A stretch of 64,000 nucleotides of DNA from Actinoplanes derwentensis (GTDB lineage Bacteria > Actinomycetota > Actinomycetes > Mycobacteriales > Micromonosporaceae). Within the stretch, counting starts at the first letter, position 1, and each line of letters begins with the position of its first letter. Where the stretch lies: positions 2,480,001 to 2,544,000 of the forward strand of contig NZ_LT629758.1 in the NCBI RefSeq assembly GCF_900104725.1, read 5' to 3'. The position numbers and the translations under genes were made by a program. Of this stretch, positions 1 through 64,000 are shown piece by piece. The notes beneath the pieces were generated by a model, which was given only the letters and a program-made list of their open reading frames with translations, did no database searches and was not told the origin of the DNA.

Positions 1-1
1 C

Positions 2-1759
2 GGATGGCTGCCGTCGTCGAAACTGATCAAGATCAAAGACAAGGCTTTCTACAATCACTACACCAACCCCGACGGGCCGTACGATGCCCGACCGGTGACC
101 CGGCCGGTGCTGTGGATGCCGCAGAACCAGATCGGCAACTCCCCCAGCACTCCGGTCTTCCTGGACTCCGGCCCGTACAAGAACCAGGTCTTGATCGGTG
201 ATGTCACCTATGGAGGCTTGCAGCGCGCCGCGCTGGAGACCGTCAACGGTGTCGAACAAGGCGCGATCTTCCGGCACACCCAGGGTCTGGAAGCCGGCAT
301 CAACCGGGTGTCACTCGGCCCCGACGGCGCGATCTACGTCGGCGGGCTCGGTGCCGACGGCAACTGGGGCCAGGAGGGCAAACTGCGGTTCGGACTGCAG
401 AAACTCACCCCGAACGGCACCAGCGTGTTCGACATGAGGACGATGAAGGTCACCGGGGACGGCTTCAAGATCGAGTACACCGAGCCGCTGTCCGACACCA
501 CCGTGGCGAAGCTGGCCACCGCGTACCAGATCGAACAGTGGCGGTATGTCGCGACCGAACAGTACGGCGGTCCCGAAGTCGACACCGAGAACCTGGCGGT
601 GACCGCCGCGAAGGTCTCCGCCGACCGCAGAACGGTCACGCTGACCGTTCCCGGGCTGCGCCGCGACCGGGTCGTGCACCTGCGGTCGCCGCGCCCGTTC
701 GCGTCCCGTGACGGCGAGACGCTGTGGAGCACCGAAGCCTGGTACACCGTGAACGAACTGCCCGGCAAGCCGGTCCAGCAGGTGTTCTACGAGGCCGAGG
801 AGGGTTACCGGGAAGGCGGCGCGACCCTGGCGAAGGATCACCGCGGTTACTCGGGCATCGGTTTCACCGCCGGTTTCGGCAAACTCAACGCGTCCACCAC
901 CATGCACGTGAGCGTGGACAAGGCCGGCGAGTACGCGGTCGGGCTGCGCTACTCCAACGGCCCCGACCCGTTCAGCGGCACCAAGACGGTCAGCCTGCAC
1001 GTCAACAACCGCAAAGTGAAGCAGGTGCCGTTGCCGACCACTGTCACCTGGGAGGAGTGGGCGACCGCCACCTCGACAGTGCACCTGCGCAAGGGCCTCA
1101 ACACCGTCACGTACCGCATCGACGCCCTCGACACCGGCCACGTCAACCTGGACCTGATCAGTGTCCGGAAACCCGGCGAGCGGGTCGTCCTGTTCGACGG
1201 CGGCGACCTGGACGACTGGCAGCACACCGACGGCCGGCGTCCCGAGTGGCCGCTGACCGGCGGCAACGCCACCGAGGTGTGTTGCGGGGACCTCCGGACC
1301 AAGGAGGCGTACGGGGACTACAAGCTGCACGTGGAGTTCAAGGTTCCGCTGCTGCCGCCCGACGTGACCGGGCAGAACCGTGGCAACAGTGGCGTCTACC
1401 AGCAGGAACGCTACGAACTGCAGATCCTGGACTCGTACGGTGACACCACTCCGGCCGACAACGAAGCCGGTGCCGTCTACACGGTGAAGGCACCGGACTT
1501 CAACGCCGCCACCGCACCGGAGACCTGGCAGACGTACGACATCACGTTCCGGGCCGCCCGCTACGACACGGCCGGAGCCAAGACGTCGAACGCCCGCATC
1601 ACCGTCGTCTGGAACGGCCGCAAGGTCCACGACAACCTCGAGATCCCGCGCGGGACCGGCGGCAACATCCCGGAAGGCCCGTCCACCGGCGCCATCCGCT
1701 TGCAGGACCACGGCAACAAGGTCCAGTACCGCAACGTCTGGATCGAACCGGCCGCCTGA
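2..1759 (+). CDS. Secreted DUF1080 protein, 5' end outside window
   Basis: The frame is open from base 2, so the gene starts upstream; about 585 codons are visible. The first ~250 residues look like the end of a propeller-type sugar dehydrogenase (PQNQIGNSPSTP, LGPDGAIYVGG). A CBM6/35-like beta-sandwich follows (from VFYEAEEGYREGG to NLDLISV). The last ~190 residues are a DUF1080/3-keto-disaccharide hydrolase domain (VLFDGGDLDDWQ, NSGVYQQERYELQILDSYG, IRLQDHGNKVQYRNVWIE). DUF1080 proteins are usually exported and act on oxidised (3-keto) glycosides. The same module ends two other large proteins nearby, at 9.8 kb and 19.6 kb. A strong hairpin follows the stop. Assignment to the DUF1080 family is firm; the substrate is unknown. 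Confidence 0.85.
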   Translation, partial: GWLPSSKLIKIKDKAFYNHYTNPDGPYDARPVTRPVLWMPQNQIGNSPSTPVFLDSGPYKNQVLIGDVTYGGLQRAALETVNGVEQGAIFRHTQGLEAGINRVSLGPDGAIYVGGLGADGNWGQEGKLRFGLQKLTPNGTSVFDMRTMKVTGDGFKIEYTEPLSDTTVAKLATAYQIEQWRYVATEQYGGPEVDTENLAVTAAKVSADRRTVTLTVPGLRRDRVVHLRSPRPFASRDGETLWSTEAWYTVNELPGKPVQQVFYEAEEGYREGGATLAKDHRGYSGIGFTAGFGKLNASTTMHVSVDKAGEYAVGLRYSNGPDPFSGTKTVSLHVNNRKVKQVPLPTTVTWEEWATATSTVHLRKGLNTVTYRIDALDTGHVNLDLISVRKPGERVVLFDGGDLDDWQHTDGRRPEWPLTGGNATEVCCGDLRTKEAYGDYKLHVEFKVPLLPPDVTGQNRGNSGVYQQERYELQILDSYGDTTPADNEAGAVYTVKAPDFNAATAPETWQTYDITFRAARYDTAGAKTSNARITVVWNGRKVHDNLEIPRGTGGNIPEGPSTGAIRLQDHGNKVQYRNVWIEPAA

Positions 1760-1763
1760 CAGT

Positions 1764-1794
1764 TGTGCCCCGGCGGTCCTGCTGCCGGGGCACA
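1764..1794 (+). terminator. Hairpin terminator after the first CDS
   Basis: There is a perfect 11-bp stem (TGTGCCCCGGC / GCCGGGGCACA) with a 9-nt loop, starting 5 bp after the stop codon. It has no clear U-tract, which is common in actinomycetes. Bases 1795-1993 after it show no convincing gene. Confidence 0.75.
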
Positions 1795-1993
1795 CGTCCA
1801 GGTTCGGACGACGACGGAAAACAACGGATCCTCACCTTCGCCGACCCTGAGATCGCGGCGCGGACGCCAGGCTCGCAGTGCAACACCGGTGTATCCGGTC
1901 GAGTGCTGCTAGATGGCGTCAGCGGATCCGGAATGCGAAGGCATCATTGTCAACAGCACGACCCGCCAGATCAGTGTCGTCATCAGCAAGACG

Positions 1994-2317
1994 TCAGCAC
2001 AGTCCGCGGTGGACTAGGTGGTGGGCGTCGTCGGGATTCTCCAGGATGAGGACCGTCATGGCCAGCAGGCGCCGGCAGTAGAGTGCGTCCTCCCCGCCCA
2101 GGGCAGGAATCACCCGGATGAGGCGCTGCTCGCACTCCGCAAGGGTGTTCCACCGCCGGTCGTCGAGGCGTCCACCGTTCTCCAGCCAGGTGCCGACGCA
2201 GCCCGACACGTTGACGTCGACGCCGACCATCTCGACACCGTTGACGTCGTCGTATTTCAACCGGGACGGAAACGCCGCCCGCCGATGCTCGTCGAAAAGG
2301 TCGGCAACGGTACGCAC
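1994..2317 (-). CDS. Hypothetical protein (107 aa)
   Basis: A small soluble acidic protein begins MRTVADLFDEHRRAAFPSRL. I recognise no family. It starts (GTG) 8 bp after the stop of the 2326-3291 gene, so the two are probably co-transcribed and act together. It contains the phrase GVDVNVSGCVGTWLENGG and a helical C-terminus (CRRLLAMTVLILENPDDAHH). No signal peptide or membrane segment is visible. Codon use looks normal for the genome, which supports a real gene. Confidence 0.6.
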   Translation of the reverse strand: MRTVADLFDEHRRAAFPSRLKYDDVNGVEMVGVDVNVSGCVGTWLENGGRLDDRRWNTLAECEQRLIRVIPALGGEDALYCRRLLAMTVLILENPDDAHHLVHRGLC

Positions 2318-2325
2318 GACTTCCT

Positions 2326-3291
2326 CTAACCGCAGTTTTCGCGGGCGTACGCCGCAACGTCGAAGAGCAGAGCGGGCTCGAGCAGTAGGTCGACGAGTCT
2401 CTGCAGGCCGGCGATGGTCAGATCAGCGTCACCCATGCCGTACAACGGGTCTCGGCCGCGCCGCTTCGGCATGCTGTCGCGGTACTCGACGGTTGCCGGT
2501 GCCCAATGTTCCACCGTTCGCTCTACCAGATCATGTGTGCGCTGTTCGACGGCAGGCGCCGGGTCGGGAAAGGTGAACGCGCCTTCTTGTTCCTGATAGC
2601 GGTCTTCGCGGAATGCGAGACTCCAGCCCGGCCAACGGGCGGCGAAACGGTCGGACAAGCCGAGGACCGGATCGATCGACCAGACTGTGGCACGACGATT
2701 GGCCGGGTCCAGGTGCAGCCCACCGCGAGGAACCTCCGGACACGTCGACAACTGCGGAAGCCCGGCCAACTGATCGAGCAGATCGGGTCCGATCTGCCAC
2801 GGCCGCACCGCCCAGCCGTCCAGGCCGTAGGCACTGTCACCGACCGTGACCAGATAACGCAGATCGAACGGCTCATCCCCGTCCGAACGTCCCCACCGGA
2901 AAAGATCCGTGTCGTCCCACGGATCACGATCAAGAACAGACCGGTCCAGATCGAGTACGTCGGTGACATCAGCGATGCCGTTGTACGCCCACCGGACAGT
3001 CCAGCCGGGCCAGGTACGCCGATACGCGTTCAGCAGGGCGAGGCGCTCGTCGTAAGCGGCATTCAGGAAGACCAGTAGGTCCTTTCCGTCGAGATCGATC
3101 AGCGCCCCCGCCTCACACACCGACTCGCTCTGCCACTCGTTCCGATCCCACGCCGGAAACGACCGGACGACCGCCAGCGCGGGATCGGGACCGAGTGCGA
3201 GCCACGCGTCGAGGCTGTAGCCCAGCCCGTTGCTCCCGCAGTGCGTCCACGTATCGTTCTGTTTGACAGCGACATTCGCCCGAGATCCCAC
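2326..3291 (-). CDS. Hypothetical protein (321 aa)
   Basis: This cytoplasmic protein starts with GTG (MGSRANVAVKQNDTW) and is rich in Trp and Asp. It has no signal peptide, no transmembrane segment and no catalytic motif that I recognise. The N-terminal third contains LIDLDGKDLLVFLNAAYDER, the middle has YLVTVGDSAYGLDGWAVRPW, and the C-terminus is helical. It lies directly upstream of the 107-aa gene, apparently in a two-gene unit. A toxin/immunity or sensing role is possible but nothing in the sequence shows it. The exact start is uncertain because the likely Shine-Dalgarno sequence is very close to the GTG. Confidence 0.65.
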   Translation of the reverse strand: MGSRANVAVKQNDTWTHCGSNGLGYSLDAWLALGPDPALAVVRSFPAWDRNEWQSESVCEAGALIDLDGKDLLVFLNAAYDERLALLNAYRRTWPGWTVRWAYNGIADVTDVLDLDRSVLDRDPWDDTDLFRWGRSDGDEPFDLRYLVTVGDSAYGLDGWAVRPWQIGPDLLDQLAGLPQLSTCPEVPRGGLHLDPANRRATVWSIDPVLGLSDRFAARWPGWSLAFREDRYQEQEGAFTFPDPAPAVEQRTHDLVERTVEHWAPATVEYRDSMPKRRGRDPLYGMGDADLTIAGLQRLVDLLLEPALLFDVAAYARENCG

Positions 3292-3311
3292 CCTCGGATC
3301 GTAGATCCTTG

Positions 3312-4259
3312 TCAGTCGGTGTCGCGCGCGAGCAGTTCGTACGCGTCGGCGGTCAGTTCGCCCTTGATCGTGGCCGGGATCGCCGGCGCCTTGGTCAGGC
3401 CGTAGTCGGAGATGCCGATGACCAGTGGCGGTGTCGGCTCGACGGGCTCGGCCGGCTGCGAGGTGATCTCATCGGGCATCGTGACGGTGACCTCGGTGAG
3501 CCGGCCCTGATCGTCCAGGGTCGCCCGGTAGGACATCGCCTTGGCGGCCGGGCCGTAAAGGTAGGCCGCATCGCCGAACGCCTGCTGCAGGAACGGGTCC
3601 TGGCCGGTGGCGTCCAGCGTCCCGGTGATCACGTTGCCGGACCGCTGGGCGCTGGTCACCGCGGTGATCAACGCGCCGGCTCCGGTGGCGTCGGGTTGTT
3701 TCACCGTGGGTAGCTGAGCCATGACGTCCAGGCCGCTCTGTTCGTCCACGGCGGCGGCGTCCGCCAGTTTCCTCTCGTCGGCGCGTACCCAGTTCCTGCC
3801 GTCCAGCTGCTCGTAGATCTTGTCGATCTTCCGGGCCTGGGCCGGCGTGGTGTTCTTCCGCCAGTACTGCCGGTACTGGTCGTGCAGCTCGGGTTGCACG
3901 TGGAGCAGGTACTGCAGGCGCGTCGCGGAGCCGGTGCGCGCCACCGCGAAGGTGCCGGTGTGCCGGATCGACGCCCCAGCGGGCAGAGCCACCGTGCCCT
4001 GCTGGATGTCGGCGATGAAACCGGCACCGGTGCGGGTGAAGGTGTAGTTGCCGGTACGCAGTGCGGACACGGAGTCCTGCAGCGCCTGCCCGGCATCGGC
4101 GGCTGCCGCGGTGGGAGCCTTGGCGTTGAGTGGTTTGCTCGGGTTGAACGCCACGACCCCCACCGTCACCGCCACGACGGCCGCCGCTGTCGCAGTGGCC
4201 GCCCAGATGCGGCGCGTATTGGTCGAACGGCTCTTCGGGTTTGCCATGCGAGACACCAT
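3312..4259 (-). CDS. Membrane-anchored or exported hypothetical protein
   Basis: The protein has about 315 residues. A basic N-terminus is followed by one hydrophobic segment (TATAAAVVAVTVGVVAF) with no cysteine, so it is probably a signal anchor, and a large extracellular domain follows. The body (GNYTFTRTGAGFIADIQQG, TVTMPDEIT near the end) resembles the actinobacterial LppX/LprG-like fold in pattern, but I cannot confirm this. I place the start at 4259 (MVSRMANPKS) because AAGGGTGG lies 3 bp upstream; ATG codons at 4274 and 4247 are alternatives. It is divergent from the WD40 gene, with about 135 bp between them. Confidence 0.7.
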   Translation of the reverse strand: MVSRMANPKSRSTNTRRIWAATATAAAVVAVTVGVVAFNPSKPLNAKAPTAAAADAGQALQDSVSALRTGNYTFTRTGAGFIADIQQGTVALPAGASIRHTGTFAVARTGSATRLQYLLHVQPELHDQYRQYWRKNTTPAQARKIDKIYEQLDGRNWVRADERKLADAAAVDEQSGLDVMAQLPTVKQPDATGAGALITAVTSAQRSGNVITGTLDATGQDPFLQQAFGDAAYLYGPAAKAMSYRATLDDQGRLTEVTVTMPDEITSQPAEPVEPTPPLVIGISDYGLTKAPAIPATIKGELTADAYELLARDTD

Positions 4260-4395
4260 AACCCACCCTTGCAAGCATCTCTACATAGGGTCTGAAATGC
4301 GAAGACACGAAGCCGCCGTACGAGGCCCTACAGTCGGTGGCGGATCTGGAGACCAGTGACGGGGTCCACAATGTGGTGTGAGTAGGGTGCGGCGG

Positions 4396-7275
4396 ATGAC
4401 CCAGGCTTGGGAACAGGACGCGATCTTCGCACCGCACCGGGTGTTACGGACCCCGCTCGGCTTCGACGAGAAGCACACGTTCGACGATGTCGGGCCGGCC
4501 GCGCTGGTCACGGTCGCGGGGCGGCCCGCGCTGGCCGCTTTCGGGTTGCCGACCGATGCGGGGTCCTACTACTGCGTGGTGGATCTGGAGACCGGCGAGC
4601 GCGTTCCGGATCGGGCGGCGCTGCACGGTTCGGCGGGGCCACGCGCCGCGGCCGCCGGCATGTGCGGTGACCGGGCCGTCCTCGCGCTGCTGCTCAAGAC
4701 CCCTGCCGAGGGCGACGACTGCTTCCGTACGCTGCGGTTACGCGACGCGTGGTCGGGTGAGCCCCTCGACGTGGAGTTCCCGCGCTTCCGGCTGGACAGC
4801 CCGATCGCGGTCGCCACGATCGACGGCCGGGGTGTCGTCGCCGTGGGGCCGACGGTGTGCGACGCGGGGGACGGCAGCGTGATCGTCCAGCGTGACGGCC
4901 TCGGCTGGATCAAGGCGCTGGTCGAGTATCAGGGCAGGCTGCTGCACCTCTGCTACGACGTCCGGCTCCGTCTCCACACGCTGCGGGACGCGTTGACCGG
5001 CGACACCGTCGGTGAGCCGTTCACCGGCCGGGACAGCGGCGAAGTCGCGACGGTGGTGGTCGGCGGCCACCTCTGGGTGGTGTTCCCGTACGGGCGGCAG
5101 GCCTCCGGCGCCTTGACGGCGTGGGACGTCACCGCCGGATGCGAGGTGAGTCTGTCGGCCCTGTGGGACGTCGACCTGGTCGGTGACCGGCGGATCGAAG
5201 ATCTGCGGCTGTCCGCCCAGGGCGACGAGATCACCGCCCTGGTGCAGTGGGGATACCAGGGCCGCAACGGCACCGAGGTCTGGTCGCCGGGGCCGGGCGG
5301 GCGGCGGCTGCGAGGTGTCGACCTCGGCAAGTCCAGCGCCCTGGCCCTGGCGGTCCTTGACGGCCGGACGACGGCGGTCACCGGCTACGACAACCGGGCG
5401 CTGACGGTGTTCGACGCCACGTCGGGTGTCTTGGTCCCGAGCCCTTACTATGCCGGCCCGATCCAGCCCGAGATCCAGAAGCGGAAGTGTTCCTTCGCCG
5501 ACGTCGGCGGGCGGGGCGCGCTGCTGGTGTGCGGCGGCACCACGGGTGTGGTGTGGGACTTCGAGTCGGGTCTCCCGGTCCGCACAGCGCCGTTCGGTGC
5601 GGGGGTGCAGACGATCGCGGCCGGTGTCCTGGACGGCCGGGCGGTGTTCGCCGTCCTGACCGGCCGTTCGGACACCGTCCCGACGGCGTTGCGGGTGTGG
5701 GATCCGCAGATCTCCCGGACGGTCTTCTACCGGGAGATCCCCGCCGAGTCGGATCGTTTCCACAAGTGGCCCGGCCCGGTCGTCTTCGTGGAGTTCGCCG
5801 GGCGGCCGACCGTGGCCCGGCGGTTCAACCGGACCATCGAGTTCTACGACGCCCGGACCGGTGAACTCGCCGGCGCCGTCAGCGCGGAGAACCTGAAGAT
5901 GGCAAACGTTCTCGCCGCCGGCCGGATCGGGGACCGGACGCTGCTCGCCGCCGGTGACAGCAGCGGAACGGTCCAGGTCTGGGACGCGTCCACCGGGCAC
6001 GAGGCAGGGCCGGTGCTGCGGGGCCACCGGATCGGCGACGGCCTGCCGAAGGACACCAGCGAATGGGTGTCGGCCATCGCGTTCGTTCAGGTCGCCGGGC
6101 GCGACACGGTGGTCACCGGTGGCGATGACATGACCGTCCGGCTCTGGGATCTCGCCACCGGCGAAGCGATCGGCACCCCGTTCGCCGCCCACACCGGCAA
6201 GATCACCGCGCTGCTGCCGACCGGTGCCGGTGACGAGACCGCGGTGATCTCGGTGGCCGCCACCGGCGCGCCCCGGATGTGGATGCTGGGCGCGCCGCCG
6301 CTGGACACCGGGCACACCGCCTGGATCACGGCCCTGGCCGCGGGTGTCCGCGACGGCCGGGCGGCGTTCGCGTCCAGTTCCCATGACGGGACCATCCGGC
6401 TGTGGGAGGCGGCCACCGGCCGGATCACCGGCACGATCACGGTGGGTCCGGTCCGGGTCACCGGGGTGGCGTTCGGCGGGCCGGGCCGCGACATCCTGAT
6501 CGGGGTCACCGCGGACGGGCTGGTGCAGCGCTGGGACGCGAACTCCGGCACCGCGCTCGGCGTTCCCCTGCACCGCGGCGACGGCGAGATGTATGCGGTG
6601 GGCACCGTGACGGTGGACGGCCGGTCTCTGGCCGGCGCGGCGGGGGCCGACCGGACTCTGCGGATCTGGGACGTGGTCACCGGCGAGCAGGTCTCCGAAC
6701 TGCCGGTCGGCCGTACGGTCACGGCCCTGTCGATGGCCGCTACCGGCGACCGGCTGCTGGCGTACGTGCACGGTTCCGCCGTCGGCGACGAGAGACACCA
6801 GGCGGATTCGGTGGCGGTGCTGTGGGACGTGTTCGCGCGGGAGCCGGTCACCGAACCGGTCTACCTCAGCGACGGCGGCGAGGTGGCGGTGCTCGGCCTG
6901 ATGAACGGCCGGCCGGTGGTGTTGCACGGGCGCGACGCCAACGAGGAGGACCACGAATGGGACGTCACGACCATGGACGACCTGGTTCTGCTGGACGCCC
7001 TCACCGATGACGTGATCGCCGCCCTCGATCAGCACGACCACGGCCGCAACGGCGCGACGGCGCTGGTCACAGTCGCCGGCCGGACCCTGGTCGTCGCCGG
7101 TTTCGAGAAGGGCGCCGCGATCCTGGACGAGCGGATGCGAGAAGTCGGTGACCACTACCGCGAACACCGGACCAGCATGGTCAACAACGTGGCCGCAATC
7201 GAGGCCGACGGCGGTCTCGTGGTGGCGTCCAGCGACCACGCCAACGCCGTACGCATCTGGCGGCCGTCCCGGTAG
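4396..7275 (+). CDS. WD40-repeat beta-propeller protein
   Basis: This is a ~959-residue protein made almost entirely of degenerate WD40 repeats. Typical blades are VTGGDDMTVRLWDLATGEAI, SSSHDGTIRLWEAATGR, ADRTLRIWDVVTGEQ and DHANAVRIWRPSR at the C-terminus. There are enough repeats for two propellers. Actinomycetes carry many such proteins, often fused to Ser/Thr kinases or effector domains. Here no kinase, peptidase or TIR domain is visible, nor any signal peptide, so it is probably a cytoplasmic scaffold. I chose the ATG at 4396 (MTQAWEQD); a GTG 18 bp upstream is possible. It is monocistronic and ends in a shared hairpin. Confidence 0.85.
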   Translation: MTQAWEQDAIFAPHRVLRTPLGFDEKHTFDDVGPAALVTVAGRPALAAFGLPTDAGSYYCVVDLETGERVPDRAALHGSAGPRAAAAGMCGDRAVLALLLKTPAEGDDCFRTLRLRDAWSGEPLDVEFPRFRLDSPIAVATIDGRGVVAVGPTVCDAGDGSVIVQRDGLGWIKALVEYQGRLLHLCYDVRLRLHTLRDALTGDTVGEPFTGRDSGEVATVVVGGHLWVVFPYGRQASGALTAWDVTAGCEVSLSALWDVDLVGDRRIEDLRLSAQGDEITALVQWGYQGRNGTEVWSPGPGGRRLRGVDLGKSSALALAVLDGRTTAVTGYDNRALTVFDATSGVLVPSPYYAGPIQPEIQKRKCSFADVGGRGALLVCGGTTGVVWDFESGLPVRTAPFGAGVQTIAAGVLDGRAVFAVLTGRSDTVPTALRVWDPQISRTVFYREIPAESDRFHKWPGPVVFVEFAGRPTVARRFNRTIEFYDARTGELAGAVSAENLKMANVLAAGRIGDRTLLAAGDSSGTVQVWDASTGHEAGPVLRGHRIGDGLPKDTSEWVSAIAFVQVAGRDTVVTGGDDMTVRLWDLATGEAIGTPFAAHTGKITALLPTGAGDETAVISVAATGAPRMWMLGAPPLDTGHTAWITALAAGVRDGRAAFASSSHDGTIRLWEAATGRITGTITVGPVRVTGVAFGGPGRDILIGVTADGLVQRWDANSGTALGVPLHRGDGEMYAVGTVTVDGRSLAGAAGADRTLRIWDVVTGEQVSELPVGRTVTALSMAATGDRLLAYVHGSAVGDERHQADSVAVLWDVFAREPVTEPVYLSDGGEVAVLGLMNGRPVVLHGRDANEEDHEWDVTTMDDLVLLDALTDDVIAALDQHDHGRNGATALVTVAGRTLVVAGFEKGAAILDERMREVGDHYREHRTSMVNNVAAIEADGGLVVASSDHANAVRIWRPSR

Positions 7276-7304
7276 AGCCGCGCCCGGAGGGGGCACGGCT
7301 CTAC
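7272..7304. terminator. Bidirectional terminator between convergent genes
   Basis: An inverted repeat with 14-nt arms (GTAGAGCCGCGCCC / GGGCACGGCTCTAC, one mismatch) and a 5-nt loop lies between the convergent stops at 7275 and 7312. Confidence 0.8.
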
Positions 7305-7311
7305 CGGGCGT

Positions 7312-8271
7312 CTACAGGTCGGCGGGTCCGGCGGCGGTGGCCTCCCGGACCGCCGACGTGCGGCGATCCCCGGCCGACCGGTCGACGGCGGTGTCACGGG
7401 CCTCCGCAGCCGGGGCACGGCGCTGGACCGCACCGAGTGCCTGCGGGCCGTGCACGCCGCCGCGGATGCGGTTGTTCGCGGCGACCTGGGCGACCGGGCT
7501 GTTACCGGCCAGGTTCAGGGCGCCGTCGATGATGGTGTCGTCGACGGTGACGCCACCCGTGGTGTTGCTGATGCCGACCTCACGGCCGAAGTAGCCGCCG
7601 GAGGCGCAGCTGTCCAGGCGGCCGTTCGGGCCGAGCTGCACCCCGCCGAGATTGCCGGCGAAGGTCGACTTGCCGCGGACGGCGCTGCCGCAGACGACGC
7701 TGCCGCCGGCACTGTTCAGCACCGACAGGGTGCCGTCCACGAACGAGTCGTGCACGTCGGTGTAGTGGCTGTTGTTGGTGCTCACCGACTCGGACACCGC
7801 ACTGCCGCGGTCCAGGCGCACCTGCCCGGCCTGGGCGTTCACGGTTCCGCTCACGCTGCTGGCCTCGACGAACAGGAAGCTTTCCCCAGGGGCCGAACCC
7901 TGCGGGCGTACGGCTACCGAACCGGTCGTCGAGTCGCGCAGGTAGACGCCGTAGCCGCCGGCCGCGAGTTCCACCGAACCGTTGACCGTGCTGCCGTCCG
8001 CGTCCAGGTAGCCGTCCCCGGCGATCTGCAGGTCCCCGGCGATGCGAACACCGTCGGTGACCAGGTTGGCACCGGCGAGCACGCTGACGTTGCCGGTGAT
8101 GATCGTGCCGGTCAGGGTGCAGGACTCCCCGGCCGGGACGAGCAGGTCGTTGGGGACGGTGACCGCTCCCCCGGTGCCGACACAGTGGGTGACCAGGGCG
8201 GCGTGTGCGGCGGGAACGGCCACCAGCGCGGTCACGGTGACCACGGCGGCGACGACGGCCGATTTGATCAT
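7312..8271 (-). CDS. Exported polymer-forming (bactofilin-like) protein
   Basis: This ~319-residue protein has a classical signal peptide (MIKSAVVAAVVTV...AAHA). The body is a right-handed beta-helix made of short repeated turns of the TGNVSVLAGANL and DGVRIAGDLQIAG type, as in polymer-forming cytoskeletal/bactofilin proteins. The last ~60 residues are basic and low in complexity. The ATG at 8271 has a good SD (GAGGGAG); an in-frame ATG at 8295 would overlap the upstream stop by 4 bp and extend the N-terminus by 8 residues. It is the last gene of the laccase/sugar-dehydrogenase operon. Bactofilins are normally cytoplasmic, so the signal peptide is notable. The likely role is a surface scaffold (inference). 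Confidence 0.75.
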   Translation of the reverse strand: MIKSAVVAAVVTVTALVAVPAAHAALVTHCVGTGGAVTVPNDLLVPAGESCTLTGTIITGNVSVLAGANLVTDGVRIAGDLQIAGDGYLDADGSTVNGSVELAAGGYGVYLRDSTTGSVAVRPQGSAPGESFLFVEASSVSGTVNAQAGQVRLDRGSAVSESVSTNNSHYTDVHDSFVDGTLSVLNSAGGSVVCGSAVRGKSTFAGNLGGVQLGPNGRLDSCASGGYFGREVGISNTTGGVTVDDTIIDGALNLAGNSPVAQVAANNRIRGGVHGPQALGAVQRRAPAAEARDTAVDRSAGDRRTSAVREATAAGPADL

Positions 8272-8291
8272 AGGAGTGCTCCCTCGGCGGT

Positions 8292-9782
8292 TCATGAGCC
8301 GACGCTCGAGCGCGCGGCGGTGCGGACGATGGTTCCGGCCCGTCGGCTGGTGAGGGTGCCGGCGGCGACCAGGCCGGCGGTCACCGTCTCCACGTGCCGG
8401 ACGAAGGCGGCGTGGGTGCGGTAGGTGGCGTGTTCGGCGATCAGGTCGTTGATGGTGCAGCCGTCGCCGGTGACGGTGTTGGGGATGCCGGTGTCGTCAC
8501 CGTCGATGATCACGGTGGCGCGGGTGTCGGAGCACGCTCCCGGCACGGCGACGGTGAGGGTCACCGACTTGACCGCCGCGGTGTTACCGGCGTTGTCAGT
8601 AGCGCGGTAGCCGAGGGTGTGTGCACCGGCGGCGGTCACCACGACAGGCGCGGCGTAGCCGGTCCACGCTCCCCCGTCGAGCTGGTACTCCACCGAAGCC
8701 ACCCCGGAATCGGCGTCGGTGGCGGTCACGGTGACGGTGGCCCGGCCGGGCGACGAGGCCACGGTCGCCGTCGTGACCGGCGGGGTGGTGTCCGGAACGG
8801 GCGGCACCACGATCGTGAAGTGCTCCATCCGCACTGCGGAGGTGTTGCCGGCGTTGTCGACCGCCCGGTAGTGCAGCATGTGCGTCCCGGCCGTGTTCAC
8901 CGCGCCCGGAGCCGTGTAGACGGTCCACGCTCCGCCGTCGAGCTGGTACTCCACCGACGCCACCCCGGAGCCGGCGTCGGTCGCGGTCAGCGTGAAGGAG
9001 ACCGAGCCGACGTAGTCACCGGCGGCGTCCCGGGCGCCGGCGAGCTGCGCGGACACGGCCGGTGCCGTGGTGTCGTCATCACCCGCCGCCACGACCGTGA
9101 ACGTCACCGAGCCGGCCGCGGACACGTTCCCGGCCCGGTCCGTGGCCCGGAACTGCACCGAATGATCACCCGGAGCGGAGACCACGACCCCGCTGCTGTA
9201 CGCCTGCCAGCTGGCGTCGTCGACCTGGTACTCGACACCGGCGACACCGGAACCGGAGTCCGACGCGGTGACCGTGACGGTGGCCGAGCCGACATACGCG
9301 CCGGCCGGATCACGGGTCCCGGTGACAGCCCCCGAGACGGTCGGCGCGGTGGTGTCCTCGCCACCCCCGGAGGTGACGACGAGTTCACCGACCATGGTGC
9401 TGTGCCCGGGGATCGTACAGAAATAGCGGTATTTGCCTGGGGTCAGATTGACGGTCGCGGTGTGCTTGCCGTCGGTGGCGTCGAACGGGCTGGCCAGGAT
9501 GTTGAGGGTGACGTCGTGGTTGTAACCCTCGGTGCTGGTGTCGAAGGTGAGGGTGTGCGGCATGCCGAGGGTGTTGCCGGTGGCCTCGCTGTTCTCCCAC
9601 ACGATGGTGGTCTCGCCGGCGGTCGCCGTGGTCGGCGCGGACTTGTAGCGGGTGATGTCGCCGTCGGCGGTCCAGGTCAGGGTCTGCGCGGCGGACGCCG
9701 GCGGCACGAGCAGCGGGGTCATCGCGACCACGAGCCCGGCCACCAGGGCCAGCACACGCCTTCTCCAGGAAGCGGAACTCAT
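8292..9782 (-). CDS. Secreted plastocyanin-like protein with Ig-like repeats
   Basis: The protein has 496 residues. A signal peptide (1-32) is followed by a cupredoxin domain (33-137) with type-1 copper ligands H76 (MPHTL), C122, H127 and M130 in YRYFCTIPGHSTMVGELVV. Three OmpL47/Ig-like repeats follow (about 148-225, 240-325, 333-412), each with VEYQ(L/V)D..W and RA(T/V)D.AGN. A C-terminal module (417-485) has GDDTGIP and GCTINDLI; this module recurs in the next protein upstream (residues 1001-1073). The ATG overlaps the upstream stop by 4 bp, so translation is coupled. It is a likely extracellular one-electron carrier between the sugar dehydrogenase and the laccase of the same operon (inference). 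Confidence 0.85.
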   Translation of the reverse strand: MSSASWRRRVLALVAGLVVAMTPLLVPPASAAQTLTWTADGDITRYKSAPTTATAGETTIVWENSEATGNTLGMPHTLTFDTSTEGYNHDVTLNILASPFDATDGKHTATVNLTPGKYRYFCTIPGHSTMVGELVVTSGGGEDTTAPTVSGAVTGTRDPAGAYVGSATVTVTASDSGSGVAGVEYQVDDASWQAYSSGVVVSAPGDHSVQFRATDRAGNVSAAGSVTFTVVAAGDDDTTAPAVSAQLAGARDAAGDYVGSVSFTLTATDAGSGVASVEYQLDGGAWTVYTAPGAVNTAGTHMLHYRAVDNAGNTSAVRMEHFTIVVPPVPDTTPPVTTATVASSPGRATVTVTATDADSGVASVEYQLDGGAWTGYAAPVVVTAAGAHTLGYRATDNAGNTAAVKSVTLTVAVPGACSDTRATVIIDGDDTGIPNTVTGDGCTINDLIAEHATYRTHAAFVRHVETVTAGLVAAGTLTSRRAGTIVRTAARSSVGS

Positions 9783-12700
9783 AGGGCACGCACCCGGACG
9801 TTGCGGAACTCGGCGGTGTCGCTGTCGCCGTGGTTCTGCAGGCCGATGTGACCGCGCAGGAACTGCCGCAGGTCGGTGGGCGGGTCCCCGGCACGCGACG
9901 ACTGCTTGCCGGGAGTGTTGTCGAACTCGTTGATGACCACGCCGTTGCGGATGATGGTGTAGTGCTGGCCGGTCACGCGTACCTCATAGTCGTTCCATTG
10001 GTTCTTGGGTGTGCTCCGGCCGTCGGCGAGCGTGACCGGGTCGAAGTTGTAGACCGATCCGGTCTTCTGGGTCTCGCCGGTCTCCCCGTCGTAGATCTGG
10101 ATCTCGTGTCCGCAATAGATCGCGACCCAGGCCTGCGACGTGCGGGCGCTGCCGGCCGTTCCGCAGCTGTCCGGTGGACGCTGGACGAGCGGGATCCGCG
10201 GGTCGGGGAACCGGGTGAACACGCCGGTGTTGGCGCGGCCGGTGCCGGGGGCGACGTCCTTGAACTGCAGGCGCAGCGAGAAGTCGCCGAGTTCCTTGGT
10301 GTGCCAGAGCATGCCGAGTCCACCGGCCGACCGCAGCGCACCGTCCGCCTGAATGCTGAAGGATCCGGACGGTGCCTGTTCCCAGCCTTGCAGCGAGGTG
10401 GCGGTGCCGTCGAACAGCGGCTCGTACCCGGTGGGAGGTGTGGACGCGGCGGCCCTGGTCAGGACGCCGGCCTGCCGGACGGGCAGCCAGGCGTCGGCGA
10501 TCGTGGTGACGTGCCGGACGAACTGGTCGCGGCTGGCCCACTGGCCCTCGTCGTCGATCAGGTCGTTGAGGGTGCAGCCGCCACCGGTCGGCTTGCTGGG
10601 CACGCCGGTGTCGGTGTCCCCGATCCACACCGTGCTCCGGGTGTCCGGTACTGAACAGCCGACGGTGACGGTGGTGGCGGTGGTGACCGTCTCGCCGTCG
10701 GCGTACGTGACCGTCAGCCGGGCGGTGAAAGAGCCGGCCTTGGCGTACGTGTGGCGAGGATCGGCCTCGGTGGAGCCGGTGCCGTCACCGAATTCCCAGC
10801 GGTGGCCGACTCCACCGGAACGGGAGCCGTTGAACGCGTACGTCAGCGCCTTGTTCTGCACTTCCACCACCGCGGCGGCCGGGGTGGGTGTCGGGGCGCC
10901 GCCGGTGTAGACCACCCGGAGCAGTTTCTGCGCGGCGTGCAGGGTGAAGAAGCCGCCGCCGTAGTCGAGCAGGTACAGCGCCCCGTCCGGGCCGAACTTG
11001 GCGTCCATCCAGCTCATCAGCCGGGTATCGGCGTTGCCGCCGGGCAGGATGGCGCGCAGGGTTTCGGCGAACAGCGGTGGTTTCTGCTGCGGGACTCCGG
11101 CCGGGTCGACGGTGACGGCCACCCGGTTCGCGGAGTTGCTCTGGTCGCCGATGAACCACTTGTCGTCCCAGTAGGCCGGCCAGGCGACGGTGCTGGCCGG
11201 GTCGACCCGGTCGTGGTGGTAGGTGGGGCCGGACATCACCGCTTGTCCCCCGCCGCGCAGGTAGGGCTGGGTGTAGACGGCGTCGGCGGCGTTGTAGGTG
11301 GGGATGCCGGTGCCGTCGGCGCGGGGCGGGAAGACCGGGCCGCCGCCGCCCGGCGAGTACCAGATCATGTTGTCGCGGGCCGCCGGGATGTCGGTCAGTC
11401 CGGTGTTGCGCGGTGAGGTGTTGGCCAGGTTGCCGCAGTCGTACCAGCCGGTGAGCACGGTGGCGTCGGTGCTGCTGCGGTCGCGGTACGGCTGCCGGTT
11501 GCCCATGCAGTACGGCCAGCCCTGGTTACCGGCTGACGTGATGATGGTGGCGGTCTCGTATTTCGCCGGGCCGAGCTGCGGGTTCGGGGTGGACGCGTCC
11601 GGGCCGACCCATCCGGCGGTGAGCCAGTCGTGTTCCGGGTCGATCTGCAGGCGGGCGATGTTGCGCACGCCCATCACGTAGATCTCCGGCCGGGTCTTGG
11701 CGGTGCCGGGCGGGAACAGGTTGCCGCCGGGAATCGTGTACGTGCCGTCGGCTTCCGGGTGGATGCGCAGGATCTTGCCGGCCAGGTCGTTGGTGTTGCC
11801 GGAGGTGCGGCGGGCGTCCTGGAACGAGATCCCGGCGTACTCCTGGGTCCAGTTGTTGCCGGAGTAGCCCTGAGAACCCTCGGAGGAGTTGTTGTCGCCG
11901 GAGCCGATGTAGAGGTTGCCGCTCTTGTCGAAGGCCATCCCACCACCGGCATGACAGCAACTGTGGATCTGCACCGGGAACTTCAGCAGGTCGATCCGGG
12001 TGCCCTGGTCCAGGGAGGCGGTGGCGTGGTCGTAGGTGAAGCGGCTGACGGTTCTCTCGCCGACGCGACGAGTGCGGTCGATGGAGGAGTGCGGCATCCA
12101 GTAGACGTAGAGCCAGCCGTTGTCGGCGAACGCCGGGTCCGGGGCGATGCCGAGCAGGCCCTCCTCGTTCTTCACCAGCTCGGTGCCGCTGCCCCGGTTG
12201 CCCATCACCGGCAGGGTGGTCAGCAGTTTGACCGCTTTGGTGCGAGGGTTCCAGGAGTGGATGGTGCCGCAGCCCAGGCCCACTTTCGGGTCGTCCCAGC
12301 TGACCACCGGCCCGGTCGGGCAGGCGGCCTTGCCGACGTAGAAGACGGTGCCGTCGGCGGCGATGGTCAGCCCGTGCGGTTCACCGATCTGGTCCAGTTT
12401 GCCGGTCTGGTTGACGGCGGTGAGTCGCTCGGTCCGGTAGTTGGCGGCGATGGTGGCCTGGCAGTCGCCGCGCACCAGCCCGGCCGCCCAGGACAGCGCA
12501 CCGGTCAGGTGTTTGCGGAAGCCGTCCTCGGCGTAGCTGTCGGCGGTGTGGCCCATGCCGGTGTAGAAGGAGCGCCCGCCCTGGTAGTCACGGCACCAGG
12601 AGATCGGGTGGAACGCGCCGTTGGCGCTGATGCCCGGGCGGTAGTGACGTTCCTCGACCTGCGCCAGGGTGTGCACGGTGCCGATCGGGTTGGGGTCCCA

Positions 12701-13660
12701 GTTGTACCAGCGGTCCGAGCGGCTGATCGTCGCCGGCAGCGAACGTGTCGCCGGGTGCCGGCTGTCGAGCACGTTCACCACCGACCGGTCGACGCCCGGT
12801 TCGGCCGGTGGGGTGCTGGCTCCGGTGAACAGGCGTAGTTCGGCGAGCTGGGTCAGCGGCTGGCCGTTGTTGGCGGTGATGTCGAGCCGGAAGTGCGCGG
12901 TGGTCGCCGGGGTGGCCAGTTCGAAACGGCGGGTCTGGAACCGGTCGGTGAAGGCGTGCCCGGTGCGCTTGTCCACGTCGGTCCAGGTCTGGCCGTCCGG
13001 GGAACTCTGCAGTGTCCAGTCCTTCGGGTCGCGGCCCTCGGTGTCGTTGGCCGAGGTCAGCGCGTACCCGGTGATGGTCTTGGCAGTGGCCAGCTGGTAG
13101 GCGACCCAGCCGGTCGGGGTGCGGACCAGCCACTTGGTGCTGGAATCGTTGTCGGTCAGCTTCTCCTTGGTCTCGTTCGGCGCGTTCTCGCCGCTGGCGG
13201 TGACCGTGGCGACCGGTTCGGCGGCCGGGATCGCGCCCGCGGGCCGGGTGCCGATCAGACCGGTGAACCAGGACGAGTCCAGTTGCGCCTTGGCCGCGTC
13301 GGCGACACCGACAAAACCACCGCCACCCTTGATGTACGAGGTGAGCGCGCTCTCCTGGTCGCGGGTCAGGGTGACCCCTTCAGCGGACAGGAACACCACC
13401 GCCCGGTGCCGGTTCAACTGTGCCGCGGTGAAAACGGCCGGATCGCTGGTGACCGTGACAGTGATCCCGGCCGCCTGCCCGAGCTGCTGGATCGTGCTCG
13501 CGGCGACGGCGACCGGATCATGCTGCCCGTTTTCAAGACCGTGGAATACGACCACCGACACCGGTGCCGCAGCGACGGCCGGTGCTGCACTCACCGGCAG
13601 CGGTGTCGCCCCGGCCGCCAGGGCCAGTGTCGCGATCACCGACAGTCCTGCTCGTCTCAT
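9779..13660 (-). CDS. Giant secreted ThuA / sugar dehydrogenase / DUF1080 protein
   Basis: The protein has 1293 residues. After a signal peptide (1-30), the order is: ThuA-like first half (35-142); an F5/8 discoidin domain (143-283, [22 protein letters not shown]) that interrupts ThuA; ThuA second half (290-398, [15 protein letters not shown]); glucose/sorbosone-dehydrogenase-like propeller (415-915, [49 protein letters not shown]); PKD (925-1000); a shared unnamed module (1001-1073, [15 protein letters not shown]); and DUF1080 (1080-1293, [21 protein letters not shown]). Such proteins probably oxidise and cleave extracellular glycosides. It overlaps both neighbours by 4 bp (ATGA). Confidence 0.88.
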
Positions 13661-14661
13661 TGGTGCACCCCTTGATGAGCGGTGGTGTGGGCATGGCCCC
13701 GGAAGCGCTCGATGGCCTCCTCGGCGCCGGGTGGCATGCCGCCGTCGGCGTTGCGGACCAGGAAGATTCCGGACATGCCGCCGTCGGAGTGGCTCTGCAC
13801 GTGGCAGTGGTACATCCAGGCGCCCGGGCCGACGCCCTCACCGGCGATCACCTGGAACCCGAACGAGCTGCCCGGGTTGAGGTCCTTGTTGTCGATCGTG
13901 GGACTGGGGTCGCTGACGCTCTCCAGCATCCCGGTGCGGTTGTCCACCCAGCGGTGCGCGTGCAGGTGGAAGGTGTGGAACAGGTTGCCGTGGCCGATGG
14001 CCAGCCACTCGACCCGCTGGCCGAGGTTCGCCTCGAACATCGGCGTGTTCGGCGCCGTCTTGTTGTTGATCGTCATGTCGTGGAAGACCACGGTGAACTG
14101 CTTGTCCGGCAGGACGTCGCCTCTACGGCGCACGATCAGGGCGCCGTAGAGGCCCTTGGCCACGCCGCCGGTGCCGTGGTCGGTGCCCATCGCGTGGTCG
14201 TGGTAGTGCCAGTAACCGGCGCTGCCGGGCATGAACCGGCGGCCGGGGGCGGTGGACATCTCGCGGGAGCGCCACTGGTAGGTGCGGGTCTGGCCCGGCT
14301 CGTTGTAGGAGGCGTGCAGCGGGCTGCCGTCCGAGTCGGTGCTGTAGTCGACACCGTGCGCGTGGATGGAGAGGCGCTTGTCGGTGGTGTTGACCAGGGT
14401 GATCTCCAGGGTGTCACCCTCGTAGATCTCCAGGACCGGGCCCGGGACGGTGGCCTTGCCGGGTTCCAGGCCGTAGCCGTAGAGGCCGCCGGGCAGTGCC
14501 TCGGCATAGATGGTGACCTTCTTGACGACGGCGAGACCGGCGCTGGCCGGGGTCTGCGGGAGTGCGACCGCGCTGATGGCCGGTACGGCGGCGCCGAGCG
14601 CGCCGACGGCGAGAAGTGAGCGCCGTGGGAATCTTCCGGTTCGATGGGTGGTGTCGTCCAT
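13657..14661 (-). CDS. Two-domain multicopper oxidase (small laccase)
   Basis: This ~334-residue protein matches Streptomyces small laccase (SLAC) in length and motifs. A Tat signal ([14 protein letters not shown]) is followed by copper sites [29 protein letters not shown] and [13 protein letters not shown]. The last holds the Cys-His pair that links type-1 to trinuclear copper. It oxidises organic or protein reductants with O2 outside the cell. I take ATG 14661 (MDDTTHR) because AGGAG precedes it; an ATG 12 bp upstream would place the SD inside the gene. It is the first gene of a four-gene coupled operon with the ThuA/dehydrogenase, the cupredoxin and the beta-helix protein. Confidence 0.92.
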
Positions 14662-14781
14662 TCGTCTCCTCATCGAGGAAAGCCGGTCGCGGCCATGATG
14701 AATCGTCGCGTTGATACCGGCTCGGTGGATGAGGTAAACCTATGGCTTATATCAGCACGAGTAAATACAGAATGGCTCTTT

Positions 14782-14803
14782 CTTTTGGTTCCGGAACCAA
14801 AAG
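14782..14803. promoter_or_regulatory. Perfect 22-bp palindrome upstream of the laccase operon
   Basis: CTTTTGGTTCC / GGAACCAAAAG is a perfect palindrome with no spacer, about 120 bp before the laccase start, in a locally AT-rich stretch (14700-14810) that probably holds the promoter. It looks like a dimeric repressor site. The inner core TTCCGGAAC recurs before the 23.7-kb operon. Confidence 0.55.
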
Positions 14804-14812
14804 GTGGAAAGG

Positions 14813-14854
14813 CACGACGGCAGGCCCGGCGTTGACGCCGGGCCTGCCGTCGTG
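14813..14854 (-). terminator. Terminator of the 14867-17816 unit
   Basis: A perfect 19-bp stem (CACGACGGCAGGCCCGGCG and its complement) with a TTGA loop starts 13 bp beyond the stop of the minus-strand dehydrogenase gene. It insulates this gene from the laccase operon promoter. Confidence 0.9.
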
Positions 14855-14866
14855 ATCGGTCTCGGG

Positions 14867-16915
14867 TCAGTCGGTGGGGGTCAGCACCACCTCGGCCGAG
14901 CCGGTCTGGCCCTGGGCGTCGGTGTACTCGGCGACGAACACCGCGGTCAGGTTGTCCTGGCCCTCGTGTCCGGGGTCGACGAACGTGGTGATCGAGCCGG
15001 TGCAGCCGGACGCGGTGGACAGCGGGTGGCCGTGCTGGTCGTGGCCGAGGATGTAGGAAACCTGGACGTTCGCGCAGTTCACCGGGGCGTCGTCGACCAC
15101 GTTCACCTGGAAGGTGACGGTGTCGCCGAACGCGAACTCCTGACCGTTGGTGGGGGTCACGAACGACACTGTGGGCGCCACCGGGCCGACGTGCAGCAGG
15201 ATCTCGGCGGAGGCGGACCGGCCGGTGGCGTCGGTGACCTTCAGGGTGGCCCGGTAGTCACCGTTCTCGGTGTAGGTGTAAGACGGGTTCGGCCGCCGGG
15301 AGTCGACCCGGCCGTCGGCGTCGAAGTCCCACGCGTACCGCAGCGCGTCGCCGTCCGGATCGACGGTTCCGGCACTGGAGAAGTTCACCGTGAAAGGCGC
15401 GGATCCCACCGTCGGGGTGCCGCTTGTCTTCACGATCGGCGTCTTGTTCTTCGGCGCGTAATCGACACGTGCCAGCTGCGCCTCGGGGTTCTCGGAGAAG
15501 TAGCCGTCACCGTATTCCAGAACGTACAGCGCCCCGTCCGGCCCGAATTCCAGGTCCATCGGATTGTCGAAGGCGATCGACGGCAGCACCGGGTCGATCG
15601 CGGTGACCTGGTGGCGGCGGTCCAGGCTGAACGCCTTGACGTAGTCGCGGGTCCACTCGTAGAACAGCGGCTTGCCCGCGAAGTCGGCCGGCCACTGGAA
15701 CGGCGACCTGACGCGCTTGTCGTACTGGTAGGCCGGGCCACCCATCGGGCCGATACCACCGGCACCGAGCTGCGGGAACTCGGTGCCGGCCGAGTAGGTG
15801 TAGATGACCTCGGCCTTCTCCACCGGCGGCAGCTCACGCAGACCGGTGTTGTTCGGCGACGCGTTGACCGGTGCGGCGCAGTCGAACGGCGCGCCGGAGG
15901 TGCCGGTGGCGAAGTCGAAGTCGACGTACGGCTTGTCGGGCGCCACACAGTACGGCCAGCCGTAGTTGGCGGGCTTGTCGACGGCCATCCAGCGGCCGTG
16001 CCCGGCGGGGCCGCGCTGCGGGTTGGGCTGCTGCGCGTCCGGCGAGTAGTCGGCCAGGTAGATCACGCCGGTCTTCTCGTCGACGTCGAAGCGGAACGGG
16101 TTGCGCAGACCCATCGCGTAGATCTCCGGGCGGGTCTTCGCGGTGCCCTTCTTGAACAGGTTGCCGCGCGGGATCGTGTAGGAGCCGTTCGCCTTCACGG
16201 TGATCCGCAGTAGTTTGCCGCGCAGGTCGTTGGTGTTGCCCGCGCTGCGCTGGGCGTCGAAGGCCGGGTTGCGGTCCGGGCTCTCGTCGATCGGGGTGTA
16301 CCCGGCGGAGAAGAACGGGTTGGTGTCGTCGCCGGTGGACAGGTAGAGGTTGCCGCCGGAGTCGAAGTCGATCTTGCCGCCGACGTGGCAGCAGATGCCG
16401 CGGTCGACCGGCACCTGCAGGATCTTCTGCTCGGTGCCGAGTGCGAGGGTGTTGCCACGCAGCTTGAACCGGGACAGTTGCAGGTGGCCCCGGAACGGGG
16501 CGAAGTCGGCCGGGGTGCCGTTGAAGGGCGCGTCGCCCTCGTTGACCGCCGGGGTGGCGGGATCGTCGACCGGGGTGTTCAGGACCGGGCTGTAGTAGAC
16601 GTACACCCAGTTGTTGGTCTTGAAGTCGGGGTCGACGGCGATGCCCTGGACCCCTTCCTCGTCGTGCAGGTAGACCGGGATGGTCGCGGCGAGCACGTTG
16701 CGGCCGGTGCGTGGCTCGTGGATGCGGACCTGGCCTTTGCGGGCGGTGTGCAGCACCCGCCCGTCGGGTAGCACGGCCAGGGCCATCGGCTCGCCGGGGA
16801 AGTCGTTGAGGGTGACCTTCTGGAAGTCGCTGTCCGGCGGCGGCGCGGCCCGGACCGGGCTGGGTGCACCGAGAACGAGCAGGCCGGCGGCGCAGGCGGT
16901 GAGAAGTCGGCGCAT
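14867..16915 (-). CDS. Secreted PQQ/sorbosone-dehydrogenase-like protein with PKD
   Basis: The protein has 682 residues. A signal peptide (MRRLLTACAAGLLVLGAPSP) precedes a six-bladed sugar-dehydrogenase propeller (about 30-500; [76 protein letters not shown]). A PKD domain (about 510-590) and a further Ig-like domain with YILGHDQHGHPL follow. The family oxidises sugars in the periplasm or outside the cell, often with PQQ. No heme CxxCH motif is present. It starts 1 bp after the stop of the upstream TIM-barrel isomerase gene, so the two are co-translated. It resembles the first half of the 933-aa protein at 20.9 kb. Confidence 0.88.
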   Translation of the reverse strand: MRRLLTACAAGLLVLGAPSPVRAAPPPDSDFQKVTLNDFPGEPMALAVLPDGRVLHTARKGQVRIHEPRTGRNVLAATIPVYLHDEEGVQGIAVDPDFKTNNWVYVYYSPVLNTPVDDPATPAVNEGDAPFNGTPADFAPFRGHLQLSRFKLRGNTLALGTEQKILQVPVDRGICCHVGGKIDFDSGGNLYLSTGDDTNPFFSAGYTPIDESPDRNPAFDAQRSAGNTNDLRGKLLRITVKANGSYTIPRGNLFKKGTAKTRPEIYAMGLRNPFRFDVDEKTGVIYLADYSPDAQQPNPQRGPAGHGRWMAVDKPANYGWPYCVAPDKPYVDFDFATGTSGAPFDCAAPVNASPNNTGLRELPPVEKAEVIYTYSAGTEFPQLGAGGIGPMGGPAYQYDKRVRSPFQWPADFAGKPLFYEWTRDYVKAFSLDRRHQVTAIDPVLPSIAFDNPMDLEFGPDGALYVLEYGDGYFSENPEAQLARVDYAPKNKTPIVKTSGTPTVGSAPFTVNFSSAGTVDPDGDALRYAWDFDADGRVDSRRPNPSYTYTENGDYRATLKVTDATGRSASAEILLHVGPVAPTVSFVTPTNGQEFAFGDTVTFQVNVVDDAPVNCANVQVSYILGHDQHGHPLSTASGCTGSITTFVDPGHEGQDNLTAVFVAEYTDAQGQTGSAEVVLTPTD

Positions 16916-16916
16916 G

Positions 16917-17816
16917 TCAGAACCTCAGTCCGGACAGGTACTGGTAGCCGACCCGGGCCGTGTCGAGGGCCTGGGCCGGGGTGCGGGGCGGGCTGCCCGC
17001 GTCGTCGCGTTCCACGATGTACTCGACCAGGCCGGCCTCCCTGGCCCGCCGGAAGATCCGCTGGAAGTCGATCAGGCCCGCGCCCGGGTCGGCGAAGCTG
17101 CTGTTCACGTCCATGTCCTTGACGTGCACCTGCTTGATCCGCTTGCGGTTGCGCTCGATCAGGTCGATCGGGTCGGCGGCACCCCGCCACGCCCAATAGA
17201 GATCCACTTCGAGGTGTACGAGCCGGGCGTCGGTCTCGTCGGTGAGGATGTCGAATCCGGTCCGGTCCCCGCCGCTCTGGCGCAGGAACTCGTTGTGGTG
17301 GTTGTGGTAGCCGAAGCTGAGCCCGGCCCGGCGGGCCAGTTCACCGGCCTTGTCGAGGTCGGCGGCGAACGCCCGGTAGACGGCTGCGTCCCGGATCGGA
17401 CCGGTCGGTCCGGTGCCGAAGTAGGGGTGGACGATGAACTTGTTGCCGACGATCGCGGCGTCGTCCAGGGCCCGTTTCCAGGTCTCGGCGTTCCACGGTT
17501 GCGGGATGCCGGCGTGCCCGGAGGTGGCCTTCAGCCCGGCGTTGTCGAGGGCGGCCCGGAACTGGGCGGCGGTCCGGCCGACGAAGCCGGCGTGTTCGAC
17601 CCGCCGGTAACCGATCGCGGCGAGCTCGGTGAAGGTGGTCTCCAGATTCACCGAGAGCTGATTGCGCAGCGTGTAGAGCTGCACGCTGATCTGATCGCGG
17701 GGAACCCGGTGGGCGGAGTTCGAGTGTCCGCCGGCGGAAGCGGGCGAGCCCAGGGCGGTGGATGCCCCGACGGCGGCCGCTGCGCCGAGAAGATGACGTC
17801 GGCTGAGTTCGGTCAT
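16917..17816 (-). CDS. Tat-exported TIM-barrel sugar isomerase/epimerase
   Basis: This ~299-residue protein of the AP-endonuclease-2/xylose-isomerase-like family carries a Tat signal (LSRRHLLGAAAAVG). Metal and substrate motifs include QVHVKDMD near the C-terminus, FGYHNHHNEF and LEVDLYWA. I chose ATG 17816 because GGAGG sits 9 bp upstream; upstream in-frame ATGs lack an SD. Family members epimerise or dehydrate keto-sugars and inosoles. Export is unusual and fits the theme of extracellular oxidised sugars. It is the first gene of a two-gene unit with the dehydrogenase at 14867-16915. Confidence 0.85.
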   Translation of the reverse strand: MTELSRRHLLGAAAAVGASTALGSPASAGGHSNSAHRVPRDQISVQLYTLRNQLSVNLETTFTELAAIGYRRVEHAGFVGRTAAQFRAALDNAGLKATSGHAGIPQPWNAETWKRALDDAAIVGNKFIVHPYFGTGPTGPIRDAAVYRAFAADLDKAGELARRAGLSFGYHNHHNEFLRQSGGDRTGFDILTDETDARLVHLEVDLYWAWRGAADPIDLIERNRKRIKQVHVKDMDVNSSFADPGAGLIDFQRIFRRAREAGLVEYIVERDDAGSPPRTPAQALDTARVGYQYLSGLRF

Positions 17817-17981
17817 GATCGTTCTGCCTCCGGTTTCGGTGATGAACTCGGATGGCATGCGGGAGCGGAATCCTCCCGTAGCCGGCAACTTCCCGGACGT
17901 TACCGCGTATTTACGTCTGTCACTAGTTAAACATCGGCATGAAACAATCTAACTTCTGCACGATCTGATGAAACAACGCAT

Positions 17982-18004
17982 GGCCGGACGCAAAGCGCCC
18001 GGCC
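17982..18004 (-). terminator. Terminator after the 18022-19029 gene
   Basis: A stem of GGCCGGACGC / GCGCCCGGCC (one mismatch) with an AAA loop lies 17 bp beyond the stop codon at 18022. The adjacent bases 17890-17980 are relatively AT-rich and probably contain the promoter of the 17816 unit. Confidence 0.7.
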
Positions 18005-18021
18005 TGACCGCGCTGACGGTG

Positions 18022-19029
<1,008 letters not shown>

Positions 19030-19115
19030 GATTTCACTCCTCACTGCGACAGTGAGGCAGCGCGAGGAACCGCCCGGGGCGTGACGTCGTGGCGGCGGCC
19101 GGCGGCATGGAAGTG

Positions 19116-19142
19116 CCGGGTGGGTTTGCGCCTCCCACCCGG
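19116..19142 (-). terminator. Terminator of the 23.7-19.2 kb operon
   Basis: A perfect 9-bp stem (CCGGGTGGG / CCCACCCGG) with a 9-nt loop lies 48 bp past the stop at 19190. Confidence 0.7.
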
Positions 19143-19189
19143 ACACCGGGCGGCGTCCGTGTTCGTCGCCGCCTACTCTATGCCGCCGG

Positions 19190-20875
19190 TCAGCCCACGG
19201 TCCACAGTTGATTGGCCGCGCCGAGGCAGTCCCACAGGTGGATCTGCTGGCCGTCGGCCGGGCGGGCCTCCGAGACGTCCAGGCAGCGGCCGGACTGCGG
19301 GTTACGGACGGTCCGGCCGGCCTGAGCCACCCAGTTCTGCGCCCCGCTGCCGTTGCACGTCCACAGCTGCGCCTTCGTGCCGTTCACGGTCGCGCCACCG
19401 GCCGCGTCCAGGCACTTGTTCGACGCGGGGTTCCGCCACACCTGGCCGCTGACCTGCCAGTTCTGCGCCCCGGTTCCGTTGCAGGTCCACAGCTGGATCT
19501 TGGTGCCGTCGGCGGTTCCGGCCCCGCTCACGTCCAGGCACTTGCCGGCCAGCCCGACCACCGGGCCCGGACCGGCCGGTGGGGTGCCGAGCTCCTTGAT
19601 CCGCACGTTACGGAACGACACGTCGTCGCCGTCGCCGTGGTTCTGCAGGCCGACGTGACCGGCGAGATCACGTACCGGATCGGTGTTGGTGAAGTCGTTG
19701 ATCTTCACGCCGTTGAGCAGCACCTGCAGACGCTGGCCCTGAACCAGCAGCTCGTAGGTGTTCCACTCCCCCGGCGGATTCAGCGCCGCGTCCCGGGCCG
19801 CCGCGTTCGCGCCCTGGAAGCTGTAGACCGCGCCGGTGGTCCGGTCGGCGGCGTCGGTGGCGTCGATCTGGATCTCGTAACCGTTGTTCACCGCCGACCA
19901 CGGGTCACTCGACGGCGGGAAGCCGATGAACACCCCGGAGTTGTCGTCCCCGGCCATCCTCCAGTCCAGTTTGAGCGAGTAGTCGGTGAACGCCTTGCCG
20001 GAGTACCACAGCAGGCCGAGCCCACCGGTCGAGGTCAGAGTGGCGTCGCTGTTGGTGAAGGCGCCCGGCCCGGCCTGCTGCCAGCCGGTGGTCGAGCCGT
20101 CGTACAGCGGGGTGTAGCCGGTCTCCGGGCGGCAGTCGGCCCGCACCTGACCGGCTGTGTAACGGATGCCGCCGAGCAGGTGGGCACGGAAGGCGGCGTC
20201 GGCGTACGACTGCTGGGTGTGCCCGCCGCCGGTGTAGAACGACCGGCCCGCGTCCAGGGTCTTGCACCAGGCGTGCGGGTGATCGGCGCCCATCGTCCCA
20301 CCGGAGTACGACGTCTCGTCCAGGGTGGCCAGCACGTGGGCGGTGCTGCGGGCATTGGTGCGGTAGTCGTACCACTCGTCGGTGCGGTTCCAGATCTGCG
20401 GCAGATGCGCGGTGGCCGCGTGCGCCCGGTCCGCCACCTCCACCCGGGCCGGCTGGATCGCCGGGTGGGAGGCGAACCAGGCGCCGACCAGCTGACCGTA
20501 GAACGGCCAGTCGTATTCGGTGTCGGCGGCCGCGTGGATACCGGTGTAGCCGCCACCGGCGCGGATGTAGGACTCGAACGCGGTCTGCTGGACGTCGTTC
20601 AGCACGTCGCCGGTGGTGTTCAGGAAGACCACCGCCTCGTACTGGGCCAGGTTCGCGCTGGTGAACGCGGTGGCGTCCTCGGTGGCGGTGACGGTGAAGC
20701 CGTTCGCGGTGCCCAGCTCACGGATCGCCTGCACCCCGGTGCTGATCGAGTCGTGCCGGAAACCGGCGGTCTTGGAGAAGACCAGCACGTCGTACGGGGT
20801 GTCGGCGAGGGCCGGCGCGCCGCTCGCCAGGAGGGTCAGCGCGGCTGTCGCCGCACCGAGAAGAATTCTGCGCAC
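19190..20875 (-). CDS. Secreted ThuA-DUF1080-ricin B protein
   Basis: The protein has 561 residues. The GTG start at 20875 is supported by AAGGAG 9 bp upstream and opens a signal peptide ([24 protein letters not shown]). It has an uninterrupted ThuA domain (about 26-245; [29 protein letters not shown]), a DUF1080 domain (about 250-430; [43 protein letters not shown]) and a three-fold ricin-B/CBM13 lectin (about 437-561; [21 protein letters not shown] repeats). ThuA and DUF1080 families are linked to 3-keto-disaccharide breakdown; the lectin should bind galactose-type or xylan polymers. It is coupled to the 20895-23696 gene (19-bp gap). Confidence 0.88.
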
Positions 20876-20894
20876 GATGGGTCTCCTTACCTGG

Positions 20895-23696
20895 TCAGGG
20901 AAGGTTCCAGAGTTGGTTGGCGGCGCCGTTGCAGTCCCACAGGTGAATCTGCTGGCCGTCGTCCGGTTTGACCTCGGAGACGTCCAGGCAGCGGCCGGAC
21001 TGCGGATTACGGACCGTCCGGTTGCTCTGAGCCGTCCAGTTCTGCGCGCCGCTGCCGTTACAGGTCCACAGCTGCGCCTTGGTCCCGTTGGCGGTGGCGC
21101 CACCGGCCGCGTCCAGGCACTTGTTCGACGCCGGGTTCCGCCACACCTGACCGGTGATCTGCCAGTTCTGGGCGGCGGTGCCGTTGCACGTCCACAGTTG
21201 GATCTTGGTGCCGTCGGCGGTTCCGGCCCCGCTCACGTCCAGGCACTTACCGGCCAGCCCGACCACCGGGCCGACGGTCCGGAAGGTGAACGCGTCCAGG
21301 TCGAACAGCGCCCCGGTCCCACCGGCGAACGTCAGGTAGAGCGTGGTGGTGCCGGCCGGCGGGTTGCTGATCACGCCGGTGACCTCGGTGAAGACGTCCC
21401 AGCCGCCGGTGACCGGCACGATCGCCGAACCGAGCACGGTGCCGGTGGCCGACCCGGCACGGACCTGCACGGTGCCGCCCGCTCCGGCCGACGAGGCCCG
21501 GACGGTGAACCCGGTGGTGTCACCCAGCCGGTACGGATCGAAGGAGATCCAGTCGCCGGCGTTGATGTCGCCGACGGTCCGGCCGCCCTCGGCGGTGGTC
21601 TTGGTGAACGTGTTGACCCCGGAACTGTTCTTGAAGTGCTCGGCCTGCCGGTGCCGCGGCTGCAGGACGTGCTGGGTGTGCGTGGTCAGACCACCGGCGT
21701 CGGTGTACTCGGCGTCGAACACGGCGAAGATGTTCGCGGCCGCGTCGTGCTCACCGTCGACCGGGATGCTCAGCGAGCCGGTGCAGCCGGTGGCCGAGGT
21801 GATCTGGTGTCCGTGCTGGTCATGGCCGAGCACGTAGGTCATCTTGACCTTGGTGCAGTCGATGGCCGGGTCCTCCGGATCGGTGACGGTCACCGCGAAC
21901 GGCACGGTGTCGCCGAAGGAGAACAGCCGGCCGTCGCCGGGCGTCGTGATGGTCACCGTAGGCGCGGTGTTACCGACGCCGATCTGCACACCAGCGGTGC
22001 CGGTCGCGCCTTGCGGGTCGGTCACGGTCAGCGTCACTTGATAAGAGCCATTGCTGGTGTACGTCTTGGAAGGGTTCGCCGCCGTGGAGGTGGTGCCGTC
22101 CCCGAAGTTCCACAGGTAGGTGAGCGTCCCGCCCTCGGGGTCGCTGGAGCCGGCCGACGAGAAGGTGACCGTCAACGGCGCCTGCCCGGTGACCTTGTCC
22201 GCGGTCGCGTTCGCCGTGGGACTGCGGTTACCGCCGCCGACGTGGTCGTAGCGGTACAGCGCGGAGTTCTCGTCCCCGTTGAAATATCCGGTGCCGTAGT
22301 CGAGCACATAGAGCGACCCGTCCGGCCCGAACGCCGAGTCCATCACCTGCTTGCCGTTCCACGGGAACGTGGTGATCTCACCGGGACTGCCGTCGGCGCC
22401 GACGTGGATCGGTTTGATCCAGCCGCGGCCGAGTTCACCGGCGAAGAAGTGGCCCTCGAACGACTGCGGGAACTTCGTCGCCGACGTGGACGCGGCGTCG
22501 TAGCGGTACACCGGCCCGGCCATCGGCGACTCCGAGCCGCCACCGAACTCCGGCGGGCTGCCCGCGTCACCGGCGTACCGGATCCAGGCCGGTCTCGCCG
22601 GTGGCAACGTGGCCTGGCCGGTGTTGCGGAACGAGTTGTTGACCGGGCCGCCCGCGCAGTTGTACTTCGGTCCGGCGGTTCCGGTGGCGAAGTTCCATTC
22701 GGCGTACGTCTCGGTCGCGGTGTTCGTGCCGGTGCAGTAGGGCCAGCCGAAGTTGCCGGGTGCGGTGATCCGGTTGAACTCGACCTGCCCGCTCGGACCA
22801 CGGCCGGTGGTGGTGCCGGAGTCGGGCCCGTAGTCGCCGACGTAGACCGCACCGGTCGCGCGGTCGACACTCATCCGGAACGGGTTGCGGAAGCCCATCG
22901 CGTAGATCTCCGGCCGGGTACTCGCGGTGCCGGGGGCGAAGAGATTTCCGGCTGGTACGGCGTACGACCCGTCGCTGTTGACCTTGATCCTGAGGATCTT
23001 GCCGCGCAGATCGTCGGTGTTGGCGCTGGTGCGCTGGGCGTCGAAGGCCGGGTTACGGTCGGCGCGTTCGTCCAGTGGGGCGAAACCGTCGGACTGGAAC
23101 GGGTTGCTGTCGTCGCCGGTGGACAGGTACAGGTTGCCGGCGGCGTCGAAGTCGATGTCGCCGCCGACGTGACAGCACAGGCCCCGGTCGGCGGGCACGT
23201 CCAGGATCCGGGTCTCGGCCGACAGCTTCCAGTCGGCGGTCAGGGTGAACCGGGCGAGCCGGTTGACCCCCTGCCAGAGCGACCAGTCACCGCCCGCGGC
23301 CGGGGCGTCGCCGGCCGGGGTGGACAGCGGCGGCGCGTAATAGAGGTAGATGTGCCGGTTGGTGGCGAAACCCGGGTCGACGCCAATGCCCTGCAGACCC
23401 TCCTCGTCGTGGGTGTAGACGGGCACGGTGCCGGCCACGGCGGTGGTGCCGGAACTGTCGGTCCGGCGCACGGTGCCGTTGCGGGCGGTGTGCAGCACCG
23501 AACGGTCCGGCAGCACGGCCAGGGTCATCGGCTCACCCACCTCGGGTTCACCCTTGGCCAGGGTGACCTGCTGGAAGTCGGCGGGATCGATCGGGTGGGC
23601 GGAGGCCGGAGCCGGGAGGGCGACGACGGCGGCCGCGACCGGGAGCAGGGCGGCGACGGCGATGGTCCGCCACCGGCACAGGGTGGAGTCGGGCAT
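20895..23696 (-). CDS. Secreted sugar dehydrogenase-PKD-CBM6-ricin B protein
   Basis: The protein has 933 residues. ATG 23696 gives a clean signal peptide (RTIAVAALLPVAAAVVALPAPASA). Domains: dehydrogenase propeller (about 35-480; EEGLQGIGVDPGF, CCHVGGDIDFDAAGNLYLST, AMGFRNPFRMSVD, AFGPDGSLYVLDYGTG), PKD (about 490-575), Ig-like domain with YVLGHDQHGHQI, CBM6-like domain (AEHFKNSSGV to FDLDAFTFRTV), and ricin-B lectin. The lectin is almost the same as in the downstream ThuA protein, so both enzymes probably dock on the same polymer. The first ~680 residues are parallel to the protein at 14867-16915, which suggests duplication. Confidence 0.88.
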   Translation of the reverse strand: MPDSTLCRWRTIAVAALLPVAAAVVALPAPASAHPIDPADFQQVTLAKGEPEVGEPMTLAVLPDRSVLHTARNGTVRRTDSSGTTAVAGTVPVYTHDEEGLQGIGVDPGFATNRHIYLYYAPPLSTPAGDAPAAGGDWSLWQGVNRLARFTLTADWKLSAETRILDVPADRGLCCHVGGDIDFDAAGNLYLSTGDDSNPFQSDGFAPLDERADRNPAFDAQRTSANTDDLRGKILRIKVNSDGSYAVPAGNLFAPGTASTRPEIYAMGFRNPFRMSVDRATGAVYVGDYGPDSGTTTGRGPSGQVEFNRITAPGNFGWPYCTGTNTATETYAEWNFATGTAGPKYNCAGGPVNNSFRNTGQATLPPARPAWIRYAGDAGSPPEFGGGSESPMAGPVYRYDAASTSATKFPQSFEGHFFAGELGRGWIKPIHVGADGSPGEITTFPWNGKQVMDSAFGPDGSLYVLDYGTGYFNGDENSALYRYDHVGGGNRSPTANATADKVTGQAPLTVTFSSAGSSDPEGGTLTYLWNFGDGTTSTAANPSKTYTSNGSYQVTLTVTDPQGATGTAGVQIGVGNTAPTVTITTPGDGRLFSFGDTVPFAVTVTDPEDPAIDCTKVKMTYVLGHDQHGHQITSATGCTGSLSIPVDGEHDAAANIFAVFDAEYTDAGGLTTHTQHVLQPRHRQAEHFKNSSGVNTFTKTTAEGGRTVGDINAGDWISFDPYRLGDTTGFTVRASSAGAGGTVQVRAGSATGTVLGSAIVPVTGGWDVFTEVTGVISNPPAGTTTLYLTFAGGTGALFDLDAFTFRTVGPVVGLAGKCLDVSGAGTADGTKIQLWTCNGTAAQNWQITGQVWRNPASNKCLDAAGGATANGTKAQLWTCNGSGAQNWTAQSNRTVRNPQSGRCLDVSEVKPDDGQQIHLWDCNGAANQLWNLP

Positions 23697-23787
23697 GGGT
23701 GGGTGACCTCTTCCTGACCGGACGGGATCTTTCAGAGGAGGAGCGCACCCGCGCGGGTGGTGTGTCAGGAACATTAAGGAGTTAATA

Positions 23788-23819
23788 GAAAAGTGTCTAT
23801 ACTTTTCGTTTCCGGAACT
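23788..23819. promoter_or_regulatory. Inverted repeats upstream of the 23.7-kb operon
   Basis: GAAAAGT-N6-ACTTTTC (23788-23807) lies in an AT-rich pocket. It is followed at once by TTTCCGGAAC (about 23810-23819), which shares its core with the palindrome before the laccase operon. It lies about 90-120 bp before the start codon at 23696. This is a probable promoter/operator region; the protein that binds is unknown. Confidence 0.4.
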
Positions 23820-23846
23820 CGACTTCTGTCGATGCGTGCGAAACGC

Positions 23847-24899
23847 TCAGCTCTGCCGGGTGACGACCTCGTCGGCGAGCCGCCGCAGCGCGGTGGCCAC
23901 CTCGGCGGGCAGTGCGGCCCGGTTCAGGGCGGACAGGGCGGTGCTCAGGCGGGTCTCGATCAGGCGCTCGGTGGCCTCGCGCGCGCCGGTGTCGACGATG
24001 ATCCGGCGCAGTTCGGCCGCGCCGTGGTCGTCCAGTTCCGGGTCTCCGAACAGCTCCCGGATCCGGGTCAGCTGCGCTCGGTCGGCGCGGTCCCGGGCGT
24101 ACGCCACCATCGCCGTGCGTTTGCCCTCACGCAGGTCGTCCAGCACCGGTTTGCCGGTCACCGCCGGATCGCCGAACACCCCGAGCACGTCGTCCCGCAG
24201 TTGGAAGGCGTCGCCCAGCGGATCCCCGAACTGCACGAACGACGCCAGCAACGCATCACTCGCACCGGCCAGAGCCGCCCCGATCTGCAGCGGGCGGGTC
24301 ACCGTGTACCGCGCCGACTTCATCCGGATCACCGTCAGCGCACCGGCCACCGAGCCGTCACCGACCCCGGACACCAGGTCCAGGTATTGCCCGGCGATCA
24401 CCTCGGTCCGCATGCCCGCGAACACCGGATAACCGCGATGCACCTGCTCCCGGGTCAAGCCGCAGCCGTTGAACATCTCGTCCGCCCAGGCCGCGCACAG
24501 GTCCCCGCCGAGCAGGGCGGTGTTACGGCCGTAGCGGGCCGCGTCGCCGCGCCACGCCGACCGGGCGTGCCGGTCGGCGAAGAACTGGTGCACCGACAGT
24601 TCGCCGCGGCGCCGCACGCTGCCGTCCATGATGTCGTCGTGGATCAGCGCGAACGCGTGGAACAGCTCCAGCGACGCCGCGGCGGTCACGATGGCCTCGT
24701 CGTCCGGGCCGTCCGCGCCGCGCCAGCCCCAGTAGCAGAACGTCGGCCGTAACCGTTTGCCGCCGGCCAGCACGAACCGGTGCAGCGTGTTCAGCAGTCC
24801 GTGCGGGGCGCCGTCCGGCCAGCCCGGCCCCTGCCGGCTCAGGAACGCGGCCAGCCGGGCGTCGAACCGGGCCCGCAGGTCCACGGCCAGTTGGGTCAC
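23847..24899 (-). CDS. Polyprenyl diphosphate synthase (Ebo-type operon)
   Basis: This ~350-residue trans-isoprenyl diphosphate synthase has GGKRLRP, a first Asp-rich motif in LIHDDIMDGS and a second in FQLRDDVLGVFGD, all intact. The GTG start at 24899 overlaps the stop of the phosphodiesterase gene (GTGA). It condenses IPP with allylic diphosphates to a C15-C20 or longer chain; the chain length cannot be read reliably. As the last gene of the operon it is well placed to supply the UbiA-family prenyltransferase encoded in the same unit. Ebo clusters as usually described do not include this enzyme. Confidence 0.92.
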   Translation of the reverse strand: MTQLAVDLRARFDARLAAFLSRQGPGWPDGAPHGLLNTLHRFVLAGGKRLRPTFCYWGWRGADGPDDEAIVTAAASLELFHAFALIHDDIMDGSVRRRGELSVHQFFADRHARSAWRGDAARYGRNTALLGGDLCAAWADEMFNGCGLTREQVHRGYPVFAGMRTEVIAGQYLDLVSGVGDGSVAGALTVIRMKSARYTVTRPLQIGAALAGASDALLASFVQFGDPLGDAFQLRDDVLGVFGDPAVTGKPVLDDLREGKRTAMVAYARDRADRAQLTRIRELFGDPELDDHGAAELRRIIVDTGAREATERLIETRLSTALSALNRAALPAEVATALRRLADEVVTRQS

Positions 24900-26263
24900 G
24901 ACGTACTCCGGTACAGGCCCGCCAGTTCCAGCAGCAGCGCTTTCACGTCGGTCGCGGCGATCCGCGCCGGGCCGCCGGCCCGTGAACACAGCAGCATCGG
25001 GGAGTCGGCCTCGTCGTCCGGCAGCCGGCCGTGCGAGCCGCGGACCGCGCGGGCGCCCGCGTCCAGTCCGACCACACTCATCAGGTAGCGCATGCCCAGC
25101 TTCTTGCGGGCCAGCGCCACCGCGGCCCACCGTTTCGCCGCCGCCGGCGCGGCCGGATCGAAGAACAGTTCGGCCGGGTCGTAGCCGGGTTTGCGGTGGA
25201 TGTCGACCAGGCGGGCGAAGTCCGGGGCGCGGTCGTCGTCGAGCCAGTAGTAGTAGGTGAACCAGGCGTCCGGCTCGGCGACCAGCACCAGGTCCCCGGC
25301 GCGCGGATGATCGAGCCCGTGCCGCACCTCGGCCACCCCGGGCAGCCCTTGCAGGATCTTCTCGACCCGGGGCAGGTCGGCCGGATCACGGACGTAGACG
25401 TGCGCGATCTGATGGTCGGCCACCGCGAACGCGCGGGACGTCCACGGGTCCAGGTATTCCATGCCCTGCTGGGTGTGCACGCGCAGCAGGCCCTCGGCGC
25501 GCAGTGCCCGGTTCACGTCGACCGGCTGCCGGACGTCGGTGATGCCGTACTCGGACAGCACCACCACCGTCGCGTCCCGTTCGGTGGCGGCCCGCAGCAG
25601 CGGTTCCAGGACGATGTCCAGTTCGGCGGCGGCCGCTGCCGCCCGCGGATCCGACGGGCCGTAGCGCTGCAGGTCGTAGTCCAGGTGCGGGACGTAGACC
25701 AGGGTCAGATCGGGGTCGTGCCGCGCCATCACCCGCTGGGCGGCCGCACAGATCCACTGCGACGACGCCAGACCGGCACCCGGGCCCCAGTACGAGAACA
25801 GCGGGAACGTGCCGAGCGCGGCGGTGAGGTCGTCGTGCAGTTCCGGTGGATCGGTGTAACAGTCCGGGTCCTTGCGGCCGTCGGCGTGGTAGACCGGCCG
25901 GGGTGTGACCGTCCAGTCGACGTCGGCGCCCATCGCGTACCACCAGCAGATGTTCGCCACCGTGTAACCGGGCTTGTGCCTACGGGCGGCCTGCCACACC
26001 TTCTCGCCACCGACCAGACCGTGATGCTGACGCCAGAGCAGCACCTCGCCGAGGTCGCGGAAGTACCAGCCGTTGCCGACCACACCGTGCCCGGCCGGGG
26101 TCTCGCCGGTCAGCAGGGTCGCCTGCACCGAGCAGGTGACCGCCGGCAGCACCGGGTCCAGCCGGGCCGAGAACCCGGCGTCGGCGACCGCCCGCAGCCG
26201 CGGCATGTGCTCCAGCAGCCGCGGAGTCAGGCCGACCACGTCCAGCACGACCAGCTTGTTCAC
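24896..26263 (-). CDS. Type I phosphodiesterase/alkaline phosphatase-superfamily protein (EboF-like)
   Basis: This ~455-residue protein of the PF01663 nucleotide pyrophosphatase/phosphodiesterase family has an N-terminal metal site (VVLDVVGLTPRLLEHMPRL) and a Thr-type nucleophile region (LPAVTCSVQATLLTGETPAGHG). It also has WYFRDLGEV, VPHLDYDLQRYGP, LSEYGITDV and FAVADHQIAHVYV, which complete the two-metal site. The GTG start overlaps the EboE stop by 4 bp. An alkaline-phosphatase-superfamily member is a standard part of Ebo clusters. It is predicted to hydrolyse a phosphate ester or diphosphate intermediate (inference). No export signal is visible. Confidence 0.88.
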   Translation of the reverse strand: MNKLVVLDVVGLTPRLLEHMPRLRAVADAGFSARLDPVLPAVTCSVQATLLTGETPAGHGVVGNGWYFRDLGEVLLWRQHHGLVGGEKVWQAARRHKPGYTVANICWWYAMGADVDWTVTPRPVYHADGRKDPDCYTDPPELHDDLTAALGTFPLFSYWGPGAGLASSQWICAAAQRVMARHDPDLTLVYVPHLDYDLQRYGPSDPRAAAAAAELDIVLEPLLRAATERDATVVVLSEYGITDVRQPVDVNRALRAEGLLRVHTQQGMEYLDPWTSRAFAVADHQIAHVYVRDPADLPRVEKILQGLPGVAEVRHGLDHPRAGDLVLVAEPDAWFTYYYWLDDDRAPDFARLVDIHRKPGYDPAELFFDPAAPAAAKRWAAVALARKKLGMRYLMSVVGLDAGARAVRGSHGRLPDDEADSPMLLCSRAGGPARIAATDVKALLLELAGLYRSTS

Positions 26264-27396
26264 TCTGCCACCTGCTCGTGGAGAAGATCGCGGGCGTACG
26301 CCAGTTCCCCGGCGATGCCGTCGGCCAGTTCCGCCGGGCCGGCCGGGCGCCGGTCGACGGGCAGCACGTCCCAGGTGTAGGTCTCCACGTCCAGGTGGTC
26401 GCACCACGGTTCGTCGGCGGCCATCAGGTGGTGCAGCGCGGTCTCCAGGACTTTCGTGGTGCTCGCCAGCGGTGGTGCGGGGGCGACGTGCAGCGGCACG
26501 TGGAAATGCACCCGCCACGGACCGGGCAGGCCGGCGGCCAGCGCCTCGTCCAGGTCGTCGGTCGCGGGGCCGTGCGCCGAGCGGGTCTGATGCAGGAACC
26601 GGGGTTCGGCGTACTGCTGCAGCACATCTCGGGCCGCGACCGGGTCGGCGACCTCCAGAGCGGCACTGACCTGCACCTTCACCACCGGCAGTCCCTGTTG
26701 GGACAGGCGGTGCAGGGCTTCGGCGGGTTCCTCCCAAGCGCACGCCAGGTGGGCCAGGTCGAGGCAGATGCCGAGACGGCCGGTGTCGACCGCTGCCAGC
26801 AGTTCGGTGGCCTGGGTGGTGTTCTCGACGACGCAGCCGGGTTCCGGTTCGAAGCCCACCCGTACCGGACGGCCGGTCTGGTCCTCGATCTCGGCCAGTC
26901 CGGCGGCGAGCCGATCCAGGTTGCGGGCGGCGATGTCGCGCTGGTCGGGACGCCACGGATCACGCCAGGCCAGTGGCAGGGTCGAGATCGAACCGCGGGC
27001 GGCGTCGTCGGGCAGCAGATCGGTCAGCACCCGGGCCAGGTCCAGCGTGTAACGCAGCCGGTCCTCGGTGGTCCAGTCCGGGCGGTAGACGGCATGTTTG
27101 ACCACCGGAGCCTGGAACGCGGCGTACGGAAAACCGTTGAGGGTCACCACTTCCAGGCCGCGGGTGTCCAGTTCGGTGCGCAGCCGTCGCCGGGCCCGCG
27201 GGTCGGCGGCCAGTTCGGCGGCGGCCGGGGCGGCCAGCCACAAGCCGAGGCCGAGTACGTCGGTGTCGAGCCGTTTGCGGACCGGCACCGCGAACGCGTC
27301 GAGTTGCGCCACGATGCCGGGCAGGTCCTCGGCCGGATGCACGTTGGTGCAGTAACTCAGGTGCAGCGTCCGTCCGCTGCGATGCCGCAAACGCAT
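26260..27396 (-). CDS. eboE: Metabolite traffic protein EboE-like TIM barrel
   Basis: The protein has 378 residues. It begins MRLRHRSGRTLHLSYCTNVHPAEDLPG; the LSYCTNVHPGE-type opening is characteristic of EboE. Other conserved points are TLNGFPYAAFQ, VGFEPEPGCVVENTTQ, CLDLAHLACAWE, VKVQVSAAL, HFHVPLHV and HLDVETYTWDVLP. EboE is a xylose-isomerase-like TIM barrel needed in cyanobacteria for export of a scytonemin precursor; its reaction is unknown. The ATG shares one base with the stop of the TatD-like gene (TGATG). It shares the GFEPEPG core with the other TIM barrel of the operon (28784-29713), so the two are probably paralogues. Confidence 0.9.
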   Translation of the reverse strand: MRLRHRSGRTLHLSYCTNVHPAEDLPGIVAQLDAFAVPVRKRLDTDVLGLGLWLAAPAAAELAADPRARRRLRTELDTRGLEVVTLNGFPYAAFQAPVVKHAVYRPDWTTEDRLRYTLDLARVLTDLLPDDAARGSISTLPLAWRDPWRPDQRDIAARNLDRLAAGLAEIEDQTGRPVRVGFEPEPGCVVENTTQATELLAAVDTGRLGICLDLAHLACAWEEPAEALHRLSQQGLPVVKVQVSAALEVADPVAARDVLQQYAEPRFLHQTRSAHGPATDDLDEALAAGLPGPWRVHFHVPLHVAPAPPLASTTKVLETALHHLMAADEPWCDHLDVETYTWDVLPVDRRPAGPAELADGIAGELAYARDLLHEQVAE

Positions 27397-28247
27397 CAGC
27401 TACCACCCCGCAGGATGGAACTGCCCTCGAAGGTGGCCTCTTTTTCGAGAATGTCGGTCAGGTCCAGGCGTCCGGACTGGCCGTAGAACTCCACCGGATT
27501 ACGCCACAGCACCCGGTCCACGTCGTCGTCGGTGAACCCGGCGGCCAGCATCGCCTCCCCGGTGCGCAACGTCAGCAGCGGGTCCGATCGGCCCCAGTCG
27601 GCGGCCGAATTGACCAGGATCCGGGCCGTGCCGTGGTCACGCAGGATCTGGACCATCCGGTCCGGTGACATCTTGGTGTCCGGGTAGATGGAGAAACCCA
27701 TCCAGCAGCCCGCGTCGTGCACCGCCCCGATCGTGACCTCGTTGAGGTGGTCCACCACCACGTGATCCATCGCGATGCCGGACTCCTTGACCACCGCGAG
27801 GGTACGGTCCACACCGCGCGCCTTGTCCCGATGCGGCGTGTGCACCAGCGCGGGCAGCTCGTACTCGACAGCCATCGCGAGCTGCGCGGCGAAGACCTCG
27901 TCCTCCTCCGGTGTCATCGCGTCGTAGCCGACCTCACCGACCGCCACCACCGAGTCCTTGTCCAGGTAGCGGGGCACCAGGGCGAGAGCTTCCCGGCAGC
28001 GCGGGTCGTTCGCCTCCTTCGGGTTCAGCGCGATGGTGGCGTGGTGCCGGATCCCGAACTGGGCGGCCCGGAACGGTTCCCAGCCCACGAGCGCGTCGAA
28101 GTAGTCGGCGAACGAGCCGGCGCTGGTGCGGGGCTGGCCCAGCCAGAACGCCGGTTCGACGACCGCGCGGACCCCGGCGGCGGCCATCCGCTGGTAGTCG
28201 TCGGTGGTCCGGGACGTCATGTGGATGTGCGGGTCGAAGATGCGCAT
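27396..28247 (-). CDS. TatD-like metal-dependent hydrolase (EboB-type)
   Basis: This ~283-residue amidohydrolase-superfamily protein has FDPHIHM (HxH), VGEVGYDAMT (bridging Glu), LVHTPHRDK and VVDHLNEVT (His ligands) and NSAADWGRSD (Asp). All the usual TatD ligands appear to be present. A TatD-like hydrolase is one of the six canonical Ebo proteins. It starts on the last base of the EboA stop (TGATG) and ends on the first base of the EboE start, so translation is coupled on both sides. The substrate is unknown; a DNase role is unlikely in this context. Confidence 0.88.
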   Translation of the reverse strand: MRIFDPHIHMTSRTTDDYQRMAAAGVRAVVEPAFWLGQPRTSAGSFADYFDALVGWEPFRAAQFGIRHHATIALNPKEANDPRCREALALVPRYLDKDSVVAVGEVGYDAMTPEEDEVFAAQLAMAVEYELPALVHTPHRDKARGVDRTLAVVKESGIAMDHVVVDHLNEVTIGAVHDAGCWMGFSIYPDTKMSPDRMVQILRDHGTARILVNSAADWGRSDPLLTLRTGEAMLAAGFTDDDVDRVLWRNPVEFYGQSGRLDLTDILEKEATFEGSSILRGGS

Positions 28248-28771
28248 CAAACCTCCAGCAGACTTCGTGCGTCCTCCGGGAAAGAGCGGCCGGCGGCGGC
28301 CCGTTCGTCGCGCAGCCCGGCGGTCATCGCCGCGAGTTCGGCGTCGGCCCGGTCGGTCAAGCGATCCACCACCGCCAGGGGTATGCCCATGAACACGCAT
28401 TTCAGGACCGACTGCCGCCACGCGGGCTGATCCAGGTGCCGGGCGTACGGGCCGAGAGCCGCGGCCACCAGCCGGGTGTCGTTGGTACGGATCGCGTCGT
28501 GCAGCAGCGGCACGGCCTCCGCGCCGATCGGTAGTTGCGGTAGCGCTTTGAGGACGGCCAGTTTTTCGTTCGCGTCGCCGTGCCGGTACAGGTCGTCGAC
28601 ATATCGGGGCAGGTCGGCGGCGGGCAGGGCGAGCAGCAGACGGGCTCGGGCGGCCTCCTTCTCCTCCCGGGCACAGTGCCGTCCGGCCGCGGCGAACAGC
28701 CGGGTGATGCTCGGTGGGTCGGCGGCCACCCGGGCCACACCGGCTTCGAGCCAAGCGTTGTGCGGGTCCAT
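28247..28771 (-). CDS. eboA: EboA domain protein
   Basis: The small helical protein (174 residues) has the EboA pattern: WLEAGVARVAADPPSITRLFAAAGRHCAR near the N-terminus, then HEAT-like helices (EKLAVLKALPQL, LHDAIRTNDTRLVAAALGPYA) and the signature KCVFMGIPLAVVDRLTDRADAELAAM. Its biochemical role is unknown; it is the marker gene of Ebo clusters. ATG 28771 is preferred (GGGGAG 6 bp upstream) over the GTG one codon before it. It follows the TIM-barrel gene by 12 bp, the only real gap in the operon. Confidence 0.88.
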   Translation of the reverse strand: MDPHNAWLEAGVARVAADPPSITRLFAAAGRHCAREEKEAARARLLLALPAADLPRYVDDLYRHGDANEKLAVLKALPQLPIGAEAVPLLHDAIRTNDTRLVAAALGPYARHLDQPAWRQSVLKCVFMGIPLAVVDRLTDRADAELAAMTAGLRDERAAAGRSFPEDARSLLEV

Positions 28772-28783
28772 CACGTTCTCCCC

Positions 28784-29713
28784 TCAGGCGGCTTTGAGGA
28801 ATCGCAGGGAGTCGGCCGCCACCGTCGGGGCGGCGTGCGAGTGGCGGGGTAGTTCGACGGCTACCAGGCCTCGGTAACCAGCCCGCTCCAGCGCGGCCAG
28901 CACGGGTGGGAAGTCGATCTCGCCGGTGCCGAACTCCAAGTGCTCGTGGACGCCGCGGCGCATGTCGTCGATCTGCACGTTGACCAGGTGATCGGCCACG
29001 GCGGTCACGCAGTCGGGCACCGGCAGCGACTCCAGGCAGCGGCAATGGCCGATGTCGAGAGTGATGCCGAAACCGGCTGGTTCGCCGAGGGCCGCGTGCA
29101 GGCGGTGCCAGTCGGCTATGTCCTGGACCAGCATGCCCGGTTCCGGTTCGAAACCCAGTGGCATCGCGTGCTGCTGGGCGGTGGACAGGACTTCGGCGCA
29201 GCCGTTCACCAGCCGCTGCCAGGCCGTGGTGTCATCGACGTCGGCGGGTTTCACACCGGCCCAGAACGAGACGGCCTCCGCGCCCAGGTCGGCGCCGATC
29301 GTCACGGCTCGCTGCAGGAAGTCGATGCGGCGGGCACGTTCGTCGTGCAGCAGGGTCGGCGCGTGTTTGTGCCACCGGTCGAGCAGGAAGCGGGCGCCGG
29401 TTTCGATCACCACCGACATCCCGAGGCGGGCCAGACGTTCGGCCAGCGCGTCGACTCGGCGGGAGACATTTTTGGCGTACGGGTTGAGGTGCCCGTGGTC
29501 CAAGGTGAGCGCTACGCCGTCGTAGCCGAGGTCGGCCAGTACTGCCAGCGCGTCGGTCAGGCGGTGGTTGCTGAAACCGTTGGTGCCGTACCCGAATCGC
29601 AGTCCGCCTGGGGTTTCGCCCTTGCAGCGGCCGCCGTTCGTGCTTTTGCTCTTATCGCGGCCACCGTTCGCGCTTTCACCCGCGTCGCGGCCGCCGTTCG
29701 TGCTTTTGCTCAT
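28784..29713 (-). CDS. TIM-barrel sugar isomerase with repetitive N-terminus (Ebo operon)
   Basis: This ~309-residue xylose-isomerase-like protein has LRFGYGTNGFSNHRL, LGYDGVALTLDHGH, MPLGFEPEPGMLV, GITLDIGHCRCLES, VNVQIDDMRRGVHEHLEFG and VAVELPRHSH, with metal ligands as in the family. The first ~36 residues are a 10-residue tandem repeat (MSKSTNGGRD / AGESANGGRD / KSKSTNGGRC) encoded by 30-bp repeats and look unstructured. ATG 29713 overlaps the UbiA stop (ATGA). The fold motifs begin only after the repeat, so an ATG-coupled start makes the repeat part of the protein. It is probably an isomerase or epimerase of the cyclitol or sugar intermediate. Confidence 0.85.
   Translation of the reverse strand: MSKSTNGGRDAGESANGGRDKSKSTNGGRCKGETPGGLRFGYGTNGFSNHRLTDALAVLADLGYDGVALTLDHGHLNPYAKNVSRRVDALAERLARLGMSVVIETGARFLLDRWHKHAPTLLHDERARRIDFLQRAVTIGADLGAEAVSFWAGVKPADVDDTTAWQRLVNGCAEVLSTAQQHAMPLGFEPEPGMLVQDIADWHRLHAALGEPAGFGITLDIGHCRCLESLPVPDCVTAVADHLVNVQIDDMRRGVHEHLEFGTGEIDFPPVLAALERAGYRGLVAVELPRHSHAAPTVAADSLRFLKAA
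29609..29713. repeat. 30-bp in-frame minisatellite at the isomerase N-terminus
   Basis: About three degenerate 30-bp units encode [K/M]SKSTNGGRD-type decapeptides at the start of the 28784-29713 protein. Confidence 0.7.
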
Positions 29714-30705
29714 GTCGCGGCCACCTTTCGGGCCAGGCGGGCCGCTGCGGGGGCGAGGACCGCGGTGGCCACGCCTGCCGCTCCGGCACCGGACCTCGCG
29801 GCCAGCGCGCCCTGCAACACCGGAAGGGTGGTGATACCGGCGGTGACAGCGTCCTGGACCCGGGCCGCGGTGGGGTCCTCGGCCGCGCGACGTTGCGCCG
29901 CCCCGTAGCGGGCCAGATACCAGGTGGCCAGAGCTGCCGCGCCGAGCATCCGGCGACCGGACCGGGCCCCGGCTGCGGCGACGGCCACCGCCGCGGTGGC
30001 GGCCAGCGTGCGCCGGGGCAGCGACGGTTCCGCGCCCTCCACCTCGCGCTGGGACAAAACGGTCACCGTGTAGGTGTGCGCGGCCACCACCAGCGCGGAC
30101 GGCACCGCGGGCCGCCAGCGTCCGCCGGTGCCGAGCAGCACGTTCAGGCCCCGGCAGGTGGCCATCACCGCCGGGCCCGCGACGGTGTTCTTGGCGCCCA
30201 GGTCGTACAACCAGATCGCCCCGGCCAGCGACACCGCCACCGGGATCTGCCGTCGCCCACCGGCCGTGACCGCGATGGCCAGCCCGGCCACGGTCAGCCC
30301 GGCGGCGATCCCGCCAGCGGTGGCCGGTGACACCCGGCCGGACGGGATCGGCCGGTGCGGACGCTCGACCGCGTCGACATGCCGGTCCGCGAGGTCGTTG
30401 GCGGCCATCCCGGCCCAGTACAGGCACACCGACGCGGCAGCCGTCGCCAGCGTGCGCGGCCTGAGCACCCCGGCGGCGGCAGCACCGGCCACGACGTCAC
30501 CCGGCACCGACAGCGCGGCCGGCGCCCGGGTGAGTTCGACCAGGTCACGCCACCCGGTCCGATGCCGAGGTTCGCGGCGGCCGGTCACATCCGCAGTTCG
30601 GTGACCGGGTTCGCTTCGGTCGGTCACGTCAGCAGTTCGGTGACCGGGTTCGCTTCGGTCGGTCACATCACCAGTTCGGTGATCGGGTTCGCGGAGGCTG
30701 GTCAT
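29710..30705 (-). CDS. UbiA-family prenyltransferase (EboC-like, SCO3242 type)
   Basis: This ~331-residue integral membrane protein has about eight hydrophobic segments after a hydrophilic N-terminus. The first Asp-rich motif is ANDLADRHVDAVERPHRPIPSG, with the N/DxxDxxxD pattern; the second is degenerate (YDLGAKNT). Residues 6-50 are a 13-residue tandem repeat (EPGHRTADVTDRS) not expected in the family. The start overlaps the stop of the inositol-phosphate-synthase-like gene (ATGA). UbiA enzymes transfer a prenyl chain to an acceptor at the membrane; a UbiA member is canonical for Ebo. Its donor could come from the diphosphate synthase at the end of the operon. Confidence 0.9.
   Translation of the reverse strand: MTSLREPDHRTGDVTDRSEPGHRTADVTDRSEPGHRTADVTGRREPRHRTGWRDLVELTRAPAALSVPGDVVAGAAAAGVLRPRTLATAAASVCLYWAGMAANDLADRHVDAVERPHRPIPSGRVSPATAGGIAAGLTVAGLAIAVTAGGRRQIPVAVSLAGAIWLYDLGAKNTVAGPAVMATCRGLNVLLGTGGRWRPAVPSALVVAAHTYTVTVLSQREVEGAEPSLPRRTLAATAAVAVAAAGARSGRRMLGAAALATWYLARYGAAQRRAAEDPTAARVQDAVTAGITTLPVLQGALAARSGAGAAGVATAVLAPAAARLARKVAAT
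30556..30690. repeat. 39-bp in-frame minisatellite at the UbiA N-terminus
   Basis: Tandem 39-bp units (core GGTCACRTCASCAGTTCGGT on the plus strand), about 3.5 copies, encode EP(G/D)HRT(A/G)DVTDRS. Confidence 0.85.
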
Positions 30706-31850
30706 GCCTGGGGTCCGGCGCCGAGGGCGGCGGCGAACGCGGTCAGGGTCTGCCACTGGTCGGCCAGGCCGTGCGGGCCGTCGCCGAGCGGGTCCTTGAA
30801 GAAGAACGCCAGTTCGGTCAGCGGGCCGGTGTGGCCGGCGGCGTGGGCGGCGCCGGTGAGGCGGGCCAGGTCGAGGATCAGGGGTGCGGCCAGGGCCGAG
30901 TCGCAGCCGTGCCAGGTGAATTCCAGGCGCATGCCGGTGCCGAGGAAGCCGTTGAAGCTGATCAGGTCCCAGGCGGTCTTGAAGTCGCCGAGGTCTTCGA
31001 CGTAGTCGATGCGGACCACACCTTGCGGCTGGTAGCCGAGGGTCTCCGCGAGGACGCGCTGTTTGCTGGCGGACTTGGCGGCGTTGGCACCCGGGTCGGT
31101 GAGGGTGGCCCCGTCGCCGCCGCCGAGCAGGTTCATTCCCGACCAGGTACGAACCTGCAGGTGCCGGTGGGCGAACATCGGCGCCAGCACCGATTTGAGC
31201 AGCGTCTCACCGGTCTTGCCGTCGTGTCCGGCGTGCGGCAGTCCCTGCCGGCGGGCCAGTTCGGCCAGGGCGGGCAGGCGGGCACCGGCCGACGGGGTGA
31301 AGTCGACGAACGGGCAACCGGCGGTGAACGCGGCGTACGCGTACAGGGCGCTCGGTGGCAGGATAGTCGCGCCGGTGCGCAGCGCGTCCTCGAGAGCGTC
31401 GATGGTGTCGTGGGCGGGGTGTGGTTCCGGGGCGGGTTCGGTGGACGACACGTTGATCACCACGACCCGGTCCAGGGCGTGCCGCTGCCGGAAGTCGACC
31501 AGGTCGGCGACCAGCCGGGCGGCGGTGATGGCTTGATCGGGGCCGTCCGGTACCGGCCGGATCTCGGCGTCGGCGGCGGCCAGGTCGTCGTGCAGTGCCC
31601 GGACCAGGGCGGCCGGTACCACCCCGGCGTCGCCGAGTTGTTCGGCCTTCTTGGTCAGCGGTATCGGTGACGGGTCGTGGCCGCCGAACACCAGGTCACC
31701 GAATCCGGCGAGCCCGGACGAGCGGAACTCGGGTAGTTCGGTGACACAACCGGTGGGCGGCGCCAGTCCGGCACGCAGCGCGAATGCTCCGACGATGCTG
31801 GTCACGGCGACGCTGCCGCGCCCACCGACCAGCCAGACTCCCAAGGACAT
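30702..31850 (-). CDS. Inositol-3-phosphate synthase-like sugar-phosphate cyclase
   Basis: This ~382-residue protein of the myo-inositol-phosphate synthase family has an N-terminal Rossmann motif (WLVGGRGSVAVTSIVG), INVSSTEP, GHDGKTGETLLKS, VRTWSGMNLLGGGDGATLTD and, in the catalytic part, SASKQRVL and EDLGDFKTAWDLISFNGFLG. ATG 31850 has GGAGG 6 bp upstream. The family oxidises, cyclises and reduces glucose 6-phosphate with NAD. It is the first gene of the Ebo-like operon and takes the position where classical Ebo clusters have EboD, a dehydroquinate-synthase-type cyclase. It could make a different cyclitol phosphate; the sequence does not decide. Confidence 0.88.
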   Translation of the reverse strand: MSLGVWLVGGRGSVAVTSIVGAFALRAGLAPPTGCVTELPEFRSSGLAGFGDLVFGGHDPSPIPLTKKAEQLGDAGVVPAALVRALHDDLAAADAEIRPVPDGPDQAITAARLVADLVDFRQRHALDRVVVINVSSTEPAPEPHPAHDTIDALEDALRTGATILPPSALYAYAAFTAGCPFVDFTPSAGARLPALAELARRQGLPHAGHDGKTGETLLKSVLAPMFAHRHLQVRTWSGMNLLGGGDGATLTDPGANAAKSASKQRVLAETLGYQPQGVVRIDYVEDLGDFKTAWDLISFNGFLGTGMRLEFTWHGCDSALAAPLILDLARLTGAAHAAGHTGPLTELAFFFKDPLGDGPHGLADQWQTLTAFAAALGAGPQA

Positions 31851-31903
31851 CGATCCTCCGAACTCGCGACAACGGTTATGGCAGTCACCGGCCGGCGTCG
31901 ACC

Positions 31904-31934
31904 GTCCGGACACGGGGCGCAACCGTGTCCGGAC
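31904..31934 (-). terminator. Hairpin between the transport and Ebo operons
   Basis: A perfect 12-bp stem (GTCCGGACACGG / CCGTGTCCGGAC, 7-nt loop) is nested inside a larger inverted repeat (about 31886-31955, CACCGGCCG ... CGGCCGGTG). It lies just past the stop at 31978, so it should end the upstream unit. The Ebo promoter must lie within or just after it (31851-31977). Confidence 0.75.
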
Positions 31935-31977
31935 CCTCGCTGGTCGACGGCCGGTGAACTCAGTCGGCCGGCGGTGG

Positions 31978-33177
31978 TCAGGCGGCGATCTCGGTCAGGG
32001 CCGGTTCCACCTCCGACCACGAACCCAGTGCGGCGGAACGTTCGACGGCGTCCAGGACGAGCTGGACCTGCAGGGCGTCGGTGAACGACGGCGCGATCGG
32101 AGCCCCGGTGCCGATCGCTTCGAGCAGGTCGCGGGCCTGGTGGGTGAAGGAGTGTTCGTAACCGATGAGGTGACCGGGCGGCCACCAGGCGGCGACGTAC
32201 GGATGGTCGGGCTCGGTGACCAGGATCCGGCTGAAGCCCTGCTCGTCGGAGGGCAGTGCGGCGTCGTAGAACTCCAGCTCGTTCATCCGCTCGAAGTCGA
32301 AGACCACCGACCCCTGTGACCCGTTGATCTCCACCCGCAGGCCGTTCTTGCGGCCGGTGGCGAACCGGGTGGCCTCGTAGGTGGCGATCGCCCCGCCATC
32401 GAGCCGGGCCACGAACAGCGCGGCGTCGTCGACGGTGACATCACCCGTGCCGGTCACCGTGTCACCGGCGCTGAGTCCGCTCGAATCGCCCGGCAACGGC
32501 CGCTGTTTGACGAACGTCTCGGTCAGCGCGCTCACCCCGGAGATCCGCTGACCGGTGACGTACTGGGTGAGGTCGATGATGTGCGCACCGATGTCACCCA
32601 GCGCGCCGGAGCCCGCCTTGTCCTTCTGCAGCCGCCAGACCAGCGGGAACTGCGGGTCGGTGATCCAGTCCTGCAGGTACACCGCGCGTACGTGCCGGAT
32701 CTCGCCGAGCCTGCCGTCGGCGACCAGCCGCCGCATCAGGGCGACGGCCGGCACCCGCCGGTAGTTGAACCCGCACATCGACCGGACTCCGCCGGCTTGC
32801 GCCCGGACCGCGGCGGCCGCCATCGCACGTGCCTCGTCGATGGTGTTCGCGAGGGGTTTCTCGCACAGGACGTGCTTGCCGGCGGCCAGGGCGGCGATCG
32901 CGATCTCGGCATGGCTGTCGCCGGGGGTGCAGACGTCGATCAGGTCGATGTCGTCCCGGGTGATCAGCGACCGCCAGTCGGTGGTGTGTTCCGCCCAGCC
33001 GAGCTGGGCCGCCGCCGCGGCGACCTTGCCCGGATCCCGGCCGCTGACGGCCGTCATCCGGGCCCGCAGCGGCAGGTCGAAGACCCGGTTCACGGTGCGC
33101 CACGCCTGTGAGTGCGCGGTTCCCATGAACGCGTAGCCGACCATGCCGATGCGCAGGTCCGTGGTCTGCGTGGACAA
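31978..33177 (-). CDS. Gfo/Idh/MocA family oxidoreductase
   Basis: The protein has 399 residues. It has an N-terminal NAD(P)-binding fold (RIGMVGYAFMGTAHSQAW), the family motif EKPLANT, and the catalytic GDIGAHIIDL with His. It oxidises or reduces sugar or inositol hydroxyls. TTG 33177 is the start (GGGAG 7 bp upstream), 21 bp after the binding-protein stop, so it is the last gene of the ROK/ABC operon. This pairing predicts that the imported sugar (inositol, a pentose or a 3-keto-sugar) is first handled by this dehydrogenase. Confidence 0.9.
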   Translation of the reverse strand: MSTQTTDLRIGMVGYAFMGTAHSQAWRTVNRVFDLPLRARMTAVSGRDPGKVAAAAAQLGWAEHTTDWRSLITRDDIDLIDVCTPGDSHAEIAIAALAAGKHVLCEKPLANTIDEARAMAAAAVRAQAGGVRSMCGFNYRRVPAVALMRRLVADGRLGEIRHVRAVYLQDWITDPQFPLVWRLQKDKAGSGALGDIGAHIIDLTQYVTGQRISGVSALTETFVKQRPLPGDSSGLSAGDTVTGTGDVTVDDAALFVARLDGGAIATYEATRFATGRKNGLRVEINGSQGSVVFDFERMNELEFYDAALPSDEQGFSRILVTEPDHPYVAAWWPPGHLIGYEHSFTHQARDLLEAIGTGAPIAPSFTDALQVQLVLDAVERSAALGSWSEVEPALTEIAA

Positions 33178-33198
33178 GATGGGTCTCCCTTTGTGCGA

Positions 33199-34260
33199 TC
33201 AGAAACCGAGCTTGAGGTACGCGCTCGCGTTCTCCTTGGTGATGGTCTCCGAGGCCAGGACGATCTCCTTGGGGACCTGCAGCTCGACCAGGTCGGACAG
33301 GCCCTTGCCCTGGCCGATCAGCCGGGCCAGCGAGATCGCCGAGGAGGCCATCGACGGGCTGTAGGTGACGGTCGCCTTGAGTGGGGTCTTGTCGGCCTGG
33401 ATGTCCTCCATCGCCTTCTTGGAGCCGGCGCCGCCGACCATGATGAATTCGCTGCGACCGGCCTGGTTGATCGCGGCGAGCACGCCGACCCCCTGGTCGT
33501 CGTCGTGGTTCCAGAGCGCGTCCATCTTGGGTACGGCCTGCAGCAGCTGGCTGGCGGCCCGCTGGCCGGTGTCGACGGTGAACTCGGCCGGGACCCGCCG
33601 TTGCACGGTGAAGCCGGCCGCGGCGAGGGTGTCGGAGAAGCCCTTGGACCGGTTCTGGGTCAGTTCCAGGGAGTCGATGCCGGGGATCTCGCCGATCACC
33701 GGGTTGCTGATTCCCTTGGCTTTCATCTGGGCGACGATGTAGTCGGCGGCGGCCACGCCCATGCCGTAGTTGTCGCCCAGGATCTGGGTGCGGTAGGCGC
33801 GGGCGTCCGGGAAGGCCCGGTCCAGGTTGATCACCGGGATACCGGCGGTCATCGCCTGCAGGCCGAACGAGTTCAGTTCCTTGCCGTCGTGCGGCAGCAG
33901 CACGATGACGTTGGGCTTCTGCCCGAGCAGGGTGGACAGGGCGGCCCGCTGGGTGGCCGCGTCGGAGCCGGACTCGACGGTCTTCAGTTCCACGTCGGAG
34001 TAGGCGGTGGCCTGCGCCTTCGCGTTGGTGATGATGGCGCCGAGCCAGCCGTGGTCGGCGGCCGGTGCGGAGAAACCGATGACGACCTTGGTGCCGGGGG
34101 CCGCGTTGCCGGCGCTGGCGCCGCCTTCGTTCGGCTTGATCTGGGCGTCGTTGGAGTTCGTCTCGTTGCTGGTGCACGCGGTGAGGAGGGTTCCCGCGCC
34201 GAGTGCGGCACCGCCGAGCAGCAGGCGGCGTCGCGACAGGTCGCGACTGCTCTGTGTCAT
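33199..34260 (-). CDS. Sugar ABC transporter binding lipoprotein (RbsB type)
   Basis: The protein has 353 residues. A lipoprotein signal has lipobox LLTAC after DLSRRRLLLGGAALGAG. A periplasmic-binding-protein type I fold follows (VVIGFSAPAADHGWLGAI, VIVLLPHDGKEL, GIPVINLDRAF, LWNHDDDQGVGVLAAI). It delivers sugar to the CUT2 permease encoded just upstream. SD GGGAG precedes the ATG. There are 95 bp between it and the permease gene, more than elsewhere in the operon, which leaves room for a processing site or hairpin that raises binding-protein expression (inference). Confidence 0.9.
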   Translation of the reverse strand: MTQSSRDLSRRRLLLGGAALGAGTLLTACTSNETNSNDAQIKPNEGGASAGNAAPGTKVVIGFSAPAADHGWLGAIITNAKAQATAYSDVELKTVESGSDAATQRAALSTLLGQKPNVIVLLPHDGKELNSFGLQAMTAGIPVINLDRAFPDARAYRTQILGDNYGMGVAAADYIVAQMKAKGISNPVIGEIPGIDSLELTQNRSKGFSDTLAAAGFTVQRRVPAEFTVDTGQRAASQLLQAVPKMDALWNHDDDQGVGVLAAINQAGRSEFIMVGGAGSKKAMEDIQADKTPLKATVTYSPSMASSAISLARLIGQGKGLSDLVELQVPKEIVLASETITKENASAYLKLGF

Positions 34261-34355
34261 GGTATCTCCCGATTAATCGGTATGGATGGAACGGAAGAAG
34301 GGTGCACGGAACCCGGCAGCCGTCACACGGACGGTCGCCTGACGAGAAGCCGGGA

Positions 34356-35408
34356 CTAGGTTCTGTTGCGGCTCAGGAACTGGGTGACGGCTTTGAACCG
34401 GAACTGCTGAACCAGGACGGCGGCGATGATGATGCCGCCCTTGACCATGTTCTGGGCCTCGGTGGACAGCCCGTTGATGGCGAACAGGTTGGTGATGGTG
34501 GCGAAGATGATCACGCCGAGCAGCGAGCCGACGATGGTGCCGCGGCCGCCGCTGAGCAGGGTGCCGCCGATGATCGCGGCGGCGATGGCGTCCAGTTCGT
34601 AGAGGTTGGCCATGGCGGCCTGCGCGGAGGTGGCCTGGGCGGTCAGCATGATCGCGGCGATGCCACAGCAGAGCCCGCTCAACCCGTACAACAGCATGGT
34701 GTGTCGTTTGACGTTGATCCCGGCCAGACGTGCGGCCTCGGGGTTGCCGCCGACCGCGATCGTGCGCCGGCCGAACGTGGTGCGGTTGAGCAGCACCCAG
34801 CCGACCGCGGCGACCACCGCCAGGACGTAGACCAGCAGCGGGATGCCGAACAGTTTCCCGGCCGCGATGCCGTTGATGAAGGCGCTCTCCGAGATCTGCG
34901 TCTGCTTCCCGGAGATCGACGCGGCCAGACCGCGGGCGGCCACCAGCATCGCGAGGGTGGCGATGAAGGGCACCAGCTTGCCGTACGAGATGAGCAGCCC
35001 GTTCACCAGCCCGACAGCCAGGCCCACCACGATCGCGGTGAAGATCATGCCGCCGGGGCCGTAACTCTGGGTGGCGACCGTGGTGGCCCACACCCCGGCC
35101 AGCGCGACGATGGCGCCGACCGACAGATCGATGCCGCCGCCGATGATCACGAAGGTCATGCCGACCGTGACCACCCCGATCACCGAGGCGAGCTGCAGGA
35201 TCGACAGGACGTTGTTCCAGACCCAGGCCGAGTCGCTGTAGAGCTGCGGCTGGGTGACCGCACCGATCACGATCAGCGCGACCAGCACACCGACCAGGAC
35301 CAGGTTACGGATGGTGTTCTCGCTGTTCTCGCCGCCCCACGGGATCCGGCGGGACCGTTCGGTCCCGGACTTCGGATGGTCGGCGACGACCGGTTCGCTG
35401 AGGGTCAT
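34356..35408 (-). CDS. Sugar ABC transporter permease (RbsC type)
   Basis: The membrane protein has 350 residues and 8-10 hydrophobic segments of the ribose/xylose permease family ([62 protein letters not shown]). The GIDLSVG signature is intact. Its ATG overlaps the ATPase stop by 4 bp. Confidence 0.92.
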
Positions 35409-37087
35409 AGCGCGGCACCTTCCAGGAGCGACCCCGCCATCACGAGATCGAGGACGGCGTCTTCGTCGATTTGTTTGGCGGGCGCGGTGTGGACCACCCG
35501 GCCCTCCCGCATCACCAGCACCCGGTCGGCCAGACCGAGCACCTCCGGGACCTCGCTGGAGACCAGCAGCACCCCGACCCCCTCGGCGGCCAGGTCACGG
35601 ATCACCCGGTAGAGCTCGGCGCGGGCGCCGACGTCCACACCCCGGGTCGGTTCGTCGAGCAGCAGCAGCCGGGTGCCGCCGAGCAGCCACCGCCCGACCA
35701 CCACCTTCTGCTGGTTGCCGCCGGACAGGGTGCGCACCGGCCGGCTCACGTCACGCGGGCGCAGTTCGAGGGACTCGGCGATCCGTTCGGCTTCGGCCCG
35801 TTCCCGCCGGGCACTGGTGAACCCGAACCGCGCGATCCGGGTGAACGTCGCGAGGGTCATGTTGCGGTGGACCGGCTCGCCGAGCAGCAGGGCTTGACTC
35901 TTGCGCTCCTCCGGAGCCATTCCCATTCCCGCGCGTACGGCGGATCCGACGTCACCGGGCCGCAGTCCGCGACCGTCGAACTCGACCGTGCCGGAATCGG
36001 GGCGGCGCGCCCCGTAAACGGTCTCCAGCAGTTCGGAGCGTCCGGAGCCGACCAATCCGGCAATCCCGACGATCTCGCCGGCGGCGACGGTGAGTGAGAC
36101 GTCGGTGAACTCGCCACTGCGGCTCAGGCCCGTCACCCGCAGCAGTTCCTCGCGGTCGGCGGGCTCGGGACGCGGCGGGAAGACGTACTCGATGGTCCGT
36201 CCGGTCATCCGGCTGACCAGCTCACCGGTCGGGGTCGCGGCGGCCGGGAGGTCGGCCGCGGTGGTGCGACCGTCCTTGAGAACGGTCACCCGATCGCCGA
36301 TGACCCGGATCTCCTCCAGCCGATGCGAGATGTAGACGACGGCGATGCCCTGGGCGGTCAGTTCCCGGATGATCCGGAACAGGTTCTCCACCTCGTCGTG
36401 GGCCAGCACCGCACTCGGCTCGTCCATGATCAGCAGCCGGGCGTCGTGCGACAGCGCCCGGGCCATGCTGACGATCTGCTTCGCGGCGGCCTGCAGTTTG
36501 TGGACCGGGCGACGCGGCGGGATCTCACCGTGCCCGAGCCGGCCCAGGATCTCGGAGGTCCGGGCTACGGCCTGCTTGCGGCGTACGAACCCCGCGCGGC
36601 GTGGCTCGTGGCCCAGGAACACGTTCTCGGCGACGGTCAGGTCCTCCACCAGGTCCAGTTCCTGGTAGATGGTGGCGATACCGGCATTCATGGCGGCCTG
36701 CGGATCGGCGAACGCGACCGGGTCACCGAGCCATTCGACGGTGCCCGAGTCGGGGCGGTGTACCCCGGACAGCACCTTGATGAGCGTCGACTTGCCGGCT
36801 CCGTTCTGCCCGAGCAGGCAGTGCACTTCGCCGGCGCGTACCTCTAGTTGGACGCCGTCGAGGGCTTTCACCCCGGGGAAGGTCTTGACCACATCGGTCA
36901 GCCGGAGCACCACCTCTGCCTGCTTTTTCACGGCAGCGTCTTCGTTCAGCCTGCCTTTTGCCGAGCCGGTCCCATCCGGCTCGCCTTTCGCTGCGGCGGT
37001 CCCATCCGGCTCGCCTTTCGCTGCGGCGGTCTCTTCCGGCTCGCCTTTCGCTGCGGCGGTCTCTTCCGGTTTCGGCGCGGCTGTCAT
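35405..37087 (-). CDS. Sugar ABC transporter ATPase (RbsA type, two NBDs)
   Basis: The protein has 560 residues. The first nucleotide-binding domain has Walker A (GQNGAGKST) and Walker B (RLLIMDEPSAVL). The second has a degenerate P-loop (GLVGSGRSE), the signature LSGGNQQKVVVGRWL and LLLLDEPTRGVDVGA. This is the RbsA/XylG arrangement. The first ~50 residues are an unusual tandem repeat, ETAAAKGEPxx, about four copies before the ABC domain starts at VVLRLTDVVKTFPGV. It overlaps both neighbours by 4 bp. Confidence 0.92.
   Translation of the reverse strand: MTAAPKPEETAAAKGEPEETAAAKGEPDGTAAAKGEPDGTGSAKGRLNEDAAVKKQAEVVLRLTDVVKTFPGVKALDGVQLEVRAGEVHCLLGQNGAGKSTLIKVLSGVHRPDSGTVEWLGDPVAFADPQAAMNAGIATIYQELDLVEDLTVAENVFLGHEPRRAGFVRRKQAVARTSEILGRLGHGEIPPRRPVHKLQAAAKQIVSMARALSHDARLLIMDEPSAVLAHDEVENLFRIIRELTAQGIAVVYISHRLEEIRVIGDRVTVLKDGRTTAADLPAAATPTGELVSRMTGRTIEYVFPPRPEPADREELLRVTGLSRSGEFTDVSLTVAAGEIVGIAGLVGSGRSELLETVYGARRPDSGTVEFDGRGLRPGDVGSAVRAGMGMAPEERKSQALLLGEPVHRNMTLATFTRIARFGFTSARRERAEAERIAESLELRPRDVSRPVRTLSGGNQQKVVVGRWLLGGTRLLLLDEPTRGVDVGARAELYRVIRDLAAEGVGVLLVSSEVPEVLGLADRVLVMREGRVVHTAPAKQIDEDAVLDLVMAGSLLEGAAL
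36950..37075. repeat. 33-bp in-frame minisatellite at the ABC ATPase N-terminus
   Basis: Nearly identical 33-bp units (TTCGCTGCGGCGGTC core on the plus strand) encode the 11-residue repeat ETAAAKGEP(D/E)(G/E). Confidence 0.85.
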
Positions 37088-38283
37088 GACGCCTGCTCGA
37101 ACGCGACGTGGCTGGCCAGCACGGCGGCTCCGGTGACTCCGGCGCGGGAGCCGAGTTCGGAGAGCACGACCGGCAGGTTGCCGGTGGCCAGCGGAAGTGA
37201 GCGGCGGTAGACCGCACTGCGGATCTCGGCCAGCAGCAGATGCCCCAGCTGGGCGAGCCCTCCCCCGATCACGATCATCGAGGGGTTGGAGAAACTGACC
37301 AGTGAGGCGAGCACCGACCCGATGCGGTGCCCGCCCTCACGAATGAGCTGGATACAGGCGACGTCACCCTCGGCGGCACCGTCGGCGACGTCGCGGGCGG
37401 TGAGCGGGCCGTGCGCGGCGAGCCGTTCGGCCAGCGCGGGTGATGCGCCGGAGCGGGCGGCGGCCGTCGCGTCGCGGGCCAGGCTGACCCCGCTGAACAG
37501 GGATTCCAGGCAGCCGGTGTTGCCGCACGAGCAGACCGGGCCCTGCGGGTCGACCTGGATGTGGCCGATGTCCCCGGCACATCCGTCGGTGCCGCGGTAG
37601 ACGTCACCGTTGAGGTGGATGCCGCAGCCGATCCCGGTACCGATCTTGATGAACAGGAAGTCGTCGACGCTGTGCGCCACTCCCCCGTGCCGTTCACCGA
37701 TCGCCATGATGTTCACGTCGTTGTCGACCACGGTCGGGCAGCCGTGCTCCCGGGTCATCAGCTCGCGTACCGGAAATCGGTCCCAGCCCGGCATGATCGG
37801 CGGGGAGACCGGGACGCCGTCCCGGAAACTGACCGGTCCCGGCACGCCGACACCGATGCCGTCGAGCCGTTCGTACGCGCCGTCGATACGAGCCTTGGCC
37901 AGCAGTTCGTTGACCCGGTGCAGGATGTTCTTCGGCCCGGAACGGATGTCGGCCGCCTCGGTGTAGGCCGCGACCGGTTCCAGGCGGCCGTTGGTGACCT
38001 CGACGTCGATGGAGCTGGCGCCCAGGTCGACGGCGGCGAAATGCAGGCGCGGATGCAGTTGCACGAGAGTGGACCGCCGCCCGCCGCGAGAAGCGGCCAT
38101 CCCGGCCTCAGCGACGTACTCGGCACCGACGAGCCGTTCGACCTCGGCGAGAAGCCGGGGCCGGGTCAACTCGAGACGGTCCGCGAGCTCGGCCCGAGAG
38201 ATGGGCCCCTCATCCCGCAACATCTGCAGAAGCCGCAGGTAGGGCGGATCAACCGACGTACGCACGCACAGCCTCCTCGACAC
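37084..38283 (-). CDS. ROK-family transcriptional regulator
   Basis: The protein has 399 residues: an N-terminal winged helix (ISRAELADRLELTRPRLLAEVERL), a sugar-kinase-like ROK fold (FAAVDLGASSIDVEV, GIGVGVPGPV, IGTGIGCGIHLNGDVYRG), and the zinc motif GHIQVDPQGPVCSCGNTGCLES with all ligands. It heads the operon with the CUT2 transporter and MocA dehydrogenase, so it probably represses that operon and senses the imported sugar. The start is uncertain: the GTG at 38283 has no SD before it, while GAGGAGG falls inside codons 2-4. The palindrome GACAC-A-GTGTC (38279-38289) overlaps this start and may be the operator. Confidence 0.9.
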   Translation of the reverse strand: MSRRLCVRTSVDPPYLRLLQMLRDEGPISRAELADRLELTRPRLLAEVERLVGAEYVAEAGMAASRGGRRSTLVQLHPRLHFAAVDLGASSIDVEVTNGRLEPVAAYTEAADIRSGPKNILHRVNELLAKARIDGAYERLDGIGVGVPGPVSFRDGVPVSPPIMPGWDRFPVRELMTREHGCPTVVDNDVNIMAIGERHGGVAHSVDDFLFIKIGTGIGCGIHLNGDVYRGTDGCAGDIGHIQVDPQGPVCSCGNTGCLESLFSGVSLARDATAAARSGASPALAERLAAHGPLTARDVADGAAEGDVACIQLIREGGHRIGSVLASLVSFSNPSMIVIGGGLAQLGHLLLAEIRSAVYRRSLPLATGNLPVVLSELGSRAGVTGAAVLASHVAFEQAS

Positions 38284-38703
38284 AGTGTCACAGGTTTGTT
38301 ACGTGCGACACACAGTAGAAGCCATCGATGGAGGTGTCCATAGCTTCATATGAATCCGCACCAACTTTTGCCTGAGTCTGCAAAAGAGCCCCGCCCCGGC
38401 GGCACGCCGACCTGATCGACCACAGCCGCACCGGCCTGGCCTGCCACTCCACCGGCGGCCGCAGCGCCGCTTCCACAATGGCCGCCGGCTCTCGGACCCA
38501 GGCCGGAGTCAACATGGACGAAACGTTCTGCGACCCGATCCCACGTCCGGTCCGCACGGTCAGCCACTCCTGTCACTCGGCACCCGAACACCAGCCCGGC
38601 GGACGCAACACTTCACGCGACAGATTCCAGGGCTGCCATTACCTGCCTGACGCACGGTTCGTCCGGTTCGTCCGGTTCGCAGTAGCGTCCGGCTCGTCCG
38701 GCT
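38284..38703. other. Intergenic region, no convincing gene
   Basis: This stretch holds the likely promoter of the ROK operon (38290-38350, relatively AT-rich). After that come ~300 bp with open frames but no recognisable protein, and short GTCCGGTTC/GTCCGGCTC direct repeats at about 38660-38700. Confidence 0.5.
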
Positions 38704-38756
38704 AGCCGTAGCTCAGGCAGGTCATGCGGGTGCTTTGAGGTGTCTGAGCTACGGCT
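38704..38756. repeat. Palindromic repeat element, copy A
   Basis: AGCCGTAGCTCAG ... CTGAGCTACGGCT are 13-bp perfect arms around a 27-bp centre containing GCGGGTGCTTTGAGG. A second copy, split by the insertion sequence, lies at about 38768-38778 plus 40185-40228. The two share 36 of 39 bases over the comparable part. Confidence 0.8.
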
Positions 38757-38795
38757 CGGGTGGCTCGGCTGTAGCTCAGAGGGCGGTAAGAAAGA

Positions 38796-39203
38796 TTAGG
38801 TCCGTTTCGGGATGAGAGTGAATATTCCGGGTTCGTTCTCGATCAGGATTCCGCGGCTGACCATGCGTTTGAGTCGTGCCCGCGCGCCTTCGACGTGTTT
38901 CGGCGCGGGGTCGACGCCGACGGCGAGGCAGACGTCCTTGGCGCGCATCCCGGCCGGGTTCGCCGCGAGAGCGGCGAGAATCTGTTGGTAAGGGGCGCTG
39001 GCGATCGTCGGGTCGTCGTCGGTGAACTGCTCGGCGGCAAGGTCGCGCAGGGTCGTGCGGGTAGTCGCCAGATCGGCCAGCTCGCTGTCAAGGCGGGCGA
39101 GTTCGGCGGTGAGTGCGGTGATCTGCTCGCGGAGCTGGTCGGCGGCGTGACCAGCGGTGGTCTCTCGCTCGGCGATCAGGTCGAGGATCGCGGTCAGGTA
39201 CAC
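38796..39203 (-). CDS. Coiled-coil/winged-helix passenger protein of the IS
   Basis: The protein has 135 residues. The N-terminal half is a predicted coiled coil (EQITALTAELARLDSELADLATTRTTL). The C-terminal half looks like a winged helix (ILAALAANPAGMRAKDVCLAVGVDP, GARARLKRMVSRGILIENEPGIFTLI). The gene lies inside the element, 8 bp after the transposase stop, in the same direction. Single-gene IS5 elements do not need such a gene. It could be a DNA-binding accessory factor or a captured regulator. I do not recognise the family. Confidence 0.75.
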   Translation of the reverse strand: MYLTAILDLIAERETTAGHAADQLREQITALTAELARLDSELADLATTRTTLRDLAAEQFTDDDPTIASAPYQQILAALAANPAGMRAKDVCLAVGVDPAPKHVEGARARLKRMVSRGILIENEPGIFTLIPKRT

Positions 39204-39210
39204 GGCGGAT

Positions 39211-40035
39211 TCACCGCCAGGTCGGCGTGACGGCGTTCGTCAGCCGACGCACGATGTTGGCCGTGGAGGCCCAGAGCGTGCGTGACACGCTCGATTCGGG
39301 CCGGCTCTCGTATTCGCGGGTCAGCCGCCGGTGCAGCATCAGGGTGCCGTTGACCTGCTCGACCAGCCATCGCTTCTTCACCGGCACGAACCCGGGCCGG
39401 ACATCGGAGCGTTTCACGACCTCCACGTCGATGCCCAGCACGGCACCGTGCAGGGCGAAGTCCTGTTTGAACCCGGCGTCGACGAAGGCACGGGTCACCG
39501 TCGGCGTGTGTTCGGCGACCTTGTCCAGCAGCCGGATCCCGATCGCGTTGTCGGTCACGGACGCGGCGGTCACGATCACCGCGATGATCAGGCCGAGAGC
39601 GTCCACGGCCAGGCCGCGTTTGCGGCCGGGAACCTTCTTGCCGGCGTCTTTGCCGGTGGTCGCGGCGGGGACGTGGTTCGCGGCCCGGATCGACTGGGTG
39701 TCCAGGATGACCGCGGTCGGGTCCTCGGCACGGCCGGCCTTCTCGCGGGCCTGACAGCGCAGCAGGTCATGAATCGCGGCATCGGTGCCGTCATCACGCC
39801 ACAACCCGAAGTAGTAGTAGGTCACCGGCTTCTGGGGCAGATCGTGCGGCAGGTACGCCCACTGGCAGCCGGTCCGGTTCTGATACAGGATCGCGTTCAC
39901 GATCTCTCGGAGATCCTGGTCGCCCACGCGTCCCGCGACCGAGACCCGTTTGGCTCTCCAGGCGTCCAGGAACGGGCCGATCAGCGCCCACTGTTCATCG
40001 GTGACGTCACTGGGGTACGGCTTACGCACGTTCAT
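39211..40035 (-). CDS. IS5-family DDE transposase
   Basis: This ~274-residue transposase starts MNVRKPYPSDVTDEQWALIGPFL, with the usual DUF4096-type N-terminus (YQNRTGCQWAYLPHDLP). Catalytic residues lie in VILDTQSIRAANHVP, RAFVDAGFK and KKRWLVEQVNGTLMLHRRLTREYE (DDE). An upstream in-frame ATG (40083) is possible but would add residues that are not typical of the family. The frame is intact, so the element may be active. Confidence 0.92.
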   Translation of the reverse strand: MNVRKPYPSDVTDEQWALIGPFLDAWRAKRVSVAGRVGDQDLREIVNAILYQNRTGCQWAYLPHDLPQKPVTYYYFGLWRDDGTDAAIHDLLRCQAREKAGRAEDPTAVILDTQSIRAANHVPAATTGKDAGKKVPGRKRGLAVDALGLIIAVIVTAASVTDNAIGIRLLDKVAEHTPTVTRAFVDAGFKQDFALHGAVLGIDVEVVKRSDVRPGFVPVKKRWLVEQVNGTLMLHRRLTREYESRPESSVSRTLWASTANIVRRLTNAVTPTWR

Positions 40036-40187
40036 GACCAGCCCAACCGTGCAGCCGACCGGCCTGACGTGACCGATGTTCATCTATCACGCCATCGAGT
40101 GATCACTATCTACCGCGTACCCGCAGAACGATCTCCAAACGGACCCAACGCATAGATCAACCTAAACAGTCCGTGACCGCCCTCTCA

Positions 40188-40242
40188 GACAGGTAATACG
40201 GGTGCTTTGAGGTGCCTGAGCTACGGCTAGCCGCAGCTCAGG
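40188..40242. repeat. Palindromic repeat element, copy B (interrupted by IS) and half copy
   Basis: The direct repeat of copy A (40190-40228, 36/39 identical) runs into CCTGAGCTACGGCT / AGCCGCAGCTCAGG (40215-40242, one mismatch), which is the arm of a further copy. The elements therefore stood in a short tandem array before the IS landed. Confidence 0.75.
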
Positions 40243-40263
40243 CGGGTTTGGTTCGAGCGTGGG

Positions 40264-40569
40264 TTATGGGCAGGACAGGGTGCGGCAGGGCGTGCGTGGA
40301 CGGCCGGCGCGAGGCCGGAAGGGAGTGATGCGGACATTGCGGCGGTAGGGCGTACCTGCGCTGGAACTTGATCTTTTGGTTTTGGCCATGGAACGCTGGG
40401 CGGGGGCTGCCCTGCTCTTTCCGGGGCTCCAGAGGTGCACGACGACGAGGGCCACCACCTCGGCTGCACCGCATCGGGCGCAGACCAGTTCGGGGCACTC
40501 GTCGTGACCATCCTGGCAGGACGCACCGACGCCGATCCGAAGTCGTCTTCCAGCAGCCCCGTCACCCAA
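40264..40569 (-). CDS. Possible small zinc-ribbon-like protein
   Basis: A 101-residue frame with a TTG start lies 13 bp after the AlpA-like stop, with GAGAAAGG upstream. It contains a CX6CX4CX2C pattern in ASCQDGHDECPELVCARCGAAE followed by a hydrophobic strand, which could bind zinc. The C-terminal half is basic and of low complexity. GC3 is only moderate and competing frames overlap it, so this is a tentative call based on spacing, direction and the Cys pattern. It could pair with the AlpA-like protein. Confidence 0.35.
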   Translation of the reverse strand: MGDGAAGRRLRIGVGASCQDGHDECPELVCARCGAAEVVALVVVHLWSPGKSRAAPAQRSMAKTKRSSSSAGTPYRRNVRITPFRPRAGRPRTPCRTLSCP

Positions 40570-40581
40570 CGGCGGCCTTTC

Positions 40582-40794
40582 TCAAGCCTCGCTGTTGGCG
40601 CTCTGATGGCGGCGATGAACACCCATCCAGGTCTCGACGTCACCGACGAGCCAGACCTTGCCCTGAGACAGGTCAGCAACCGGCTGGGGAAAGTCCGCCC
40701 TATTAGTGATCATGTAGGCGCGCTGACGACTGACCCCACCGAGCCGAATGCGGATCTCGTGGGCCCCCATGAAACTGAACTGCTCTCTCGACAT
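40582..40794 (-). CDS. AlpA/excisionase-like small DNA-binding protein
   Basis: The protein has 70 residues (ATG 40794). The core RLGGVSRQRAYMITNRADFPQPVADL...KVWLVGDVETWM is the winged-helix AlpA/MerR-like excisionase pattern: HTH, then FP.PVA.L..G.VW...DVE.W. Such proteins control excision of mobile elements or act as small regulators. Upstream frame extension exists but lacks family similarity. It lies in an accessory stretch next to an IS and broken genes. Confidence 0.7.
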   Translation of the reverse strand: MSREQFSFMGAHEIRIRLGGVSRQRAYMITNRADFPQPVADLSQGKVWLVGDVETWMGVHRRHQSANSEA

Positions 40795-40949
40795 GCCAAC
40801 GACTATAGTGTCGAGACTAGTTGCCCCGCACCTTTTGGATCGCCGACAAACACCTCGCCACCGAAGGTTCCACCGGTCGGCTGAATCCCCATGCGAACCA
40901 CAGCCCTCAAGGCCAGCGAAAACAGCCGTCGCCGGGACCGGGCGGAAAT

Positions 40950-41150
40950 CGGCCGATGCTGGTGTCATCCGAACGCAGGAACGAGCTGTCAAGATTGTTT
41001 CGGGCGCCCGTGACCGGGTCGGTCAGGCACGCAATGAGCTTGCCAACGCGATTCGAGACGCTGACCAGGCAGGGTGTACGCCAGGCCGACTTTGTGACGG
41101 CTACCGATTACAGCCGGGAGAGGGTGCGCCAGATCGTCCGTGAGGCCTGA
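40950..41150 (+). pseudogene. Frameshifted small HTH protein
   Basis: Two frames together give one typical actinobacterial small HTH protein. TQERAVKIVSGARDRVGQAR and NELANAIRDADQAG lie in the frame of base 41000 or so. Then ADFVTATDYSRERVRQIVREA lies one base out of phase, ending at a TGA at 41148-41150. The break lies near 41070-41080 (CAGGGTGTACGCCAGG). No good start codon is visible in the first frame. Either a real frameshift or a sequencing error would explain this. Confidence 0.5.
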
Positions 41151-41294
41151 CCCGACAAACGGCTGTCGGGGTTCCCTCTCGCGAACCTCGTCCCGCGGAA
41201 GCCTCGCGTAGCCATCCGAGCACCTCGATCAGGCCAAGGATTGGCCGGCAGCAGGGCACCGGCGAGCCTGCGAGGCTCAGGGGTCGCCGACGGC

Positions 41295-41882
41295 TCACCT
41301 CATGGGCCGTTGCCAGACGCGGAGCGGGCCGAGCGGTTCGAAGCCCAGCCGCACCGCATCTCGGAGATCCTGTTCGTAGCCGACTATCGCCCGGCCCGGA
41401 AACGCGCCGGCGATGGCGGCCACGGCCGAGGCCCTCGGGCCTTGCAGGTTCGACAAGCCGACGACGTCGCCGCTGAGGTGCGCGACAACCGAGCCATCGG
41501 GTCCACCGAAGACGGTCACCGTCGGGTCTTCGACGATCGAAGAACTGACCACCAGCCACGTCACCGGTATGAGCACGGGATCAGGCGGGCGCCAGATCCA
41601 GGTCGCGTCGAACAACGCTTCGAAGCCACGAGGCGCCAGGTCGAGGTCGGCGAAGCTGTCCTTCACCGAGCAGCCCGGCCCGATGTCGATGCCGTCCAGC
41701 ACGTCCGCGGAGGACACACCGGGCCGCAGAGTCTCGGCATCAGGGTAGAACGGCGGAGAACGCCGGGCGGCATGCCAGCGGTCAGCCGTGAACGTCGTCG
41801 GCAAGCCGTGGGCACGGCAGACGGTATCGACCCACTCGGCATTCTCTCGGACGGCCGCGGCCAGCCGGTGACCCGTCATCAC
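41295..41882 (-). CDS. GNAT-like hypothetical protein
   Basis: The protein has 195 residues. The C-terminal part (AFPGRAIVGYEQDLRDAVRLGFEPLGPLRVWQRPMR) is like the last strand-helix of GNAT acetyltransferases (xxLGFxPxGxLRVW), and VFGGPDGSVVAHLSGDVVGLSNLQGP could be the preceding sheet. The N-terminal half (TADRWHAARRSPPFYPDAETL) is not typical of GNAT enzymes. There is no signal peptide. It is divergent from the metal-responsive operon at 42005, whose operator is 86 bp from its start. Confidence 0.65.
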   Translation of the reverse strand: MMTGHRLAAAVRENAEWVDTVCRAHGLPTTFTADRWHAARRSPPFYPDAETLRPGVSSADVLDGIDIGPGCSVKDSFADLDLAPRGFEALFDATWIWRPPDPVLIPVTWLVVSSSIVEDPTVTVFGGPDGSVVAHLSGDVVGLSNLQGPRASAVAAIAGAFPGRAIVGYEQDLRDAVRLGFEPLGPLRVWQRPMR

Positions 41883-41967
41883 GACAGGTTAAGGGACCCC
41901 GGGTCGTACCCTTCAGCAGCCGGACGGTCCACTCATGCCACTGAGGGCGGTAGTCCCCGTGGACCCA

Positions 41968-42005
41968 CATCAAAACAGTACAGATTTCGCTGTACTGTTT
42001 TGATG
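41968..42005. promoter_or_regulatory. Perfect ArsR-type operator
   Basis: A perfect inverted repeat has 16-bp arms (CATCAAAACAGTACAG / CTGTACTGTTTTGATG) and a 6-bp spacer (ATTTCG). The right arm reaches the GTG start of the regulator, so binding would block the promoter or start directly. This is typical autoregulation for ArsR/SmtB/CmtR metal sensors. Confidence 0.85.
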
Positions 42006-42335
42006 TGGAGATACTGACGCACGGCTCGGTGCTGGCCCGTTTCGGTCATGCCCTGTCGGACCCGACTCGGGCACGGCTGCTGCTCGCCCTGCGCGACGGG
42101 CCCGGTTATCCGGCCGAACTCGCCGATCTGCTGGGCTGCACACGGCAGAAGCTGTCGAACCACCTGACCTGCCTCCGCGGGTGCGGCTTGGTGGTCGCGG
42201 TACCGGAGGGCCCGCCGGGTCCGCTACGAACTGGCCGATCCACGTCTGGCACACGCCTTGGGTGATCTGCTCGGCCTGGTCCTCGCCGTCGACCCCACCG
42301 TCTGCGCGGACTCAGCCGACAAGGGCTGCTGCTGA
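42005..42335 (+). pseudogene. ArsR/CmtR-type metal sensor, frameshifted
   Basis: The N-terminal 70 codons read as a typical ArsR winged helix (SVLARFGHALSDPTRARLLLAL, ELADLLGCTRQKLSNHLTCLRGCGLVV). After VPEG the family sequence continues one base later (RRVRYELADPRLAHALGDLL...CADSADKGCC, stop at 42333-42335). One extra C in GAGGGCCCGCCGG near 42208-42220 is the simplest cause. The full product would be about 110 residues with a Cys-rich tail as in CmtR/CadC-type Cd/Pb sensors. The restored stop overlaps the transporter start (TGATG), which argues that the gene was recently functional or that the shift is a sequencing error. Confidence 0.75.
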
Positions 42336-43075
42336 TGACCGGCCCGCTGATCCGGATCACCGCACCCGGGCCCAGACCTCAGCGGCGGGCCGTGCTCACC
42401 CGCCGGGTTCGGCTACTGGTCGCGGCGACCATCACCTACAACGTGATCGAGGCGGTCATCGCGATCACCGCCGGCACGATCGCCTCCTCGACCGCGCTGA
42501 TCGGATTCGGGCTCGACTCGATCATCGAGGTGTCCTCGGCGGCCGCGGTCGCCTGGCAGTTCTCCGGCACCGACCCGGAACGCCGCGAGAAGACGGCCCT
42601 ACGGATCATCGCGGTCTCGTTCTTCGCCCTGGCCGCCTATGTCGGCTTCGAGTCGGTGCGGGCCCTGCTGAGCGGCTCCGAGGCCGAACACTCGACGATC
42701 GGCCTGGTCCTGGCGGCGGTGTCGCTGGCGCTGATGCCCGGCCTGTCGTACGCCCAGCGCAGAGCCGGCCGAGAACTCAGGTCCCGCTCGGCGGTCGCCG
42801 ACTCGAAACAGACGCTGCTGTGCACGTACCTCTCCGCGGTCCTGCTCGTCGGTCTCGCGGTGAACAGCCTGTTCGGCTGGTCCTGGGCCGACCCGATCGC
42901 CGCCCTGGTAATCGCCGCCGTCGCGATCAAGGAGGGCCGCGAGGCCTGGCGCGGCGACGCCTGCTGCGCCCTGCCCACAGCAGCCTCGACCGCACCCGGA
43001 TGCTCCTGCTGCGGCGAAATCCCCAGCAACGAGTTGCCGGTAGAGTCGAGCGCATCGATGGATCATCGAGGGTGA
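42335..43075 (+). CDS. CDF-like cation efflux transporter
   Basis: The membrane protein has 246 residues and six hydrophobic segments. The cation-diffusion-facilitator site is STALIGFGLDSIIEVSSAAAVAW in the second segment and ADPIAALVIAAVAIKEG in the last. The C-terminal cytoplasmic domain of CDF proteins is missing and is replaced by a short Cys-rich tail (GDACCALP, GCSCCGEIP) that could bind soft metals. It is translationally coupled to the ArsR-type sensor and so is probably a Cd/Zn/Pb exporter under its control. Confidence 0.85.
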   Translation: MTGPLIRITAPGPRPQRRAVLTRRVRLLVAATITYNVIEAVIAITAGTIASSTALIGFGLDSIIEVSSAAAVAWQFSGTDPERREKTALRIIAVSFFALAAYVGFESVRALLSGSEAEHSTIGLVLAAVSLALMPGLSYAQRRAGRELRSRSAVADSKQTLLCTYLSAVLLVGLAVNSLFGWSWADPIAALVIAAVAIKEGREAWRGDACCALPTAASTAPGCSCCGEIPSNELPVESSASMDHRG

Positions 43076-43138
43076 CCAGGCCGCCGCCCTGCCGATCCGG
43101 CGGAGCCGTGCCGACACCGATCAACGGCTCGGACCTGA

Positions 43139-43390
43139 CTGTGTGGCATCGCGCAGCGCCGCTGGAGATATCGAGGCAGCCAGCACGCCGACGGCGTCCA
43201 CGACCGCATCACCTGGGACTTCATCAGGTTCGTGCTCGGCTACCGGCGGAGGATACGGCCGCGGATCAACGATCTCGTCGCCGAGTACGGGAGGCATCTG
43301 CGATTCGTGACCCTGAACAGCCGACGACAGGAAAGGCGCTACCGCGAAAGCCGAACCGTCCAGATCAGAAACGCCGAGCGCCCGCTGTGA
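43139..43390 (+). other. Possible gene remnant
   Basis: An open frame without a good start reads IAQRRWRYRGSQHADGVHD, then ITWDFIRFVLGYRRRIRPRI and NDLVAEYGRHLRFVTLNSRR, to a stop at 43388-43390. It looks protein-like but I do not recognise it. It may be the 3' end of a lost gene. The rest of 43076-43412 holds nothing I can support. Confidence 0.3.
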
Positions 43391-43412
43391 CGCGCCCCGA
43401 GGAGATGAATGC

Positions 43413-44645
43413 TCAGCCGGCGGTCATGATGTGGAGGCGGCCGTCGAGTAGGCGGAGCAGGTGACGTCCGACCAGTTCGTACGACGAGTTGAGCAGTTGG
43501 TAGTCGACCTCGCCGATCAGGACCCTCCGGCCGGTGTCCAGGTCGAGGTGGTGGACGCTGATCTGTCCCAACGGGTCGTCGGGCCGGGGTCGCAGGACCA
43601 GCAGCCGCCCGGCGCCGGCCGTGGAGGTCGCGGGCTGACCGGGCACCTCGTCGCCGAGTCGCTGTCCGGTCCGGGCGTCGATGACCGACACCAGTGGTTG
43701 CCGGCCCTCGTCGGAGGTCCGCGGGTCGCGGGACGTCACGATGCGGTTCCCGAGGGCCGACCAGATGCCGTGGCCGGCGGGAAGCGCCCACCGCCGTACC
43801 CCGGTTCCGGGATCGATCCCGGAGATCCCTCTCCGGCCGGACAGGCAGACAACCGGGCCGCAGTCCTGCACGAGACCGCCACCGTCCATCTCGGCCCGCC
43901 AGCTCTCGGCGAGGGTGTCCAGCCGGTAGGCGGTGACGGTGAACGTGTTGCCGGAACGAGCCTCCACCAGCACGTTGTCGCCGGCGAAGGAGAAGTAGGG
44001 CTCCTCCTCGCCCTGGCGGAGCAGGCTACGGCTGAGCAGCGGGGTGCCGTCGTCGTAGCGCAGCAGGGTGAGTTCACCGGTGTCCACGGCGATGATCCCC
44101 GACCGCACCCCCACCGCCCCGGCCCGGTCCATCCGCCGTTGCCAGATCGTCGTGCCGTCACGGGCATTCACCAGCCGTAACCCGTTGGGCCTACGCTCGC
44201 GCAGCAACACCGTGCCCGCGGTGTGGGCCTCGACGCTGCCGGCCGGCTGCCACAACCGCGCGCCGGTGGCGGCGTCCAGAACCGTGTCGTGCACCAGCAG
44301 GAGCCCCGCGGCGGGCAGCACCGAGAACGATTCGGCCGCGACAGCCGCAGGCTCCGTCGGCCGGGTCCAGCGAACACTCCCGGTGGCCAGGTCGTACGCG
44401 GTCAGTTCGCCGCCGCCGTCCACCGCCCGCAACGTCCACACCGTGTCCCGGTCGGCCTGCGCGAACAACGTCCGCGTGACCGGTGCCGTCCACAGCGTGC
44501 GCACGGCCGGCTCGCCGGTGGGCACCGAATGCAGCGTCCCGAGACAGGCCGCGGCGGCGACTGCCACCGCGAAACCACGCCGCTGGTGGACGGGCGGACC
44601 GGGACGATCCGGTTCGCTCAGGTCACCGAGGTCGATCACCGCCAT
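43413..44645 (-). CDS. Membrane-anchored PQQ-like beta-propeller protein
   Basis: The protein has 410 residues. A short cytoplasmic N-terminus is followed by one hydrophobic segment (GFAVAVAAAACLGTLHSV) and a PQQ-enzyme-like seven- or eight-bladed propeller. Blade motifs include ELTAYDLATGSVRWTRPTEP, VLDAATGARLWQPAG, LVNARDGTTIWQRRM, GIDPGTGVRRWALPAG and SVIDARTGQRLGDE. The fold is common in actinomycete surface proteins of unknown function; no catalytic residue can be named. The gene stands alone. Confidence 0.8.
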   Translation of the reverse strand: MAVIDLGDLSEPDRPGPPVHQRRGFAVAVAAAACLGTLHSVPTGEPAVRTLWTAPVTRTLFAQADRDTVWTLRAVDGGGELTAYDLATGSVRWTRPTEPAAVAAESFSVLPAAGLLLVHDTVLDAATGARLWQPAGSVEAHTAGTVLLRERRPNGLRLVNARDGTTIWQRRMDRAGAVGVRSGIIAVDTGELTLLRYDDGTPLLSRSLLRQGEEEPYFSFAGDNVLVEARSGNTFTVTAYRLDTLAESWRAEMDGGGLVQDCGPVVCLSGRRGISGIDPGTGVRRWALPAGHGIWSALGNRIVTSRDPRTSDEGRQPLVSVIDARTGQRLGDEVPGQPATSTAGAGRLLVLRPRPDDPLGQISVHHLDLDTGRRVLIGEVDYQLLNSSYELVGRHLLRLLDGRLHIMTAG

Positions 44646-44677
44646 CCGTCGACCCTAAGGGACTGTCTCGCACCGGG

Positions 44678-45090
44678 TCAGGGTCGGACGAGGACCTTGA
44701 GGGCGGTGCGCTCGTCCACGGCCTGGAAGCCGGCCGGGGTCTCCTCGAGGCTGACGGTGCCGTCGAGGACCTTGCCGGGTTCGACCGTGCCGTCGAGGAC
44801 GTCCGGCATCAGTTCGTCGATGTGGTTGCGAACCGGGGCGGGCCCGCCGGTCAGGGTGAGGTTGCGGCCGAACAGGTTCCAGCCGATGTCGCCGTCGTTG
44901 TACTGCGGCACGCCGAAGCGGCTGATCACATCGCCGGCCCGGACCACACCCAGGACCTGCTCGTACGCGGGTGCGTGGCCGACACATTCCAGGACGGTGT
45001 GGGTGCCGTCGCCGCCGGTCAGCTCCCGGACCCGCGGGCGATGGCCTGGCCGATCTGACCGGGACCGATGACGATGACGACCTCAGTCAC
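44678..45090 (-). pseudogene. SDR start fused by deletion to a zinc alcohol dehydrogenase end
   Basis: From GTG 45090 the sequence reads TEVVIVIGPGQIGQAIAR, the start of a Rossmann (SDR-like) protein, then stops after 23 residues. One base out of phase, the sequence continues as VRELTGGDGTHTVLECVG and LGVVRAGDVISRFGVP to KVLVRP (stop at 44678). This is the C-terminal ~115 residues of a zinc-type alcohol dehydrogenase. The N-terminal two thirds of that enzyme and the rest of the SDR are missing. One deletion joining two neighbouring genes explains it. The SDR GTG overlaps the cupin stop, as in an intact operon. Confidence 0.75.
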
Positions 45091-45508
45091 GGATCACGCC
45101 ACCGATCTGGTTGGCGCTCTTGTACAGGTCGTCGGTCACCGGTTCGAGCCAGGTGGTCGGATCGCCGCCGTCCGGCTCGGCCTCCAGCATCGCCAGGTGG
45201 CTCATGAAGGTGTCCTCGGCGGCGCCGTGCCAGTGGTCCTCGCCGGGCGGGCAGAGCACGGTGTCCCCGGCCCGGATCCGGAGCACGCTGCCGTCGCGGA
45301 TGCCGACCAGGCCGACACCCTCGGTCACGTGCAGCGTCTGCCCGAGCGCGTGCGAGTGCCAGTTGGTGCGGGCGCCCGGCGTGAATCGCACCAGGGCGAC
45401 GGTCAGCCGGGACGGTCCGGTGCCCTGGTGGATCGGGGTCATGTAGACGGCACCGGTGAACGCGGTAGGCGGCGTCTTGACGGTGGCGCTGACGTGCTTG
45501 AGTTCCAT
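45083..45508 (-). CDS. Cupin-domain protein
   Basis: This 141-residue single-domain cupin has metal-binding motifs RTNWHSHALGQTLHVTEG and GEDHWHG, as in the small TM1459/hydroxynitrile-lyase-like cupins often found with carboxymuconolactone decarboxylase and SDR genes. The frame is intact although genes on both sides are broken. It could act on small organic acids or quinones; no substrate can be assigned. It is divergent from the MmyB-like regulator at 45815, its probable regulator. Confidence 0.85.
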   Translation of the reverse strand: MELKHVSATVKTPPTAFTGAVYMTPIHQGTGPSRLTVALVRFTPGARTNWHSHALGQTLHVTEGVGLVGIRDGSVLRIRAGDTVLCPPGEDHWHGAAEDTFMSHLAMLEAEPDGGDPTTWLEPVTDDLYKSANQIGGVIRD

Positions 45509-45541
45509 CTCGATCTCCTGAAAGCTCGATCTCCGGAAAGA

Positions 45542-45684
45542 TCAGTCGGTGCCGGGAACCTGTTCGGCGACGCTCATCGCGCCCATCGCCTTGGGCCAGC
45601 CGGCGTAGCAGGCCAGATGGGTGATCGCGTCCTTGAGTTCGGTCTCGGTGTTCTGCGCGCCCGACGGTTCTTCTCGTCAGCCAT
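45542..45684 (-). pseudogene. Carboxymuconolactone decarboxylase remnant
   Basis: ATG 45684 has a strong SD (GGAGGAG) and encodes MADEKNRR. Then, out of phase, GAQNTETELKDAITHLACYAGW and PKAMGAMSVAEQVPGTD follow, the conserved end of carboxymuconolactone decarboxylase/AhpD-like proteins. The 143 bp are not a multiple of three, and about two thirds of the usual length is missing, including the CxxC region. It is an internal deletion of a gene that preceded the cupin in the same operon. Confidence 0.75.
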
Positions 45685-45814
45685 GGCGTATCTCCTCCGG
45701 GGGTGGGATCACGTCTTCCAGGAAAGCAGGCGACCCGGGCCGGTGGGAGGCCCTGCTGAGGCAGGTAATGACAGGGCCTGTTTCCGGATCCACCCGGGCC
45801 CTACCGTGGGTGTC

Positions 45815-46699
45815 GTGGACAACCGGGACGACATCCGCGAATTCCTGGCCAGCCGACGGGCCAGGATCACCCCTGACCAGGCCGGCCTGCCCGATTTCGG
45901 CGGCAGCCGCCGGGTCGCCGGGCTGCGGCGTGCCGAGGTGGCGATGCTGGCCGGTGTCAGCCCCGACTACTACATCCGGCTGGAACGCGGCAACCTGTCC
46001 GGGGTCTCCGACCACGTCCTGGACGCCGTGTGCCGCGCCTTGCGTCTCGACGAGGCGGAACGCTCCCACCTGTTCGACCTGGCCCGTACCGCCAACACCG
46101 GCCCGCGCGCCCATCGCCGCGCCGCGAAGCAGAGGCAGCAGGTCCGTCCCGGCACCCGGCACCTGCTCGACGCGATGACCGAGGCCCCCGCGTTCGTCCG
46201 CAACGGGCGCCTCGACATCCTCGCCGCCAACCGTCTCGGCGAGGCGCTGTTTTCGCTCGCTTTCGACACCGCGGCCCGCCCGGCGAACCTGGCCCGGTTC
46301 TGCTTTCTCGACCCGCGTGCAGGGGAATTCCATCCCGGCTGGGACGATGCCGCGGACACCACCGTGGCGTTGCTGCGCACCGAAGCCGGGCGGGACCCGT
46401 ACGACAGGGCGCTGACCGACCTGGTCGGTGAACTCGTCACCCGCAGCGACGACTTCCGCGTCCGATGGGGCGCCCACGACGTGCGTCTGCACCACACCGG
46501 CGTCAAACGGTTCCAGCATCCGGTCGTCGGCCGCATCGATCTGGGTTTCGAGGCCATGCCGATGCCCGCCGACCCAGGTCTCACCTTGACCGCCTACAGC
46601 GCCGGACCGGGCACGCCCGCCTCCGACGCGCTGCGCCTGCTGGCCAGTTGGGCGGCGACCACCCACCAACCGGAGGCCGCACCGGGCACCGGGGTCTAA
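45815..46699 (+). CDS. MmyB-like helix-turn-helix regulator
   Basis: The protein has 294 residues, GTG 45815 (VDNRDDIREFLASRRARITP). An N-terminal XRE-type HTH (GLRRAEVAMLAGVSPDYYIRLERGN) is followed by the MmyB ligand-binding domain (RNGRLDILAANRLGEALF, FCFLDPRAGEFHPGWDDAA, GVKRFQHPVVGRIDLGFEAM). Such regulators are typically divergent from SDR, CMD or cupin redox operons. That is the arrangement here, although most of the target operon has decayed. Confidence 0.9.
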   Translation: MDNRDDIREFLASRRARITPDQAGLPDFGGSRRVAGLRRAEVAMLAGVSPDYYIRLERGNLSGVSDHVLDAVCRALRLDEAERSHLFDLARTANTGPRAHRRAAKQRQQVRPGTRHLLDAMTEAPAFVRNGRLDILAANRLGEALFSLAFDTAARPANLARFCFLDPRAGEFHPGWDDAADTTVALLRTEAGRDPYDRALTDLVGELVTRSDDFRVRWGAHDVRLHHTGVKRFQHPVVGRIDLGFEAMPMPADPGLTLTAYSAGPGTPASDALRLLASWAATTHQPEAAPGTGV

Positions 46700-46722
46700 A
46701 CCCGTTCGCTACTCGCGGCCCG

Positions 46723-46810
46723 ACAGAGCGCCTGCTGGGACAGCGAGCGCCTGCTAGGTCAGAGAGCCTGCCAGGTCAGAGCCTGATGGGACAGGGAGCG
46801 CCTGCGCTGG
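46723..46810. repeat. Short degenerate tandem repeats
   Basis: About four to five degenerate units of roughly 17-21 bp (GAGCGCCTGCTGGGACAG, GAGCGCCTGCTAGGTCAG, GAGCCTGCCAGGTCAGA) lie between the convergent genes ending at 46699 and 46820. They have no coding potential that I can support. Confidence 0.55.
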
Positions 46811-46819
46811 GGCAGGTGG

Positions 46820-47353
46820 TCAGCTGAGCGCCGCCACCGCCGCGGAGACGACGGCTCCGGCGAGCAGAACTGTTCCGGTTCCCGCACCGACGACGGCGCT
46901 TGGGTTGAGGCCCCGGGACCTGGCGACCGGAATCCCCGCCAGCGCGACCAGGGTGATCAGAGCTCCGGCGACGTGGATGGCCGGGAACTCGATGATCACC
47001 GCGACCGGGAACAGGTGCACCCCGACCACGAACGCGATCCACGCCGGGGTCCAGTCACGACGGCGCAGGACGGCCAGCAGGACCGCGCCGAGCGCCGCCA
47101 CACCGAACTCGATGCCGACGACGATGCCGAACGTGCGGCTGGTGTCCTCGTCGAAGACGGTGCCGCCGGTCCAGTGCCGCCAGGCCAGCAGCACTCCAGC
47201 GACGACAGTGAGCACGGCGGCCACCGACCCGGCCAGCAGGAACCGCCGCCAGTGGCGGGGCGGGGCCTCCTGCGCCCACCCGAACCAGCCGGAGGCGAAG
47301 AACCCCAGCACCGCCGCGTTCACGGCGACATCGCGAACGTTCTCGGCGAACAC
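46820..47353 (-). CDS. Five-TM hypothetical membrane protein
   Basis: The protein has 177 residues with five hydrophobic segments (AVNAAVLGFFASGWFGWAQ, FLLAGSVAAVLTVVAGVLLA, FGIVVGIEFGVAALGAVLLAV, WIAFVVGVHLFPVAVII, ALITLVALAGIPVA) plus a hydrophobic C-terminus. The pattern resembles small integral membrane proteins often found beside TetR genes. It lies 49 bp downstream of the TetR stop, in the same direction, and may be in its operon. The function is unknown. Confidence 0.75.
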   Translation of the reverse strand: MFAENVRDVAVNAAVLGFFASGWFGWAQEAPPRHWRRFLLAGSVAAVLTVVAGVLLAWRHWTGGTVFDEDTSRTFGIVVGIEFGVAALGAVLLAVLRRRDWTPAWIAFVVGVHLFPVAVIIEFPAIHVAGALITLVALAGIPVARSRGLNPSAVVGAGTGTVLLAGAVVSAAVAALS

Positions 47354-47402
47354 CCCGCCTCCCCAGCATCCATGGACGACGATGGGCGGAGTTTATCCAT
47401 CG

Positions 47403-48053
47403 TCAGTGTGTCGTCGGCAACCCGGCCGCGGTGGCGGCGATCATGCGCTGCAGTGTCGGCCGGAACGGCGGGAAGACACCGGCGATCTCCGGCTCGCGCT
47501 CGTACAGCTCGCGCAGCGCCGCCGGCGGGCGGGTCACCGGGAACAGTTTCGCCACGAACGCGCTGCCGGCCATCACCAGCGAAGCCCCGTCGGCCACGGT
47601 CAGTTCCGGGCAGGCGGCGGCGATCAACCGGCCCACGGTGAAGTACGTGTCGATGGCCCACGTCTTGTAGGTCCGCAGGGCCGCCATCGAGACGTTGTGT
47701 TCCAGCATCGTCTCGGCGTGAGTGGTGAGGTCGCAGTACAACGGCCGGTCGGCGTACGCGTCGGCGAGCGCGGTCGCCACCCCGGCGTAGCCGCTCGCCT
47801 GCCGTAGTGCCGCACCTGCGGCGTGCGCCCAGTCCGCGCCCTCCCGCATCGTCAACTGCAGGTAGATCTCCTCGCGCGTCCCGAAATATCGCAGCACGTT
47901 GGATTTGGCGAGCCCGACCGCCGCGGCGATGTCGCCGAGGCTGATCCGGGCCACACCGGATTCCTCGGCGAGGACGGCGGCGGTGGCGAGGATGTTCTCG
48001 CGCCGCTGGTTCTTCTGCTCCGGGCGCCTGGCCCGCTGAAACGACGCTTCCAT
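47403..48053 (-). CDS. TetR-family regulator
   Basis: The protein has 216 residues, ATG 48053 (MEASFQRARRPEQKNQRRENIL) with AGGTGAGG upstream. The HTH is ARISLGDIAAAVGLAKSNVLRYFGTREEIYLQL. The C-terminal domain (HAETMLEHNVSMAALRTYKTWAIDTY) is of the TetR_C type and helical. It is divergent from the NTF2-like gene at 48169; two palindromes lie between them. Confidence 0.9.
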   Translation of the reverse strand: MEASFQRARRPEQKNQRRENILATAAVLAEESGVARISLGDIAAAVGLAKSNVLRYFGTREEIYLQLTMREGADWAHAAGAALRQASGYAGVATALADAYADRPLYCDLTTHAETMLEHNVSMAALRTYKTWAIDTYFTVGRLIAAACPELTVADGASLVMAGSAFVAKLFPVTRPPAALRELYEREPEIAGVFPPFRPTLQRMIAATAAGLPTTH

Positions 48054-48080
48054 GTCAGACCTCACCTTAGTCCCGCCATT

Positions 48081-48121
48081 AAGAGAACGTCGTTCTCTTG
48101 TTAAGAGCACGACGTTCTTAT
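48081..48121. promoter_or_regulatory. Tandem TetR-type operators
   Basis: Site 1 (48081-48099) is the perfect palindrome AAGAGAACG-T-CGTTCTCTT. Site 2 (48103-48121), AAGAGCACG-A-CGTTCTTAT, is a degenerate copy. They lie between the divergent TetR and NTF2-like genes, so the regulator probably controls both. Confidence 0.75.
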
Positions 48122-48168
48122 AACGTGCTCCACGACAGTACGACCCTTCGGCCCTGAATGGCAGGCTC

Positions 48169-48630
48169 ATGACCCCCAGCAGCAGCACCGACCTCGGCCA
48201 CACGATCGACGCCTTCGTGGCCGCCTTCAATGAACCCGCGCCCGACCTCGACCGGGTCATGTCCTTCTTCGCCGAGGACGCCCGCTACCTGCCCGGACAC
48301 GGCCCCGAACTGCACGGGCTCACGGCGATCCGGGCGGAGTTCGCGCCACAGTTCGCCGGCCGCTACGGCGCGATGACCTTCGACGTGTACGACCAGGTGA
48401 TCGACGAGTCACGGCGCCGCGCCACCATCCGCTGGGCGTGCCGGCTGGACATGACCGGTGCGGCCGGCCGGCGCGCGACGCCCCTGGTGCGGCTGTTCGC
48501 CCGGCTCCGCTACGGCGGCCGGATGCAGTGGCACGGCCTGGACGTCTTCCACTTCGACGCCGACGGCCGGATCACCGGCAAGTTCACCTACGCGACGTTC
48601 CGGCTCCCGCTCTGGGAACGAGCCGACTGA
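48169..48630 (+). CDS. NTF2-like (SnoaL-type) protein
   Basis: The 153-residue single-domain alpha+beta-barrel protein reads TIDAFVAAFNEPAPDLDRVMSFFAEDARYLPG, then GLTAIRAEFAPQF and WHGLDVFHFDADGRITGKFTYATF. This pattern is typical of nuclear transport factor 2 family proteins that bind or isomerise small hydrophobic molecules. It is divergent from, and probably repressed by, the TetR protein. No catalytic residues can be assigned with confidence. Confidence 0.82.
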   Translation: MTPSSSTDLGHTIDAFVAAFNEPAPDLDRVMSFFAEDARYLPGHGPELHGLTAIRAEFAPQFAGRYGAMTFDVYDQVIDESRRRATIRWACRLDMTGAAGRRATPLVRLFARLRYGGRMQWHGLDVFHFDADGRITGKFTYATFRLPLWERAD

Positions 48631-48670
48631 ATCCGATCAAAGGCGGGCACCGTATCGCCAGGTGAAGGGC

Positions 48671-48688
48671 GCAGAAAACGCGTTCTCC
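48671..48688. promoter_or_regulatory. LacI-type palindrome before the regulator gene
   Basis: GCAGAAAACGCGTTCTCC is centred on a CG step as LacI-family sites are, and lies 68 bp before the GTG of the LacI-family gene. TATCCT at about 48698-48703 could be the -10 box. Probable autoregulation. Confidence 0.5.
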
Positions 48689-48755
48689 CGGCCATCGACT
48701 ATCCTGTGCTCACCCAGCGTGGCCGAGACCCAGCGTGGCCGGAGGAGCATCGCCC

Positions 48756-49844
48756 GTGGCAAGGAAGTCAGCGCCGGCCGATGCCGGCAGAACCACCGTC
48801 AAGGACGTCGCGGCACGAGCCGGTGTCTCCCCCGCCACGGTGTCACGTGTCCTGCTGGAGAACTATCCGGTCGCCGCCGCCACCCGCACGCGTGTGCTCC
48901 GGGCCATGCGGGAGCTGGACTATGTCGTCAACGCGCAGGCCCGGGCGCTGTCCGGTTCCTCGGCGAAGAACGTCGCGTTCCTGGCCGACGACATCACCGG
49001 CGCGTTCTACGCCTACATCGCCCGCGGGGTCATGCACCAGGCCAAGGACGAGGGCCGGTTGTGCATCGTGTGCAACACCGACGGGGACTGGGATCAGATC
49101 GTCCGGTTCATCGATCTGATGCGCCAGCAGGCCGCCGACGCCGTGATCCTGGTCGGCGGCGCCCGGGAGAACGAGGCCCACGAGCAGCGCCTGATCCACT
49201 ACGCGCACGCTCTCGCCCGGTCCGGGTCCCGTCTGGTGCTGGTCGGCCGTCCGCCACTGTCCGATCCGACCGCCCCGGCCACCGTCGTCGAATACGACAA
49301 CGAGGGCGGGGCGTACGCGGTGACCGGCCACCTGCTGGCCGCCGGGCACCGTCGGATCGCGTTTCTCGGGCAGGTGCCCGGCCTGGTGACCAGCAGTCAG
49401 CGGGTGGCCGGATTCCACAAGGCGCACCGGGCGATGGGCGTCGACCCCGATCCGGGGCTGATCGTGCCCGGCGACCACAGCCGCGTGTTCGGGCACCGGG
49501 CCACCCGCCGGCTGCTGGACTCCGGCGCGCGGTTCACCGCGGTCGTGGCCGCCACCGACGTGGTGGCCGCCGGCGCCCTGCAGGCATTGCGGGAGGCCGG
49601 AAAGCAGGTGCCCGGGGATGTCGCGGTCGTCGGGTACGACGACATACCGCTGGCCGCCGATCTCTTCCCGGCGCTCACCACCGTGCACGTCCCGCAGGAG
49701 GAACTGGGCCGGGCGGCGGTGCGGCTCGCTCTCAGCCGGGGTGAGAACGCCGGGCCGCAGCACCTGATGCTCGGCACACACGTGGTGGTGCGCGATTCGG
49801 CACCGCCGCCCGGCCACACCCCGGTCCGCCCGATCGCGCCCTGA
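48756..49844 (+). CDS. LacI-family transcriptional regulator
   Basis: The protein has 362 residues, GTG 48756 with GGAGGAG 8 bp upstream (the GTG at 48735 would place the SD inside the gene). The HTH is TTVKDVAARAGVSPATVSRVLLENYPVAAATRTRV and the hinge LDYVVNAQARALSG. The sugar-binding domain has NVAFLADDITGAFYAYIARGV, GHRRIAFLG, VAATDVVAAGALQALREAG and VAVVGYDDIPLAADLFPALTTV. It lies next to a polysaccharide-lyase gene and is the best candidate regulator for the 48.7-63.6 kb locus. Confidence 0.92.
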   Translation: MARKSAPADAGRTTVKDVAARAGVSPATVSRVLLENYPVAAATRTRVLRAMRELDYVVNAQARALSGSSAKNVAFLADDITGAFYAYIARGVMHQAKDEGRLCIVCNTDGDWDQIVRFIDLMRQQAADAVILVGGARENEAHEQRLIHYAHALARSGSRLVLVGRPPLSDPTAPATVVEYDNEGGAYAVTGHLLAAGHRRIAFLGQVPGLVTSSQRVAGFHKAHRAMGVDPDPGLIVPGDHSRVFGHRATRRLLDSGARFTAVVAATDVVAAGALQALREAGKQVPGDVAVVGYDDIPLAADLFPALTTVHVPQEELGRAAVRLALSRGENAGPQHLMLGTHVVVRDSAPPPGHTPVRPIAP

Positions 49845-49895
49845 GCGGCAACTTCGCGTACAAGAGCGCCCTGAGCGGTTACTTCGCGTACAACA
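49836..49895. repeat. 30-bp tandem duplication at a convergent gene junction
   Basis: GCGCCCTGAGCGGCAACTTC-type units occur twice (49836-49865 and 49866-49895, 27 of 30 identical). The first copy contains the LacI stop; the second contains the stop of the convergent lyase. The duplication therefore fixed the spacing of the two ends. Confidence 0.75.
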
Positions 49896-51093
49896 GGGTG
49901 CCGAATCCGAGCTGGTCGAAGCCGCCGCTGTTCGGGCCGTAGTCGCCGCCGCCGCCTTCGGAACGGCCGAGTTCGGCGATGGCCTGGATGTTCGGCACGG
50001 ATCGGCGCAACCGCCCGTAGTAGTGGTAGTACAGCATGTCCCACACCGGCCGGGACTGCCCGCGACTGGCGGCCGAGATGACGGTCTGGCTGGCGGTGGC
50101 GCAGTTCTGCCCGGTTCCCCAGGTGTAGGTGGTGTACGGGACGTCGTTGCCGAGGTTGTAGCGGGCGACGTACTCGGCGGCTCGCTGGAACCGGGTGCTG
50201 TCGTAGCTGTACAGGTCGTCGCCCTGGTTCCAGGCCATCTCGCAGATCGCGCCCATCTGGCCCATGCCCATCACACTGTGGCCCTGGTCGCGGCCGGACT
50301 CCTGCCACTGGGCCAGGCCCTGGCTCGCGTAGACGTACGGCACCGCGTGGGTGATCGAGCCGTTCCCGGCGCCGGTCTTGAAGTAGTTCACGGCCTGGTC
50401 GTATTTGGCGGCGTCGTCGCAGAGGATGCCGATCGCCATGATCGAGGCCATCGTGCACAGGTCCCAGTTGGCCCAGTAGTTGGTGATGCAGGCGTCGTTG
50501 TGGTTGGTCAGGAAGTCGTTGTTGACCGGGTAGAAGACCGTCAGCATCATGCGCTGGAAGCGGGCCAGGTCGAAGCCGCTGTAGCCGCGCATCAGCTCGC
50601 CCGCGTTGGCGAACTGCCAGCCGTAGATGCCGGCCGCGAGGAACCGGTCGGCGTTGCCGGTGATGGTGGTGAGCGTGGCCGACCAGGCGTTGAGGATGTC
50701 GCGGGCCCGGTCACCGTGGGCGGTGGTGCCGGCGATGCGCCAGCGCAGAGCGTTCTGGTACGCGGCGTGGATGTCGTGGTAGAGGATGCCGTAGTTCTGG
50801 CCGGTGCCGCCGCGGATGATCGTGGCCTGTGGGTTGGCGACCCAGGTCGACTGGGAGTGCGCGTTGGCGGCCAGGCGGTTCCAGCCGGACAGCCACGGGT
50901 CCTGACCGGCGGCGACACGCACCTTGGCGCGGTTGAGGTCGCCGGCGTTGTGCAGCATGCCGGGGTGGGTGAAGGTAGCGGGCGCCGCGGCGGCCGGGGG
51001 GAGCGCCGGTGCGCTGACGGCGCCGGTGAGCCCGAGGCCGGCCGCCGTCAGCAGGCCCCGGCGGCTGAGGCGGGGGTGGTGACCGTGATTCAT
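49879..51093 (-). CDS. Secreted alginate-lyase-superfamily protein
   Basis: The protein has 404 residues. A Tat signal (RLSRRGLLTAAGLGLTG) precedes an alpha/alpha-toroid polysaccharide lyase domain of the PF05426 type (FTHPGMLHNAGDLNRAKVRV, NYWANWDLCTMASIMAIG, ESGRDQGHSVMGMGQMG, AAEYVARYNLGNDVPY). The GRDQ.H motif is also present in the protein at 60225. Such enzymes cleave uronate-containing polymers by beta-elimination. It is monocistronic and divergent from the D-2-hydroxyacid dehydrogenase; both are preceded by LacI-type palindromes. Confidence 0.82.
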   Translation of the reverse strand: MNHGHHPRLSRRGLLTAAGLGLTGAVSAPALPPAAAAPATFTHPGMLHNAGDLNRAKVRVAAGQDPWLSGWNRLAANAHSQSTWVANPQATIIRGGTGQNYGILYHDIHAAYQNALRWRIAGTTAHGDRARDILNAWSATLTTITGNADRFLAAGIYGWQFANAGELMRGYSGFDLARFQRMMLTVFYPVNNDFLTNHNDACITNYWANWDLCTMASIMAIGILCDDAAKYDQAVNYFKTGAGNGSITHAVPYVYASQGLAQWQESGRDQGHSVMGMGQMGAICEMAWNQGDDLYSYDSTRFQRAAEYVARYNLGNDVPYTTYTWGTGQNCATASQTVISAASRGQSRPVWDMLYYHYYGRLRRSVPNIQAIAELGRSEGGGGDYGPNSGGFDQLGFGTLLYAK

Positions 51094-51120
51094 GAGTCAC
51101 TCTCCAAGTGAGAACACGGC

Positions 51121-51138
51121 GTAGAGAACGTTATCTAC
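51121..51138. promoter_or_regulatory. LacI-type operator for the lyase gene
   Basis: GTAGAGAACGTTATCTAC is a near-perfect 18-bp palindrome centred on AACGTT, 28 bp before the lyase start. A degenerate second site is at 51219-51236. Confidence 0.6.
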
Positions 51139-51218
51139 GTAACGTAGGCGTAACATCGATGTCCGTCAAGGAAACAGGCGGACAGTGCACGTTGACGGGC
51201 ACGACGTCGATTTCTAGA

Positions 51219-51236
51219 GTAGATAACGGTTTCTGT
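51219..51236. promoter_or_regulatory. LacI-type operator for the dehydrogenase gene
   Basis: GTAGATAACGGTTTCTGT matches the complement of the 51121 site at 14 of 18 positions and lies 24 bp before the ATG at 51260. Confidence 0.5.
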
Positions 51237-51259
51237 AAGCGCTGCTGAGGTGGAGGAAA

Positions 51260-52273
51260 ATGATCGTGGTGCAACGCCCGGTGGCACTCTTCGCGATGCG
51301 CTCCCGGCACATGACCGAGGTGTTCACACCCGACGTGCTGGAGCAGATCGGCCGGCTCACCCGGATCGACCCCGACCTGGTCGCCGAACGCTTCGACGAA
51401 CCCCGGATCCGGCGGGCCCTGGCCGAGACCGAAGTGCTCATCACCGGCTGGGGCTGCCCGCCGCTGGACGCCGCCACCCTCGCCGGCGCGCCCCGGCTGC
51501 GCGCCGTCCTGCACGCCGCGGGCAGCGTCAAGGCCCACGTCACCCAGGCCTGCTGGGATCGCGGCCTGACGGTGTCCTCCGCGGCGGCCGCCAACGCGAT
51601 CCCGGTCGCCGAGTACGCCCTGGCGGCCATCCTTTTCGCCGGCAAGGGTGTCTTCACCCTGCGGGAGCGTTACCGCGACGACCGGGTGTTCACCCCGGCC
51701 GCGATGGTCCCCGGCGTCGGTAACTTCGGCCAGCGGGTCGGCATCATCGGCGCGTCCCGCATCGGCCGGCGCGTGCTGGAGCTGCTGCACCCCTTCGACC
51801 TGGACGTGTACCTCGCCGATCCGTACGTGACAGCGGCCGAGGCCGCCGACCTGGGCGCCACACTGCTGCCGCTGGACGACCTGCTGCGTGACTGTGCCGT
51901 GGTCAGCGTGCACGCGCCGTCGATCCCGGAGACCCACGGCCTGCTCGACGCCCGGCGGCTGGCCCTGCTCCCGGACGGCGCGGTCCTGATCAACACGGCC
52001 CGTGGTGAGATCGTCGACACCGCCGCCCTGACCGTCGAGGTCGGCGCCGGGCGGATCAGCGCCGTCCTGGACGTCACCGATCCCGAGCCGGTGCCGTCCA
52101 CCTCGCCGCTGTTCGACCTGCCGGGTGTCTTCCTCACCCCGCACGTCAGCGGTTCGCACGGCAACGAGATCCACCGGCTCGGGCAGAGCGCCCTCGACGA
52201 ACTGCGCCGGTACGTGACCGGCCGTCCCCTCGCCCACCGCGTCCACGAGCACGAGCTGGCCCGCAGCGCCTGA
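51260..52273 (+). CDS. D-isomer-specific 2-hydroxyacid dehydrogenase
   Basis: The protein has 337 residues; a strong SD (GGTGGAGG) precedes ATG 51260. The catalytic domain contains LITGWGCPPLDAATLAGAPRLRAVLHAAGSV. The NAD fold has RVGIIGASRIGRRVLELL, VSVHAPSIPETHGLLDARRL and LINTARGEIVDTAAL. The catalytic His lies in LTPHVSGSHGNE. It reduces or oxidises 2-keto or 2-hydroxy acids. In a uronate-lyase context it may handle the keto-acid made from unsaturated uronates (inference). It is divergent from the lyase gene and ends in a shared terminator. Confidence 0.9.
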   Translation: MIVVQRPVALFAMRSRHMTEVFTPDVLEQIGRLTRIDPDLVAERFDEPRIRRALAETEVLITGWGCPPLDAATLAGAPRLRAVLHAAGSVKAHVTQACWDRGLTVSSAAAANAIPVAEYALAAILFAGKGVFTLRERYRDDRVFTPAAMVPGVGNFGQRVGIIGASRIGRRVLELLHPFDLDVYLADPYVTAAEAADLGATLLPLDDLLRDCAVVSVHAPSIPETHGLLDARRLALLPDGAVLINTARGEIVDTAALTVEVGAGRISAVLDVTDPEPVPSTSPLFDLPGVFLTPHVSGSHGNEIHRLGQSALDELRRYVTGRPLAHRVHEHELARSA

Positions 52274-52308
52274 CGAGGTCCGGCCGCCGGGCAGGCGGCC
52301 GGACCTCG
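52274..52308. terminator. Bidirectional terminator
   Basis: A perfect 15-bp stem (CGAGGTCCGGCCGCC / GGCGGCCGGACCTCG) with a GGGCA loop begins at the dehydrogenase stop and lies 6 bp from the convergent permease stop. Confidence 0.9.
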
Positions 52309-52314
52309 GGTGCC

Positions 52315-53166
52315 CTATTTGAGGCTGCCCAGAGTGATGCCGGAACGCCAGTAACGCTGCATGGAGAGCATCAGCGCCACCATCGGGATCAGCGAGACGA
52401 GCGCGCCGGCCTCGACCAGGCTGGTCAGGTCGAGGGAGTTCTCGACCTTGACGTTGAGCCAGGAGTAGAGCCCGAGCATCGCCGTCCACTTCTGTTCCCC
52501 GCGCAGGAACACCAGCGGGAAGTAGAAGGCGTTCCACGCGCTGATGAAACCGAGCAGGAAGATGGTGGCCGCACCGGTGCTCATCAGCCGGACACCGATC
52601 TGCAGGAAGATGCGGTATTCGCCGGCGCCGTCGATGCGGGCGGCTTCCAGCAGTTCGGGTGGGATGGCGCCTTCGGCGTAGACCTTGGCCAGGTAGACCG
52701 ACAGCGGTGCGAAGAAACCGGGCAGGATCACCGCCCACGGAGTGTCGACCAGCCCGAGGTCGGAGAAGAGCAGGAACGACGGGATGGTCAGCAGGGCGCC
52801 GGGCACCAGGAACGAACCGATGATGCAGCCCATCAGGACACCCCGGCCGGGGAACTTGTACATGGCCAGGCCGTAACCACAGGCGACGCAGATGAGCGTC
52901 ATGCCGACGGTGCTGGTCAGGCCGTACCAGAGGCTGTTTCCCATCCACCGCAGGAAGATCCCGTCGTGGTAGGTGAACAGCATCGTCAGGTTGTCCCACA
53001 GCCGGAAGTCGGCGAACCAGAGGCCGTTGGTGTTGTACAGGTCGTGCTGGCTCTTGGTGGCCGACACCAGCAGGAACCACATCGGCGCCAGCGAGTAGAG
53101 GGTGAACAGGGTGAGACCGGTGAGCACCAGGACCTTCGTCGTCCGGCGGCCGGCGTTCTCGATCAT
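52315..53166 (-). CDS. Carbohydrate ABC permease (MalG type)
   Basis: This 283-residue CUT1 permease has six transmembrane segments. The EAA loop is PPELLEAARIDGAGEYRIFLQIGVRLMSTG; WNAFYFPLVFL follows. Its start overlaps the stop of the partner permease by 4 bp. The operon order is binding protein, permease, permease, with no ATPase gene, so it must use a shared ATPase of the MsiK type. Confidence 0.92.
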   Translation of the reverse strand: MIENAGRRTTKVLVLTGLTLFTLYSLAPMWFLLVSATKSQHDLYNTNGLWFADFRLWDNLTMLFTYHDGIFLRWMGNSLWYGLTSTVGMTLICVACGYGLAMYKFPGRGVLMGCIIGSFLVPGALLTIPSFLLFSDLGLVDTPWAVILPGFFAPLSVYLAKVYAEGAIPPELLEAARIDGAGEYRIFLQIGVRLMSTGAATIFLLGFISAWNAFYFPLVFLRGEQKWTAMLGLYSWLNVKVENSLDLTSLVEAGALVSLIPMVALMLSMQRYWRSGITLGSLK

Positions 53167-54119
53167 GTCGGTGTCCTGTTCGTGAGCTTGTAGAAGATCG
53201 CGGAGACGATGCCGACGACGACGGCCAGAATGATCGACAGGGCGGAGGCGTAGCTCAGGTCACCGACCGCGAACGCCTGGTCGTAGATCATCATGATCGG
53301 CGTGAAGTTGCGACCGACCGTCTCCGGCGTCATCGACCGGAACAACATCGGGTCACTGAAGATCTGCAAGGTGCCGATGATGGCCAGGACCGAGGTCAGG
53401 ACCAGCGAGGTACGCACGAACGGCACCTTGATCGACCAGGCGATCCGCAGTGTCGAGGCACCGTCGACGCGGGCGCTGTCGAAGATCTCCCGGGGGATGT
53501 TCTGCAGGGCCCCGTAGATGACCAGGATGTTGAAGCCGATGCTGCTCCAGGCCATGATGTTGCCGATCGACACCCAGATCAGGCCGCCGCTGTAGAAGTC
53601 GGCGTCCACACCGAACAGGGCGAAGAACGGCGTCAGCGGGCCGGCCGTCGGGCTGTAGAGGTAGATCCAGATCAGGATCGCCACGATCGCCGGGACCATG
53701 TGCGGGAGCAGCAGGGCGACCCGGAAGCGGCCGGCCGCGCGCCGGCCGACCTCGTCGATCAGCAGCGCGGCGGCCAGGCTGAGGATCTGGATGACCGGGA
53801 TGACGATCAGCGCGAAGAGCGTGACCCGCAGCAGGCCGCCCCAGAACGCCTCGTCACTCAGGCCGCGGCGGAAGTTGTCGAGGCCGCTGAAGGTGACGGT
53901 CTGACCGCCGAAGCCGAGCCCGGACGACTTCTTGGTGTAGAGGCTCTCGCTCAGGCCGACGATCACCGGGACGACGATGAAGAGCGCGAAGCCCAGGAAG
54001 TACGGCACGGTGAAGGACGCGCCGCGCATCGCCGTCCGGCGGCGGGCCCGGACGGACTGGTTGTCGGTAGGGGACGGTACGGCCGGCGAGCTCGCCGGCC
54101 GTACCAGAGTGGTGTTCAT
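53163..54119 (-). CDS. Carbohydrate ABC permease (MalF type)
   Basis: The protein has ~318 residues (ATG 54119). A cytoplasmic N-terminus (RARRRTAMRGASFTVPYFLGFALFIVVPVI) is followed by six transmembrane segments. The EAA loop is IPREIFDSARVDGASTLRIAWSIKVPFV. It pairs with the MalG-type permease. Confidence 0.92.
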   Translation of the reverse strand: MNTTLVRPASSPAVPSPTDNQSVRARRRTAMRGASFTVPYFLGFALFIVVPVIVGLSESLYTKKSSGLGFGGQTVTFSGLDNFRRGLSDEAFWGGLLRVTLFALIVIPVIQILSLAAALLIDEVGRRAAGRFRVALLLPHMVPAIVAILIWIYLYSPTAGPLTPFFALFGVDADFYSGGLIWVSIGNIMAWSSIGFNILVIYGALQNIPREIFDSARVDGASTLRIAWSIKVPFVRTSLVLTSVLAIIGTLQIFSDPMLFRSMTPETVGRNFTPIMMIYDQAFAVGDLSYASALSIILAVVVGIVSAIFYKLTNRTPT

Positions 54120-54145
54120 GGATCCGCGTCTCTCCTGTCGGCCGG

Positions 54146-55459
54146 TCAGCTGCTCGCGACGTTGATCCCCTTGGTCTTGAGGTCGTCGGTGGTGTAGGTC
54201 TGCATGTGGTCGAGCAGCTGCGCGAAGGTGATCTTCCTGGTCACCGCCAGGGCCCACTGGTCCTGCAGTTCCTTGAAGACGCCGGTGTAGTTGGGGCCGA
54301 CGATCCACGGGTCGATACCGGCCTTGGTGGCCTTGAGGATGACCGGGACGGCCTCGGCGCGCCGGTCGCCGAAGAGGTTCTTCGGGACCACCGACTCGAC
54401 CCACGGTGACGGGTCGGGGATCGCGCCGGGCCAGGCATGGGCGCCGGTCTCCGGCAGGTAGGAGGCGTCGATCGCGTCCTTGCTGCTGTTGAGCCAGACG
54501 GCGGCCTCGGTGGCGGCGGCGAGATCCTTGCAGCCCTTGGGGATCAGGGTGGCCGCGCCGTGGGCGGGGGTGACGAAGGTGGGGGCGTCCGCGTACTGCG
54601 GCAGGTCGACGGGCTGCCAGTCGCCGATGGACTTCTTGAAGTTGGTCTCGTAGTTGGCCAGCTGCCAGGTGGCGGTGGGCAGCGAGACCATCTTGCCCTG
54701 ATCGAAGTAGGAGATCAGGGCGGGCCGGTCGGTGTAGGTCTGGTTGGCGACGATGCCGTTGTCGACGAGCTGCTGCACGACGGCGGCGGCCTTGCGTGAC
54801 TCCGGCGAGGTGAAGCCGATCCGCCAGGCGTCGTCCTGCACCGAGTACCAGGTGCCGCCGGCCTGCTGGACCAGGTTGATCAGGGTGCTGGGGTCCTCAC
54901 CGGCCAGGTTCATCACCTGGACGCCGTGCGGTTTCAGCTCGACACCGGCGGCGATGACGTCGTCCCAGGTCTTGGGGACGGCGATGCCGTACTGGTCGTA
55001 GACCGCCCGGTTGATCATCAGGAAGCTGGGCGCCGCTCCGGCGGGGACGCCGAAGTACTTACCGCCGATCGTGACGCCCTTGACCGCGGTGTCGGTGAAA
55101 ACCCTCTTCTCGACGTACGGCGTGAGGTGCTCGGTGACATCGGCGAGCAGACCCTCGGCCAGCAGGGACGGCACCTCGCCGAAACTCTGCACGATGCAGG
55201 GCACGTTCTGCCCGGCGGCGACCGCGTTCCGCAGGCCGGTGGCCGTGGTCGGGTTGTCGGCCTGCTTCACAAACTTGATCTTCAGGTCGGTGTGCGTCTC
55301 GTTGAACTTCGCGACCACCGGCTCGATGTTGGGCGCCCACGCCCAGTACTCCACCTCGACCGGCCCCGACGACGCCTGTTCCGCGCCACACGCGGCGACC
55401 GGGAAGGTCATGCCCACCGTCAGCGCGGCGGCCAGCCACCGCCTGCTCCTGCCGTCCAT
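54146..55459 (-). CDS. Extracellular sugar-binding lipoprotein (CUT1)
   Basis: This 437-residue protein has the lipobox FPVAAC after RRWLAAALTVGMT. The type-II binding-protein fold reads VEVEYWAWAPNIEPVVAKFNETHTDLKIKFVKQ, LVQQAGGTWYSVQDD and LPTATWQLANYETNF, typical of oligosaccharide-binding proteins. It is the first gene of the importer operon; LacI-type inverted repeats lie just before it (55491-55506). The ligand is probably an oligosaccharide released by the GH43, GH36 and lyase proteins. Confidence 0.92.
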   Translation of the reverse strand: MDGRSRRWLAAALTVGMTFPVAACGAEQASSGPVEVEYWAWAPNIEPVVAKFNETHTDLKIKFVKQADNPTTATGLRNAVAAGQNVPCIVQSFGEVPSLLAEGLLADVTEHLTPYVEKRVFTDTAVKGVTIGGKYFGVPAGAAPSFLMINRAVYDQYGIAVPKTWDDVIAAGVELKPHGVQVMNLAGEDPSTLINLVQQAGGTWYSVQDDAWRIGFTSPESRKAAAVVQQLVDNGIVANQTYTDRPALISYFDQGKMVSLPTATWQLANYETNFKKSIGDWQPVDLPQYADAPTFVTPAHGAATLIPKGCKDLAAATEAAVWLNSSKDAIDASYLPETGAHAWPGAIPDPSPWVESVVPKNLFGDRRAEAVPVILKATKAGIDPWIVGPNYTGVFKELQDQWALAVTRKITFAQLLDHMQTYTTDDLKTKGINVASS

Positions 55460-55490
55460 CCGGATGCCTCCAAAAGATGTCGCGAGCTAT

Positions 55491-55506
55491 AGAAATCGCT
55501 TTCTAC
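55491..55506. promoter_or_regulatory. LacI-type operator for the importer operon
   Basis: TAGAAATCGCTTTCTA is a 16-bp near-palindrome (two central mismatches), 32 bp before the binding-protein start. Confidence 0.55.
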
Positions 55507-55551
55507 GGAAAGTAGGCTTCCGGCTCAGCATCGTCAATAGCTCGTTGCCGC

Positions 55552-55593
55552 GAGGTTACCGGCGTAGAACGCCCCAGCTCGGAGTAACCTCGC
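55552..55593. promoter_or_regulatory. Inverted repeat in the divergent intergenic region
   Basis: CGAGGTTAC and GTAACCTCG are separated by 24 bp that hold a smaller GGCG-N5-CGCC hairpin. It could be an operator for the divergent promoters or a 5'-leader structure. Confidence 0.35.
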
Positions 55594-55625
55594 CCGCCCC
55601 GGTACATCGACGGAACGGGCGAGGC

Positions 55626-55643
55626 GTAGAGACCGTTACCAGC
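55626..55643. promoter_or_regulatory. LacI-type half-conserved operator for the GH43 operon
   Basis: GTAGAGACCGTTACCAGC matches the 51121 site at 14 of 18 positions and lies 26 bp before the GH43 start at 55670. Confidence 0.5.
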
Positions 55644-55669
55644 ATTCGGCGGATGAGGAGCTCTCCCGC

Positions 55670-57172
55670 GTGATCATCGACCCGATCCTCCCGGGCTTCC
55701 ACCCCGACCCGTCCGCCATCCGCGCCGACGGTCGTTACCTGGTCGCCACCAGCACCTTCGAATGGTTCCCGGGAATCAACCTGCACGCCTCGGCGGACCT
55801 GCGCACCTGGCAGCCGATCGGCGCGGCCCTGAACCGGCCCGAGCAGCTGAACCTGCGCGGCGTGCCGGACTCGGGTGGTGTCTGGGCGCCCGCGATCAGC
55901 CACCATGACGGGCTCTACTGGCTGGTGTTCACGGTCGTACGGACCATGAGCGGCACCTACAAGGATCTCGACAACTACCTGGTCACGGCAGTGGATCCGG
56001 CCGGGCCGTGGAGTGATCCGATCCCTCTCAACGCCTCCGGGTTCGACCCGTCGCTGTTCCACGCCGCCGACGGGCGCCGCTACCTGCTCAACCTCAACTG
56101 GGATCACCGGGCCGGCCGGTTCTCGTTCGGCGGAATCCTGCTGCAGGAGTACGACCACGACCGCCGTGAACTCGTCGGCGAGCCGGAGCTGATCTTCACC
56201 AGTGACGAGCTGATGGAGGGCTCACACCTGTTCGAGCGGGACGGCTGGTTCTATCTGATGCTGGCCGAGGGCGGGACCGGCTTCCATCACGGCATCCGGC
56301 TGGCCCGCTCGCGGAACCTGCGCGGACCGTACGAGACCGACCCCCGGCCGCTGCTCACCTCGCGCGACGACCCGCGGGCCGCGATCCACAAAGCCGGTCA
56401 CGGGCAGCTGATCACCACTGCGGACGGGGAACACCACATCGTTCACCTCGGCGCCCGGCCCGAGATGGGGAAGACCGGACTGCGGTCGCCACTCGGGCGT
56501 GAGACGTTCCTGCAACGGGTGGTCTGGGACGACGACGGCTGGCTGCGGCTGGCCGGAGGCGGCCACCGTCCGCACCCCGGAACGCCGGGCGTCGACACCC
56601 GGCCGCGGCCGGAACCGGCCTTCGCCGGACCGGAATGGATCAGCCTGCGCGGGCCGGTCGCGGCCGACCTGACCAGCCGTCCCGGGTGGCTGCGGCTGCG
56701 CGGCCAGGAGAGCCTGGACTCGCTGTTCCACCAGTCGCTGCTGACCCGGCGGCTGACGAGTCTGCACTGCACCGCCGCGGTGACCGTGGACGCGGACCCG
56801 CGACGGTTCACCGAGACGGCCGGCCTGGTCGTCTACTACAACACCACCGGCTACCACTACCTCGCCGTCACCCACGACGAGAGCCGGGGCCGGGTGGCCG
56901 GGCTGATCAGCAAGTCCCCCGCCGGGGTCATCGAGCACGGATGGCATCCGGTCGAGCCAGGGCCGCTGCGGCTGTCGGCCGAGGTCGACCGGCTCCGTGT
57001 GGTGTTCCGTGCCGGTGCGGACCTGCGCTGGGCGGCCGACCTCGACGCGCTGTCCGACGAGATCGGGCCGCCGCTGCGGTTCACCGGCACCACGGTCGGC
57101 GTCTGCGTACAGGACCTGGCCCGCCGCCGGTTCGAAGCGGACTTCACCGAGTTCGCCCTGACTGATAGATGA
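55670..57172 (+). CDS. GH43 glycosidase with C-terminal beta-sandwich
   Basis: The protein has 500 residues, GTG start. The N-terminal five-bladed propeller has the GH43 catalytic triad: Asp in GFHPDPSAIRADGRYLVA, Asp in ASGFDPSLFHAADGRRYL and Glu in MEGSHLFERDGWFYLM. The C-terminal ~200 residues are the XynB-type beta-sandwich (SLDSLFHQSLLTRRLTS, AGLVVYYNTTGYHYLAVTHD). It is a beta-xylosidase or alpha-arabinofuranosidase. There is no signal peptide, so it acts on imported oligosaccharides. It heads a four-gene operon with the next three genes. Confidence 0.9.
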   Translation: MIIDPILPGFHPDPSAIRADGRYLVATSTFEWFPGINLHASADLRTWQPIGAALNRPEQLNLRGVPDSGGVWAPAISHHDGLYWLVFTVVRTMSGTYKDLDNYLVTAVDPAGPWSDPIPLNASGFDPSLFHAADGRRYLLNLNWDHRAGRFSFGGILLQEYDHDRRELVGEPELIFTSDELMEGSHLFERDGWFYLMLAEGGTGFHHGIRLARSRNLRGPYETDPRPLLTSRDDPRAAIHKAGHGQLITTADGEHHIVHLGARPEMGKTGLRSPLGRETFLQRVVWDDDGWLRLAGGGHRPHPGTPGVDTRPRPEPAFAGPEWISLRGPVAADLTSRPGWLRLRGQESLDSLFHQSLLTRRLTSLHCTAAVTVDADPRRFTETAGLVVYYNTTGYHYLAVTHDESRGRVAGLISKSPAGVIEHGWHPVEPGPLRLSAEVDRLRVVFRAGADLRWAADLDALSDEIGPPLRFTGTTVGVCVQDLARRRFEADFTEFALTDR

Positions 57173-57190
57173 CGATTTCCAGGAGGACCC

Positions 57191-58126
57191 GTGTCCACGC
57201 TCGCACCACCGGGGAAGATCGCCCCGGGATCGCTGTTCACCGACCAGGACGGCCGGATCGCCCAACTGCACGGCGCCGGCATCCAGCACCTCGACGGCCG
57301 CTTCTGGGCCTGGGGTGAGGACAAGTCGGCCGGCTCCACCTTCGGCGGGGTGGCCTGCTACTCCTCCCCCGACCTGGCCACCTGGACCAGCCACGGGCAC
57401 GCACTCGCCCCCGACCCCGCGACACCGGACCTGGCACCCGGCCGGATCGTCGAGCGCCCCAAGGTGCTGCCCCGCGCCGACGGCACGTTCGTGATGCTGC
57501 TGCACCTCGACTCCCCCGACTACCGCGACGCCCGGGTCGGCTGGGCGATCGCCGACCGCCCCGAAGGGCCCTACCGCTACCTGCACGGCGAACGGCCACT
57601 CGGCAACGAGAGCCGCGACATCGGCGTGTTCACCGACACCGACGGCGCCTCCTACCTGCTGTCCGAGGATCGGCCGCACGGCCTGCACATCTACCGGCTC
57701 TCCCCCGACCTGCTGCACGCCGAGGCGATCGTCGCGACCACGCTGACCCCGGCCGGCACCCACGGCTACGAGTCCCCGGCCCTGGTCGAACACGACGGCC
57801 TCTACTACCTGTTCGGCTCGGACCTGACCGGCTGGTCCACCAACGACAACAAGTACGCCACCGCCACCGGCCCGGCCGGGCCCTGGAGCGACTGGGCCGA
57901 CTTCGCACCGCCGGCGAGCGCCACCCACGACTCGCAGACCTCCGTCGTCGTCACCGTCCACGGCAGCCTGCGGACCAGCCACGTCTACATCGGCGACCGC
58001 TGGATCAAGGACGATCTGTTCCACTCGGCACCGGTCTGGCTGCCGCTGGACATCGGTGGCGGCAAAGCCCGGCTGCGGTACCGGGACGAGTGGACGATCG
58101 ACCCGGCCACCGGAGTGATCGCGTGA
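57191..58126 (+). CDS. GH43-like exo-galactanase-type glycosidase
   Basis: The protein has 311 residues, GTG 57191 with AGGAGGA upstream. The propeller has QLHGAGIQHLDGRFWAWGEDK, VERPKVLPRADGTFVMLLH, RDIGVFTDTDGASYLLSED, GYESPALVEHDGLYYLFGSDLTGW and DEWTIDPATG. It resembles the GH43 subfamily of exo-beta-1,3-galactanases, in which the general-base Asp is replaced. No signal peptide. The stop overlaps the next GTG by 4 bp. Confidence 0.82.
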   Translation: MSTLAPPGKIAPGSLFTDQDGRIAQLHGAGIQHLDGRFWAWGEDKSAGSTFGGVACYSSPDLATWTSHGHALAPDPATPDLAPGRIVERPKVLPRADGTFVMLLHLDSPDYRDARVGWAIADRPEGPYRYLHGERPLGNESRDIGVFTDTDGASYLLSEDRPHGLHIYRLSPDLLHAEAIVATTLTPAGTHGYESPALVEHDGLYYLFGSDLTGWSTNDNKYATATGPAGPWSDWADFAPPASATHDSQTSVVVTVHGSLRTSHVYIGDRWIKDDLFHSAPVWLPLDIGGGKARLRYRDEWTIDPATGVIA

Positions 58127-60228
58127 CCGTCACCCTGCCCGGCCTCACCGAGGCCGCCGAACAGCAACTGACCTGGGGCAACGATGTGCTCCGCCTGGTC
58201 ATCGCGCACGGCCCGGGCACCGCCCCACGGCTGGTGGCCCTGTGGCACACCGGCGAACCGCGGCCCGATCCGGCCGGGTTGCGCCGGTCCGCGCTGCCGA
58301 TCCTGGAGGTCGCGCTCGCCGGGGAGGGACGCTCGGGCACCTCCGGCAAACGCCACGTCGACGGCGCCGCCGCCCAGCGGATGCGCCTGGTCGACACCAG
58401 CGCGGACCGCCGGAACGGGATCAGCCGCCTGCGCCTGCACCTGACCGGCGAAGGACTGCACGCGACAGTGCACTACGAGGTCGCCGACGGCATCCCGGTG
58501 CTGCGGTCCTGGGCAGAGCTCACCGGCGACCAGCCGGTAACTGTCGAACACGTGACCACCGGTGTGGTGTCCGGCATCGGGCACGGCGCACGCTGGGAGG
58601 ACGAGGTCGCGCTCTGGACCGCGGCGAACCCGTGGAGCGGCGAGTTCCGGTGGCGGCGGACCACCCTCGCCGACCGCGGACTGTACGACGTCGGCATGAC
58701 CCGTTACCAGCAGGTCGGCTCCAAGAACCGGATCAGCCTCACCTCCACCGGCGCCTGGTCGACCTCGGAACACCTGGCCATGGGCATCGTCGAGGATGCC
58801 CGGTCCGGGCGGATGCTGGCCTGGCAGATCGAGTCCAACACGACGTGGCACGCCGAGCTGGGCGACCGGTACGACGACGTCTACCTGGCCGTGTTCGGGC
58901 CCACCGCGCTGGAACACCAGTGGACCGGCCGAATCGAACGAGGCGGCTCCCTGCGTACCGCCGCCGTGGATCTCGTGGTCGTGCCCGGACCAGCGCAAGC
59001 CGCGCTCGCCGCCGTGAGTGCCGCCCTGACCGCGCACCGCCGCCGGATCCGCCGGCCGCACCCGGACCACCAGGCGTTGCCGGTCGTCTACAACGACTTC
59101 CTCAACGCGCTGATGTCCGACCCGACGACCGAGAAGGAACTGCCACTGATCGAGGCGGCCGCCGACCTGGGCGTGGAGACGTTCGTGATCGACGCCGGCT
59201 GGTACGACGACGAGGGCGGCGGCTGGTGGGACTCGGTCGGCGCGTGGGAGCCGTCGATCACCCGGTTCCCGGACGGGGGCCTGGACGCGCTGATGGACCG
59301 CATCCGAGCCACCGGCATGACGCCCGGGCTGTGGCTGGAACCCGAGGTCGTCGGCGTGCGCAGCCCGATCGCGGCACATCTGCCCGCGGCGGCGTTCTTC
59401 CAGCGCGGCGGGATCCGGGTCGCCGAATGGGGCCGCTACCAGCTCGATCTGCGGCACCCGGCCGCCCGCGCCCATCTCGACACGGTGGTGGACCGGCTCG
59501 TCACCCGGTTCCGGCTCGGCTACCTGAAACTGGACTACAACGTCGACACCGGGCCCGGTACCGACGGCGGCACCGGCGAACCGGCCGGCGCGGGCCTGTT
59601 CGGGCACGGGCGGGCCCTGCTGGACTGGGTCACCGCGATCATGGACCGGCATCCCGGTCTGGTCGTGGAGGGCTGCGCCGCCGGGGGTTCGCGCACCGAC
59701 CCGGCCAGTGGTGCGGTGTTCCCGATCCAGTCGCTGACCGATCAGCAGGACTTCCGGGCGATGCCGCCGATCGCCGCCGCCGCACCGCTGGCGATCACGG
59801 CGGAACAGGCCGGGATCTGGGCGTCGCTGGACGGTTCGATGAACCGGGACGAGCTGGTCTTCTCCCTGGTAAGCGCCATGCTCGGCCGGGTGCACCTGGC
59901 CGGGCGCGTCGACTCCCTGACCGCGGAGCAGCGGGCGGTCGTCCGGGACGGGCTGGCCGTGTACCGCGGCATCCGGGCCGCGGTGGCCCGGTCGGTGCCG
60001 GTCTGGCCGCTGGGGCTGCCGGGCTGGCGTGATCCGTGGATCGCCGTCGGCGCCCGCGACGGCGACGACCTGTACCTGGCCGTCTGGCGACGCGACGGCG
60101 GTGACGACGTGCCGCCCCTCGACATCGGCGACAGCGAAGTGCTGTTCCCGCCGTGGATCTCGGTGGACACCGGGATCCGGCTCGCCCCGTACTCCGCAGT
60201 ACTGCTGCGTATCAAGGAGAAACCGTGA
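58123..60228 (+). CDS. GH36 alpha-galactosidase-like enzyme
   Basis: The protein has ~701 residues. An N-terminal beta-sandwich is followed by a TIM barrel with ETFVIDAGWYDDEGGGWWDSVGAWEP, GLWLEPEVVGVRSPI, the nucleophile region LGYLKLDYNVDTG, EGCAAGGSRTDP and the acid/base region SLTDQQDFRAMPP. A C-terminal beta domain follows. It is a melibiase-type retaining glycosidase. GTG 58123 is coupled to the GH43-like stop (GTGA). No signal peptide, so it is cytoplasmic. Confidence 0.9.
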   Translation: MTVTLPGLTEAAEQQLTWGNDVLRLVIAHGPGTAPRLVALWHTGEPRPDPAGLRRSALPILEVALAGEGRSGTSGKRHVDGAAAQRMRLVDTSADRRNGISRLRLHLTGEGLHATVHYEVADGIPVLRSWAELTGDQPVTVEHVTTGVVSGIGHGARWEDEVALWTAANPWSGEFRWRRTTLADRGLYDVGMTRYQQVGSKNRISLTSTGAWSTSEHLAMGIVEDARSGRMLAWQIESNTTWHAELGDRYDDVYLAVFGPTALEHQWTGRIERGGSLRTAAVDLVVVPGPAQAALAAVSAALTAHRRRIRRPHPDHQALPVVYNDFLNALMSDPTTEKELPLIEAAADLGVETFVIDAGWYDDEGGGWWDSVGAWEPSITRFPDGGLDALMDRIRATGMTPGLWLEPEVVGVRSPIAAHLPAAAFFQRGGIRVAEWGRYQLDLRHPAARAHLDTVVDRLVTRFRLGYLKLDYNVDTGPGTDGGTGEPAGAGLFGHGRALLDWVTAIMDRHPGLVVEGCAAGGSRTDPASGAVFPIQSLTDQQDFRAMPPIAAAAPLAITAEQAGIWASLDGSMNRDELVFSLVSAMLGRVHLAGRVDSLTAEQRAVVRDGLAVYRGIRAAVARSVPVWPLGLPGWRDPWIAVGARDGDDLYLAVWRRDGGDDVPPLDIGDSEVLFPPWISVDTGIRLAPYSAVLLRIKEKP

Positions 60229-63200
60229 TCGCCAGAGCCGTCCTCGCCCTCGCCCTCGCCCTCGCCACCGGGCTCACCGTCCTGGTCGCACCCCAGCAAC
60301 CGGCCCGGGCCGCCGCCCCGGTCACCGTCACCGAGACCGTCAGCGACGCCGGGTTCGTCCACCCCGGCATCGGCCTGTCGGCCGCCGACCTGCGCAACAC
60401 CCAGACTCAGGTACGCGCGGGCCGGGAACCGTGGGCGTCCTACTTCAGCGCGATGGCCGCCACCACCTTCGCGTCCGCCGGCTACCGGGCCTCCAACTCC
60501 CGGTCGGCCGCCGAACCCGACGTGCCGCTCGACCCCACCTTCACCGCGGTCGGCATCCGCAACCGGGAGACCAACGACTCGCTCGGCGCCCTCACCCAGG
60601 CCCTGATGTGGACCGTCACCGGCGACGAGGTGTACCGGCGCAACGCCGTCCAGACCCTGCGGACGTGGGCCGGCATGAACCCCGCCAGGTACGCCTACTT
60701 CGCGGACGCGCACATCCACACCGGGCATCCGCTCTACCAGTTCCTGATGGCCGCGGAGATCATCCGGGCCACCGCACCGCTGGACGACGGCACACCCGGC
60801 ACCTACCACGGCTACGACGTCGTCTGGAGCGCCACCGACGACCAGCGGCTGCTGACCAACTTCGCGAACCCGGTGGTGAACACGTTCCTGTTCGCCGGCA
60901 ACCGCTGGATGAACCAGCACAACTTCGGGCTGTTCGGCCGGATCGCGACGGCCATCTACGCCGACGACCAGGCCGGGTACGCCACCGGCGTCGAGTGGCT
61001 CACCGTCAACTCCGGCTATGACGGCTACGACAACGGCGCGATCGCCCCGCAGATCCCGCTGATCACCGCCGACGACCCGGCCAACCCGTACGGCTACGAC
61101 TTCGTGCAGGTCCGGGAGATGGGCCGGGACCAGGCCCACGGCGAATGCAACATCGACAACTTCACCGGTCTCGCCCGCATCCTCGACGTGCAGGGCACCA
61201 GGATCGACCCGGCCGCCGGAACCGTCTCCACCGGGGCGAACGCGGTGAGCGTCTACGACTTCCTGGGCCGACGTCTGCTCGCCGGGGCGAACGCCTTCTT
61301 CGGGTACATGCTGGGCGCTGCGGTTCCCTGGGCCGACGAACGCGGCGCGGACTGGAACGGCACCGTCGCTCCCGCGTACCGGGGCCGGATCTTCAACGCG
61401 GTCGACGAGCTGTACTCGGTGTACAAGTACGAACGCGGCGTCGACGTCGAGACCGAGGCGCCGTGGGTGGCCGCGCTCTCCGCACGTCAGGACGGGCCGT
61501 ACTACCACTACGGCACGACCGTGACGAACTTCTGGGCCCCCGGCGACAAGAACCCCGAATACTGGGTCGCGTTCCCGTCCGCGGTCGCCGGAAAGACGCC
61601 GACGGCCCGGCCGGCGGACACGACGCTCGGTTTCGACCGGTTCAGTGTGCAACTCGACGACCGGACCGAGATAGTCGACGGCTTCGCCCGCGCCCACGTC
61701 ACCCCGCAGGGCACCACCAGCGTAGTCACCCGGGTCATGCACGACAACAACGGCGACAACGGCTTGCTGGTACGGTCCGACGGCCCCGCGACCTTGACAG
61801 TCCGCGACAAAGAGGACCCGGACCCCCGCAACCCGGACGAGTGGCCGGCCACCACCCTGGCCACCGTCGACATCCCGGACACCGGCGGGCAGTGGCGTTA
61901 CGTCACCTACCCGGAGGCGGGCACCTACGCCGCCTTCTACCGTCTGACCGGCGCGGCCGGCACCACCGTCGACCTCGAGCACGTGCTGTTGCAGGCCCAG
62001 ACCACGCTGACGCCACCGCGACTCGACCGGGTCGACGACGCGTACTACCTGACGTCCGGTGACGCGTCGGTGCTCGATTTCGCCGCGACCGGCACCGCCG
62101 TCCACACCGTGACCGGGCTGCCCGCGGGCGCCTCGTTCGACGCCGGAACCGGCCGGTTGACCTGGAAGCCCGGCAAGCGGGATGCCGGACGGCACCGGCT
62201 GACCATCGCCGCCGACGACGGCGAGAGCGTGACCGCCCGTACCACCGAATTGGTGGTCTCGAAGAACCGCCACCGGACCATCGACGCGGCAGTGGCCGAC
62301 GGCACCGACCGTGGCGCGGTCTACACCACTGCTACCAGCGAACCGTTCCGGGCCGCGCTCCGAGCCGCCCGCCAGGACCATTCCGCCCTGCCCGCGCTGC
62401 TCACGGCCGTCCGGGCACTCCGGCTCCTCAACCCGACCCGGCCGGACGGCAGCCTGAACTACCTCGACGCGGTGGTGACGCCCCTCGGTGTCGACGCCGC
62501 CACGCTGACGAAGCTGACCGACACCGACTACGACTCCGGCACCCCGGACCTGCGTGTCGCCTCCTTCGTCCTCGACTTCGGCACCCGGTATCGCGTCACC
62601 GTCTCGTCCTTCGCACTGCAGGCCCGGTTCACCTTCGGCAACCGGCTCCAGGGCACCAACGTGTACGGCTCGAACGACGGCATCACCTGGGACCTGCTGA
62701 CCGCCCACGAGACCGCCGCCGTCAACGCGTGGCAGACGATCGAGGTGGTCGCCGAACACCGGCGCGACCGGTACCGCTACCTGAAGTTCCAGGTCGACCA
62801 CCCGGGCGTCCCCACCGACCCCGCCTATCCCGGCATCTGGTCGTTCAGCGGCCTCAAGATCAACGGCATGAGGTCCGAGGCCGCCGGTACGATCACCGCC
62901 GTCTCGATCACCTCACCGGCTGCCGTGGCCGGCCGGGTGACCACCGGCGACCCGGTCACCGTGGCCTTCGCCAGTCCCACCCCGATCACCGGCGTCACCG
63001 TCACGATCGGCGGCCGACCGCTCGCGGCGACCAGCGTGGACGGCCGGTCGTGGACCGCCACCGGCACACTCGGCGCCCTCACCGGCGGCACCCGCCTCGA
63101 CCTGGCCATCAACCACACCACCAGCGCACGGAAGCGGGCCGCGACCATCCACGGTGCGACCGACGGCACCGCCCTCTACGGATCCGGCGACAGCGATCTG

Positions 63201-63581
63201 ATCGACCTGCGGGCCGCCGTCGTGGACCCGGCCCAGGCAGTACACGCCGCGGCCGTGCTCGACGGGAAGGCGGCCACCTTCAGCGACATCGACAAGTCGC
63301 TGACCTGGGACTTCGGGGCGGATTCGACGTTCCGCCTCGATCGGGCCGACCTACTCGCCCGGCAGGACAACAACGGGATGATCCGGCTGCCCGGCCTGGT
63401 GTTGCAGGGCTCCAACGACCTGAGCACCTGGACCACGCTCACCGGGCCCGCGTTCAAGACCCTCGCGTGGCAGAACCTGCCGTCCCTGCACGACGGCCGA
63501 TTCCGCTACCTGCGGGCCGCCAACACCACCTACATCAACATCGCGGAACTTCGGATCTTCGGCGACGTACGACATCAGTGA
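60225..63581 (+). CDS. Secreted multidomain polysaccharide-lyase-like protein
   Basis: The protein has ~1118 residues. GTG 60225 opens a signal peptide (VLALALALATGLTVLVAP...ARA) and overlaps the GH36 stop by 4 bp. The N-terminal ~430 residues are an alpha/alpha-toroid alginate-lyase-superfamily domain (FVHPGIGLSAADLRNTQTQV, EMGRDQAHGECNIDNFTGLA). A beta-sandwich (YHYGTTVTNFWAPGDKNPEYW), an Ig-like domain (TVTGLPAGASFDAGTGRLTW), and two discoidin F5/8 domains follow (YGSNDGITWDLL; LQGSNDLSTWTTL near the end). It probably binds and cleaves a uronate-containing polymer outside the cell, feeding the intracellular glycosidases of its operon. Confidence 0.88.
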   Translation: MIARAVLALALALATGLTVLVAPQQPARAAAPVTVTETVSDAGFVHPGIGLSAADLRNTQTQVRAGREPWASYFSAMAATTFASAGYRASNSRSAAEPDVPLDPTFTAVGIRNRETNDSLGALTQALMWTVTGDEVYRRNAVQTLRTWAGMNPARYAYFADAHIHTGHPLYQFLMAAEIIRATAPLDDGTPGTYHGYDVVWSATDDQRLLTNFANPVVNTFLFAGNRWMNQHNFGLFGRIATAIYADDQAGYATGVEWLTVNSGYDGYDNGAIAPQIPLITADDPANPYGYDFVQVREMGRDQAHGECNIDNFTGLARILDVQGTRIDPAAGTVSTGANAVSVYDFLGRRLLAGANAFFGYMLGAAVPWADERGADWNGTVAPAYRGRIFNAVDELYSVYKYERGVDVETEAPWVAALSARQDGPYYHYGTTVTNFWAPGDKNPEYWVAFPSAVAGKTPTARPADTTLGFDRFSVQLDDRTEIVDGFARAHVTPQGTTSVVTRVMHDNNGDNGLLVRSDGPATLTVRDKEDPDPRNPDEWPATTLATVDIPDTGGQWRYVTYPEAGTYAAFYRLTGAAGTTVDLEHVLLQAQTTLTPPRLDRVDDAYYLTSGDASVLDFAATGTAVHTVTGLPAGASFDAGTGRLTWKPGKRDAGRHRLTIAADDGESVTARTTELVVSKNRHRTIDAAVADGTDRGAVYTTATSEPFRAALRAARQDHSALPALLTAVRALRLLNPTRPDGSLNYLDAVVTPLGVDAATLTKLTDTDYDSGTPDLRVASFVLDFGTRYRVTVSSFALQARFTFGNRLQGTNVYGSNDGITWDLLTAHETAAVNAWQTIEVVAEHRRDRYRYLKFQVDHPGVPTDPAYPGIWSFSGLKINGMRSEAAGTITAVSITSPAAVAGRVTTGDPVTVAFASPTPITGVTVTIGGRPLAATSVDGRSWTATGTLGALTGGTRLDLAINHTTSARKRAATIHGATDGTALYGSGDSDLIDLRAAVVDPAQAVHAAAVLDGKAATFSDIDKSLTWDFGADSTFRLDRADLLARQDNNGMIRLPGLVLQGSNDLSTWTTLTGPAFKTLAWQNLPSLHDGRFRYLRAANTTYINIAELRIFGDVRHQ

Positions 63582-63629
63582 GTCCGGTTCTGTCATCTCG
63601 CCGACGCGTGCCCGCAGTTCCTGACCCGC

Positions 63630-63650
63630 GGCACCGACCCGGCCGGTGCC
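63630..63650. terminator. Weak hairpin between convergent genes
   Basis: GGCACCG / CGGTGCC (7-bp stem, 7-nt loop) lies between the stops at 63581 and 63679. Confidence 0.45.
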
Positions 63651-63678
63651 CGCCGCCGGTCCCGCGTGTGAAAGGGCG

Positions 63679-64000
63679 TCAGCGGGTGCTGTCGCGGGCG
63701 ACGAACTGGGCGGCCGGCGCCTGGTAGACCGCCGGTTCGGCGCCGTCGAGGGTGTCGAGCACGGCGCGGGCCGCCAGTTCGCCGATGCGGCCGACGTCGT
63801 GGCTCATCGCGGACAGCGGCGGCACGGCCAGCTGGCACAACGCGGAGTCGTCCCAGGCCACCACCGAGATGTCCCGGGGGACGGCCACGCCCCGGTCGGC
63901 CAGTTCGGCGAGCACGGCCAGGGCCATCAGGTCGTTGTCGCACACCACCGCGGTCGGGGCGCCGCCGATCAGCTCGGCCATGGCGGTGCGACCCGACTCG
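63679..64000 (-). CDS. LacI-family regulator, C-terminal part, cut by window end
   Basis: The visible ~106 residues are the end of a LacI-type sugar-binding domain: AVVCDNDLMALAVLAELADRG, VPRDISVVAWDDSALCQL, SAMSHDVGRIGELAARAVLD. The frame continues off the right edge, so the HTH is not seen. It is convergent with the lyase operon and may be its local regulator or control the next locus. Confidence 0.9.
   Translation of the reverse strand, partial: ESGRTAMAELIGGAPTAVVCDNDLMALAVLAELADRGVAVPRDISVVAWDDSALCQLAVPPLSAMSHDVGRIGELAARAVLDTLDGAEPAVYQAPAAQFVARDSTR

Follow-up and report, generated by a model that had tools for sequence, protein, structure and literature searches.

The window analysed here, a 64,000-nt stretch of the Actinoplanes derwentensis genome (GCF_900104725.1, contig NZ_LT629758.1, positions 2,480,001-2,544,000 of the forward strand), contains a run of eight minus-strand genes from position 31850 to 23847. 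According to the open reading frames of the window, most of them overlap by 1-4 bp. Overlaps of 4 bp connect the MIPS and UbiA genes, UbiA and the TIM barrel, EboE and the phosphodiesterase, and the phosphodiesterase and the polyprenyl diphosphate synthase (PPS). EboA and TatD as well as TatD and EboE overlap by 1 bp, and a 12-bp gap separates the TIM barrel from EboA, provided that EboA starts with ATG. Gene starts, overlaps and family profile matches bear out the eight-gene layout and the families originally predicted. The operon is embedded in a glycoside-oxidation cluster with a sugar importer, a Gfo/Idh/MocA dehydrogenase, a ThuA/3-keto-disaccharide hydrolase and a secreted GSDH (Table 1). 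The original prediction had missed this linkage and the tie to the secreted GSDH, as well as the EboE-like nature of the second TIM barrel, its usual company with MIPS and the wide spread of the operon.

Table 1. Genes of the ebo operon and of the adjoining sugar cluster; the last column compares 72 ebo loci with 40 control regions for the flanking genes.
Feature	Position in window	Strand	Profile match	Ebo loci vs. controls
ROK-family regulator	37084..38283	-	PF00480, 187 bits	14/72 vs. 0/40
Sugar ABC importer (binding protein, permease, ATPase)	33199..37087	-	PF13407, PF02653, PF00005	binding protein and permease 9/72 vs. 0/40 each; ATPase 19/72 vs. 9/40
Gfo/Idh/MocA dehydrogenase, levoglucosan-dehydrogenase-like, directly upstream	31978..33177	-	PF01408; NF052479, 364 bits (below 650)	19/72 vs. 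0/40
MIPS-family sugar-phosphate cyclase, 382 aa	30702..31850	-	PF07994, 165 bits (cut-off 25); PF01658, 104 bits (cut-off 27)	
UbiA-superfamily prenyltransferase, SCO3242 family, EboC counterpart	29710..30705	-	NF045897, 347 bits (cut-off 260)	
Second xylose-isomerase-like TIM barrel, EboE-like	28784..29713	-	PF01261, 123.5 bits	
EboA-domain protein, 174 aa	28247..28771	-	NF035938, 152 bits (cut-off 50)	
TatD-like hydrolase (EboB)	27396..28247	-	PF01026, 44 bits	
EboE	26260..27396	-	NF035939, 422 bits (cut-off 250)	
Type I phosphodiesterase/nucleotide pyrophosphatase (EboF)	24896..26263	-	PF01663, 223 bits	
Polyprenyl diphosphate synthase (PPS)	23847..24899	-	PF00348, 153 bits	
GSDH beta-propeller (PKD, CBM6, ricin-lectin), directly downstream	20895..23696	-	PF07995, 125 bits	46/72 vs. 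3/40
ThuA + 3-keto-disaccharide hydrolase + lectin	19190..20875	-	PF06283, PF06439	35/72 vs. 2/40
TIM-barrel isomerase-like TIM340	18022..19044	-	PF01261, 151 bits	39/72 vs. 0/40
TIM-barrel isomerase-like TIM255	16917..17684	-	PF01261, 72 bits	37/72 vs. 0/40
Second GSDH beta-propeller, 682 aa, PKD	14867..16915	-	PF07995, 104 bits	genome-level query

Composition of the operon

The core families (MIPS, UbiA, TIM barrel, EboA, TatD, EboE and phosphodiesterase) were present in 67-72 of the 72 sampled actinobacterial ebo loci, the counts for EboA and EboE being partly by construction as the loci were located via these two proteins. Relatives were found in none of 40 other regions of ebo-bearing genomes, hand-picked at round coordinates and mostly on the same contigs as ebo loci. 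Thus, the grouping is not due to chance. Some matches in both ebo loci and controls may stem from lectin or PKD domains, which several queries contain.

Beside the core, the operon carries its own prenyl donor enzyme, as predicted. Prenyl supply genes recur beside ebo. PPS was found in 54 of the best 80 of 577 near loci, in 7/72 wider loci and in 0/40 controls, and Idi in 5/72 wider loci, in 0/40 controls and in none of the best 80 near loci. As PPS is frequent in near loci and rare in wider ones (5 of the 72 outside the near-locus family), it is mostly a near-family feature and was ruled out as part of the general ebo operon. Its aspartate motifs DDIMD and DDVLG are conserved in 60 relatives.

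EboA, EboB, UbiA, EboE and EboF are shared with the ebo clusters of eustigmatophyte plastids, Bacteroidetes and cyanobacteria as presented in excerpts of PMC5133447 and PMC6282210. In contrast to those clusters, the locus described here has MIPS instead of EboD, a member of the DHQ-synthase superfamily, usually an extra TIM barrel, a UbiA protein of the SCO3242 family and a glycoside-oxidation setting. The UbiA protein exceeded the cut-off of NF045897 and reached 135 bits against the EboC model NF035940 (cut-off 250); its NDxxDxxxD positions are kept in all 135 rows covering them. The TIM barrel matches EboE at E 1e-6. Top fold matches of its AF2 model (pLDDT 85.5) include ketose 3-epimerases, 2-hydroxy-3-keto-glucal hydratase and 3-keto-glucoside 4-epimerase, and such matches of a predicted model are too general to name a reaction. 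This second barrel usually accompanies the MIPS variant and was unmatched in 5/72 loci (L143, L148, L152, L169 and L193, one of them truncated). EboA scored 67 bits against the longer family model NF035937, below its cut-off of 320. Its model is all-helical (pLDDT 96), and none of 438 matches in a fold search against the PDB reached E <= 0.001. The TatD protein shares 50-55% identity with its counterparts in seven EboD-type clusters and 38% with the one in Deinococcus. The phosphodiesterase shares 43-56% identity with its homologue in seven EboD-type loci, and no homologue was found in the Gloeothece stretch.

MIPS in place of EboD

At the place expected for EboD, the original prediction saw a MIPS-family cyclase. 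This assignment stands, and the catalytic residues are intact. D225, N255, D261, K274, K278, K306, D332 and K367 (A. fulgidus numbering), which we take to be the catalytic positions, are invariant in 152 rows; N255, K278 and K367 are the residues altered in chains 3qw2, 3qvw and 3qvx. The closest solved structure is the Archaeoglobus fulgidus mIPS 1u1i (248 bits), with which family and catalytic residues are shared, whereas the A. derwentensis protein is the second MIPS of its genome and lies within an ebo operon. A mycothiol-type Ino1 was ruled out, because the protein scored only 38 bits against TIGR03450 (cut-off 638). The true member of that family, the canonical Ino1 of the genome, is encoded elsewhere (position 7555370, 671 bits), and thus the operon MIPS need not be a general inositol source. 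Its sequence suggests a dedicated MIPS paralogue, predicted to be a sugar-phosphate cyclase of the archaeal type.

EboD itself could not be traced in this genome, where the single PF01761 match is far from the operon and presumably represents AroB. Likewise, EboD queries matched none of 154 actinobacterial ebo stretches. Among nine non-actinobacterial plasmid ebo loci, chosen among the matches listed, EboD occurs without MIPS in eight, and MIPS without EboD in the one from Gemmatirosa. The tabulation that the original prediction had called for thus gave co-occurrence of the two cyclases, judged by sequence, in 0/163 loci (154 actinobacterial and nine others).

The exchange is general and not limited to the A. 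derwentensis strain. MIPS is present in 69 of the best 80 near loci, and the remaining 11 start within the operon, at most 350 bp from the locus edge. In the wider set, 68/72 loci have a MIPS match at E 1e-3 and 67/72 at 1e-10. Those short of MIPS comprise two truncated loci (L141, L152), one with a fragment (L167) and two without MIPS (L098, L169). EboA domains occur in 65/246 genomes of the class, a sample drawn by the search tool, and EboE in 11/197 genomes phylum-wide. All 65 EboA genomes have a PF07994-type MIPS, at most 64 after correction for clade because the match of G217 belongs to another one, compared with 1/181 EboA-negative actinomycete genomes. MIPS lies inside the ebo locus in 61 of the 65. 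Elsewhere, it is located outside the ebo operon, in a sugar cluster (G349, L272; 58% identical to the A. derwentensis protein), or on another contig than the ebo locus (G249 and G375, neither sequence placed on the tree). G217 has an ebo operon without MIPS (L169) and its sole PF07994 match elsewhere (L210), and G123 has two ebo operons, one without MIPS (L098). The second MIPS clade (L210, L211, L212, L269 and L270), YcaO-linked in two plasmids, rules out a PF07994 match alone as an ebo marker.

In the EboB/E/F tree, the cyclase type switched at least twice. Gemmatirosa has MIPS and the TIM barrel, yet its EboB/E/F proteins pair with those of Deinococcus, which is of the EboD type (support 100/100). 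This second change supports an analogous step catalyzed by MIPS and EboD, and hence the initial idea that one kind of step was taken over by another fold. MIPS-type ebo operons are also present on plasmids of haloarchaea, where three of four examined records (out of five) contain ebo genes and Halomarina BND7 (L267) has none.

A search of titles and abstracts found no paper on a MIPS-type ebo cluster. In Streptomyces coelicolor, SCO3243 and SCO3242 are counted in the CDA cluster as a myo-inositol phosphate synthase and a putative transferase (PMC3610822). As in the operon described here, a MIPS is combined with a transferase, and the NCBI prenyltransferase family is named after SCO3242; excerpts of PMC3610822 give no ebo description.

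Linkage to secreted sugar dehydrogenases

Most neighbours of the operon are more frequent in ebo loci than in control regions (Table 1), the importer ATPase being without enrichment, and 26/72 ebo loci have no GSDH or ThuA within the fetched stretch. Similar neighbours recur in Gemmatirosa. Two of three haloarchaeal operons adjoin a PQQ-dependent sugar dehydrogenase or ThuA plus an ABC importer, and neither GSDH nor ThuA is annotated near the Halobaculum operon. No dehydrogenase of the GSDH kind is annotated near 6/8 EboD-type loci. Pathways via 3-keto-glycosides use ThuA, PF06439 and Gfo/Idh/MocA proteins. These families are common to the cluster in A. derwentensis, which differs in its tie to an ebo operon and in its GSDH beta-propellers.

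At the genome level, a search with the 682-aa query (E <= 1e-40, at most four first-look candidates scored per genome) found secreted GSDH in 61/65 EboA-positive and 2/181 EboA-negative genomes. Because the sampled genomes and loci share ancestry, a single genus contributing 17 of the 65 EboA genomes, p-values for these proportions overstate significance. The exceptions are four EboA genomes without GSDH and two genomes (G341, G384) that have GSDH without EboA and EboE. H177, R271 and N272 of GSDH, presumably positions with a role in PQQ binding or function, recur in 95% or more of the 98 PF07995 domains in the alignment. PqqC, however, had no match in the A. derwentensis genome and exceeded the cut-off in only 5/63 GSDH genomes. 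Though rare, it is commoner with EboA (5/65 vs. 1/181 genomes).

A prenylated product and alternative readings

An isoprenoid-cyclitol product was proposed for EboD-type ebo clusters in 2016 (PMC5133447), and a prenylated cyclitol was suggested to export the scytonemin monomer in Nostoc (PMC6282210). We give an even chance to the reading that the MIPS-type Ebo pathway makes a prenylated inositol-derived product serving extracytoplasmic sugar oxidation. Judging from its family and intact active site, the dedicated MIPS paralogue would take the place of EboD and cyclise a sugar phosphate. The TIM barrel and EboE might then adjust the cyclitol, UbiA might add a prenyl chain, in A. derwentensis supplied by the PPS of the operon, and TatD and the phosphodiesterase might strip or trim phosphate or other groups. 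The product, membrane-bound or exported, would be used in extracytoplasmic sugar oxidation, above all by the adjoining secreted GSDH. On the GSDH side of this proposal, the neighbourhood and the genome-level co-occurrence are direct observations.

Alternatively, a prenylated cyclitol lipid could ferry metabolites across the membrane, in Actinobacteria a compound used with secreted enzymes. In Nostoc, the scytonemin monomer builds up in the cytoplasm of every ebo deletion studied, and in a scyE deletion it is found in the periplasm too (PMC6282210). In that cluster (ScyDEF and ebo), ebo genes likewise accompany exported proteins, although it is EboD-type and concerns a different metabolite; in one Streptomyces plasmid, a ScyD/ScyE-family protein precedes MIPS. 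We regard such a carrier as unlikely, since actinobacterial ebo surroundings look like sugar import and oxidation rather than secondary-metabolite export and no lipid-conjugated monomer was found in PMC6282210. It seems similarly unlikely that ebo and glycoside oxidation are linked merely by shared ecology, ancestry or regulation in large-genome soil actinomycetes. The genomes are indeed related, the counts are without phylogenetic correction, and TIM340 occurs without ebo in 36/181 EboA-negative genomes even at a stricter threshold (E <= 1e-60) than that for GSDH. Unlike TIM340, however, GSDH is nearly absent from these genomes, and similar neighbours accompany two of three haloarchaeal operons and that of Gemmatirosa. 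That MIPS, complete by family and residues and in G349 apart from the ebo operon, merely feeds myo-inositol to phospholipids, mycothiol or catabolism is highly improbable given the separate canonical Ino1, the 4-bp overlap with UbiA, the location within most ebo loci and the lack of EboD wherever MIPS is present.

A prenylated product serving sugar oxidation could also be specified further, as a ring-derived redox cofactor or electron carrier of extracytoplasmic beta-propeller oxidoreductases, with MIPS and EboD as interchangeable entries. This extension is distinctly doubtful. If true, many of the enzymes that are labelled PQQ-dependent although their genome does not encode PQQ synthesis would use the Ebo product, its clients being GSDH in Actinobacteria and haloarchaea and ScyE-type proteins in cyanobacteria.

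In summary, the ebo cluster, described between 2016 and 2018, has exchanged its cyclase for an unrelated fold, at least twice on the present tree. The MIPS variant was found in actinomycetes, in one Gemmatimonadota plasmid and in haloarchaeal plasmids. In culturable Streptomyces and Actinoplanes, this variant is tied genome by genome to one family of secreted enzymes, which turns a vague guess at secondary metabolism into a testable partner relation and casts doubt on the PQQ label that many actinobacterial GSDH enzymes carry.

The ebo operon and its cyclase

The operon lies on a chromosome stretch of Actinoplanes (G000:C1:2480001-2544000; G000 is the source genome and C1 its contig), for which A. 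couchii and A. utahensis are the nearest named relatives. The coordinates bear out the original prediction of eight genes overlapping their neighbours by 1-4 bp, with a single 12-bp gap. A family search detected both Pfam domains of inositol-phosphate synthase (MIPS) in the first protein, and the closest solved structure is the archaeal MIPS of A. fulgidus (248 bits). A possible loss of catalytic residues was checked: eight positions with presumed catalytic roles are intact and invariant across 152 aligned rows, including MIPS of other clades and canonical Ino1, and three of them are residues altered in mutant chains among the solved-structure matches. The protein is not the mycothiol-type Ino1, which sits at 7555370 with 671 bits. 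As the sole PF01761 match of a whole-genome search lies far from the operon, the source genome is without EboD, the usual ebo cyclase. The EboE protein clears its own NCBI model, and the UbiA prenyltransferase scores over the threshold of the NCBI SCO3242 family model and below that of the EboC model. Beyond the window, the genome has another EboE-like gene (G000:C1:6131640-6132287), which at 92 bits is weaker and falls short of the cut-off (250).

Features of the ebo operon and its surroundings
Feature	Position	Strand	Remarks
Eight-gene ebo operon	31850 to 23847	minus	MIPS, UbiA, TIM barrel, EboA, TatD/EboB, EboE, phosphodiesterase/EboF, prenyl diphosphate synthase
Gfo/Idh/MocA dehydrogenase, sugar importer, ROK regulator			upstream of the operon
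GSDH beta-propellers, ThuA/3-keto-disaccharide hydrolase proteins, two TIM barrels, multicopper-oxidase-like protein			downstream of the operon
1260-aa protein	9779-13561		ThuA, GSDH, PKD, F5/8 and 3-keto-disaccharide hydrolase domains
Second GSDH beta-propeller	14867-16915
TIM255	16917..17684		isomerase-like
TIM340	18022..19044		isomerase-like

Aspartate motifs are kept in UbiA and in the prenyl diphosphate synthase. A prenyl donor enzyme within the operon, as originally proposed, holds for the window and for 54/80 near loci (the best 80 of 577 EboE loci, from named genomes) and fails as a general rule, being present in 7/72 wider loci and 0/40 control regions. IPP isomerase was found in five wider loci and in no near locus or control region. 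Some loci have the synthase gene upstream of the operon and others have it downstream, which suggests that it was recruited more than once.

Exchange of EboD for MIPS

MIPS occurs in 69 of the near loci, and the remaining 11 end inside the operon at the locus edge. The 72 wider loci come from a phylum sample (EboE in 11/197 genomes) and a class sample (EboA domain in 65/246). MIPS is present in 67 of them and EboD queries gave no match across 154 actinobacterial stretches, including two Streptomyces plasmids, in agreement with the proposal that MIPS stands in for EboD. Common co-occurrence of both cyclases was looked for and found neither there nor in nine non-actinobacterial plasmid loci picked by us among the records listed. 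Eight of these (Azospirillum, Deinococcus, Ketogulonicigenium, Roseivivax, Salipiger, Mycetohabitans, Aureibacter and Gloeothece), a small and exclusively plasmid-borne comparison set, carry EboD without a MIPS match; the ninth, Gemmatirosa (Gemmatimonadota), has MIPS and lacks EboD. At the genome level, PF07994 MIPS was found in 65/65 EboA genomes versus 1/181 others. The MIPS of G217 falls in a different clade, so that stricter co-occurrence is at most 64/65; MIPS lies inside the ebo locus in 61 EboA genomes. One genome (G123) carries a pair of ebo operons separated by about 200 kb; one of them is without MIPS and is preceded by a FAD-oxidoreductase-like gene and, farther upstream, an inositol-monophosphatase-like gene (names from sequence reading).

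Actinobacterial ebo MIPS proteins form a single clade (support 97/98, 53 rows), outside which the Gemmatirosa MIPS falls. The Gemmatirosa operon is MIPS-type, yet its EboB/E/F pair with those of EboD-bearing Deinococcus (100/100), and a wider group uniting Gemmatirosa with EboD-type rows has support of 97.4/87. Thus, on this midpoint-rooted tree, in which Gemmatirosa and Deinococcus form long branches, the cyclase type changed at least twice. Plasmids of Halobaculum, Halocatena and Natronococcus carry MIPS, phosphodiesterase, TatD, UbiA and two TIM barrels, with neither EboA nor EboD annotated in these operons. In two of three haloarchaeal MIPS-type loci (L265, L266 and L268), MIPS and the phosphodiesterase are divergent from the remaining genes; no ebo genes adjoin a fourth haloarchaeal MIPS, from Halomarina. 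A second TIM barrel, which is EboE-like, goes together with MIPS in 67/72 wider loci and in Gemmatirosa and has no match in the eight EboD-type loci; another TIM-barrel gene adjoins ebo in Ketogulonicigenium. MIPS and this TIM barrel may jointly take the place of EboD. Members of a separate MIPS clade (L269, L270, L210-L212) stand, in Roseomonas and Hymenobacter plasmids, next to YcaO, Gfo/Idh/MocA and TIM-barrel genes, which is another uncharacterised cluster.

Linkage to glycoside-oxidation genes

Compared with 40 other 19-kb regions of the same genomes, the 72 wider loci were enriched in GSDH (46/72 versus 3/40 with one query, 44/72 versus 3/40 with the other), ThuA (35/72 versus 2/40), TIM340 (39/72 versus 0/40), TIM255 (37/72 versus 0/40), the Gfo dehydrogenase (19/72 versus 0/40) and the ROK regulator (14/72 versus 0/40). 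An ABC ATPase was not enriched (19/72 versus 9/40), and neither GSDH nor ThuA was seen in 26/72 loci. Since gene order in the sugar cluster differs from family to family, ebo and sugar cluster are not one inherited block. In G349, a MIPS lies apart from ebo, yet within the sugar cluster. Near the Gemmatirosa operon are genes for PF06439, cytochrome c and DUF7133/GSDH proteins, and near that of Natronococcus one for a GSDH protein with an additional plastocyanin-type domain; none of these is annotated near the Halobaculum operon. Of the eight EboD-type loci, two have annotated neighbours of this kind: a DUF7133 protein and a cytochrome c in Ketogulonicigenium, and a PQQ dehydrogenase in Salipiger. 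No comparable enzyme is annotated in the remaining six stretches. The genes adjoining ebo in three EboD-type loci from three phyla (L205, L206, L207) include one annotated as ferritin-like and one for a large hypothetical protein. Some Streptomyces-type genomes (L154, L209) have ebo near phosphopantetheinyl transferase, NRPS or ABC transporter genes, with a Tat-signal protein preceding the operon and no GSDH seen (L154 by sequence reading).

The second GSDH (E <= 1e-40) occurs in 61/65 EboA genomes versus 2/181 others, counts uncorrected for relatedness; TIM340, at a stricter threshold, in 58/65 versus 36/181. The two GSDH-bearing exceptions (G341, G384) lack EboE as well as EboA, and four EboA genomes (G143, G201, G304, G330) lack this GSDH. 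Cys175-Cys176-His177 and Arg271-Asn272 are kept in at least 95% of 98 aligned domains of this GSDH and its relatives; positions of the His177 and Arg271-Asn272 type presumably bind PQQ in relatives. In methanol dehydrogenase, a vicinal disulphide sits on PQQ. PqqC, a marker of PQQ synthesis, exceeded the cut-off in 6/246 genomes, five of them among the 63 GSDH genomes, and was not detected in the source genome; it is commoner with EboA (5/65) than without (1/181). With GSDH nearly confined to EboA genomes and PqqC rare, these supposed PQQ-type enzymes occur mostly in cells having ebo without PqqC. This is no more than suggestive, since PMC12124388 reports PQQ import by many Gram-negatives that lack its synthesis.

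Proposed pathway and role

Alongside the gene content, conservation, intact motifs, cyclase swap and neighbourhood linkage established here, we infer a product and a role for the MIPS-type operon. MIPS would make inositol phosphate or inosose phosphate, which the TIM barrel and EboE would reshape; UbiA would prenylate the resulting cyclitol, phosphate would be removed, and the product could act at or outside the membrane together with secreted sugar-oxidising enzymes. In vitro, a UbiA encoded in a Maribacter ebo cluster attached farnesyl groups to quinoline acids (PMC9235831), so the acceptor may be other than a bare cyclitol. Klicki et al. (PMC6282210) name a cofactor as one possibility and then prefer a role in transport, favoured by retention of the monomer in the cytoplasm of ebo mutants.

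An isoprenoid-cyclitol ebo product, as in the pathway outlined here, was proposed in 2016 (PMC5133447), where an actinobacterial EboA fused to a xylose-isomerase-like protein is mentioned and inositol does not occur in the main text. A listing of the S. coelicolor CDA cluster gives SCO3243 as myo-inositol phosphate synthase and SCO3242 as a putative transferase (PMC3610822). The open-access literature, judged by listings and with most subscription papers and all preprints outside, yielded no paper on a MIPS-type ebo operon. This operon is real, conserved and wider in distribution than originally reported; it represents a new form of the ebo cluster, and its tie to secreted GSDH enzymes is newly seen.
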